A stretch of DNA of 64,000 bases from Epinephelus fuscoguttatus. Lineage: Eukaryota > Chordata > Actinopteri > Perciformes > Serranidae. The notes beneath the pieces were generated by a model that saw only the letters and a list, made by a program, of their open reading frames with translations, was not told the DNA's origin and did not search any database. The stretch spans positions 20,243,707 through 20,307,706 of the forward strand of contig NC_064770.1 in assembly GCF_011397635.1 (NCBI RefSeq). The letters run 5' to 3'. How positions within the stretch are numbered: the stretch's first letter is position 1; each line of letters begins with the position of its first letter. The position numbers were made by a program, and so were the translations under genes. This document shows, piece after piece, positions 1 to 64,000 of this stretch.

Positions 1-3000
1 AGAAGGTGTGAAAAGTGATACGTAGTTCCCCTATACATGAACTATTTTTTCACATCTATATAAGAGAGATGACTTTTTGTGCACACTGTGACATTTGGTA
101 CAGAGGGTCAGGGTGCTGCACACTGCATTCAAACAATCATTCACATGGAAACATTACACCTTATTATCAGCTGTGACGCGAGCATTCAGCTACAGTAATG
201 TGAGATAAATTCCGTTAACAGACTGGCAGATTAAAAACTGAAAAGACACTAGATAGATCTTCATGTTTTATGTATCCACGTAGAAATACTGCTTTATAAT
301 ATTCAGTGTTATGAGTTCCTAGAACTTTGTCACAGTGGTGGGTGAGATCATGCTCTGGGCTAATTAATAAGCTTTATTTCACTTACACTTTAAAATACAG
401 ACAAATATATTTTACAAAGAAACATAAACAGAGACACAAAGGAAAAAATACTCATAAAATGAAATGAATACTAGTAGGATAAGCACTTACATAATATAAT
501 TTAAGAATCTTGTTTTAAAAAGACACTTAAAATAATAAAAACTGGGTGGTCTGCTCTGGTTTTAAGCTTTGACCGACCAGAGGATGTCAGTCTGCACAAA
601 GACAAAGACTGATTTTATAGTTTTTTTAAGAAAAGATGATAAAAAGAGCAGGAGTAAAAACGTGGGATAGGGTCAGGAGCTAACTCCATATGAGTCATTA
701 AAGTGATCATCTTAAAATCAGCCCCTCAAAGTGCTAGTATGTGTGAGATGCTAAAACCAGGGTTACAAGTTTAGCAGTGGCTTTCTGAAACTGAAGTGTT
801 GTTTAGGCAGATATAAAGCACCTTCTTTCTTCCCTAGGCCCCTAAAAAAGGAAGGAAGCAAAAGAGGAAATGGAATTTTGACACTTAAATCTTTATATGA
901 GCTTACTTTCAAATGTCACAGTGACGGGAAGGAAAAAGGAGCGTTTGACATTCTGTATTCAGTCTGCTATTTAGGCCGTGTTTCTCTCTGTTTCCATCCA
1001 AACAAGAGCTCAGCAGTGGGCCGGCAGGATCTAATAGCTGTGCCAGTAACTCCCTTCTGTGGTTCGTCAATTAAGAGGCCAGCATTTTGCTTAACCACCA
1101 GCCACCTTCTGTGTAGTGAATGTTTCACACATGGTGCAGTGGGGCAAAACCACGCCATGTGGCTGTGTGTGCCATTTCCAAAACATTACCACAAGCTTTT
1201 AAAAGTGTATTTTTCAAGAGAAATTTGTTATATATATAATTATTAAAGTCACTTTCACTGGCTGAGTACATTTTCACGTGGCAGGACTTCAACATTATTC
1301 CACACTGTCACAGATGACATCATCAGCGTCGCAGCTTTGGAAATACTTATTGATGTAAATCAGACTTCAGCTGTCTTTGAAAATAGAACATTTTGAAATG
1401 ACTCAGCCTCAGTCATCACTGTAAGACAGACGGGTTTGACGAGACTGCTCTGTCTCCACTCTGACCTCTCAGTTCAGGGTTTGTCAGGAAGTTGTTGAGA
1501 CAGCTGGGCCACACTGAGGTCCCTCCTCATTGTTTGAGAATTCAGAAAGAAACAAAAAGAAAATAAACACAGCCAACACAAAACATCCACAACTCTATAT
1601 GTACACTATCTTGGTACCGACAGGAAGAAGGTCGTGAGATAGCAGGATAAGCCCTGGATGTTTGCCACCATCATATTGGCTGGAAATCCCTTTTTGAAAA
1701 AGAAGCCAGAATTAAACTGTAGCAAGACATGAGTTCAGTCTGACAACTCAAGTGGAACAGATTCATCTGAATACAGAGTATGTACAGAGGTGATATTCAG
1801 GCTCTGACCTCATCACTCTTCGCAAGGATTCAAGAGCAGCACAGCCTAGACTGCAAACAGAGTCTGACAGTAAGTACAATGCTGATTCAATCAGGGGTGT
1901 GCCATATCATTTTGTTCATGATAATACCGGTATAATTTTAACATCATATGAAAAATTAATATCCTGTAACTTGCGATATTTCAACTTTTTTTTACATACT
2001 GACGTCATACTGTTACCCACGGCAACAATAAGCATGGCTGAAAGCAAAATTATTACAGACTCCACAATGGTTCCAGAAAGAGGAGCAGCTTTAGTAGTGT
2101 GAAATAAACTGTGGCGTCCTGAATGTTTTTTGAACAGCCCCAGACTTCTCAGACTCTTTTAGTGACTTACCGCTCAGAGGGAACTCATTCAGCGGCTCCT
2201 CAGGCAGCAGCACAGCATCTCTCCCTCTCCTCTATCGCCGTGTACACATGGGAGTCGGTGTCATCTACTGATTTTGTCATAAACCTTTCCTAATGTAAAC
2301 CTACATGCCACTCACAGCTCGACAAAAAAATACATATATGTGAATGTGTGATAGTTCTGGTATCATAACAGGCTGTAACAGGTTACAGCGTAATGATTAG
2401 AGGAGAAATGGCAGAGCATAAAGGTCCAGGTGGAAAAAAAAACCCAACTCCGACATTTAGGATTTTGCAAAAAGTGAAGGAAATCGCCTGTTGTTTTATA
2501 TATACAGATTCCAGGGTACATTTCTTTGTATTTGGGAACTGCTTAAATGTGTAATTTGTGGTAGATTTTATTTTGTTGCACTATTAGTATTGTATACAGA
2601 ATATAAATGTCACTCTGAGTTACTTTTATTTACAAACTAAAGAAATGTGATATCATCTTAGTTTAGTTTTTACTGAACATCTGAAGCATTAGGTTGACAT
2701 GTAAAACTATATATTTTTGTAAAACTAATTTGTCATACCGTCAAGAATATCGTTATCGCAAAAATACCCTGAAATATTATGATATCATTTTAGGGCCATA
2801 TCGCCCACCCTTAGATTCAAAGCATCAGTTTTTTATGATGTTACATATGCTATTCATCAACATTATTTTATTCCACATTTTAGATAGTTGATATATTTGT
2901 TTGTCACTGTGTTTCTCTGTGTACAAGCCACTCGTTATTTGTCCCTAATGGGATTGATAAAGTTGTTTTGAATTTGGATTATGAATTTAAATCAGTGTGG

Positions 3001-4464
3001 AGTCCATTGGTATCAGCTGCTGGCTGCTTTATCAGAAAAGGTGCTGCTCACAATTGTCTTTTCGTTGTCTCATTAGGAATAAATCCGCCTCTCATTTGGA
3101 GATTACTAAATTCTGATCTGTTCCCAGTCTTCGGAGAAATATGAAGCAGGAGTTCTTCGCTTTGCTCATTGGCTTCTCAGAGGTTTCTCAGCTCTGAGTA
3201 CAGATAAATACAGAGTGTAGACTAAATTCAATCACTGAGACAAATCTGTGAAATTGTGCTGGCTTGTTTATAAGCCAACCAAATTTTCTCTGGGATCTTA
3301 TTGTTATCTCATGAGCAGATTATTTCAGACAAATAAAGAATACTGCAGTGAGAAAGGAAAAATAGTGTCTTAAGATCATACGTTAGGATCAGGCTGAGAC
3401 AAGAGGAAGGATATTTCTCAGGAGCTGAATTTAAGAAGTATGAGAAAACTGATGTTACACTGAGCTCAGTTATGTCTAGGCATAATAGGCTAGACAAAGA
3501 AGAGATCTTATTTTGAATTTTACTTTCCTCTGGGTGTGTTCAAATGTTGCACTGACTTAGGTCCATTTCTTGTGTGACCCTTTTAAATCTCTTCTACTTG
3601 TTCTGTAAATAAACTGCATCTCTGCAAACTGTGCACTTCATTATGATAAACTGTGTGGGAAAAGAGTGCAGAAACATGTATTTTATCTGGCACTCCACCG
3701 CTGGATTATTTATTACCATTCCCATCAGCAGTGCACAGCGTAGGCTCAAACTGTCACCAAAGAAAGTTGGTCCCCACATTATATAGCACATGATGTACTC
3801 TGAGTTAGTATGCTAAGGTGAAAAAGTCCCCATGTGGTCAACTCGATTTCCTTTGTGCGGTAAATAAATATTAAAGAAATGGCACACGTGTCAGCTAGAG
3901 TTACACCACGTGTCATGTTGTTATTCAAAGCCATCTTTCAAATCAGCTCGGGCTTCCTGTCTTTCACAGAGTGATTTTTATATTCAGCCTGTGTGTCACT
4001 TTGTTTTTAGCCCAAACAAAGACTCATCTCTTCCTCATGCGCTAATATCTATCCATCCCAAAAGTTACACCCAGTAGGCAATTTGAGGGGGGGGGGCACC
4101 ATCCCTCTTTGTCTGCAAAATGACCAAAGTCAGACCTTTTTAACCTGCCATCCCTCGGCATCTGGGTCCAGCAGACACAGAGCAGATTCTTATCTTATGA
4201 TGTCAGTACTGTTTTTGCACTCCAAACATTACCCACAATATACCACATTACATAATGACCCTAGTAGGCTGCAGTGATACATGACAGAGCCTATTGGCCT
4301 TCCAAACTAAAAATGCGTGCTGTGCTCCACAGGCTATCTTGGAATGAAAAACACAAAAAACCTGGGATAGACTTTTATTTTGTAGCTAGAAGAGTACATA
4401 CATACATACACATACGTACATACACAGTTAGCAATGGACTTCACTCTGCAATATTCACAATCTG
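1..4464. other. Intergenic region, no supported gene
   Basis: I find no open frame with recognisable protein similarity and no convincing exon chain here. A TTTATT near 370 (AATAAA on the minus strand), followed by about 1.2 kb of unique-looking non-coding sequence, could be the 3' UTR of a minus-strand gene, but no coding exon of it is visible. A hAT-like element at 1892-2813 is listed separately. A run of G lies near 4088. Confidence 0.5.
1892..2813. mobile_element. Non-autonomous hAT-like DNA transposon
   Basis: The left end reads CAGGGGTGTGCCATATCA and the right end, on the other strand, reads TAAGGGTGGGCGATATGG, giving imperfect terminal inverted repeats. An 8-bp direct repeat (GATTCAAT / GATTCAAA) flanks it at 1884-1891 and 2814-2821, the target-site length used by hAT elements. 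No transposase frame is present in the roughly 920 bp, so it depends on an enzyme encoded elsewhere. Confidence 0.7.
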
Positions 4465-4480
4465 GATTAGCTGAAGGTTT

Positions 4481-4691
4481 GTTTTTTTTTTAAGATTATT
4501 TTTATGGGCTTTTTGCCTTTATTGACAGGACAGAGAGTGAAATGGGGAGACAGAGAGAGAGAGAGAGAGAGAGAGTGGGGACTGACATGCAGCAAAGGGC
4601 CGCAAGCTGGATTTGAGCCCGCGGCCGCTGCAGAGAGGCGATGCCTCTGTACATGGGGCGCCAGCACTATCCACTACGCTACCGACGCCCC
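4481..4691 (-). mobile_element. tRNA-derived SINE with 16-bp target-site duplication
   Basis: Read on the minus strand, the element starts GGGGCGTCGGTAGCGTAGTG, a tRNA-like head with a box A-like TAGCGTAGTGG, followed by a box B-like GGCTCAAATCC, a purine-rich body with a (GA)n tract and a terminal A-rich tail. A 16-bp direct repeat differing at one base (GATTAGCTGAAGGTTT / GATTAGTTGAAGGTTT) flanks it at 4465-4480 and 4692-4707. This shows a LINE-type, target-primed insertion that is fairly young. Confidence 0.75.
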
Positions 4692-4707
4692 GATTAGTTG
4701 AAGGTTT

Positions 4708-6196
4708 GATCCAGATAAAAACCAAGACTGGATTACATGATCCAACCTGATTTCAGAATCCAATCTGATAACCAAAATCTGATCAGGCTACTTCTGAACA
4801 ACTTATGTGACTAGATGTCAGTGTATTATACAAGTGCTACTCTGGCTTCTGTCTTGACAATAGGCTCATTTTTATAGTTTGTCAGGAGACTTACAACGCT
4901 ATACAGCTGATTAATGTTTCCAAAAAGCTAGAGTGGAATCTCATTATCAAAGAACTTGTGTCCCTACATCGGAATATGAGGCACTTCATATGCACCCTGA
5001 GATGTGTAATGGCCTGGGTGTCTCCGACCTCACCGGCAGACATCTGGGATCTACCAGAGAGAAATGCCAGCCTGTGACCGCCCCATGAGGAGTAACTCCA
5101 AGCAGCCCTTTGAGAGTGCAGTGGGATTTGAATGCAGATTTAAATGCAGAAAACACTTCACTTTGGAGAAGAGGTGAAGATGGATACTGGCGCCCCAGCT
5201 CAGTGTAGTCCAGGATGACTGTAGTGCCTTAGTCCTTGTCATAGTCCTTGAACTCTGCTGGCAAATGTTCCCTTATTTTCTTCCCTAGTATCCAGATCCT
5301 CACTGACCTATCCCAGCTGACATTGGGCGAGAGGCAGGGTACAACCTGCCCTTAAGTTACATGACCACATGCTCACCATGTGAAGTTCTTTTTGTATAAT
5401 GGAAACTTTTTTTTGAAAGAACTATATTTCGCCATGATCATTTTTATCACACATGAGCACCATGGAACAAATTCTTTTTAAAAATAGAATCCCTTTGACC
5501 ACATACAGTATAGGCCTATTGACTGGAGGTTGTTTTTTGAATAGGTCATACTAATGTCAGTACATTTTTAAGGTCCCTCTGTGAGCATGCTCTGTAACAC
5601 AGCTGTACACCACCACTCCCTAAAGGCCTGCTGTCTGTCACCTCCATTTTCCCAGACCCACAAAGCCCAAAGCCTACTTTATTGTTTAGAAGTGTGAAAT
5701 AATGCAATAATCTCCCTGCCTGTCGCTGAGCACTGGGACAGTGTGTTCAGACCTGTAAATGACCTTGCGGCTGTGAGCTGGAAACAAGAAAAGTTGCTGA
5801 AAATTTAACAATTTCTTTTGTTCCTTTAGGTTGCTCTTTATAGACGCACACAGCATGTCAGAATTTCCTCTGATTTTTTTTTTTTTTTTTTTTTTATGCT
5901 GAGGCCAGGAAAACCCATACAAGTCTGTAAGTAAAATATCAGAGGCGGCACCTTGTGACAGAGGCGTCATGAACATCATACACGTGTGATGGAGAAAAGA
6001 ACATTATGTCCTGTCATGGAACTGAGTTTTTTCAGAGTTGTATTTCCTCTTACCAACAACACATTTACTTACAGACACATTCTGAAACCTCCAAGTAGCA
6101 GTTTGCACTTTTTCTGTTCTTATTTAGTAAAACATTATTGTTTGCCTTAAGTGATAGTTGAAAATAAGTACACAAGGCTGGCCTTCAGGGAATGGG

Positions 6197-6258
<62 letters not shown>

Positions 6259-6880
6259 TGTGTACCCCACTGTTCTTTGTTCATGTCTTTCCAAATGAAG
6301 CTCAGCACTGTTACCATTGTTACATTGTCTCAGACAGATGCTCTCAGATGCAAAACCTATATATGTGTCATCGCCATAGTTTGCAGGCTGTGTGCTAAAA
6401 CCCTGCCTGTGGGGAGGGTATACCCACCAGCAGGACAATACCCAGTCTCATAACCTCCACTCGACCCCTGTCTGTCCCTTAATAGACCAACAGAGGGGGG
6501 GGGGGGGGGGGGGGGCAAAGACACAGAGAGACAGAAATTACCTGTGCAAAAACACTGTTTAAAAACACTTTGCTGTCATGGAGGCAGAGTTGAAAAAGTA
6601 CACAAAGCCATTTCCTCTTTACAATTGCCCCTCCCCAACAAAAGCAGTTCCTGAAAAGTAGCTCCTGCTGTACTCCCCTACAAACCTCTGTGTCAGAGGC
6701 GTGATTCAGAAAGAGAGAGAGAGAGAGCAGGAGAGAGAAACGCCTTCCCCAGAAAAACTAGTCATCTTAGCATGTCACCTCATTAGTGGGAGTAGTTGAC
6801 GATTCAAAGGGCAGGAGACTGAGAGAGAGTGGAGAGGTCACTGTAGGAGATGAGAGACTACTGATTCTCCTCCACTCACA
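4708..6880. other. Intergenic region with simple repeats
   Basis: No gene is supported. It holds a T22 tract (5874-5895), an (AT)n(GT)n compound microsatellite (6200-6263), a G21 tract (6495-6515) and short GA runs near 6710-6730. The end of this stretch leads into the ADGRE5-like promoter. Confidence 0.5.
6200..6263. repeat. Compound (AT)n(GT)n microsatellite
   Basis: About 12 AT units are followed directly by about 20 GT units with one interruption. The open frames on both strands here encode only alternating dipeptides and are not genes. Confidence 0.9.
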
Positions 6881-6893
6881 TTATATATAAATA
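6878..6893 (+). promoter_or_regulatory. Putative TATA-type promoter of the ADGRE5-like gene
   Basis: The AT-rich TATATATAAATA stretch lies about 230 bp upstream of the ATG that starts the signal-peptide exon at 7123. The intervening sequence has no splice acceptor that I would need, so it can serve as a simple 5' UTR. This is inferred from position only. Confidence 0.3.
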
Positions 6894-7122
6894 TTTGATT
6901 TGCTGGTATCAGCATATACTGCTGCTACTTTTTCCACATCCATTAATTGCCTGGTGGTTGCTTTTTTTTCCTTGGGCAACTTGGGCAACTTTGGAAAAAG
7001 ACGAAAAGAGAAGAGAAGAAGAAGAGAGCACAACACCATCTAAATGTAGAGAACTCCCAGGTTTATGTAGTGGTTGTTTTAACTTTCCTCACGCAGATCT
7101 GGACAGTGTTTCCCTCTTCACC

Positions 7123-10100
7123 ATGGCGGGCAGGTGGAACCTCCTGATACTGGGTGAGTCACATCTGTCATCCATTTGCACAGTAGTTGGGATGGAAAAT
7201 CTCTTGTTGAGAAAGTTTGAGAATGTACTGTGCTCCAAGGAGGGAAACTAACTGGCTGCAGCACCCTGAAAACTTTTAACAAGAGGTATTTTTATCTGCG
7301 AGTTTCTGCTGAAATCTAGCATGGAGAAAAAAAACACAGATGTGTCTCTCTTAGTATTAAACATAATATGTATTGTATTTAATGTGTTTATTTTTAAAAG
7401 TGGAGTGAAATCATTTCATATATTTTCATATTTCAAGTTAAGTCAAATATGTTTATAGAGCACATTTAAAAACACCTAAAAAGTAAAAAAGTACATGTTT
7501 TATTACTTTGTTTAACTTTACACAAAGATAAAATCTGCAAAAAAAAAAAAAAATAGTGTCACCCTCACATTCATAAAAACTACATATTTTCATCCTACCT
7601 GCTGAGCTATTTATCACTCTAGATAGTTTTGGTGTGAGTTGAGTTGTGAGTGTCAGAGATATCAGCCATAGAGATGTCTGCTTTCTCTCGAATATGATGG
7701 AATTAGATTGAACTGCAAGCGCTAAAAAAATTACACATTTCAAAAACTCAACAGCATTGTTGAATTTCATTATTATTTCATTAATATGACTTCTGTGCCG
7801 TGACATAGTTGGCGGGTGTAGTGTGGTTGAAAGAAAATAAGGTCTATGGATTTTCATGAGTAACTGGGTCGTGATTTCTGGCAAGCAACTTTGCTGGAGA
7901 GTTTGGTTTTTTTGCACTTTGAGCACCACAAGCTGAGTGCTATTTGGTTCTATTTTATCCTTGAGAAGGTAGATATTAATTGACAAATAGCACTACAGGT
8001 AGGGGGAAAAATATACTTTTGATTTGGGGCTGAACTGTCCCTTTAATGCGAGCCTCTTTGCAGCAGTCAGAGCCTAAAGCTCGTGTGGGGAAAAAGCCCA
8101 AATGAATCAACTGAAGAGGAAGGAGAGTGATGCTGAACACAGTGGCTTTTCTTCAAACAACTCACTATCTGGGCTCCACTGCACAGAGGACCTCTGTTCT
8201 TCTGCTTTTTAAAATGATATTTATACACCATGAGCTCACTCACCCGCACTACTTGTCGCTTGATAGAACCCTCAGTAACACAGGAAGAAACTCTGTGTTG
8301 CCATGAGACCACATGACATTGAAACTAATGCAAACCCTGACACATCTCACTTTGCTTCCTTAGCAAACCACATTTTTATTTGATATCATCCTGTCCTCAC
8401 ATATGGACCCAATCTTCATGATGATATCAGCTCCCCAGAGAGAAAAAAAAAGTTTATCTCTAACTTTAGGAAGTTAGCTTTGCATAATGGAAATTACTTT
8501 TGCATGCTGTACTTTCCCAATTACCTTTCATATCACAGCTTTTGACTGGGCACTGTTTTCATCCAAAGAGAAAACAAATACTGAAAATATTGACAGAGGG
8601 GTTTTCCAGGTACATTAACCTCTGATTTATCAGAATCAGATCAGCTTTATTGGCCAAGTACGTGTGTACATACAAGGAATTTGACTTTGGTAAACTTTGC
8701 TCTCAATGTACCAGTTTTGACATTAAGTACTCAAAAATTTAACAAAGAAAGAGTGAAAAATTCAAAATCAAATTAAATAATATTTACAAGCCCTAAACAT
8801 ACGTCAAATATACAAAATATATACAAGTCTGTTGTAATATATTAGTATTGTTGCAAACATTTCAGCAGGAAAAATATGAACTAAAATGTCAACTAACTAA
8901 CTAATGCACTATGCCAGCTGATATTTCCTCACTCATAGGAAGCAGACTTCTCCAGACACCCATGTGTTGTTCATTTTGAATTGCAGCACAGATGCTCTTG
9001 GAACAATCTGAGGAAATGAGGGTATAAAATGAGGGAATTAACCTTTTCTGTTGGGCCTTTTTTTTATATTTTATTTTTTTATTGATGTTGTCAAACTGAT
9101 CCTTTAACATCACTGTGGCTACACTGAAGTATCTTAGAATGATTTTTAAAAAAGGAGTTATCATACGGGGATAAAATTGTAGCAGATTTTGCATTAATGT
9201 TCAGATGATGGTGAACTGTGGACTGATAGTCGCCTGCTTGCTTTTCAGCTCTGTACCTCTCTGACTTGGTGGCCCTGACGGAATCAGAGTGCCCTCAAGG
9301 ATGGATTAGTACAGAGCAAGGATGCACTGGTATGGAAAACAAACATATTTCACCACATGACCCACAGTGGACATTTAGGCATGTTGTGGCATATGCACAC
9401 TTTTATGGTAGTGGTCATCCATTGCTCATCTTTCATCATTCTGTTTGTTAAATTACTCATTGGTTTTATCATCTGATCCTTACTTTGGTATGAGGGGATT
9501 CTTAGTCGCACTTATATTTATGTGATTTGTTTCACATTCATGTCTCCTTCATTAAGATTATGATGAATGTGTTATTGATGAGGACTATCCCGATGAACCT
9601 GGAGCATGTGTCGAGAATGCGTCCTGTGTCAACACAGTTGGCAGCTACTACTGCCAATGTCTTGATGGTTTCGTGTCATCAACTGGGGCTGTGAACTTTA
9701 CAGCTGTAACACCTGCAACATGTGAAGGTAAGTCATCTCATGTATTGAATCAACCAAGGCAGAGGCTCTGACGTGGCTGTAATGCCAAAGTTAAGGCTTC
9801 AAGATGGGAGTCCACAAACCATTGGGCTATTGTCCATTATGTTTCTAAAGACACAAACAGTGATCTCCTGGTTTAAAGTCCATGTTTGTTTAACCCACCT
9901 GCCACAAAAGATCCTCAGCGACTTTGCATTGGCATTGTTTTTTGTGTTGCCAGCACATTATTTTAACACACCACCACGCAATGTGTTGTTAAGATTTTGT
10001 GTCCATTTTACATACTATTATGAGATGATATGATAGCTGGGAATGTGCCTCTTTGTGGTTTGAATTAACTAACCTTTTAATTAACAATTATTTGGCTGCT

Positions 10101-13100
10101 TCTTTTGATGATTACATTGAATTCATTGTGTAAACTGATAATGAGGGGGAAAATAACTTTCTTCCTGTTTCCATATGCTGTACATTACACCCATCTGGTG
10201 TCATTTAGGAGACCACAGAGGACTGATTCTGCACTCTTACAGTCTGAGGATGTAATGGTTTTTTTGTGCTTGCACTATGCCAGCTGATATTTCCTCACTC
10301 ATAGGAAGCAGACTTCTCCAGACACCCATGTGTTGTTCATTTTGAATTGCAGTACAGATGCTCTTGGAACAATCTGAGGAAATGAGGGTATAAAATGAGG
10401 GAATTAACCTTTTCTGTTGGGCCTTTTTTTTATATTTTATTTTTTCAACCGAGGCAGAGGCTCTGACTCAAATTTTATCGAAATTTTACTGCTGCAGTCA
10501 TCATCTAAATATGAAATTCCCGTCCTTGTCTTTTGCTTTAAGATATCAACGAGTGTCTGCAAAACGACGATATGTGTGGACCTAATGCTGAATGTCACAA
10601 CACAGTTCCGCATTATTCCTGCATTTGTGAGGATGGATTCATTTCCACCACTGGACTTGAAACTTTTCACCATGGTGACAACGTTACATGTATTGGTAAG
10701 ATGCTTATCAGTACCCTCAGTACTGTGGTAGGTCCTATGATCTCTGTGCTTAGTGGTTTACTAATACGCCCTACCGTCCGAAAGCTCTTCTCCTTGTGGT
10801 TCGACTGATGAGGACCATTTCAAGATACAACCATCACAGCATGTTCAATAAATGCTTCTGTCAGTGAGAAATCACCTATGAAGTGTGATTATAATCCACA
10901 GATCTATATTATGCCAACAAAAATGCTGCTCATACAGACTTCATACACTCCCAAAGGTCTAGCCGATATAAATCCAGCTAAATATTTAGTCCAAATCCAT
11001 TATTACATTCACAGATACCTGCAAACTGCCATTATACCTTATCAAAATTTAATATTTCTCCATGTATTATCCATAATATCTTCGGTTTGTATGTAAATAT
11101 CCCGCTCCTCGCTGTCAAAATGGTGGCTAAACATGGACCTTTTCATTGACACCTCCCTTGAGCCAATAGGAGCTTCCATACTGACAGTCTTCAGTCAGTA
11201 ACAAGAGCCTGTGTTGAAGGAAGTGCCTCCATTACTTCCTTTGGCCTCAGAGCCAATACATAGCCAGCAACTGGCCCAATGGCTTGTGCATCTTGTAGTC
11301 AATGACACTCCTTACCTCCAGGAGAGTTTTTAATTCTCTCTTGGCATTATAGACTGTTATAGATACACATAAATGATAAACAAATGGCTTCTCTGTTGTC
11401 TTAAGGGAGAAAAACTTTTTCTTATCAATTTAGGTTTTCTGAAAAGTGCCTGGACAAAACCTTAGAAAAACAAAATGTATATTTTCTGTGATGCTGTTAT
11501 GTACTTTGAACATGGACTATGTGAGCCTTCGTGATACGGTCTCACTATGTTTTCCATGTAAGAAGTTCCAGTTCAAGTAATCTGTGGTATGTTTTTTCAA
11601 GAAAATATTCAGAAGTAGATAAAAGATTAAAGAAAGAAATACATAAACTTTTATTTCAGCATCTTGAAACTTATATAAGTCAGTGACAGAAGCAGTTTCA
11701 GTGATTCTCACTGTTGGGGGAAAATGTTTTGAGTGTAGTGTTTCAAATGAGACTGTTCATGTACATGTACTAAAAATGGAACAAGAACAGCTTACAATTG
11801 ATTTAGGTGTTTTAGGTTCATGTAAGTAAATTTACAGGACTGGTAAGAGATTAATATGGAAAAAAAACTTTGTTCACTGATGGTTTCCTGTTCTAAATAT
11901 CCTCTTGCTGCAAATAATAGAGATCGACGAATGTGAAGAGGGAAATATTTGTGGTCAAAACGCAGCATGTGTCAACACACCAGGCAAATATCACTGCATC
12001 TGTCAGACTGGCTTTGAACTGAAGTCTGGTAAATCTAACTTCACTGGCAATCAGGAGCAATGTGAAGGTGAGGGCTATGACATGTAGCACATATTATACA
12101 TACTATCTTTGGTTTGTATGTAAATATCCCACTCCTGGCTGTCAAAATGGTGGCTGAAATCTGACCTTTTCATTGACACCTCATTTGAGCCAATAGGAGC
12201 TTCCATACTGACAGTTTTTAGTAGGCGACGAGGGCCTGTGCTGAAGGAAGTGCCTCCTTTGGCCTCAGAGACAATCCATAGCCAGTGACTGGCCCAGTGG
12301 CTTGTGGGTCTTGTTTTCAGTGACTCTCCTTACCTCCAGAGGAGTTTTTAATTCTTTCTTGGCATTATAGACTGTATAAATGCACATAAATGATAAACAA
12401 ATGGCCCCTCTGTTGTCTTAAAATGTAACAAGAACAGCTTTCAATTCATTTAGGAGTCTTAGGTTCATGCAAGTGAATTTTACAGGGCTGTAAAGGGATT
12501 AATTTGAAAAAAACTTTGGTGGTTCGCTGATGGTTTCCTGTCTCGTATGTTCTCTTGCTGCTCATACAGATATCGACGAATGTGGAGAGAAAGATGTTTG
12601 TGGTCCAAATTCAGCATGTGTCAACACACCAGGCAAATATCACTGCATCTGTCAGACTGGCTTTGGACTGAAGTCTGGTAAATCTAACTTCACTGGCAAT
12701 CAGGAGCAATGTGAAGGTGAGGGCTATGACATGTAGCACATATTATACATACTATCTTCGGTTTGTATGTGAATATCCCACTCCTGGCTGTCAAAATGGT
12801 GGCTGAAATCTGACCTTTTCATTGACACCTCACTTGAGCCAATAGGAGATCCATACTGACAGTTTTCAGTAGGCGACGAGGGCCTGTGCTGAAGGAAGTG
12901 CCTCCCGTACTTCCTTTGGCCTCAGAGACAATCCATAGCCAGTGACTGGCCCAGTGGCTTGTGGGTCTTGTTTTCAGTGACTCTCCTTACTTCCAGAGGA
13001 GTTTTTAATTCTTTCTTGGCATTATAGACTGTATAAATGCACATAATTGATAAACAAATGGCCACTCTGTTGTCTTAAAATGTAACAAGAACAGCTTTCA

Positions 13101-16100
13101 ATTCATTTAGGAGTTTTAGGTTCATGTAAGTGAATTTTACAGGGCTGTAAAGGGATTAATTTGAAAAAAACTTTGGTGGTTCGCTGATGGTTTCCTGTCT
13201 TGTATGTTCTCTTGCTGCTCATACAGATATCGACGAATGTGGAGAGAAAGATGTTTGTGGTCCAAATTCAGCGTGTGTCAACGCACCAGGCACATATCAC
13301 TGCATCTGTCAGACTGGCTTTGAACTGAAGTCTGGTGAATTCACTGGCAATCAGAAGCAATGTGAAGGTGAGGGCTATGACATGTCACTGCAAAACAGTA
13401 TCATATTTAGAAGAAGATTAAAAAATAATTATTTCAGTTTGTTGAAACTTAAATAACTCAGTGACAAAAACACTTACAGTGATTCTCACTGTTGGGGAAA
13501 AACTGTAAGTGTTATCTTTTAAATGAGACCATTCATGTACATATAGCAAAAATGTAACAAGAACAGCTTTCATTTTTTATTTAGGTGATTTCAGTTAAAG
13601 TAAGTGAATTGTACAGGGCTGGTGAGAGATTAATTTAAAAAAAAATTGGTGGTTCACTGATGGTTTCCTCTTCTAATGATCTTCTTGCTGCTCATATAGA
13701 TATCAACGAATGCGAAAAGGAAAATATCTGCGGTCAAAACGCAGCATGTGTCAACACACCAGGCAAATATCATTGCATCTGTCACGCTGGCTTCGGACTG
13801 AGATCTGGTAGATCTAACTTCACTGGCAATCAGGAGCAATGTGAAGGTGAGGGCTATGACATGTAGCTGCAAAATATGTATCATTTAACTGTTTTAATAA
13901 GGTATTTAATCTGATAATGGGTTTCACATCGTTAAACTAAACTAAAATGTTACTGAATCACTGTTTTTGGATCTGGATGCTCAGATGGACCAGGTTATTT
14001 ATTGTTCCATTAGCACTGACTGAAACACACAGTGTAACCATTTTCCTCTTCCCAATTTGTTTCCATTTTAGACAAATGCATGATTGATAAGACAATCTGC
14101 GGAAATGGAATCTGTCACCGTGGAGCCAGCGGCCATTACTGTGTTTGCCACCCTGGGTCCACTAACTATGGCAACAATGAGTCTCGCTGCACAGGTAAGA
14201 ACAGAGCAGCACTTCTTCCATCATCCATCACTGATGCTGTGTTTGTACAGTAGGATGAGCTCTGTATCTTCACAATATGAATGCCATCAGCAAGTACATC
14301 TAATGAAACAAAACTTCCTGTTCCCTCAGAGTTAAGGTGTGATGTATTCGAAGATATGAGCAATCCAAAAGAGGTAACACCACACCAAAAACTTTACTTT
14401 TACCACAGTTCAACATTTATTTTAAATGTCTATTACCTCATATTTCTGTTGTGTTTGCTCTCTTAGGAATTTCACATTTCACAGGATCTTGTGATGCATT
14501 TGAAAAAAAGCTGTCTGAACATCATGAAGAATGCAACAAAGCTGGATGGAGAGGACATCTTAAAGGTATTACTGTACAAAAAATAATTGAAATGCAATTT
14601 GATTATGTAAAACAAAAGCCATCAGTTCCTCAGAATCAGCACAGAAATAGAAAGTTCTACTCCCTTCAAGTCCTGTCACGTGGTGTTCAGATGTCTGTGC
14701 ACAACTATGTAGACTGTTTATGTTGACCTGAGGTGGTATGCAGCCTGAAAGTCTGACTGCGTCTCCTGTTTCTCCCTGCACATGCTCATGTTGCTCCCTC
14801 TACCCCTCCCCTCCTGTGGCTGTAGAGACTGTTGTCTGCCATTGACGAGCTCTTGTCCAGCGAAGCCATCAAAGATAAAAGGAAGGTCTCCACCTTTCTG
14901 GACATGGTGGAGAATGTCTTGAGGCTCATAGGGCCTCTCATTAAGCCCCCCGGGATAAAAAAATCGTCCACACACACAGGTAAAAATACAGCATGTTGAG
15001 GCTCTTCTTAAGATGTGATGTATTTTTCAACAGCTGGTAGATTCTCTTTTTCTGGAGTCATCTATGGTATTAAGTGAAAAGCAATGCAAAACATTTTATC
15101 TTTCTGTGTGCGTCCAGAGCTGGAGCTGCTGGTACATAAGGGGGCTAACTTACCCCAGGGACCTCATAACTTAACATCTAAGCATGCTCAGATGAACATT
15201 CAGTTGGAGACAGCTGCCGGGGATCCCTCCTATTACCCTGGTAATGATCATGCCTATAATTAACACATTTGCGACCACTTTCATTAAGATGACTTACAAA
15301 TCGGGGCTAATGAATGTCCACTTAATCCAGTGTTATCCTCCTATGATTGTGAAAGGCTTTACAACAGTGTCCTTGCTGACCTACGCAAACCTTGAACACT
15401 CCGCGGACAGCTTCTTTAGTGGGATGGAACCACAAGTGAACCACAGCTATAAGATCAACTCTAAAGTCGTGACTGCCAGCGTCAGTAACAGAAACACAAG
15501 CCACCTCAAAGAGCCGGTCACCTTGACATTCCACCACCTCAAGGTCGCATATATTTTTCGTAAAGAATATAAATCTATCTCTGCAGGAAAACATCACACC
15601 TGTAATGGTAATTATCTCTATTTTGTTTCACAGCCAAATGAATCCCACCACACCTGCGTGTTCTGGGATTCCTCGTTGGATGGAGGGTCATGGTCTACTC
15701 GTGGCTGCAAGATGGTGGAGTCCAACTCTGAATACACTGTGTGTTCCTGCAACCATCTGAGCAGCTTTGCTGTGCTCATGGCGCTCTATGACGTGGAGGT
15801 TAAAACTCTTACATACATGATGATATATGGCAAATTATGATGCTTCTACTGTATAGTTGAAACTTAAAGGTCCAGTTTGTAAGATTTAGGGGGATTTAGT
15901 GACATCTAGCGTGAGGATTGCAGACTGCAACCAGGTTAAACTTCTCATAATACAGACTTCCTGATTTTGCCAAGTGCTTGCTACCTGAGAACAATTTGTA
16001 TAATATCCCTGGGACAACAACTGCCTCAGCCAAACAACATTTGTGATGTCATCAAGGAGAGCCCGCTGCCAGTGCCCTGCAATATATGTACAAAACGGCT

Positions 16101-19100
16101 ATGCAAAGAGATGCAAATTACAAAATGATTTTACCATAGTTTACACTAGTCTGCTACTACAGACATTAAAATATGCATTTGCTTTTTAGATTAATTGTTA
16201 GTATTTTGCCACTGTGGATATAAGCTCACATAAGCTTGCAAAGGTCAGCTAACAGTTAGCCAGCTAGGGCGCTAGCTTAGTGTTAACTCCTTGATCATAA
16301 CAGACTACAGTAACGTTAACTTTGATTTCTGCTCATTTTAGAAAGGCCACTACAAGAAAATGTGTTCTTTGTTTGGATTGTCAAAGGGACAGTGAGACAT
16401 AGATGTTTGTTTCTGGCTGCTAGAGCTATTGGGCTAGCTGTCACGTGCTAGCATTAGCATACTAAAATGTGCATGCTAGCCCGCCAACTGTGTCCTTAAT
16501 TTTGCAAAGGTATGTGACATCACAAACACTGATTGACTGAGGCAGTTGTTGTCCCAGGGCAAAATGTTGTTCTCAGAACAAAACCACATGGCTAAATCAG
16601 GACATGTGTATAATACCTTCAGTGATTACTGTTCAGGAGGTTTTTACCAGAAGCCAAATTATCCCTAGAGGAGTCGTCCTCTTGTCGCAGACGGGCTGTG
16701 TAAGCCCAATGCCTTCTCATCTTTTTTCTGATACAGACGTTCAGGAGGTTTTAACCAGGAACCGAATTATCTAGAGATGGTCTCTTCCTCTCCGAAACAA
16801 ATGGATCTGATGACATAAACCGGTAAAAAGGCTGGAAGGGAAAATTTTAAAAAAATACGTTTTAGGTCTAAAAATCTGTTTTTCCAACATAGCTCATTGC
16901 AGTCGCCAGCTACGGTGACCTATGCAAAAACGTGAATGGCCCTGTTTAGAGCCAGTGTTTGATTTGTCCATTCTGGGTAACTGTAGAAATGTGGCCTATG
17001 TAGATAAAAACAGCTCAGTTTAAGGTATCAAAAACACAACAATTCTTATTTGAAGGTGATTATACACTAAAGAAAACATACTTATTATTGTATATTCAAT
17101 TTCTGCCAATATATCCAACCCTTAGTCCTACACACTGGACCTTTAAGTCTGTTTCTGTGTACTGTAACGTAACCTGTCACTCTCTCTCAATAGAAGAAGT
17201 TTGAGTTGCAGCTGATCACCTGGGTGGGCCTGTCCCTCTCGCTAATTTGCCTGTTCATCTGCATCCTGACGTTCTCGTTGATCCGCTCCATCAAAAGCCC
17301 AAGAACCACAATCCACCTGCACCTCTGCATCAGCCTCTTCATTGCCTACATTATCTTCCTCGCAGGCATCTCTCGTACGGAGAGCCGGGTAAATATTTCT
17401 GTAACTTGCGCAGTCAGACTGTCTGCACTGTCCAGATGAGTGCAGTAAAAATTTCTGACACCTTCAAATACAGCACAGGAGAACAGATACTGCATAACAG
17501 CACAGCTACTGAATGATTTATGTGGGCGCTGAAGGTTTATAAACAACAGTTCAGCAAGTAGTTTCTCCCCATTTCTTTCTCCCCCGTTTCTCAGCATCCT
17601 TTGTCCTTTTTTCCACCGCTGTCATCCTGATCTTAATCTCGCTCCCTGCTGCATTAGGTTGGCTGTGCGGTGGTAGCTGGGCTGCTGCATTTCTTCTTCC
17701 TGGCAGCATTTTGCTGGATGTGTCTGGAGGGCATACAACTCTTCAGGATGGTCGTCCTGGTCTTTAACACCAACTTCAAAACCCTCTACATGATGGCAGG
17801 TGGCTATGGAGTCCCAGCTGTTGTTGTCGCTATCTCTGCTATGGTGAATGCTGAGGGATATGGCACCAAGAGATAGTAGGTTCCTCCCACTGATGCTGAT
17901 CTTGTTTTATGTTTTTTATTTATACCTGGATAAGTTATGTTGACATACTGTCTGCTCAGTAATTCTCCGTATGCATTGCAGTTGTTGGTTGAAGCTGGAC
18001 TTTATTTGGAGTTTCTTTGGCCCTGCGTGCATCATCATCATTGTGAGTAAGACAAGAATTACCGAGTTGGAAAATATTCCTAAAATTGACTTCATTGCTT
18101 TTTTTAATCATCTCTGCTGTCTTTCAGATAAACATATTCTTCTTTCTCATCACTGTGTGGAAGTTGGCACAGAAGTTCTCAAGTTTAAACCCTGACCTGG
18201 ACAAGCTGCAGAAAATAAAGTGAGTCATATGCTGCATATGTAACGATATACTTGACATGCAGAGCTACACATTTTATATATACTGCTTCTCCCACTGAGG
18301 AGAAATAAATAAAGAAGTAAGCTATTTCCTGTTAGAGTGCCTTGAGATTTGACCTGTGCGTATCTTTGTTGCCTCCTGCAGGGCGTTCACCATTACTGCA
18401 GTGGCTCAGCTGTGTTTGCTGGGCACCATGTGGATCTTCGGTTGTTTCCAGTTTAACAAGGGCACAATTGTCATGTCTTACCTGTTCACCATCTTTGGCA
18501 GCATTCAGGGGATCATGCTCTTTGTCATGCACTGTCTGTTTTCAAAACAGGTCAGTCACACTCCTCTAAAAAAAAGTAAAGAACAAGCTCTGCTGCTTTT
18601 TTGTGTCAAAACTCATATGTGTTCTGATTTAGGTGAGGGAGGAATATGAAAGCATCCTGTCCAGATACCGTGCACCTTGGAAGAAGAGCTACTCAGATTT
18701 CAGTTACTCACACACCAGCAAAGCTCAAGTAAGCAGTTATTTATTTCATCACAGTGTCTCTGATTTAGGCGGGTAAGACAAGAGGCTAAACTGTATTATC
18801 CAATAAAGTTGCAGCACACCCACTCATTTTATGAGAATGCAACGCAGAATGTGCTGAATTACATGCTATTTATTTATAGTGTATTTTGGCTTCCACATTT
18901 AGTTTTATAATATCTAAAGATGATGCCCATTGTTAACCCTTACATTCAGTTTGACAGCAGTCAAAACACCCTAAATGCCATTTTTTCACCTGAAATTTGA
19001 GACTTTTCATAAAGCGACAGAAATGCACAAAAAAATGAAAAGATTTAAATATCGTATACTTTCACTCAGGTGCTACAAATTTTTGTACACTGAGGTTGTT

Positions 19101-20284
19101 CAAGTCAAATTTGACCTGTGTGTGTTGAAATGGATTTTAAATGGATTTAAGATCCACAAGTGTGTGTCAGATTAAAGAAACTGGTTTCAATATCAGCACA
19201 ATCTGTGTTAAATTCCTACGCATCAATGAGCTGAATTTGGGACAACGCATGTTATGTTAATAGTGACACATTAAGTCAAGGATATTAACACAGTGACTGT
19301 GTCAGAAGGGTTAACACAAAGGTGTCGAATGATGTGTGAATACTAACACATTTTTGTGTTAAAGTACATTAATGTGCACATATTGACACATTTATGTGTT
19401 ACTCTACATAAATGGTTGAATATGATGAATAAAAATGAAAATGCCACCTGAAAATATTTTGCAAAAATATTTTTAACATTTTAAGACATTTTGTCAACAT
19501 TTCATGTGTAACTTATGAATTAAAAACTTTTCAAACCTTATATCTAGGGTTGACATAGAGCCAGTTTCCTGTAAAATATGGGTGAAGTCAAGTGGTCCAA
19601 AATCAGACAAATAAGTAAGAACTGCCTGCATTCTCCCCACGTTTGCCCATGTTCCCACTGAGACCTGTTGGTCATCCAACATGTCATGGGGGGATCTGGA
19701 CACAGTGAGTAAAACAGCATATGCATGATCATATATGGTGCACATAAGGAACAGAGGTCATGGGGTGTCCAGACATTGCTGCAAGATCTGCACCTGCAAG
19801 CACAAGCACCTGCAGTGTGACATAATAAACTCAAATGGAAGCACATCAATCCCCAACTAACTAAAAGAGATTAAAAGATGGGTTGTGAGAATCACAACAT
19901 TATAAAGAGTCAGACCATAATGTGTAAAATCTGAACAGTTTGTATTGTTGAAATAAGAGATGCCTTGATTGCTCACTAAGCAACATTAAAATGAATTAAA
20001 CACAGAGTGCATGTGGACAGCATAGTTCAACATTTGTTGTGTAATTAGATTGCATAAGAGACTTAATGCGGTTAGGTCATTGGAAGTTTAATTTGGAAAC
20101 CTTCATTTTCAGGGTTTAACGATGACGAGGTATAAAAGGAGATGTAAAGTGAAGTGTGTCAGAGCACAGCCTGACCTGATATGAACGAGTACTGAATGTG
20201 TCTGTTGTGGCTCATCATGTCTCTCTCCTCTGTGGTCCTCAGGGATCCAGGAGCACCCAGGACACGGGAGAATCTCGTATCTGA
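7123..20284 (+). CDS. adgre5: Adhesion G protein-coupled receptor E5-like (CD97)
   Basis: Cell-surface adhesion receptor, 928 aa. Coding exons: 7123-7153, 9249-9329, 9557-9727, 10543-10695, 11921-12067, 12570-12716, 13227-13367, 13700-13846, 14072-14194, 14330-14373, 14467-14565, 14826-14979, 15118-15240, 15356-15543, 15634-15798, 17194-17388, 17658-17875, 17982-18042, 18128-18219, 18382-18550, 18633-18728, 20243-20284; all phases join. A signal peptide lies within residues 1-25. Seven EGF-like modules follow (38-380), six starting with a calcium-binding D/E-x-D/N-E-C motif. The GAIN domain ends in a GPS (residues 584-638) with CSCNHLSSF, so cleavage is expected between L625 and S626, exposing a tethered agonist starting SSFAVLMALYDVE. 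The 7TM domain begins at residue 639. The C-terminus ends ESRI, like the PDZ-binding ESGI of human CD97; human CD97 (835 aa) has at most five EGF modules. PTGER1 next door supports orthology. Weakest boundary: the 15356 acceptor, whose pyrimidine tract is poor. Confidence 0.88.
7550..8046. repeat. Interspersed fish repeat in ADGRE5-like intron 1
   Basis: I recognise the text (for example AGATATCAGCCATAGAGATG and the terminal CTGAACTGTCCCTTTAA) as a common teleost interspersed repeat, probably a non-autonomous DNA transposon. The right end is clear. The left end is not, so the start is approximate. A 177-codon minus-strand open frame across it (7453-7986) is not a gene. Confidence 0.45.
8905..9079 (+). 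repeat. Direct repeat copy 1 of a 175-bp non-coding block
   Basis: This block in ADGRE5-like intron 1 is repeated almost base for base at 10271-10445 in intron 3. By eye I see one substitution (GCAGCACAG versus GCAGTACAG) and one T-run length difference. It contains no coding exon. Confidence 0.9.
10271..10445 (+). repeat. Direct repeat copy 2 of a 175-bp non-coding block
   Basis: This is the second copy of the 8905-9079 block, placed about 100 bp before the EGF exon at 10543. It is immediately followed by CGAGGCAGAGGCTCTGAC, which also occurs (one base different) at 9755, near the start of the same intron. Confidence 0.9.
11100..13860 (+). repeat. Tandemly duplicated EGF exon plus intron units
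   Basis: Four consecutive EGF exons (11921, 12570, 13227, 13700) and their introns are copies of one unit. The second and third units (about 12,080-12,736 and 12,737-13,389) are roughly 655 bp each and nearly identical in both exon and intron. The first unit has a longer intron. The last unit's intron keeps only the 3' part of that longer form. The intron text around 11,120, 12,134 and 12,788 is the same segment three times. Confidence 0.85.
15864..17146. mobile_element. TTAA-bounded non-autonomous DNA element, copy 1
   Basis: It begins TTAAAGGTCCAGTTTGTAAG and ends CTACACACTGGACCTTTAA, so the ends are inverted repeats with TTAA at both outer edges. This end pair is a widespread fish interspersed family. 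It has no transposase frame. It fills most of the intron between the GPS exon and the first transmembrane exon of the ADGRE5-like gene, and contains internally repeated AGGAGGTTTTACCAG-type blocks. Confidence 0.7.
18933..19314. mobile_element. Short TTAACCCT-ended MITE in the last ADGRE5-like intron
   Basis: The left end is GTTAACCCTTACATTCAG and the right end, reversed, is GTTAACCCTTCTGACACAG. TTAA at the edges and CCCT-type ends are what piggyBac-like elements use, so a piggyBac-related MITE is the best guess. There is no coding content. Confidence 0.45.
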
Positions 20285-21070
20285 AGAGCGAAACAGCGAC
20301 ATCGGAGCAACGTCTGATTTATTTCTTGGAGACTGCCATCTCAGACATACGGGCCACTCTTGCACCCCTGCTATTTGTAGTCAGTGCACCAGTTTGCTTC
20401 ACTGCACAATGTTGTAAATAATATCCTTTTTAAGATGTTTTTTTTTTTTTACCTATTTGTTTTTGAGTCGGTGTAAAGCTATTTAAAATGGAACTGCTGA
20501 CTGTTATAATTTAATATAAATTAAGGATTTCCCTCCGAATGAGAAGAGATGACATTCAACAGTAAGTGTTTGTGCTTCACTATGTTACTATTTGTCAAAT
20601 GGTTAATAATGTCACTCATTTCAGAGAAAATACTGTATCTCAACATGTGTCATTTTTTACATGTGGAAAAAATGTATTGATTTTGGACCAGAATGGCTTG
20701 TTATGTCATCCAGGTAATTTATTGAACCAGCAAAGACAATCTGAAAGACATTTCTGAGACAAGCACTTTTTTTATGTGTGACTTGTCCACCATGTTTAAA
20801 CTGATATTATCTAAAAATGACCAACAAAAATGAGGACTATCATGAGACCAAAATGGATTTTAAATGTATATGTGTGTATAATGATAAGATGTTTGTGTAT
20901 ATATATATATTGCTGGGCAATTTGTATGTATTAGAGCAAGTGACTGCATTCCTGCTCCATTTAGCGTGCAGTAACACGTTAAATGTACTGTATCTATATA
21001 TTTGAAGAGAGCTTTTTATTTTCCTACTTGAATGTTTGAAGATAACTTTTGTTATTATTGTCTATTAGAG

Positions 21071-21402
21071 TGGTGGTTCTCAACCTTTTCCATGTTAAGG
21101 AACCCTAAATTGGTAAAAATTAGGTCGCAGACCCTCGTTTCATGAGATTTCACTTCAGAGACCTCCATCTGAAAAGCTCGTTTGATACGATTAAGACCAG
21201 AATTCTGTGGTTGCCAATTACATCTGAGTAGATAACGAAGGAGGAAGTGAAACCTTTCATCAGAGTAATTACTTAAATTGGGCTTACTTCTACAGTGAAT
21301 TACATAGAAATTAAATAAAATAAACTGTTCCTCATTTTAGGACCCCCTGGAGCTCCCTTAAGAACCCCTGGGGATCCCCGGACCCCTGGTTGAGAACCAC
21401 TG
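21071..21402. mobile_element. Non-autonomous hAT element
   Basis: The ends are the classic hAT inverted repeats: TGGTGGTTCTCAACC on the left and GGTTGAGAACCACTG on the right. A degraded 8-bp target duplication (TATTAGAG / CACTAGAG) flanks it. At about 330 bp it carries no transposase. It lies within the likely 3' UTR of the ADGRE5-like gene. Confidence 0.75.
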
Positions 21403-21579
21403 CACTAGAGTATTTTTACTGTTATAAGCACTGGTTTTAGCACAAGTTTGGAATTGCTGATAAATGTTTTATTATGTTTTGTTCTGTCTTTCCAAGTTAC
21501 AATTTCCGTCTTTCACATTGTGAATTATTTAAAATGATGTTTTCATACTTGTAATGCCGCTCCTGGAAGCTTTAAATTA

Positions 21580-21585
21580 AATAAA
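21580..21585 (+). terminator. Polyadenylation signal AATAAA, ADGRE5-like gene
   Basis: A canonical AATAAA on the plus strand about 1.3 kb after the stop codon is the first strong candidate in a suitable AT-rich setting. Assignment is by position only. Confidence 0.4.
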
Positions 21586-22599
21586 TATTCTGACGTACCC
21601 AAGGGCTCTGTGTGAAGGTCTTCCCACCACTGGCCTTGTATTAAAATGAATAAAAAAAAAATAGAATAAATGACTCTTTAAAAGACATATTTCTCTTTAA
21701 AGTTCCTCATGTTAGGGCCAAGATTTAGCAGAAATAGCAACAAGACATCAACAAACTAAGAGTGGAGTTTTATTTAAGTGCAAACAGAAAGTTGTTGCCG
21801 CACCCATGCTATGGTAATATTTTTTCTCCACCTTCATGTCTGACACTGTCTCACTTTTGTTTACTGCTGGAGCATTAACTTTATCTAACTGCTTGGATAG
21901 ATAGAAATAGCCGTGCATAGAGGAAATAGAAGATTATCTCATCTTCCTTCCTGTTTGCATGGGATGCAGACATGTTGGTCTCTGAAACTTTGAAGTCTCA
22001 AAAGTGGTACTTGAATTTTAACGAGCAAACAAACCTTATGTGGCCTTGAAAACACGTTTCACTGTATAATGTTTCAGTGCAGATCAAACTCAGTAAACAT
22101 TACAAACCTTGGTGAAGTCACTGCGGATGTATTTGTACACATATACCAGAAACCCTTGAGGCACCTAATCATCATCATGCTCTGTCAAACTCCTCTGATG
22201 TCCGTCTCTGTGCTCGTTGTATGTTTATGTGACTGACTGTGACTGTGATAAACATCATGGTACCGGTTGAACAGCAGACTCAAACCTCTTTCTGCTCCTA
22301 GGGAAATATAATTCACATTGAGGATTTCAGAAAGTAAGAGAACGTTAGCAATAGCTGACTTTTATTTTTTTCCTGTTGAATTATTCAGCTTGCACTGGAT
22401 CAATACTACAAAATGAAAGTGATGACTGAGATCCCCTCTGGTTCAGAGGATCAGTAGAGAAGATGAATAAATGGAAGGACCACATCCAAGGGGGGGGTGT
22501 GGAGGATGGAAAATGCAGATCCGGCATGTCAAGATAAAATAGCTGTCAAGCCTCTGGAGGGAGAGACAGCTGGACCAGGCAGAAAGAGAATCAGTGAGG

Positions 22600-22765
22600 C
22601 AGGGGAAAAGTCAGGAAGGTGAACAAGAGCAAATGTTTGTGAACAATAGTGATTATTGAATGTGACAAATCAGGAAGCTCTGCGGACAGGAAAGACACAT
22701 TCGTCCTCTCTCATTTACTCCAAGTCATCCTCAATAATCCAGTGTTCATCCAGAGTCATCTGAAG
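22600..22765 (+). other. Possible 5' non-coding exon of PTGER1
   Basis: The sequence ends CATCTGAAG followed by GTAAGT, a strong donor, and the PTGER1 coding exon begins directly after a good acceptor (CCTCTGCAG) with its ATG as the first codon. That arrangement needs an upstream non-coding exon, and this is the best donor I see. The start is arbitrary, and other donors in the 4 kb gap are possible. Confidence 0.3.
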
Positions 22766-24305
22766 GTAAGTTTCATTTATTATTCATAACCATTTTCTGG
22801 AAATATATTTTATAGATAACATTCTTCTCAGGAAGGTGAATCTGTAGGAAAGCTAGGATTACATCTATTTAATCCACTTTCATTATAAATGAGAGCTGTG
22901 AGGAGTTAAGGAGAGATTCAGGCATCTTGATAAAGGCGTTTAAGACATGGATAATGTAGAAGGAGCGCTGCCCCGAGGACAGGCGTTCCTTTATTATACC
23001 TGAGTCTTTGAGGAATGTTTGGTTCTGTTGGAAGAAGTAAAAAATTGAACAAGAGAGTCGGAGTAAGAAAAGATATAGCATCCTTCTGAAGACTACATGG
23101 TAAATTATATCTCGGTCAACGAGAACTTTCTATGGTTATAACATCCTCCCAATATATGCAGTTATTTTTTTACACTTTCAGGGAAAACACTTCTCTCTGT
23201 GAAGGTCCACAGATTACTGATGAAGTAAGAGAGAGGTAACAGAAAGAAAACACAAAAAAAAGCATGAATAAATAAAGACAAGATCAAACAAATCAGCTTC
23301 GAAGCTGTGGAGTTTATTCAGTTTCTCTAAAGCTCCGAGTGGTCTTTTTAAGAGGTCTGTAAACTCAACAGTTTATGCAGAGGTTTGCTTACAAAGTAGA
23401 CAGGTTTCAAGATTCAAAGGACTCTGCTGGTTACCACCAAATGGGGAAAAAACAGCTCAATTTTAGCTGTTTTGTTTTTCTTCTTGTTTTCTTTTATGAA
23501 GGCACGTCAGCTCCTGGAAGCTTTTGCCACCGGAGGGCCTTTGTAAGATTTCTATCCACGTACCTGCTAAGAAAGTCGGTGCACATTATTGCTGTGCCCC
23601 CTGTGAAAAGGCTGAGTCTGGAGAGTGAAATCAATTAACCTGTTACAAATATCAAGCCCAGAGCCTGATGCATGATGATGTATAACAATAGGATGAACAT
23701 TGCTAATACACTCTGGTGCGTGTGCTGCTGGTTAAAGTTTAATGACATCACATATCAGGTAGCAAAACAGATACAAGACTATTGTTGTCCAAATTTGCTG
23801 TAGCCAGATGTTTTACACTAAACCTAGGGGGGGTCCAGGGGCATGCTGCCCTGACACAGGTATATGCACTTCTTTTCGATGCATTTGAGATAATAGAATA
23901 CCTAAATAATCTGTACATCATTTGTCATTCTGAAACCAAACAACAACCAATGTTGAGGATGACTTATTTTCATAAAGGTAGGGTAGGAAGTTGGTGCAAC
24001 CACCATTACTAATCTTGAAACCTATTCTTGTTATTATCCGGGAGTTGTGTTTACAGGATGAATGTTGCATCCTAATCTGAGCTGCTCTAATTTAAAATCA
24101 AGGATCCCCAATAATGCCAAGTAAATGCGGTCTTCAATACTCTGAATTTAATATCAGACCAGCAGAAGAACACTCAATTATATTAGATTTCTTTGGGGAT
24201 TAGCACAGTAGGATAAACGTACATATATCATTATCAGAATAGCACAAAGCTGGAGTTATTTCAAAAGCGTAAAAGAGAAACAATGCAGGACTGGAGCCTC
24301 AGAAC

Positions 24306-24307
<2 letters not shown>

Positions 24308-24392
<85 letters not shown>
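24308..24392. repeat. (CA)n microsatellite, about 42 units
   Basis: An uninterrupted AC dinucleotide run is followed by CCCCACCCC. It is intergenic. Confidence 0.95.
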
Positions 24393-24394
<2 letters not shown>

Positions 24395-25356
24395 CACCCC
24401 ACATTCCTGCTCTGCCTCTGCTTTAAATATCATCCGTGAGTTTAGTTTCTCTTTAGTTTTGCTTCAAAGCATCTCAAATGGCAATTACCTAAAAAATAGG
24501 GACGTAATTCTAAGTTATTATGTATCCCAAGCTCTCTCCTTCCAACACAGACAAACTGAGGCTCACTGATGCCATTATGACAGTTCAGCCAAAACCAAAT
24601 TAATAATGGAGTAATGAGTTAGGGAACCAGCCAAGCAAGGAGTTGTGGAGTAGGAGCAAAAAATAAATTACAAAGTAGGTTGAGAGATCTGAAGAGTGTT
24701 GAAAGGAGGAGCATTTTGTGAAACAGGTATATGCAATGTCTGAGCTGAGAGCCTGTTGTGCAAACCGGTTGAATGAGTTCAGCAGGAATGACACAATTTC
24801 CACACCACAAGCAGCAGTGTTGTTAAATCTCTGACAATCCTCTCCTCAGGACGTCCACGTGGCTGAGGTGCATTCACAATATTTGCTGTTTTCAAATGTG
24901 GCCCGCCCGCAGCCTTTGACATGTGCTTTTCTACACATCTTTTCAGCATTACACAAACATACACCTGTTAAAACTGCTGCACCAGCTACCTACTAATTTC
25001 AGTTATTTTAGTATTCTTTTATTGGTTCACAATTTACCAAATGGTCTTGCTCAGGACTACATGTCTGACATGGTTTTAAGAAATGTACCCACTGGATCCC
25101 TCAGCTCCTCTGGTGGATGTTTTCAGGGTCTGGTCTATGACCCACAGGGAAGCTGCTTTTAGCCCCTATGGAACAACTTTTTGGAGGACCTGAGGGTGAC
25201 AGTGTGTTGACGTCTTTGAAAAAAAGACAAAGCACACCTTTTCAGCCTGGCTTTTAGCAAGTGTGTGTCTATTCTGACTTTCATTTTTATTGTTATTCAT
25301 ATGTTGCTATTATTTTTGCTATATTATGTTTTATTCATTTTTTAGTGTTTTTTTAT

Positions 25357-26287
25357 TTAATCGTCCAGTAGGATTTAGGGGGGCATATTGGCAAATAAAT
25401 GGAATATAATAGGTATGTTGTCTTTAGTGTATAATTACCCAAAAATAAGAAACACAGTGTTTTCATTACCTTAGAATGAGCCGTTTACATCTACATAGGG
25501 AGCGGGTCCTTGTCCATAGAGATAGCCATGTTGCACCGCCATGTTTCTACAGTAGCCCAAAACGGACAAACCAAAAACTGGCTTTAGATAGGGCCATTCG
25601 CATTTTCACATGAGCCACTGTAGTTAGTTGCCCCCCTGTGACAAGAGCATAGAAAAAATACAATTTTTAGATAAGATAAACATAATTTTTTGAATGTTAA
25701 ATTGCTTTAATCAGTGTTGTTACTGGTTGAAATCACCAGGTCCATTTGTTTTGGAGAGGAGGAGACCTCTACGGATAATTCAGCCCCCCAGAATGTCTGG
25801 ATCTGACCTAATCAGGTTAAAAAGATGAGCACATATAAGCAGGCGCTAGGCTTACATCCCATCTCCAACATGCCAAACAGTGTAGAAACAACAGTGATTT
25901 GTTAAGTGAAACTGCTTTATTTAGTATTTTTACTGGTTTAAATTAATGGGTCTGTTTGTTTTGGAGAGGGGGAGACCTCTGTAGACAATTCAGCTCACTT
26001 CACAAACCTGAATTTGTGAATCAGAGATAAGTTGAGCACACATTAAGTTGCCAGAGAAAAAAGGTGAGCACATTCCAAGGCGCTGGGCAAGCAGGTCATC
26101 TATGACATACAAACATACAGTTAGGTGAAACTGCCTCATGAAGTGTTTTTTTTTACCAGTTTTAATCATCGGATTTTGAGGAGGAGGAGACCTCTGTGGA
26201 TAATTTGGCTCCCGGATTAAAACCTTATGAACAATGAACGCAATGACGCCACTAAGTCTCCCTAAATCGTACAAACTGAACCTTCAA
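25357..26287. mobile_element. TTAA-bounded non-autonomous DNA element, copy 2
   Basis: Same family as 15864-17146, in the opposite orientation: it starts TTAATCGTCCAGTAGGATTT and ends CGTACAAACTGAACCTTCAA. The interior includes three related blocks with GTTTTGGAGAGGAGGAGACC-like text. The ends are more decayed than in copy 1, suggesting an older insertion. Confidence 0.65.
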
Positions 26288-26940
26288 ACTCATGTTCTTT
26301 TTAATTGACGTTTTGTATTTGACGTGAGTATTTGGGGTTGCGTTCTGATATATTACATGTGCTATGTAAATAAATGTGATTTGATTTCCATTCTCTGTGA
26401 CTGTCAGCTGTAATAAAGACAAAAACACCTTTCACAGTTCCTAAAATATCCTACAAATATGACACATTGCTGTAAACCCATTGCTGGAGACTGATGATTC
26501 CTTTGTATTTTCTATGAACAGTTATGCTTTGCAAGGTTTGACTTGTGAGCATGCATCTATCTATGTATTCAGACCAAGCAGTTCTATGTGCATGTGTTTA
26601 CATGACACTGGAAAAAGGCTCTCCAGAGTTTCATCCACTCCTCTTCATTATTGCATGCGCAGCAGTAGCTCTTCTAATTAAGGTGTAAATCCCAAGTGTC
26701 ATCGGCAGACTATTTGTTGTAATCAGTCTTTGAGTGGCCCAGAGAAGCATGTATCATAGCATTCATTAGTACACAATTTTGCATTTAAGACTTCTCTGTT
26801 GTCCTGTTGTCTGTGAATTACTTGAGACACCTTTCAGATTGTAGAACAGGATGACATGAAAGCATTAGCTTAAAATCATCACTCAGTAGTTTTGCAAGAA
26901 CTAACAGAAGTATTTTCATGTTGCCTGTAATCCTCTGCAG

Positions 26941-29571
26941 ATGACACTGAAGATGAGGACATCATCTGTACTCATGGCTTCAGTTTTCGCATCTCCTACG
27001 CCATCCATCGTCCAGCAAAACCTGAAGATCAACTTCTCTGAACAAACAAGTCCCTGGCTGAACAACAGCACGTGGCCACCCATCAAATCTTCAGGTTTAG
27101 GGCTGTCTTGCTTCACTATGACACTTGGCGCCATCTCTAACCTCACAGCTCTGGGCATCCTAGCTAAATCCCGTGTCCGATTCCGTCGCCAATCCAGAGC
27201 ATCATTTCTGTTACTAACAATGGCTTTGCTTTTGGCTGACCTTGCAGGTCACGTGATTCTGGGTGCCTTTGCTTTGTATCTGCACGTCAATCAGAGGGAT
27301 AAAATGCAGGGCGGGAAGCCTACTAATGCATTCTGTCAGATCTTTGGGGCAAGTATGGTGTTTTTTGGCTTATGCCCTTTGCTGTTGGGTTGTGCGATGG
27401 CAGTGGAGCGCTGTGTGGCCATCACACAGCCCTTTTTCCATGCTGCTATGATCACATTGGGTCACGTGTGGCGAGTTGTGTTACTTCTGCCCTCTCTTGC
27501 ACTTGTGCTGGCAGTTCTACCTTTATTTGCTGTGGGGACTTACACGACCCAGTATCCTGGGACATGGTGTTTCTTGCCTATCCATGATCCACAGTCTGCA
27601 GCTGACACCAGTCTGGTTCTGGCCTTCTCATGTGTGGGTCTCGCTGCACTTGCTCTTTCCCTACTCTGCAACATCATGAGTTGTCTGGCATTGCTGCAGG
27701 CCAGAATTAAGTCCAAAAATGTTAAAACTAAATCAGCAGTCTGCTGCAGCACTCGTCGAGCTTCGACTTCTTCCTCTTTGTTTTGCTCGTTGGATGTGGA
27801 GATGATGGTGCAACTGGCAGTGATCACTGTGGTTTCCTGTGTATGCTGGGGTCCCTTTCTTGTGAGTACTACTCCTTTAGATTGCAGAATTTGTTTCTAG
27901 AACTATTTTCACCTGGTATTTTCAATAATATTGCACATAGTTAACATGGATGGATTACTGAGCGGGCATACTGGGCACAAACCCAGGAGCCCAGAGTATC
28001 AGGGGGCCCCCTGGCCTTCAGCTGCAAAATGCCACTAGAAGAGAGACATACCAAACTGAAAGAGTGCCAAATGACCACAAAGACACTTAAACAACTACAA
28101 ACTCAAAATGACCACAAAGGGACACACAATGACCACTAAGAGAAACAAAATAACAAAGAATAGACTTGAAAAGACGACGAAGAGACACAAAACGACTGCA
28201 AAGAGATGCAAACAGCTGCAAAGAGACTCACAGCAATTACAAAAAGGGGCAAAACAACCACAGTGTGAAAACAAAGCATAAACAGCCACAAAGTCACATA
28301 AAACAACTACAAAGAGACACGAAATGACTACAAAGAGACATAAAATGACCACTGAGAGATGCAAAACAATTACAAAGAGCCTCAAAATGACCACAAAGAG
28401 ACACAAAATGACCACTGGAGACGCAAAACAACTACAAAGACACTCAAAATGACTACGGAGAGACTCAAAACAACTACAAAGAGACTCAAAATGACCACAA
28501 AGAGACACAAAATGACTACGGAGAGACTCAAAACAACTACAAAGAGACTCAAAATGACCACAAAGAGACACAAAATGACCACAAAGAGACAAAATGACTA
28601 CAGAGAGACTCAAAATGACCACAAAGAGACAAAACAACTACAAAGAGACACAAAATGACCACAAAGAGACACAAAATGGCCACAAAAAGACACAAAACAC
28701 AGAACAACTACAAAGAGAATTAAAATGACTATGAAGAGACACAAAATGACTACAGTAAATTAAAATGACCACAAAGAGCCAAAAAATACAAGGAAAAGAC
28801 ACAAAACAACTACAAAGAGACTCTAAATGACCACAAATAGACAAAAATGACCACAAGGAGAATTAAAGTGACCACAAAGAGACACAAAATGACCACTAAG
28901 AGACACAAAACAACTACAAAGAGACTTAAAATGACTACAGAGAATTAAAATGACCACAAAGAGACACAAAATGACTACAAAGAGACACAAAACAACTACA
29001 AAGAGACTCAAAATGACTACAAAGAGACACAAAATGACCACTAAGAGACGCTAAACAAAGACACTCAAAATGACCACAAAGAGACTCAAAATGACTACAG
29101 AGATTCCAACATGACCACAAAGAGACACAAAATGACTATAAAGAGACACAAACTGACTACAAAGAGATGTGAAAAACAGGCTAATCGACAATAAAGTCTG
29201 TGTGTCTTGCTGTAGGAGAGTTGTTGGGGCCCTCTGCATGTTTGTGCCCAGGGGCCCATTGTTTCATAATCCACCCATGACGGTGAAGTCATAGCTACAC
29301 CTCATGAGTAGCCTAATTCTGTGTGTCTCCTATATTACAGATCCACATTTTTGTGATGCAGTTCAAACAACGAACCTCCACCCATGAGAAAGATGGGTTC
29401 ATTCTTCTGAGCTTGCGTATAGCCTCCTGGAATCAGATCTTGGATCCCTGGGTTTACATCTTACTGAGGAAGGCTGTGCTTTTCCGAGTTTGCTGTGCTT
29501 CCTACACACAGAGACCCTCAGAGGCAGAGAACAGGTCCAGTGCAGACAGGCAGGACTCCAGTGTGCAGTGA
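26941..29571 (+). CDS. ptger1: Prostaglandin E2 receptor EP1 subtype
   Basis: Class A GPCR for PGE2 at the plasma membrane; EP1 raises intracellular calcium. Coding exons 26941-27861 and 29341-29571 join in phase 0 to give 383 aa. N-glycosylation sites lie at N31, N41 and N42. TM1 carries the EP1-like [12 protein letters not shown]3 ends with the prostanoid-type E156-R157-C158 in place of DRY. The second extracellular loop has the family signature QYPGTWCF, with C210 expected to pair with C132. TM7 is [17 protein letters not shown], and its R333 is the conserved residue that binds the prostanoid carboxylate. The [11 protein letters not shown] stretch matches EP1 rather than EP3. The intron lies at the usual prostanoid position, at the end of TM6. 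The ATG directly follows a splice acceptor; the in-frame M5 could be used instead. The gene lies about 5 kb downstream of the ADGRE5-like gene in the same orientation, as in mammals. Confidence 0.92.
27945..29279. mobile_element. Inverted-repeat-bounded element filled by a minisatellite
   Basis: The PTGER1 intron contains a unit bounded by CATGGATGGATTA on the left and TAATCCACCCATG on the right, with a further inner match (GGGCACAAAC / GTTTGTGCCC). Everything between roughly 28,070 and 29,175 is tandem repeat. It resembles a non-autonomous DNA element whose interior expanded as a minisatellite. I could not define a clean target duplication. Confidence 0.6.
28070..29175. repeat. Minisatellite of about 21-bp units
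   Basis: Degenerate units built from ACAAAGAGAC and AAAATGACC, with AAACAACTA variants, repeat for about 1.1 kb. Because the unit is a multiple of three it produces long false open frames on both strands (for example 28095-28637 on the minus strand), which are not genes. Confidence 0.92.
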
Positions 29572-29609
29572 CAATGTTGCCCTTGGACTCTTTTCCTTTT
29601 ATGGACTGA

Positions 29610-29615
29610 AATAAA
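29610..29615 (+). terminator. Polyadenylation signal AATAAA, PTGER1
   Basis: A canonical signal 39 bp after the stop codon gives a very short 3' UTR. Longer alternatives are not excluded. Confidence 0.55.
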
Positions 29616-29839
29616 TTATTTCTGTAATGTGTGTTGTGAAAAAATTTAAACTTTGCTCTGCTTTCATCAGGACTTTGCGAGGTCCATACTCAGCAAGCCA
29701 AGCGTGTACAATGCAGTAGTGTGAATAAAGGGATGGAAACAGACTTTCCCAACATTTCCCAACATTTAGTTAGTAGTCTGTGCCGGCGCTGCTATGGATA
29801 GCATCCACCTGCAAAACTGTTTGCTGGGCAATTAGGCGG

Positions 29840-30381
29840 GGTTAATATTACCCAATCACAATTGAGAAACCCCTGACAGGCGCCGAGCTCAACCAATGGC
29901 TGCGCTGCTTGAGAACGCTCACACCCGGGATGGGCGGGGCTTCTTTAGCAATGACTCTATTCAATATGGAGTACAGAAAATAGCCTGATTCACTTTCTCG
30001 CTGCATTTCACTGCCCTCATTCACTTTTGGGCCACTTTTGCATTCCGGGCACAAATGATGAACTCTCCCCCGTAGATGTCAGCCGACAGGACTCGCTCAC
30101 GTACGTTTTACATATTTCCAAATACCGTCTGAATGTAAACTGTTTACTAGCTTACTTAACGGTCACAACAACCGCGCTGACGAGCAGTTAACGGCAAAAC
30201 TGTTGTAACTCTGTAAAACTACTGGTTTCCTTAAAAACACTGTGTCATTTCGACGCCCTCAATATCCGGAGGAAGACATAAATACTCGATAGTTTCCTCT
30301 ACAGCACTTAGCAAGTTGTGCCGACCGACCGGCGGGGTTATCGGGTGAAAGGTGACATCGCGTCAGTCCATTGACTCGTAG
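29840..30381 (+). promoter_or_regulatory. Promoter and non-coding first exon of SLC27A1
   Basis: This stretch has CpG-rich text with a CCAAT box (AACCAATGG near 29,892) and a GC box (GGGCGGGGC near 29,933). It ends in a likely non-coding exon with a strong donor: CGTAG, then GTAAGT at 30,382. The coding start follows about 260 bp downstream. Boundaries are inferred from motifs. Confidence 0.45.
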
Positions 30382-30641
30382 GTAAGTTATGTGCAAATAA
30401 CATTAATGGACGCAGTTTCCGTCAAAGCTGACGACGATTTAATGATTTCTGTTTATATGTAACGTTACTGCTTAAATGTGAGCTGTGATGTGTCATAACT
30501 TTATCCAAGCTCAGGGCTTTTATATTATAGTTTCAGCTATTAAACAGAGTCTGTATATGTGTACCAGTATTCAACCTCCTGAGTGAAACCCATGTAATCT
30601 TCAACTCATGCCCGTTCAATCCTAAAAGCCTACCTCTCTCC

Positions 30642-38066
<7,425 letters not shown>

Positions 38067-39092
38067 GATGGAGGAGGCCGTAGCAGGGCAGGCATGGTGC
38101 CTCAGTTTAAGAGATGCTGTAGAGAGACAGTGGCATATGCATATGCTGTGTCAGGTCAGTAAGTCTTGGTGCACCACCTGTCTGGATTTTAACCTTTCAG
38201 GTTGAGGGGACTACTTACATAGTAAGTATTGTTACAGATGATGTTTTAACACTGTATGAGTAACACACCAAGACATAATGTGAGGGCATGTATTCCCTTT
38301 AATAACTTCTTTTTAATTATTAAACGAACACCTCAAAAAGCCTTTGAGCATCACCGCACATAGAGTGGGTATCTCTCACAACCCATCTGAAGCGGGATAC
38401 ATGTTACAACAATGTTAGGACAGCGAAGGGTAGCAACAGGCCAAGCTCTTACAGGGTATATACCCATTTATGAAATGTGCTGCAAGAATAATTCTGTGTA
38501 GGTTTAAGCAATACTTGAGTGAAGCAGTGACGTTACTGATGTGTGTTTGAATGAAGCTGAAAGATGAGACTTGAACATGCAATACATGTGGCTACTAGAT
38601 CAAACACTAACCATAGAGTCTTTGTTTTAGTGCAATGGAAAACTAATATCACTTGTCATATTCCAACCTCTGAACAACACTGGCACGGGTTTGCAAATAC
38701 ACAAAAGATGTTACTCTATGTGCCTTATATGAAACATCAGATCTGTGTTTCATTTTTTTAAATGCTTTTCTTGGAAAGGAGCTCAACAGATTGTGGAAAT
38801 CACAGAAGTGATTTTGTGTCGTGCAAAGCTAAGTCACTCATAGTGACTGTCATTTTATGTACAAATTTTATCAGTGTCGTAATATATGGGTGTTCAAGCT
38901 ATTTACAACTTCAGATCCACTCCGAGACTACATTTTTGTTGAAGCTAACTCAAATTAAATATTTTAAAACATCTCTGTTTCATGTCATTCATTAAAAAAA
39001 TGGCAGTGCCGTTCTGTAATATCCCAGTTACAGCCCTTCATTTCTTTACACAAATAATGGCGATGTGTCTCCAATGCAAATCAGTCCATTCA
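38067..39092. other. Shared 3' region between SLC27A1 and the TRIM gene
   Basis: About 1 kb separates two stop codons facing each other. AT-rich sequence with ATTAAA near 38,955 and 38,990 could end the SLC27A1 transcript. No clear AATAAA serves the minus-strand gene, so the two 3' UTRs may overlap. No coding content is seen. Confidence 0.4.
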
Positions 39093-42000
39093 CTAGTCCA
39101 TTGCCACGAGTATCCTCGTGGGTAGGATTTTCAGTGGATGCTCTTTGCAGGCAGTACAAAAGTAGGGAAAGGCTCTGGGTGTGATGACCTCTGTGAAGGT
39201 GTACAGAGGTGATCTCTCCCTAGGGTCGTAAAAGGTCACCTTGCCTCTGTCCATGTCTAAAACTATTCTTATCACTTCAGGCTTCCTAGTCATGTTCAGT
39301 GGCTCCCATGGTGCAGTGCAGGCCTTGTGCTCTCCGTTACGAAACCTTATAGTCCAGAATCCCTCAGCTGGTGTCAGCACGTGCTTGCCCTTCCTGTTGA
39401 TGGACTCGCTGGCTACACCCACCACCCAGTAGGTGTTCTCCCCGACCTCCACATCCCAGCTGTGGCGTCCAGTGGTATAACCCTCAGCAGCCAGCATCTC
39501 AGCACTGATGTCAAATCGTTCAGGGTTGTCCGGCAGCTTGAAAATCTGGGTAGAGTTCTGCACATGTGTGAGATCCTCTGAGATGACAAAGCAGCTGGCT
39601 GCAGTGTTTGGATCAATAATCACAGGATCTTGAGTGAAAAAACAAGATAAATGTTACTAAAGTGGCAAGGAAGGAAGTGGTCAATAAAGCCATGTTTCCA
39701 CCAGACACTTTCGGTATAGTACTTTTAGAACCCGTACATAAGCTGTATGGATATGTACCTAAACTCTAGATCTGTTTCACAATTCCACTGTAGACAGTGC
39801 TCTTAAATGTAGTCAGGATTTTTGTCACGGCACCACCAATGTCTCACTGTATTTGCTATTTGCAGGTGATGCAAAGGAACGTCTGCACCTTACTGATAGT
39901 ACGCAGAACGTGGTTGCACGCTGATGTTTTCAGAACCAAAAAGAGCATCCTTATGTGTTTGCAGTCTTTGTCACAATCGATGGGATATTTAAAAATTGCA
40001 GATTTGTGCATTACGTCCTTGTCAAGCAAAAGAGACAGTTCTCTCTCAGTGTTTCTAGCTCCACCTTTTAGTATCAGATCAACGTGCCAGGTACCTCAAC
40101 AGAGGGGTGACGAGTTAAAGGGACGGAAAGAAGGCATAAAACATGACTAGTTAGTGTTTGAGGAACTCACTATATTTGATGACTCTCTTCATCTTCTCCC
40201 ACACTTTATATTTCAGGGAGCCCAGGTGCTTGGCCACATCAATCAAAGCATCAGAGATCATCTCTGGATCAAGGGTAGGTCGCCAGGTTCTGAAAAGACA
40301 CTTAAGCAGTTAGTTGTTGAGACTTGTGTCTGTAGAGCTGTGATATCCTAAAAATACAATTAGCTCGGTCCCAGATGTGGCAATAACACTTACCTCTTAA
40401 TTGTTTCCTTGTAATTCTAAAAACAAAATCAAGGAGAACAGCTTAAGATGATTTCTGGCTATGATTTGTTATTTGAATTGTCTGAAGCAACAGTCTCATC
40501 TACCTTAAGAAATGGGATGTCTTGAGATTTCATCTCCTGCTCCACTAAGTTGATGGTGTTGGAGAGAGATGCTATTTCATCGTTCATCTCCTCAAACCTC
40601 TCAGTAACCATCAGATTCTTCTGGTCCTCGTCGGCCTTTAAAGCAGAAAGCCTGGCAGCCTCCTGCTCCTTCAGGAAACGGTGAAGGGCTTCAAATTCCT
40701 CCTTGATCTGTGTTTCGGTATGTTCAGCCTGGTGCTGGAAAGACATGTGATTGACGGGTAGTCATTACCTCCACACCGTGGCTCTGTAGTGCGTTCAAAG
40801 AAACATGATGTACTGATGGAACTGACTGTACCTTGACATGTTCTGCTATTTCCTCACAGACCGTTTTCGCCTTCTTGTACAGCTGCAACTTCTCTTTCAA
40901 AGGCAGCAGCGCGTTCTTCAGTTCCTCCTGAAAAGTCATTGACAGGGCATCAACACTTAAAAACAAGGTCAGCCTGGCAGACAGCCCAGCTGTCAGCACA
41001 ATGCATGGCTTTCAGCTGCCACATACTCGTTCCATGGCAGCATTCCATGTAAGCTGCACAATACAGCAGCGTCACATTAAAGGGACAAATCTATAGAGAG
41101 GGATCTAATGCCCTGATGACACGAGCAAAGCTGAGCTCCTGCAACTTGGAATCAAGACACAATATGGCAACCAATAAATTCACATCAGTGCTCAAGGTTT
41201 TCCCTTCTCGAGAGAAGGCCGATGAGGGCAGGAGTAGAATGAATGCGTCACAGAAACCTTGTGGGAATCGAGTTTCAGTCCTCTCGGGACCCGGATGGCG
41301 TCAGCAAACCAAAAATATAATTCTATTATTAGATTGTGAATGAACTCTGACAAACACCTTCACACACATCAGCTTATCAGGCTTAAAGGAGCACAAAGGT
41401 ATTAAGAACAAAACGGTGGCAAAGAAAACAAAGAATGGATTTTCAAAATGTTGACAAGCTGTAAATTTAAAAAAAAACGTCCAGGTACAAAGCACCACTT
41501 CTTTTTTATTGAATGATGAATCACATTTAAGATTAAATTTGGGAATTTGCAAAAAAAAAACAGTCAAGCTAATTAACTGTGGTTGTAAAATTAAGTGAAT
41601 CGCCTTCCCTTTTAAATTGTGAGGGCTCACTCATACAGTTGGGGGTATTGTTATATTGTTGACCTCAAACACTAATCTATAAAGACATCACATTCATCAT
41701 CCAAACAATGTGACAGATATTTTAATAGATGTTTCATCATCATTACTTCCAGCTGCCATCATCACAAGTGAAAGAAAGGAGTTCTTGATAATTTAAGATT
41801 TCCCAAACAGCTGCTGCTAAAGCTCAAATGAAATGTGTCACCCCTGTGAAGTACTGGGGTGACTAACCCTATAAGTTTAACTCACCTTACAGTCATGAGC
41901 ACCTTCTCTGATGGGATAGAGCCTGTGCCCAGTGTGTGCAGCTGCTTTCCCACATAAACCACAGATCGGCTCCAAGTCCTCCAAACAGAACAATGTGAGC

Positions 42001-42287
42001 TTTTCTCCATGCTCCCTACAAGCCTCTGGGTCATTCCAGCTTCTGTTCATCTTGAAGGATTCACAGGACCTCTCCAGCAGAGTGCTCACCACAATTTGAT
42101 CCATAGAGGAATGGCGCCAGCACAGAGGACAGTGGTGCGAACCCTCGCTGCCTTGTGTCTCCCAGCTGTCTTTCAGACAGGCTTTACAGAATCTGTGTCT
42201 ACAAGTGAGCACCACTGGCTGACTGAGAATATGTCCACAGATCGGACAGGAAAGGTCATCCTCAAGATGAGCACGCCGGGTGGTCAT
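39093..42287 (-). CDS. TRIM-family E3 ubiquitin ligase (RING, B-box, coiled coil, B30.2)
   Basis: Predicted E3 ubiquitin ligase of the fish TRIM35/TRIM39-like group. Minus-strand exons: 42287-41886, 40927-40832, 40734-40504, 40416-40394, 40289-40171, 39628-39093; phases join to give 468 aa. The RING is C14-x2-C17, C29-x-H31, C34-x2-C37, C53-x2-C56, complete for C3HC4. The B-box has CREHGE...CGLC...H...H within residues 87-125. Exons 2 and 3 encode the coiled coil. The fourth exon is only 23 nt, the size typical of this family's class IV genes. The last exon carries the PRY-SPRY (B30.2) with LDPNTA-like [18 protein letters not shown] and [13 protein letters not shown]. The B30.2 domain recognises a target protein, which cannot be told from sequence. 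Such genes multiply in fish and often act in antiviral or inflammatory control, so I give no symbol. A second candidate first exon lies upstream at 44,988-45,305. Confidence 0.88.
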
Positions 42288-44987
42288 TCTTTTTCACTGG
42301 GCTTTGATGAGAAGGCAGTATTCAAGGCCCCTCCCACATCACTGCAGGGATACCTCAACTTGACCTTAGGAATAAGTGTTGATACCTCAACCCCCTAAAG
42401 GCAGATCCCGTGTTATGCTGTGTTGTGTTGAGTATGCACATCGCGCTTTCTCAAATAAACACCACAGGAAAAAAAAAACCCAAACTGGCTTAACATGTAA
42501 GAGACTGTAGCTGTGCAGATCAGAGCAAATGGTAGCCGGGCCAACGCATGGATGACAAAAGGGAGAATGGTGTGCCATGTTCACCTCTAGGTTATTTGAG
42601 AAGTGTGTTGAAACAACCTGTCACACTGAAATGAAAGAGTTTGTGGAGAAACAATGTCCAAAAAAAGACTGGATGAAGCTATAAATAGAAGTAACTGATT
42701 TGGAAGTTATGTGGGTAAAGAAATATCCTCCTGCTGACCGGTGGAATAATTTCACAGTCAAGTTTAGCTTAGGGCAACAGCTTTTTAAGAACCAACACAT
42801 GGTTGTTTTTAAAATATCACAGAATCAAACCAGCTCTTTTAGTGTAAAACACAAGCAATGTGTTGCAGTTCTTAAGGACAAATAGAGGTTATTTCAGAGC
42901 ACAGCGAGCACACAATGGCACCGTCGTCTGGAGTATTAATTTGTTAATTTCCAAAGAATTTAACAGTAAGCTGACCTTGTTTGTGCTGTAATCCAGTACT
43001 TTGTTGTGGGTCTTAGTTTACTAGAAACAGCGCAGTGCCAAAGAGCAAGAGCGTGGAGACAGAAAGCGAATACAGTCCTGCCATTAGAAAGCACTACGTG
43101 CCAGAGCTGCTGCAACTCTGCAGGATAGTCCTTAAACCTCACACATGCTATGTTAGGATTCACAGTCAGCTTTAAACCATGCGGCTGGGAGAGTTATTAA
43201 AGAGTTCACTGTGTCTGTAACAACCATATGCACATGACTCGAGGCTTCATCCCAAATATTGACATTACCTTAGATAACAGTGTCAGTTTTAGAATAATGA
43301 AGTCAGTTAAATATATTTGTATGTTTACAACCCCCTAAAAGCCTCCTGACATATCAGACAGGCATAACGCATGTCATCATCACAGAAATTAGTGAGAGGG
43401 AAAGCTTTTTTTTTCACCCACCCACCCTGAGCAACCTCTGACCAAATAAGCACCAGTCTTGTTGGGATGCCAAACACACACACTAAGGCCTTGCTAGATT
43501 AGTAGTGGCTCTGCATGTAGTCGCTAGACAGATTTCATATGTGTGGTAGGTGGGTGTGAGTAGGTGAATTAATAGCTGTTTTAATCTTTAAATTGGTCAT
43601 TTGCTGAACTACAGTTTAGTAAACTGATTTTATTTTTAACCTTTATTTCACCAGGAGGTCCCTTGAGATTAAAATCTTTCCGAGGTAGGCCTGGTCAGTG
43701 GTGATCCAAGACTCTGGGGAGGCCCTGTCCTAACTATAGCCCCTTTTCCACAACTTGAAAACCCACAAATATCCACTGACATCTGGCTTTTTTATTTAAT
43801 TGAGCAGGTTACAATAGGTATTAACTCCTGGATCAAATTACTCAGTGGTGGTCACTAGTATTTATCGGCTCCAGCTCCAAACAGCTCTGTCTAGCAGCAT
43901 GGAAATACAACACCTGGGCAGACATGCTAATTTTAGCCTCTTTGGCGGCGTGACACAATGAGGGGCCGCCACAAAATACAGTCTCTATCCAAGCAGCACT
44001 TGAACGTCCGTCCATGCTGCTTTCCACTGTTTACTTACCTGTTTTCTGTCCCGCCTTTGACGTTGTGACACGCCAAAAAAATAATAAATAAAACACATAA
44101 ACCACAAACACACTTATCTGCTGCAGAGGCATGTACACAGCTCCAGGCAATGGGAAAGTAGTCTATCACCTATTTTTAGCAGCCTTAAAAATAACATACA
44201 CTGATTCTGGTGGAGAAAAAAGGTATATTGGTATCCAGCTGTCACAAGGTAGCTAGAAGGGGCCCCTTTTGAGGGTTTTTTTGGGGAAGTGGCAGTGCAC
44301 TCTGTTCCCTTAATGGAAGATTTAAGTTGTTTTAGTTCTCATTGCAAAATATGCCAATATGAGTGGCTATCAGAGGCCCCTTTTCACATTTTTTGGGGGG
44401 TGTCACAAATATTTGCCTGGTTTGCCTCTCCTGATGGTGCACCCCTGGCCTGGACCATTACAAAGTTACAAACATTATAAAATAGAGGATAATGAAAATG
44501 GTCAAGGACAACAGATATATAATCACACTCTTTGGTCACACAGTTTTTGTGAACATTCCCAGGGAGACAAAATCATTAAGTTGTAGTGTTTTTGAAGGAA
44601 ATCCTGGGTACCTGTTTCTAAATGGGAAAGATGAAATCAGCTGGGAAAAGACAGATTGCTTTGCTGCATGAGTTTACATGTTCACACACATCTGTGTGTG
44701 CATGCAGGCATCTCATACAGAGGCAAACATAGAAATAATAATGAGGAGGCTGACTGACATTTTACTACAGTGCATAGCCAGTATTGAAAGATAATACATA
44801 TTGTGTATGTCTGATATTCAAATTTCAACATTTTGCATCTTCATAACATCAGAGAATAATCACAGTCGACTCTAAAGATCAGTCTTCATGTTGAAGTACA
44901 TCACGTCTAGAAGTGAGCATCCACATATTATCAAATTCATGCTCAATACTTTTAAACAGAAAAGATATGCCTTTTTATTCAGCTTAC
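42288..44987. other. Region between two TRIM first exons
   Basis: I looked for coiled-coil or B30.2 exons that could complete the upstream RING exon and saw none. A LINE-tail-like stretch at 43,620-43,695 (CTTTATTTCACCAGGAGGTC) is a common fish repeat. The rest is AT-rich, without recognised features. Confidence 0.5.
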
Positions 44988-45305
44988 CTTATGATCACTG
45001 AATGCCTCCCTTATGGGATACACTATGTGATTCATATGCAGGCCTGTTCTGTGGCATGTAGAGCAGACGGGCTCCAGATCCGCCACACACAGGAGAAACA
45101 GTTGCTCCCCATGTGCTTCGCATGATTTATCTGGAAGCGGGGGTCTCTCTTTAACGCAAAAAGGACACTCTTTAACACGATGCTGTGTCCAGAAGTGCTC
45201 CAAGCAACTGTTGCAAAAGCTACGACCACAATTGATGCAGCAGAGCACCACTGAAGCCAGGAAGACCTCCCCGCACAAGGCGCAGCAGGAATCGTCAGTC
45301 TCCAT
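44988..45305 (-). CDS. Second TRIM RING/B-box exon (alternative first exon or partial paralogue)
   Basis: Single exon of 106 codons starting at ATG 45305 and ending in a perfect donor (AAG then GTAAGC) in phase 0, the same phase as the 42287-41886 exon. The RING is altered: C8-x2-C11, C26, then Arg28 where the zinc-binding His should be, C31-x2-C34, C47-x2-C50, plus two extra Cys at 22-23. The B-box looks complete (CEAHGE, CSTC, two His). The tail YPIREAFSDHK parallels [11 protein letters not shown] of the other exon. No coiled-coil or B30.2 exon lies between the two, so it could splice to the exons at 40,927 onward and make a second protein with the same C-terminus. It could equally be a leftover of a partial duplication. 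Confidence 0.6.
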
Positions 45306-46239
45306 CTGTGAAATTCAACGCAGCACTGATGGGTCTCTCTCTTCCAGGCAGCAGAGCCTATGTTCCTTCTGAATGTACAGTATGTACCATGAGTGTTCAA
45401 CTACATATAGTCCTGCAGCAGGAGAGAGAGCAGACCCAGCTCCTCTTGTTTCACCATAAATAAACATGTACATTAAAGGCAGGTTTTCAGCTCAGTTTCA
45501 AACCAACTAACCTGAAAGGGACATGAAAAATCTCCAAGGTAGAAAGAGATGTGAGCTATTTAATAAGCTTTACTCGTTCATTGATATCAATAGTCTTGTA
45601 ATATTGTGTTATTTCTATGTTAAAATTTGAGTTTACATTGTTTAAATGACTTTAAGTCTTTCAATGGCCACTTTCAGTTACTGTTAATACATTTTTTGGG
45701 CAAGTAAAGGCACTAAGTCTACAATGAAATACCTTCTTGTTAACACATTTATATAATTGTCAGTACAGTTAAATTTGGTATGGTCTATTTTAAATTTAAA
45801 GATGGATTTAAACAGGTAAAAGGCTCTTTTTTATTAGTCATATTATAAAGAAAATCCTCGTAAATGCAATTTATTACTATTCATTTGCTTCATCAGAATC
45901 CTGTCTGTATTACAAGCTCATAATGACAATAGAAACCTATAGAGAAAGTGAACTTAAAGCTTATAGAAGTAAAACTGATTTAATGGTGGACATTTGGAGC
46001 TTGATGTATAATGAGCCTAATTATAATAATAAATCTAGAGCAGAGTATCGACTAGACCATTTACAAAAGGCTGCAGGTTATAAAGGATTTAACACAGACA
46101 GGAATAAAGTCATTAGAAGTATCACTAATGTGCCTGCTGCTTTCTTCTCCCCTCGCACACACTTTTAACCAATATTTTTTTTATAGGATTTGTTTCATAT
46201 GTAGATATGAAAAAGGTACGTTTTAATCACATGGTCCAC
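45306..46239. other. Intergenic region upstream of the TRIM exons
   Basis: AT-rich. An 81-codon plus-strand frame at 45,923-46,168 has no recognisable similarity and no Kozak or splice support, so I do not call it a gene. A T8 run lies at about 46,171. Confidence 0.45.
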
Positions 46240-46245
46240 TTTATT
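46240..46245 (-). terminator. Candidate polyadenylation signal for VAC14
   Basis: TTTATT on the plus strand is AATAAA on the minus strand, about 820 bp after the VAC14 stop codon. Assigned by position only. Confidence 0.3.
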
Positions 46246-47061
46246 GATCTTCACATAGCAATGACAAAGGTGCGAGTTGTTTTAAGAGCACAAGACAAAC
46301 AGACACTTGTACATAGAGAAACACATATTAGCTGAAGAATATAAAAAGAAAGAAATGGAATTAAAAGGTCTGTAACATTATCGATCAGCTGCACTAATAA
46401 GTAATGGCAAGAGGTGCAACAACGTGGGCCTACCCGGAATTTATGCCAGAGTTCAGTCATCCATGGCTTCCAAAATTTAAAACCTCAGCTGAGCTGGGTC
46501 AATACTCGACACGTGAGTTTGGCTGACAAGAGATTAAGGCAACCCTGAACGCATGCTCTATTGTTACTGTTCAACAGCACACACCATGAAAATACTGTGT
46601 TTCACTCACCTGGATATTAAAAGACAGAAGTGCGCTATTTAACACTGAAATGCATGTCAGAATCACTTGAAACAATGTGGACATTTAATTTAGCTGGAAA
46701 TAATCTCAGCTGCTGACAGGGCATGATCTGGATATGGCCGTAATATCACCACCAGTAGTTATGATGTGTGAGATTGTATGTACATTCCTCAAATCTTCAC
46801 ATAAAGTAGTAACTGTTAATTAGCATGTGTGTAGTCTGAAGTGTATTAAATGTGTTGTTTTCTTATGTTACAGGACATTCTTAATTTACAAACAAATCAT
46901 TGTGTCATGATAATGTATATATATATCCAGTGCTCTGATGAGACAGTTTTTAATCATACTTAATTTTTGGCTTCAATATCTATATATTTTGTTCTTGTCC
47001 TTAACATTTTTCCTTCACCCTCCTCTCGCTGTCCTCAAGGGTCAGAGGAGGTGCAATGACT

Positions 47062-49422
47062 TCACATTAGCTTCCTGTCAGGGTGATCGGAGGCTCGTCC
47101 AGAGCGCTGGTGCCGGACCTCCAGGTGTTTACTCTGAACGCGGTCAAAGTGCTGGAGCAGCTCATTGTAATCCACCTGAGTATGAGAGGCACGCTTGGAG
47201 ACCACTTGCTTCTTTGAGTCCATGTATTTGGACTCATCCACAGTCCTCATGAGCTCCGGGTTGGGAACACACCGCAAACGGTGGGAGAGCAGCTGGAATG
47301 CCTGGCTCTGTGGCAGCAGCATCAGCAGGCCGTACAGCGCCTTAATCAGGTAAGGGTTGTTCTCCACATCCAGGAGCTGCAGGCGCAGGTAGGTAAAAAT
47401 GGGGCTCTCAATGAGCTGCACCAGCTTGTCGACCTCAATCAGGAAGTCAACCGTCACCTCCAGATCTCCAAACTTCTGGATGAGGTCATAGGCGTGTTTG
47501 TAGTTCTGTGTGAGGAAACAGAGCGACACAGTGGCCACGGGGTTGTGGCACCAGGAGCGATACAGGCAGCAAAACAAAGCGCAGCTCTCCTGAGTGCGGA
47601 GGTCCTTCAGCTGGTTGCGCAACTGAAAGAGCTCAGCCGAGGTGAGCAGGATGGTGTTGAGTGTTTGAACCATGGTGGAGGCAAATTTCAGGTCCTCCTC
47701 CTTCAGCAAGATGTCGGCCATGGAGTGGAAAATGTTCTCCGCGTGAAGCAACAGACAGAGCTGCCTGATGATGAAAGCGCCTCTGTTCTCCAGCAGCTTC
47801 CTCTCCAGACTGAAACGCTTCAGCAGGTTGATCATGAACTTGTAAAAATAGGAGTTCATACTGGGAGTGGACGGGGACGAGTCCACTACTTTGGGCTGCT
47901 GTCCTGGCTTTGCACTCTCTGGGACTTTGAGCTCCAGTTTGTTGTCTGTGCTGTCGCAGGGGCCCATTTGGTCCGTCTGGCCAGCAGGAGATGACGCTAT
48001 CTCAGCTAGCACCTCCAGATCTTTCAGTATCACCTCATCGGACTCATCAGACAGTGTTTTCAGCAGCATGGGAAACAGGCTGTCCGTATGGCGGAACATC
48101 TTGCGTGGTGTCTTGATGTAGAGGTGGTAGAGCCATTTGAGCACAGCTATGCGGGTCATCATGCCAGTGGAGGAGTCGTGTAGGTGTCTGTCCAACACCT
48201 GAACAATGCCGTCCAGGTCCAGAGTTACCTGAGGCCTGTCAGCATTCGCTGGAGCAAAGAAGCTGATATTACTTAAACCAACAGATTCTTGTGATGCATT
48301 CAGGATATCATTGCTGTCCACTTCAGTTTTAGGCTGATCCTCCTCCTTGGACGGCGACCCTGTGCTTCCACTTTTCTCCTCCTCCTCATCCTCATCATCT
48401 TCAGGGGTCACCAGCTTCATCAGACTGTGATTGCACGCACTGGCTGCTTCTTTGGTGTTCTTCTTTCTGTCGTCGTATGAGAGGCAAGGCAGCACTGCAG
48501 TCAGGATGCCAGAGGAGTAGGGGAGAACCACTCTGCCTGCAAGTTGTATAAACTCTCTCATCCAGGTCATAGCTGTCAGCTGGATCAGATCGTTTGTGAG
48601 TTTTGCTTCATCTGCAACCTGGCAGTGGATGACCAGGATGTTGGCCATCTCTGCAAACTTCACACTGGAGGGCGTCTTCTTAATCTCCTTTAAAAACTCT
48701 CCGAGCACCACTTCACATGTCCTGCGGATCTCCTTGCTGTTGTCTCCCAGGATCTGGAAGAGCCCATCCAGGATCTCGGGGAGGTAGTCTAACAAGTTGA
48801 TGTCTGGCACGGACTCCAGAACGTGGATCCAGGAGATAATAAACTGCCGAGCATATTGATTATTGGAGTAGATTCTCTCTCTGAGCAGGGGGACAAACGC
48901 CACTAAGTCAAACTTGTTACTCTCTGTCACAATGTCTTTCAGCAGTCTGTCCAAGAGTTCAGATCCGCTTTTCACATTGGGGTCTGGGTCTGCTGCGAGC
49001 TTGCTGAGCCCATCAAAGAGCAGGTTGAAGTGGGGAAGCACAGCTCCCCTGGCCACTTTGACTATGTTATACAGGGCCTCGCAGGCATAGTAGCGCAGGC
49101 GGCTGTCTGAGTCATTAAAGCACGTGAGCACAGGCTCAATAAGCTCCTTCAGATACAGACCTGAGTCCTTGCCGAGAGCGATGGAGCAGGCTGCCAGTCC
49201 AATGAGACCCCCCTTCCGGCTGTGGGGGTGCTGGGAAAGCGCAAACTCCGAGGCCAGGATCTGGATGACATGTCTGATTTGAGTAGAGTTGTTCTGAGCC
49301 ACAAACTCCCGCACTAGTTTCTCTATCTCCAGAGCTGCCACTTTCCTCTTCTCGTACAGTTTGTCATTCAGAGCCCTCACAATGTTGGGCGTCAGAGGTG
49401 AAAAGTCCTTTTCCGTGTTCAT
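47062..49422 (-). CDS. vac14: VAC14, scaffold of the PIKfyve complex, in one exon
   Basis: HEAT-repeat scaffold that holds PIKfyve (Fab1) and FIG4 together on endosomes and controls PI(3,5)P2 levels. One uninterrupted frame of 786 codons covers the whole protein, from [20 protein letters not shown] to [20 protein letters not shown]; human VAC14 is 782 aa. N-terminal HEAT repeats are strongly conserved, including L156, the residue changed in the mouse ingls mutant. An acidic tract (EDDEDEEEE, 341-349) lies in the variable linker. The C-terminal FIG4-binding and self-association half is intact ([40 protein letters not shown]). Human VAC14 has about 19 exons, so loss of every intron points to a retrogene or a retrocopy that replaced the parent. 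No disabling change is seen. It is divergent from the zinc-finger gene at 49,763, sharing a 340-bp gap. Confidence 0.95.
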
Positions 49423-49762
49423 GGTCGTAGCTGAGGTTTAACCGGATGTCCTCTACTGAAATATACGTTTAAACGCGTGAAAGCCGTCTGCATTTATGAT
49501 AATTTATTAAAGAAAACACATCGGTTCTTCTCGGGGAATCAGGAAGCTCTGTAATAAAACGCAGCTGACCGGTTACATCCGCCGGAAATACGTCACGGCT
49601 GCTACATTTATTTAGTTCCCGCTTTGCGAGAACCGTTAGCTCAAATTAGCATCATTAGCGACGCGCACAGCTAATGTATTTCACACTGCTTCGCTACCAC
49701 TGTGTTCACATTTGTTCCTTAGCTGTTGAAGAGGTTTTTTGTTGTCTCAGCCGGCTTTAACA
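49423..49762. promoter_or_regulatory. Divergent promoter between VAC14 and a zinc-finger gene
   Basis: Only 340 bp separate the two start codons on opposite strands. The gap holds an ETS-type CCGGAA (49582-49587) directly followed by a CRE-like TACGTCA (49589-49595), both common in TATA-less housekeeping promoters. No TATA box is evident. Bidirectional use is inferred. Confidence 0.55.
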
Positions 49763-52700
49763 ATGGCGAACCGCTTCTCTTTCCACTCACAGCTCTCCAC
49801 CATCATGGAGACGATGGCCAGGTCTGCCCTGAGTCAGATATGCAAGCTGGTGGATGAAGACACGGCGGAGCTCCGGCTGCGGTTGTCTCAGCTCCTGGTG
49901 GCTAACACCGCCCTGGCAGAGAAAGTGAACAGCCTGGAGTGCGAGCTGACCATTGTGAGAAGCGACTCCCCCAGACTGTGTAAAAGTTATCGCAGCGTAG
50001 GTGTACAAACTGTGTGCCACGGGGACGGGGACGCTTATGGTACTTTTATTGTTTCACCGTAACAAAGGCAGAGATCGGCTGCATGGTTTCTCGTGTTCAC
50101 TTTTCCGCTGATTTACTTTTGTTGTTTGACTCTTCCTCAGGGTCTGGGTCGCCCACCATAGAGGGGATCTTTGGGAAAGATTGGTGTATGAATCTGTGGA
50201 AAGACAGAGACCCGTGCAGTGTGGAGAGAGACTCACCGCAGTCCTCTGAGGTAGTAAGAAGAAGGTTTACACAGCTGTTAAATGTTTGATACCTATATAG
50301 CATTGAGCAATAAAACATGCTGCACAGCTGGTTATATGCAGGTCTGAAGGTGAAATATACAAACTGCAGAATGATGTTAATATTGCAACAGAAAAATGTG
50401 CTTATGCACAATGAAAAGCATGTGTAATATCGTTAGGGAGTTTAAATAGGCTCTCAAAAATGTCTAAACCATGTCATGTAGGTCATAAAACGTGTATATT
50501 CATATTATTATTAAAGGAATAATGGGTACAAAAGTCAGATACCACACTAAGGGATGCATCTAAGAAATATTGCTATCAGTAAAGGGGAACTTAGGGTCAA
50601 AGACAGTCCAAAAATATAAGTAAACATGAACATTTCTCTCCCAAATCCAAAAACTAGAGTGCTAAAACTCAAATTTGTGACATCAGGGTATAAAGTCTGG
50701 AGCTGCTCCACTGACAGTGACTGGTGACAGATGTTATAGATGTCACTGGGAGCACTCATGGGAATAATCTGTGTATATGGGTATGTTTCTGTGTCAGAGC
50801 TGAGGACATGACAACAGAATAAAGCTCATTCACGTGTAAAAAAGCAAACAAACATTTAGTTGGCCCACAAAATCAGGCTCCAGACTTTATACCATATGGC
50901 ATCGCAAGTTTGAGACGTACTTCTCTGGTTTCTGGCTTTAAGAGGAAATAGCTCCTGTTCACGAATATTGACATCAATAAATCATAAAAGTTAAGGAGAC
51001 ACAGTTGTCCCAAGAAGGAAAACATATTTCAGCCCAAAAGCTTTTACAGTAAGAGCTTCTCAGAGAGTTACTAGCAACCAGACCTGCTATTAAACCTCAT
51101 CATTGCATGCTCGCCTTGTCTGCACTGCTTTGTCTGTGTTCGTCAGACTGTCCGTCTGGTTTTACCTGTTCGTTGTCATGTAGCGTGATTTTAATGTGTA
51201 ATCCATGTTGTAACTGTTTGTGCTGAATGTCTCCTTAACATTCATCACTTTGCATTTTGCATGCCCTACTTTGCATGGTGCTTGCTTTTCTAACCTAAGC
51301 TTTTATTATTCTGTTAAGCTGTTCGTGTTTAGCTTTGTCCGGTTGCGATTTTACATGTTGTGTGTTTTATTTGTTGGCCAATTTTAACATCAGGCCGAAT
51401 GACAACAGTTGAAAATGAGCCTTTCTGTCTAACACTGGCACATTTGCAGTGATGTGGATTAATGTGCATTGTCTCTGAAAATGAATAAATAAAAGAAATA
51501 CTACAACTTTGTTTGCTAAAATGTCTAGTAGTTATATAATTCATTCATTCATTATTTATTTTTGTCATGCCAAATCGTGCACGTACAAAGCATGTGGAAA
51601 AAGAAACAAACTAAAAGCAAAACCAAATCATCCGAAATTAACCTCTACATGAGAAACCACCAAATATCTTCAGATAATCTCGATAAAGAGCTTCTTTCTC
51701 TTCTCCCTGTTCAGATAACAGACTAATTTATGTTTGATGTGTGAACAGCCATCTCAGTCTTGTGCTTTTTCCATATTTACAAAATCAGTATCTATTTTGA
51801 TCTTACTAAGCAAAGCATTTTGCAGTTCACACTGAAAATGAACAGTAGAAAATAAAATGGCACTCATTTTCTGTATCGTTCAGACACCACAATGGACACA
51901 TCTGCTTTTCTTCTTCTAGATTAACACACTGTCCAGTTTCAAAAGTCAAAGGTGACATACCAGATCTCAGCTGAGCACTTAGAGATCTTTGCTTTTAAGA
52001 CAAATTATGTATAACATAAGTCTCTGCACCATATTCAGTCTTTGTTTAGTCTGTATGCCATCAGCCCACTGTCCTTTGTCTTTGGCAAACACGGATTCTC
52101 TAAACAAACCAATTTTGGACCTTTTTTTATTTAACACTCAATCTAATAATAGTTATTTTACATTTTTCGTTTATTGCTGCTGACAGGAAGAATTAATAAT
52201 CAAAATTGCTGCTTATTTTTTTGCTGATTGACTACTCGACTGATTATTTCAGTTCTTGTCAGATTCAGCATCGCTGTCACAGAAGATGCTGCTGTATTTA
52301 ATGACAGTTTGGCATTTGGACTTTTTCCATTTTACAGTTCACGGCGACACTGTCCAACCACATTACTGTGACTGAGATCAAAGAGGAGGATGTGGAGGAC
52401 GCTACCAGCAGCTGCCAGCAGGAAGCACTTAGTACAGAAGGTGAGAGAGTGAAGGGGCGTTGGCGTGAGGGAACACAAAGCAGCCTGCAGCTTTAGATGT
52501 TTTTTTTTTTTGTTTTTGAGTGTTTGACTTTGTATTTTTATGCAGCAGAACATAAAGAAAGCATGGCTGAGGAACCAGAGCAACCGTCAGTGGGTATCTC
52601 AGCCGACGGCAGCACTTGCAGCCTGCCGTTTGATCCGGATGCAGAGCCGGCTGTGTGTGCAGGCGGTATGGAAGAAGAGTCCATGCAGCTGATTTGCATC

Positions 52701-53411
52701 AGTGACTCAGAGGAAGCCTTCAGCTCTCATATCATTCCAATAGAGGAGGAGGATGATGATGACGATGACAATGTAGAGTTTGTTACAGAAAGTCAGCAAG
52801 AGCCGACGATGAACGCTGAATGTGGGCCCAGTAATGAAGAACAGCACACTTTACCTGCAGACAACTCAGACAACAGCACAGCTCCAGATGAACACACGGG
52901 TGACGACTTTAATATGCTTCAGGTAGAAAGCACAAGAGCCCCGGACAATGGGAAATTCAGTTGTGAAATATGTGGCAGGACGTTCTTCCACAAAGGCACC
53001 CTAACACACCACATGAAGTCCCACAAGTCCAACTTTTGCAACATTTGTAAGCAGCACTTCCCTCGCCGGCACAAGTTCAACACGCACACCTGCGTGCCCC
53101 CGGCTCCCTCTCAGCCGGTCAGCAGATCATGCGAGCTGTGTGGGAAGACCTTTGCGAATCCATCAGCTCTGAGGATTCACTACCTCGTCCACACGGGAGA
53201 GAAACCACACAGGTGCAGCTTCTGTGGGAAAGGGTTCACCCAGAAAGGCAATCTGAAATGTCACCTTCGTATCCATACTGGAGAGAGACCGTTCTGCTGT
53301 GTCAAATGTGGGAAGACATTCACGCAAAAGGTCAACCTCAACCATCACTTAATGTCGCACAGAAAACAAGAGTTCCCCAAGGCTAGGAGACATCAACCTG
53401 TCAGGGACTGA
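49763..53411 (+). CDS. C2H2 zinc-finger protein, five fingers, GKDWC-motif family
   Basis: Likely DNA-binding nuclear regulator, 451 aa. Exons: 49763-50039, 50141-50250, 52338-52440, 52546-53411. Exon 1 encodes an N-terminal helical or coiled-coil segment (FHSQLSTIMETMARSAL, LVDEDTAELRLRLSQL). Exon 2 carries IEGIFGKDWCMNLWKD. Exon 3 (103 nt) carries EIKEED, which fits a SUMO-attachment consensus. Exon 4 has an acidic run (EEEDDDDDDN) and the fingers: FSCEICGRTF, NFCNICKQHF (ending H-x-C, unusual), SCELCGKTF, HRCSFCGKGF and FCCVKCGKTF, with HTGEKPH and HTGERPF linkers between the last three. The exon 4 acceptor is a NAGNAG (CAGCAG), allowing one-residue variation. The first ATG of the exon was chosen. 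Two neighbours share this exon plan. Targets cannot be inferred. Confidence 0.85.
50510..50960. repeat. Interspersed repeat in zinc-finger intron 2
   Basis: Text such as AAAAACTAGAGTGCTAAAA, CTCCAGACTTTATACC and TTCTCTGGTTTCTGGC recurs at 63,684-63,890 in an intron of another zinc-finger gene, in the same plus-strand orientation although the genes are opposed. It is therefore a mobile repeat rather than a trace of gene duplication. Class unknown. Confidence 0.55.
51080..51510 (+). repeat. Possible LINE 3' end
   Basis: Non-coding stretch ending GAATAAATAAAAGAAATAC, with a style resembling fish LINE 3' tails. No reverse transcriptase frame is visible, so this is a weak call. Confidence 0.25.
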
Positions 53412-53617
53412 CAAGAACTATAGCTTTATTTATCTGAATGCGTCATGTGGTACTCATGTTAGTGTAGGGGCATTTAATGCCATGTTTGTATCAAGTCGTA
53501 GTCTGTACTGTAGTGCTAGAAAAAAAACAAGATGTCCTGTTTTTGCCAGTTAATTTAACCATTAAGTACTTAGATGTTGTCTCTGTCCTTATAATGAAAC
53601 ACATGAATGTTCTTTTT

Positions 53618-53623
53618 ATTAAA
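53618..53623 (+). terminator. Candidate polyadenylation signal ATTAAA
   Basis: A common AATAAA variant about 210 bp after the zinc-finger stop codon at 53,411. Confidence 0.35.
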
Positions 53624-53944
53624 CTTTTATTAGATAGAACTCTCCTTTTAAAGTGTGAGTTATTCGTTGTCTAATCTATACTGAAGTTGTCTTCACCTTG
53701 AGGAATCAGTTTTACAGCTGAGTTTACATGTTCAACTTTGACAATCAGAACGGGGCTCCATAAGGGGCATGCAGGTCTGAGTGAAAACGGGGGAAAAAAA
53801 ATCAACAGCACAAGATTTCTTTCTTGGGCAGCCATAATTCACTAGGCTAGGTCAGTGTGGTGCATTCAAGGGAATCATATTATTACAGACAAAATTAGCC
53901 ATGACATTAAACCCACTTACAGGTGAAGTGAGTAACATTGATTG

Positions 53945-54536
53945 TTGCAATACAATGTTCTGCTGGGCAACCTTGAGGTCCTCACATTCATTTGGATGAC
54001 CCGCCACATACTTAAACACCATGGCAGACCCAAGTATACCCCGTCATGGCAACAGCACTCCCCGATGACCGAAAAAGTGCTCACGCATGCCACGAGGAAT
54101 GTGACAAAGAGCTTAAGGTGTCAACCAGGCTTCCAGATTCCCCACATCCAAATCTGATTGAGCATCTGCGGGACATGCCGGTACCCCAGAGGTCATGCGT
54201 CATGTGGCCTCCTTAGGTATCTGGCACCAGGGTGTCCTGGGGGTTGCAAGTTAGGGCCTCCATGGATCGACTTTTTCCGGCACGTCCCACAGATGCTAGT
54301 TTGTGTTGGGGTCTGGGGTATTTGGAGGTCAGTTTGATGCCTTGAGCTCTTTGTCATGTTCCTGAGCAGTTTTTGAGGTGTGGCATAGCACGCTGTCATG
54401 CTCGGGGGTGGGGGGTACTGCCATCTGGGAGGGCGTGTACTTGGCCCGCAATGGTATTTGGGTGGGTGGTGCGTGTCAAGTTGCATCCACATGAATGCCA
54501 GGGCCCAAGGTTTCCCAGCAGGACATTACCAATGTC
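53945..54536. mobile_element. Fold-back pair of decayed Tc1/mariner transposase fragments
   Basis: The two halves are imperfect inverted copies. For example TGCTGGGCAACCTTG on the left faces CAAGGTTTCCCAGCA on the right, and AGCATCTGCGGGACATGCCGG-like text faces its reverse complement near 54,292. Each half resembles the C-terminal part of a Tc1-like transposase: PHPNLIEHLRD on the plus strand corresponds to the family's SPDLNPIEHLWD. Both halves are broken DNA-transposon remains. Confidence 0.6.
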
Positions 54537-55131
54537 ATTCACTCACAGCAGTTTTGATGTTACGGCTAATCGGTGGAAGTGCTCAGTAGAAGTAACTGCT
54601 CTGTTCAAGTGTGATGAAAGTTCATTACATAATAAAATATGTGACTTCTTAAAACAGAAATTAAAACAAAAAAATAATGAACATTTGGCTTGACTGTACA
54701 CTGACAACATTTCTTTCTACAATTATGATGCAGCCACACAAATACATTTAGTTTTAACAGTAACACCATTTCTGGATCTCATTTGAGGATTATGTAACCA
54801 ACACACATCAATATTTCATAACAGTTGTGTTTCACAAACAGACAGAGCTGCCCTCTTTCTGTTTAATTAAACGACAACAGATTAGGCATGACATGTGAAA
54901 TACAAAGCAGAGGTGAGAGCTGGGTAATGAAGCAAACAGAGGAGGTTGTTTTACTTCCACACTGTTGTGAAGAGGTAGATTTGAAGGTTTATGCTACATG
55001 TGTGCAAACAGTGGAACAGTAGTCCGACTTATTTTGGCATTATTCGACACAGGCCTTTGGTGGCATGAAATATGACACTGAGGTATGTATTATCTGTTCG
55101 GCAGCCGTACGACAACATGCGATGGACACCA

Positions 55132-56022
55132 CAGGATTCCCACGGTCACTGAAAACCTGAAAAAGTCATGGAATTTTACAATCTCATTTTCCAGGTTTGG
55201 GAGTGTCATGGATCTTGAAACTTTTGAAAAACTCCTAGAATATTGTGTGTAAAATAAATTAATTGTTACAGTAATCTTTCATGGATAACCCTCCATGTAA
55301 TGAAGCATGACGGCAACTTTATCTTCTGTAGCTGTTAACATAAAGCAGCTCTATGTCAATGTTTACCATCACATATGTTTCTTCCTTATTTTCCTAACAC
55401 TCTGCCTCCCCTTCCTCATGTGCTGGCTAGCTGGAATTATGTGCGACTAAAGTTTGAATCTGATATGTAGAGTGAGTAAGAGGCAAATAATGTGACAGAG
55501 TTGGAGGAAAAAAGGAAGTGCTGCACTGGGTTAAAAGCTGTGTCGTTAGAATAAAATAAAATCAGGTGCTCTTCAAGGATGGGCAAAGAGTCACTTGAAG
55601 ACACGCATTTCTGTCAGTGTGGTTTTTTGTCTAGTGGGGCTAAACCAATATATCACCTGACCTGTGTCACATGACCCTCACATGTTTTACACCCTGATGA
55701 GAACTCTCTAGTCGAAACTTGTGGTTATTCATGTACTAATAAAAGATTTTGAACTACAGTCAGAGGGCCTCAGGTGCATTTTTGGACTGGCTGCCTGTAC
55801 TATGGACTTCTACACTGAGTGTTTATCTTTAATGTGATGCTGTTATTTAACATGTGGGATCATGAGTCCCAAATTTTCTATATCTACTACTTAGAATTTG
55901 TACTGCGTTTTTCAAAAAGGTGCCTTGTTCATGTTCTACATTGTGAACAGTCGTGGAAATTTCATCATGGGTGCTAGAAAAGTCATAAAAAGTTTTGAAA
56001 TTTTGTCCATGTGGGAACCCTG
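55132..56022. mobile_element. Non-autonomous element with CAGGGTTCCCAC-type ends
   Basis: The left end CAGGATTCCCACGG and the right end, reversed, CAGGGTTCCCACATGG form terminal inverted repeats, with AAAGTCATGGAATTTTAC and AAAACTTTTTATGACTTTTC as inner ends. I recognise this as a widespread fish hAT-type family. No clear target duplication or transposase frame is seen. Confidence 0.6.
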
Positions 56023-56493
56023 GATACAATGGAAGTATTTTTGCCTTAGTTTCAATGAGCACTTCACATTACATGGAAGCAGCAAATAAGTCTCATCAGA
56101 TCCGTGACTCTTATCTATCACAACATGTCGTGAAGTTGAGTTTAAAGGCTTGTTGAGGGCATCATAAATTCAACAATGACCTGCCCCCGCAACCTGTCAA
56201 ATAAACTGAATCCCACCAAATCTAATTCTACATTAGAGAGGACAGATATTCTTTGTTCTCTTGTTTGGCTGCAGCAACATTTCTATCAGCAGTAAAGCTA
56301 AAAACACGTCAAACAAACTAATATTTTTACAGCAGCACCGTTAACCATACAGGCTATAACACAAGCCTTCCTTTGATGCAGACGGAGTATTTCAAATCTA
56401 CAGTTTCCATCCACATTTCCTATAGACGTGCTGGCACATTTTGAGCCAACAAGAGTTCATTGAAGTTCAGATCAGACAGCATGGTTCGATCTC

Positions 56494-59170
56494 TCAGTTG
56501 AAACACTGGTGGTGATTTAAACCGTACTTGTATGCATAACATTTCCCACAGTCCACACAGCTGTAAGGCTTCTCCCCGGTGTGCGTTCGAAGATGTATGT
56601 TCAGAGAGCTTTTCTGGGAGAAACTTTTGCCACAGTCCGGACAGCTGTAAGGCTTCTCCCCCGAGTGAACGCGCTGGTGCAGCTTCAGGTACGTCTTCTG
56701 AGCAAAGCGCTTCCCGCACACCGTGCAGCTGAACGGCTTCTCGCCGGAGTGTCGCCGGATGTGGACTTTTAAACTGCTCAGATAGTTGAATATCTTCCCG
56801 CAGAATAAGCACTCGAACCGTTTGGCAGGTTTCATGGGTCTTGGCTGAACGTTGGGTTCTTTGGTTGCGTTCATGTGGATATTGTTCGTGTAGTCTGAGT
56901 ATTCTGTGGTGGCCGAGGAAGAATTGGTGTTGTCCACCATTGTGCTCATTGTTGCATCGTCGATCAGCTTGTCCATAATGGTTGGCTGCGTGCGCTGTTG
57001 TGTTTGAGTGTCAGCCGTCATGGGGTAGTTGTTTAATTCACCTGAGTGAAGCTGCAGCTCATCAACAGATCTGTGAAGCATGCTGTCCTCGTCAAAGATT
57101 CCAGCCACTGTCAAATGAGAATAAATGCAGTTAAATGACACAAACTATCAAAAACAGCAACTTGTTTTTTTATATTTAATCCAAACATACCTTTTCTGTT
57201 ATCTGTGAGCCTCATCTGCTGGCCAATGGGATCATCATACGTCTCCTCCTTAACAAAGATGAGATCAGGTTCTCGCTCCATTAGGTCTATTGCCTGCCAA
57301 AAAAGAAATTAAAAAGGAATAAATACAATTAGATAAAAAATATTTTGAAAATTAAGACCTCACAATTTTAAAGTTAAGACAATTTAATTAATTTTTAAGG
57401 GCTTGATGTATCTGTACACCAAAGCTAACTAGCCTTCTATGACTAATACCCAACAGTAACATTATGTTGTGGCAGCCTAATAACCAGACTGTCTGCCCAC
57501 ATTTCAGCCCGACTATAGCCTGCCAACAAGACATGTGACAAACAGCTTTGAACACAACGGTCATCTCAGCTCAATGAGGAAATGATTTCATTGGAAAACA
57601 CAAACCCAATTGGTTTATGAGTCACTGACCTGTGGCACCATGCTCGTCATCGCAGCAGGCTCCACTGCCTCTTTCCTTTGAGGCGGGAGTTTGTCCTCTC
57701 TCCACAGATCCATGCACCAGTCCTTTCCGAAAACGCCATCAATGGCTGGAGCAGGCTGCTGCTGCTGTTCTGGAGGAAGAAGCAGATGTGAAATGGGGAC
57801 GTCTGTGGAGGAAATATTCACCGAGATGAAATACAGGAAGTGTACATATATCAGACACTGAAATGTAATGCTTTTAAATATCGCTGTAAGATGATTTTTA
57901 AGCATATTTAAGACAGACTTTTGGACAAATTACCTTACTGAAAAAGACCTGAACACAAGCTATATCCACAAAGCCTTCACTCTCTGCTAAACAACCTTGT
58001 TCTGCTTTAGAAAACGGCACAATTAAAACAACCAAAGCTCTAACAGAATAATGGCCAAGCATCAGAAGGAAGGAACCACTGAATTCATCAAAAATAAAAA
58101 AAAATAGAAAATTAAAAAAATAAATAAATTAAAGAGTAAAAATTAAAATAAAATCAAAAGTAACAATAACAATAATGCAGACAGAGAATAATATAAAATC
58201 TTCTCAGAACTTTTTTTTTTTTTTTTTTTTGTAATTACTAATTTTACAGAAATTTACCGCAGTTGTTGCGTTTACTATTTGGGGTAACTGCGCAAATTAT
58301 TAGTTGTTCTGTGCTATTATTCTTATGCATCGACTATTATTTGAAAAATCCATAATATATGTAATTTACTCAGGGGTCATTAGCCTACTAAATTATAGAA
58401 GAGGGGTCACTTGGAAATATTAGTAAATACACTGGAAATTTGTAAATGACAGGGCTAAGTGAAAATGTAATGTAATAGTTTTAAGATTTGTAACATCAGA
58501 AATGTGAACTTTGACACAGAAGAGCTTGACTCATTTGACAAAAAGTAAATTGTTAAAATTATAAATAAGTTACATTTTCTGTGGCAATCAAGACCTCTCA
58601 AATTCAATTTTAGGAGTATTTAATTACTTTTAAGGCTTAATATTTATTATAAGACACTTTAAGGACCCGCAGACACAATGATGTGCAACTTAACACACCA
58701 TTAATGGGTTTTCCCCCCATAAAATCTGAATATAACCATGCAGATCTGCACTAGGACATAACTGAGTTGAGGTGTCAGTAGTCTACACCACAGCTAACTA
58801 GCCTGCTATGACTAACACCTCACAGTGACGTTATGCAGCCTCGTAACCAGTCTAGTGACCAGCCTAGTGACCAGGCTGTGTGACCATGTCTGGGCCCGTC
58901 CTGACCTGATGGGTGTCGGCTGCTGCTGACACTGTTGACATGTGCAGGGTAAGTCTGCGCCTCCCTCGCTGCTCTCAGCTGGACCTCCAGTAAGTAGCAC
59001 CTCTTCTTCAGCGCCTCGTTCTCGGTCTTGTGCAGCGATATCTCGGTGTGAAGGACGGAGGAGCACTCGTCAGCCAGGTTGCCTATTTCCACCAGAGCCG
59101 CCTTCGTTAGCTTGTCCAGCACGGCGGCTAACTGCGCCCGGAAACTTCGGTTCGTCGTGTCGCACATCAT
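56494..59170 (-). CDS. C2H2 zinc-finger protein, three fingers plus one degenerate, GKDWC family
   Basis: Likely nuclear DNA-binding regulator, 373 aa. Minus-strand exons: 59170-58906, 57769-57630, 57293-57191, 57107-56494; phases join. Exon 1 encodes a helical segment (SFRAQLAAVLDKLTKAAL, then a Leu-rich heptad run to residue 70). Exon 2 has a short Gln run and IDGVFGKDWCMDLWRED. Exon 3 is 103 nt with FVKEET, again a SUMO-type motif. Exon 4 has a Ser/Thr/Asn-rich linker, then fingers FECLFCGKIF, FSCTVCGKRF and YSCPDCGKSF with HSGEKPF/HSGEKPY/HTGEKPY linkers. A last finger, YSCVDCGKCYAYKYGLNHHQ, ends CFN-stop and lacks its final zinc ligand. Two adjacent ATGs open the frame; the first was used. 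It is paralogous to the genes at 49,763 and 61,384. Confidence 0.85.
58211..58230. repeat. T20 homopolymer in zinc-finger intron 1
   Basis: A run of 20 T (poly-A on the gene's strand) follows about 150 bp of A-rich low-complexity sequence. It may be the tail of a retroposed insertion whose body I cannot identify. Confidence 0.7.
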
Positions 59171-61329
59171 CTCGACGGGGAGGCTGAATAATTCGAAATT
59201 TTGGCAAGATTCCCGGCGTAGCAGTGTTGCCCCTTAATCAAATGTGTGGTACAGTTGTGCCGCAAGGGATTGTGGGAAACGGCATATGCACTCGAGGCAA
59301 AGTTTACGAGGAGCACCTGAAGGCAGCAAAATGGAAAAGAGATTACAAAAGGGTTTTTTTTACTTTTGTGAGAATTACATAGATAGGTTTAATCATGTCA
59401 ATACTATTGTGAATTTTATCTTTAACAATAAAATAATTAGACTCTTCGTTGGCTCAGACCAGCCTTGTAGTTTATTCACAAACGCGAGTGTTCACTGCCC
59501 CCTAGTGGTCACAGGCAGGAACTGCAACACTACATTAAATTTGTAACACGATTACCATCAGTATAACTATTATAAATATCAATATGTACACCTCATTATG
59601 AGTTCATAACAGCAGTACTGACAACAACTTAATTAATAAAGCTTTTTTTTAACTATCAGTTTTGTTTTATGGAGACCACTCTTCATGTTAGACCTGATTT
59701 AGCATCATGAGTGTTCACTGTCCTCCAGTGGTCACAACTGAGGAGCTGCAATGTCCATTTAAATTCAGTAATTATTGATCAATACTGTACGCGCAGCTTT
59801 TTATTATCATAAGTGTTGAGGAGATGAGACCTACATCTAATTAATCTAGGAGTTTCACTACTTTTTGCAGTAGCTTGCTGCAGCTACATTCCTTTTTGCA
59901 TAGTGATTCAAGTAGTTTACCATTTTGTGTAGTTAAAGACTGAAACTACAAACAATTTTGGGCAGCATGGAAAGAGAGGATTGTTTATTTTTATTTTACC
60001 ATTGCTTCTCTAATGTAATTCAACCCCCTTTGACCCTTTGATGAGCCCCACACCCCTTGTCTTTCATCCTGATTTCTGTGAAGGCATGCAGACAATGTTT
60101 AGTTTTTATAACTAAAGTTAAATGTATTAGTCATCACTTAGTCAGAAGAAGGCCAGCCATTAGGGAATATGGGCAGGGGGACAATCGTTTTCAATTTATG
60201 TAATTACAACACTATTAAGGAACCTCAGTATGCAGACATAATTTTGAAAAATGGCAATGTTCCCTTTTCCCTCATCAACATTTAGCGTATCTTTGGATAC
60301 AAAACTAAAGCTAGCATAACATTCCCATGAAAGGTGGGGTTATTTTACTTTTTTATTTCATTTCATTTTATTTTGTGTTATTTGGTGCACTTTTTGCAAT
60401 AAACTCAAATGGCATCAAGTGGCTTTTTTTGCTGGCATGCAATCTTTTGTGTATCATATTTTGCTATAATTTTGTATGACATGTACATTGTAAATTTGAT
60501 CACTTTTTAGTAGTTGTGGTAGTTTGAACTACTTTTTTTCTGAGTAGCTTTAGTAAACCAAACTAGATTTCTCCCTTGGGCAGCTTTGCTGTCGTTCAGC
60601 TTCTTCCAGTGTGAAGTAATTGGTAGCTTTCTCTCAAAGCAGCTTCCCTAACACTGATTATCATCATGATTATTATTAGCATTATTACAGAGACCAGTCT
60701 AACCTTCTAGTGCTGTTTACACAAGCGGGGATACAGATAAGATGGAATACTAGGACATGTGATGAATATAAAAAAGATTTAAAGTAGTCATCAACCGTAT
60801 CAGGTCCCAACAACATGGTCTCAGTAATTGGAGGTGTCTGAGGCCAAACCATTTTATTTTGGCAGGTCACACGTTTCAAGTGATGTGCCTGTAACCCAAG
60901 ATCCAAGTCAAGTAAGGCCAGGCTACAGGCACACCCAAGTTCTACGTATTGATTCAAAGCTTTGCGACATCTACTTTACAAAATATGTTTGGCTGGGATT
61001 TACTGATGTTCGCAGAAACATAAATATGGTACTTTTCTGTGCTCCAAGTGAGGATTCAGCCTCTGTTGACTCCTAGGCAGCTTCACTGTGGTGGCATTTT
61101 TGGTATTGTGGTTACTGATTATCCACTTGTTTTCAAGCCTCTACATTACTGCAATTTGAGCTGCTTTTTTTTTTTAGTAATGATGGCTATCAGTAAAACA
61201 AGAGCTATTTATTAACTGGATCAGTCATCAAAGTCAGTTCACATGAAGTGTTGTGCCTCATAATGTAACCTATGTGTGTATTGAGGTGTAAAGCAGGCGA
61301 TACACACTGGCATCTGGAGCAAAGATAAG
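59171..61329. other. Intergenic region between two zinc-finger genes
   Basis: The first 100 bp upstream of 59,170 should contain the promoter of the middle zinc-finger gene. After that I see no gene. Two related segments, each with a CTCF-like core, lie at about 59,485-59,512 and 59,709-59,735. The rest is AT-rich without recognised elements. Confidence 0.45.
59496..59508 (-). promoter_or_regulatory. CTCF-like binding core
   Basis: On the minus strand the sequence is CCACTAGGGGGCA, a close match to the CTCF core consensus (CCASYAGRKGGCR). The surrounding 27 bp recur, with a weaker core, at 59,709-59,735. Function is inferred from the motif only. Confidence 0.35.
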
Positions 61330-61335
61330 TTTATT
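61330..61335 (-). terminator. Polyadenylation signal for the right-hand zinc-finger gene
   Basis: TTTATT on the plus strand reads AATAAA on the minus strand, about 50 bp after the stop codon at 61,384. Confidence 0.5.
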
Positions 61336-61383
61336 ATGCACAAAATATTTCAAACAGCAGTAGGTTACATTTGACTGGCTGTT

Positions 61384-64000
61384 TTAGGTGGTTCCATTTA
61401 TGAACGTCCCACTAAATGTCGGCACACTGGATTCACTCCCGTACATGTTCAGACTGGGGTCTAGATGTACTGCCAGGTGTTTCTTCAGATTACAGTTCTT
61501 TGTAAAGCCTTTGCCACATTTGATACAAACAAAAGGTTTTTCTCCGGTGTGTGTACGCTGATGCATATCAAGAGTACATTTCTGAATGAAGCCCTTTCCA
61601 CAAATAGGGCAGCGGTAGGGCTTCTCCCCAGTGTGTGTGCGCTGGTGTGTGTACAGATGCCCTTTTTGTGCGTATCTCTTTCCGCACAGCGTGCACCTGA
61701 ACGGTTTCTCTCCCGTGTGACTCCTCTGGTGTATTTCGAGCTGGCTGAAGCATCTGAAGCTCTTGCCGCACTGCAAGCAACCGAACCTCTTGGCACCTGA
61801 GTTCCTCAAGTTGTGAAGCTTCATGTTCCTGAGCACGCTTAAGCTTTGGGAGGCGACGTTCTGAGCCAAGCTTTTCCCAGCCACTAGTGTTGTGTGTGCA
61901 GGTGTGAGCTGAGGATTCCACTGTGTTTCCCTCCTGCCCGGTCCAGCAAGAGACAGCTGGGCGCTCATGGTCACAAAGCGGTCGGTAAACAGAGGCTGCT
62001 GACGTTCTGCGATGGATTTGGGACACTGCATCACTTCTGGACTCTGCCGTGTGTCTGGGAAAGATTCCCTTCCTGTTGACAGCAAATGAACATGTTAGAA
62101 TTTGAACATTATCCCAGTAACTCTAATGATGGCTACAAGCTGAATGCAATGATCACACAATAAAGCTGATATTTTTGAGCAAATACCTCAATACAGCTAC
62201 TGGGATGATATTGTTTGATGTTTCTTTGATGCAGATGATTCCACCCTTTATTTCATCCCTTTTAACTCTGACCTCACATAATCTTACTAGAAAGAATGTC
62301 ATTCTTTTACGGCACTCCCCATACTGGGAATAATCTCCAAAAGATCTTAAAGTTTGACACTGCCACCCTCATGGCCGTTAAATTGCCTTATTTCTGATCT
62401 TGTTTTAATGGAGTGTAAATGCTTTTAACTATACATCTACAGCTTAGCATGTTTATCGTCTTGTGTTTCTACTTTTAGTGATTATATTTATTGCTGTTGT
62501 TGTTTGTATGATTTCATTTCTGTTTTAATTGATGTGCATGATGGTTCTTTGTTTGCTTATGGATTGTTTTTAATGTCTTTGTACATGCTCAACATCACTG
62601 AAAATGAGGGTCTTCCTCAATTGATTTCCCGAGGTCTTAAATAAAGGTTTGAATGAATTATTATTATTATCATTATTATTATTATTACAGGGCTCCTACA
62701 GCTTAAGTTCAGTCATACTTAAAACAATTCAGTGCCACTTGAAATGACATTAAAAACCAGGTTTACACAAATCAAAACTGACCTGACATCTATTACTTAG
62801 GATAAGGGATATTTTTGCCCAAAATGTTTATTGTAACATAAAACATTACCTTTTTTTGTCTCATGACGGAGATAAGGGTAGAATGGAACTGGCGTTCGTT
62901 GGTGTGTTTTCTTGGCAATTTTGTGTTTCTCACTCTGCATGTGGGATTCCACTGCCTCCATTCTCATCATGCCGAGCTCGAAAAACTTTTGGCATGAAAT
63001 ACACAGAGCCTATTCTGCATTGACTGGTATTGGTTTCAGCTATGCTGCAAACTCTTGGTAAAATCATGAATTTTCGTCAAATTTGCACTTCCCCACGTCG
63101 CCCAGGGTACTGTGACAACTAGCAAGCAGACAGTAGATCCTCTGCTCTGAGCATCCCAACTGGAAGCAAAATATGGGTATTGTTGGTTTTGCTATGCTGA
63201 TCTGTTAGACATTATTGCAAGAGACATTTAGAAGAAGAGGATCTGCTTTATTAATCCCTGAGGGGAAATTCAGTTTTTTCACTCTGCTGTCATTTACACA
63301 CAGGTCTGAAACACACAAGCACACACAGGGCCTGCACATGCATTGAATGGAGAGATGTCAGAGCAAGGGGGCTGCCTCAGGCAGGCCTTATTTTAAGATA
63401 ATAAATTAAATGCTTTTTAAGACTTTTAAATGGAAATTCGAGTAAAAAAAGTTTCACAGTTTACGGTTTCATGATATACCACAAACCTAGGTCTACCTAG
63501 TCTCATATCCTGATATTGATAGCCCTATTGAATACTCACTGTTTTCACTTGTCCTCTCTTGGTCACAGTCTCTGTTGTCCGCCTCTGAAGGCTCTTCCTT
63601 TACCACGATCAGTTCAGGCTGATCTTTCACTGGGTTCGGCATCTAGTGAGAGAACAGTATATGAATGATACAAATTAAAGGGGAATTACGGCCATTTTCA
63701 AAACTCACATGTTATACCTACGGCCTAAGACAGCCTGAAAGTATGAGTAGACATGAACAACTTTCTGTCGAACCCAAAAACTAGAGTGCTAAAAATCAAA
63801 TCTGCTTCCACTGATTGTCTATGAAGCAGCTCCAGACTTTATACCCTATGACATCACAGGTTTGAGACTTCTCTGGTTTCTGGCACCAACTGAGGTGGTG
63901 TTCCCCTTCAAAGACAGTGCTCATAATACAGTGACTTGATATGATCAGTGCAGGACTTACCTCAGCTATGACATGCTCTTCACCTTGAGGATGATGCCAT
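61384..64000 (-). CDS. C2H2 zinc-finger protein, four fingers, 5' end outside the window (GKDWC-family paralogue)
   Basis: Minus-strand exons visible: 64000-63961 (partial, tail of an exon ending EEHVIAE then a GTAAG donor), 63642-63540 and 62072-61384. The middle exon is 103 nt with VVKEEPS, the same size, phase and motif as exon 3 of the two neighbouring genes. This places it in the same family, although its coiled-coil and GKDWC exons lie beyond the edge or are not visible. The last exon encodes four canonical C2H2 fingers (FGCLQCGKSF, FRCTLCGKRY, YRCPICGKGF, FVCIKCGKGF) joined by HTGEKPF/HTGEKPY linkers, then a 30-residue tail ending FINGTT. An in-frame ATG opens the 103-nt exon, but family comparison says coding begins further upstream. 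Confidence 0.75.
62250..62687 (+). mobile_element. Truncated LINE 3' end with (ATT)n tail
   Basis: Frame remnants such as WNNLQK (from TGGAATAATCTCCAAAAG-like text) resemble the C-terminal end of fish LINE reverse transcriptase proteins. They are followed by a T-rich 3' UTR, AATAAAGGTTTGAATGAATTA and a terminal ATT-repeat tail. It is heavily 5'-truncated and lies in an intron of the right-hand zinc-finger gene. The start is approximate. Confidence 0.5.
63236..63360. repeat. Short interspersed repeat fragment
   Basis: The phrase CTGCTTTATTAATCCCTGAG followed by GGGAAATTCAG is a very common fish repeat. A related phrase (GTCCCTAATGGGATTGATAAAG) lies near 2,941 in the other orientation. The fragment's limits and class are uncertain. 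Confidence 0.4.
63684..63895. repeat. Second copy of the 50,510-type interspersed repeat
   Basis: It shares CCCAAAAACTAGAGTGCTAA, CAGCTCCAGACTTTATACC and GACTTCTCTGGTTTCTGGC with 50,510-50,960. It lies in an intron of the right-hand zinc-finger gene. Confidence 0.55.

What the first reader, a model, noticed from the sequence alone, without database searches (positions are those of the whole stretch)
47062..49422. Full-length VAC14 encoded by a single exon: a probable functional retrogene
The sequence shows one open frame of 786 codons spanning the whole VAC14 protein, start to stop, with no intron. Vertebrate VAC14 is normally split into about 19 exons (family knowledge). Intact length and conserved ends argue that selection keeps it working. 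VAC14 is an essential scaffold for PI(3,5)P2 synthesis, so either this fish has two VAC14 genes or a retrocopy has replaced the parent. I see no clear poly-A remnant or target duplication nearby, which suggests an old event.
Basis: partly seen in the sequence, partly recalled or inferred. Interest (0 to 1): 0.78.

Follow-up and report, generated by a model that had tools for sequence, protein, structure and literature searches.

The report
Intronless fish VAC14 replaced its parent
This fish seems to carry only one copy of VAC14, a gene for a scaffold that cells need to keep their lysosomes in order, and that copy was probably made from an RNA message, landed on another chromosome and took over when the original split gene was lost.

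Summary
Four searches of the own 1.047 Gb assembly (protein, two Pfam families, DNA) each returned only this ORF, while control searches found split genes in pieces, though not every piece. If a parent as diverged as human existed, about 16 of 19 exon-sized pieces should have scored (human sequence recalled). VAC14's ancestral neighbours il34, hydin, cog4 and MTSS2-like genes lie on contigs C4 and C2; this gene is on C19. So this is best read as an "orphan" retrogene: spliced mRNA copied into a new place, head-to-head with a zinc-finger gene in a CpG-rich stretch, then loss of the parent. No poly-A tail or target duplication was found. Age, spread among fishes, transcription and dN/dS could not be tested: no other fish genome was available. 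The kind is known (HAP40, teleost hatching enzymes); I found no report of it for VAC14.

The parts
47062..49422 (-). vac14 coding sequence in one exon, 786 aa
48934..49221 (-). Fab1/PIKfyve-binding region (Pfam Vac14_Fab1_bd, aa 68-163)
47266..47802 (-). FIG4-binding region (Pfam Vac14_Fig4_bd, aa 541-719)
49423..49762 (.). 340-base gap between the vac14 start codon and the likely start codon of a divergent zinc-finger gene; inside a CpG-rich stretch (o/e 0.99 for 49251-49750, 0.89 for 49501-50000, 0.65 for 49751-50250); putative bidirectional promoter
   Evidence: for CpG values; for the divergent ORF; start codon of the neighbour and promoter role inferred
49763..50059 (+). probable first coding exon of the divergent C2H2 zinc-finger gene (no Pfam hit by itself; assigned by eye; its splice end is not known)
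52497..53411 (+). ORF with C2H2 zinc fingers, taken as a later exon of the divergent gene (link to 49763 inferred)
46240..46245 (-). AATAAA, candidate polyadenylation signal about 0.8 kb after the stop codon
   Evidence: role inferred

Best explanation
It is an orphan retrogene. A spliced vac14 mRNA was reverse-transcribed and inserted on what is now contig C19, just upstream of a zinc-finger gene and facing away from it. It is probably transcribed from the CpG-rich stretch between the two genes (captured from the neighbour, or brought along). The intron-containing parent, which should have lain in the il34/MTSS2/hydin/cog4 neighbourhood now on C4 and C2, was lost. The single-exon gene is now the only source of VAC14, the HEAT-repeat scaffold that holds PIKfyve and FIG4 together to make and turn over PI(3,5)P2 on endosomes and lysosomes. 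Shown here: intact full-length ORF, the only copy found in the assembly, a place away from the ancestral neighbours, a divergent neighbour in a CpG-rich stretch. Inferred: reverse transcription, loss of the parent, promoter use, protein function.
For: Intact ORF with both VAC14 domains. Protein search, two Pfam families and a DNA search of the own genome: 1 match each, always this ORF. Controls with the same tool on intron-split genes: il34 3 matches, cog4 3 matches, hydin 1 match, IMD proteins 32 matches, Syja_N proteins 14 matches, and in protein mode a 145-aa window exon gave itself plus 10 other places at 33-69% identity. Estimated power: 16 of 19 pieces detectable (recalled human sequence, equal pieces). 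Ancestral neighbours elsewhere: hydin C4:12.7 Mb, il34 C4:7.3 Mb, MTSS-type exons C4:16.5 and C2:9.7 Mb, cog4 C2:25.9 Mb. Adjacency of IL34, MTSS1L, VAC14 and COG4 in human, and of COG4, MTSS1L and VAC14 in ghost shark, is from PMC7717901 (passages). Window neighbours are an adhesion GPCR, a rhodopsin-family GPCR, an AMP-binding (slc27a1-like) gene, TRIM-type genes and zinc fingers. If neutral, 5% divergence would leave a stop-free frame with P about 0.02, and 10% with P about 0.0005.
Against: No poly-A remnant or target duplication. The controls were not complete: hydin matched only profile positions 12-74 of 196, cog4 left positions 1-55 and 117-182 of 291 unmatched, so the search can miss single exons. 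No remnant of the parent was found, so its former site is inferred, not seen: 200 kb around hydin gave a best tblastn E of 0.43, repeat-like on inspection; a 10-kb stretch at the C4 MTSS first exon, with about 7 kb upstream of it, gave 0.36; 20 kb at cog4 gave 0.26 and 10 kb at and after il34 gave 0.28. MTSS-type exons also occur on C17 and C8 and IMD exons on C1 were not read; which are mtss2 was judged by eye, not by a tree. No RNA or dN/dS. The multi-exon state of other vertebrates' VAC14 is recalled, not tested.
Confidence: 0.83

Rival explanations
1. Intron loss in place: the normal gene had already moved to this place, and later lost all its introns by recombination with its own cDNA.
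For: No retroposition scars; the neighbours of vac14 in other teleosts could not be looked at here.
Against: Needs a separate relocation plus loss of every intron; the ancestral neighbours tested (hydin, il34, cog4, MTSS2-like) are on other contigs. One retroposition explains both facts.
Confidence: 0.08
2. Retrocopy beside a surviving parent that is missing from the assembly or too fragmented to be found.
For: The assembly may be incomplete (26 contigs; the tool reports no completeness); only the best candidates are scored, and the controls on hydin and cog4 left parts of their profiles unmatched.
Against: Controls find short exons at weak similarity; a parent as diverged as human should give about 16 of 19 pieces; four searches found none.
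Confidence: 0.05
3. Recent, neutral retrocopy that is intact only because it is young.
For: At 1% neutral divergence a stop-free frame is expected with P 0.47, and more often below that (indels not counted).
Against: It is the only vac14 found; no poly-A tail remains.
Confidence: 0.03
4. Assembly artefact (cDNA contamination joined into the genome).
For: An intron-free full coding sequence.
Against: It lies inside a 41 Mb contig between other genes, beside a CpG-rich stretch, and no second genomic vac14 was found.
Confidence: 0.01

Closest known systems
HAP40/F8A in amniotes (PMC7725122, passages seen)
   Same: Single-exon gene thought to come from a multi-exon one by retroposition, at a non-syntenic place, with the parent lost; its protein is a partner in a complex.
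Intronless hatching-enzyme genes of teleosts (PMC6385490, abstract and Discussion seen)
   Same: Fish genes that lost all introns and changed place; retrocopy proposed.
   Different: Those kept their own promoter sequence and moved several times; here the promoter's origin is unknown.
Human 'orphan' retrogenes such as CHMP1B (PMC5408686, passages seen)
   Same: Retrogene functionally replaces a lost or dead parent.
   Different: Human genes; VAC14 is not named in the passages seen.
Teleost intronless rhodopsin (PMC11461388, search listing and start of abstract only)
   Same: Retroduplicated intronless gene serving a main function in teleosts.
   Different: An intron-containing copy survives as exo-rhodopsin.

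Membership tests
VAC14 protein family | Fab1/PIKfyve-binding and C-terminal FIG4-binding regions, complete and in order | tested here: met
   profiles 2-97/97 and 1-179/179
VAC14 protein family | Full-length collinear protein | tested here: met
   630 of 774 aligned residues identical to a human sequence recalled from memory
Orphan retrogene | Coding sequence free of introns | tested here: met
Orphan retrogene | Orthologues in other species have introns | not tested
   about 19 exons in human is recalled; no other vertebrate sequence was available
Orphan retrogene | New genomic location relative to the ancestral neighbours | tested here: met
   ancestral order from PMC7717901 (passages); hydin adjacency recalled; MTSS2 identity by eye
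Orphan retrogene | Parent gene absent | tested here: met
   (one match each, this ORF), with controls 17, 24, 32, 49, 53, 71 (incomplete for hydin and cog4) and power estimate 74; absence is from this assembly only
Orphan retrogene | Poly-A tract and target-site duplication | tested here: not met
   marks of fresh retrocopies that decay, so not required of old ones
Orphan retrogene | Transcribed and under purifying selection | not testable with these tools
   no RNA-seq and no related genomes

The most novel reading that the evidence does not exclude
An ancient, clade-wide and unreported replacement of the only VAC14 gene by a retrogene in a group of teleosts: one reverse-transcription event turned a gene of about 19 exons into a single exon, gave it the promoter of a divergent zinc-finger gene, and the whole clade has since run PI(3,5)P2 synthesis from this copy.
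Probability: 0.5. Interest if true: 0.55.

Novelty: new member of a known kind. Interest (0 to 1): 0.47.

Why it matters
Replacement of a conserved single-copy gene by its own retrocopy is a clean natural test of whether introns and the original regulatory setting are needed. Loss of VAC14 lowers PI(3,5)P2 and leads to lysosomal disorder with neurodegeneration (PMC10328317, passages). Retrocopy surveys that start from an annotated parental gene, as the VGP pipeline does (PMC13320880, passages), would not be expected to report such orphan cases (inference). If a model fish shares it, the gene can be removed and tested directly.

Tried and rejected
Target-site duplication: the longest exact match found between the two flanks (13 bases, at 45941 and 49918) was rejected because the 49918 copy lies inside the probable coding exon of the zinc-finger gene, 155 bases past its likely start codon. 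Other short two-copy repeats in 44500-51500 are imperfect and none was convincing. Poly-A remnant: only an 8-A run at 46182, 58 bases past the end of the AATAAA; not convincing. Parent relic near hydin: tblastn E 0.43 at C4:12629534; the frame around it looks repeat-like by eye and shows nothing else of VAC14 (best E on the reversed 200 kb was 4.1). Idea that a Syja_N gene on C12 was also intronless: by eye it is synaptojanin-like and its exons are separate. IMD exons on C19 (18.9 and 26.2 Mb) might have been mtss2 beside the window: by eye they read as BAIAP2 type, whereas C4, C2, C17 and C8 read as MTSS type. Relatives in the bacterial and viral collections: none (not expected there). No solved structure matched by sequence. 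No RNA family in 44000-54000. Literature: vac14 with intronless, 0 papers; 0 of the 15 papers listed (111 held at least 3 terms) and 0 of the 10 listed (77 held at least 3 terms) contain vac14; 0 mentions in the main texts of PMC8207432 and PMC3136929. 44 papers hold vac14 and zebrafish (20 listed); of these I opened only PMC3080878, whose one passage says nothing on introns. Supplementary tables could not be read, so a listing there is not excluded.

Full report
Observation. The ORF is real and sits exactly where stated, on the minus strand: 47062-49422, 786 codons, ATG to TGA, no internal stop. Both VAC14 signature regions are there: Fab1-binding, aa 68-163, E 6.1e-46; FIG4-binding, aa 541-719, E 2.3e-80. 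Against human VAC14 recalled from memory, 630 of 774 aligned residues are identical. By region: 301 of 329 (aa 1-335), 22 of 62 (336-397), 73 of 83 (398-480), 17 of 38 (481-518), 186 of 207 (519-725), 31 of 55 (726-786), so change is concentrated in the linkers and the tail. Chance is excluded: the longest open stretch in 300 simulated sequences was 256 codons.

Only copy. The assembly holding the window has 1,046,998,120 bases in 26 contigs; the window is C19:20243707-20307706. Searches with the whole protein (E up to 0.001; 2 candidates scored), with PF11916 (E up to 1; 11 candidates) and PF12755 (E up to 1; 6 candidates), and with the DNA (E up to 1; 1 candidate) each returned 1 match, this ORF. 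PF12755 is not a specific family: it also rang in 2 of 14 control genomes of microbes, yet it rang nowhere else here.

Controls. The same tool recovers split genes in pieces: il34 as 3 matches, cog4 as 3, IMD proteins as 32, Syja_N proteins as 14, and a 145-aa exon of the slc27a1-like window gene as 11 matches, itself plus 10 others at 33-69% identity. Recovery is not complete: hydin gave 1 match, profile positions 12-74 of 196, and cog4 left positions 1-55 and 117-182 of 291 unmatched. Cutting the recalled human protein into 19 equal pieces, 16 of 19 would reach E 0.001 in a genome of this size by BLAST score; the 3 misses fall in or near the variable linkers. These are not true exons, and the first look of the genome tool is not modelled, so this is an estimate. 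A parent that escapes with every exon in four searches is unlikely.

Derived place. [quoted passage not shown] in the Australian ghost shark FUK, COG4, SF3B3, MTSS1L and VAC14 lie together; in the coelacanth MTSS1L and VAC14 lie elsewhere on the chromosome (PMC7717901, passages). HYDIN beside VAC14 in human is recalled. In this fish hydin is at C4:12.7 Mb, il34 at C4:7.3 Mb, cog4 at C2:25.9 Mb. IMD exons lie on C17, C4, C2, C8, C20, C19 and C1. Those of C4, C2, C17 and C8 read as MTSS type by eye, with C4 and C2 most like each other and taken as mtss2; those of C19 (18.9 and 26.2 Mb) and C20 (36.6 Mb) read as BAIAP2 type; C1 and the other exons were not read. The window's own genes are an adhesion GPCR (GPS, 7tm_2), a rhodopsin-family GPCR, an AMP-binding slc27a1-like gene, TRIM-type genes and C2H2 zinc fingers (names beyond Pfam are by eye), a set that recalls human 19p13 rather than 16q22 (recalled). 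Intron-free plus relocated is the expected outcome of a retroposition.

Scars and remnants. No poly-A tract and no acceptable target duplication were found. No relic of the parent was seen in 200 kb around hydin (best E 0.43), 20 kb at cog4 (0.26) and 10 kb at and after il34 (0.28), or a 10-kb stretch with about 7 kb upstream of the C4 MTSS first exon (0.36); each E is for that stretch alone. An old event fits, but this is absence of evidence.

How it probably works. The start codons of vac14 and, most likely, of a divergent zinc-finger gene are 340 bases apart (the exon at 49763 is assigned by eye) in a stretch where CpG observed/expected reaches 0.99, against 0.13-0.57 in the windows outside 49251-50250. 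The simplest model is a shared promoter. Whether the retrocopy captured the neighbour's promoter or brought its own is open; the authors of the hatching-enzyme study propose the second for those genes and cite CpG islands in active human retrogenes (PMC6385490, Discussion). The protein should act as VAC14 does elsewhere, a scaffold for PIKFYVE and FIG4 (PMC10328317, passages). That FIG4 and PIKfyve are present here was not tested one by one; the Syja_N matches include several families.

Selection. Without related genomes dN/dS cannot be computed. In this coding sequence 3.2% of random changes (transitions weighted 2) create a stop, so 5% neutral divergence would leave a stop-free frame with P about 0.02 and 10% with P about 0.0005, indels not counted. 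An intact frame thus means a young copy or selection; the absence of a parent points to selection (inference).

Novelty. The kind is known: HAP40 in amniotes, orphan retrogenes in human, hatching enzymes in teleosts. I found no report of a VAC14 case, within an open-access library and without supplementary files. Public annotation may already show it as a one-exon gene; that could not be checked. Interest is moderate: a conserved scaffold gene tied to human disease apparently replaced by its own retrocopy, age and spread unknown.

Noticed in passing
window 9556-18646: Adhesion GPCR of the CD97/ADGRE kind; two EGF-like exons (about 12.5-12.7 and 13.2-13.4 kb, 657 bases apart) are near-identical, flanks included, with similar ones at 11.9 and 13.6 kb, suggesting recent tandem exon duplication (name by eye).
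   Followed up: no
window 39096-45314: TRIM-type exons on the minus strand (PRY-SPRY, RING/B-box, and another B-box exon at 44982-45314) directly downstream of vac14.
   Followed up: no
window 49763-62085: Group of C2H2 zinc-finger ORFs in mixed orientation; the first gene probably starts 340 bases from the vac14 start codon.
   Followed up: partly
G000:C2 and C4: MTSS2-like exons occur on both C2 and C4, with il34 and hydin on C4 and cog4 on C2, as would be expected of two chromosomes from the teleost genome duplication (inference).
   Followed up: partly
L038 (C4:16529201-16529614, -): Probable first coding exon of an MTSS gene, read by eye; no vac14 trace in the about 7 kb upstream.
   Followed up: yes
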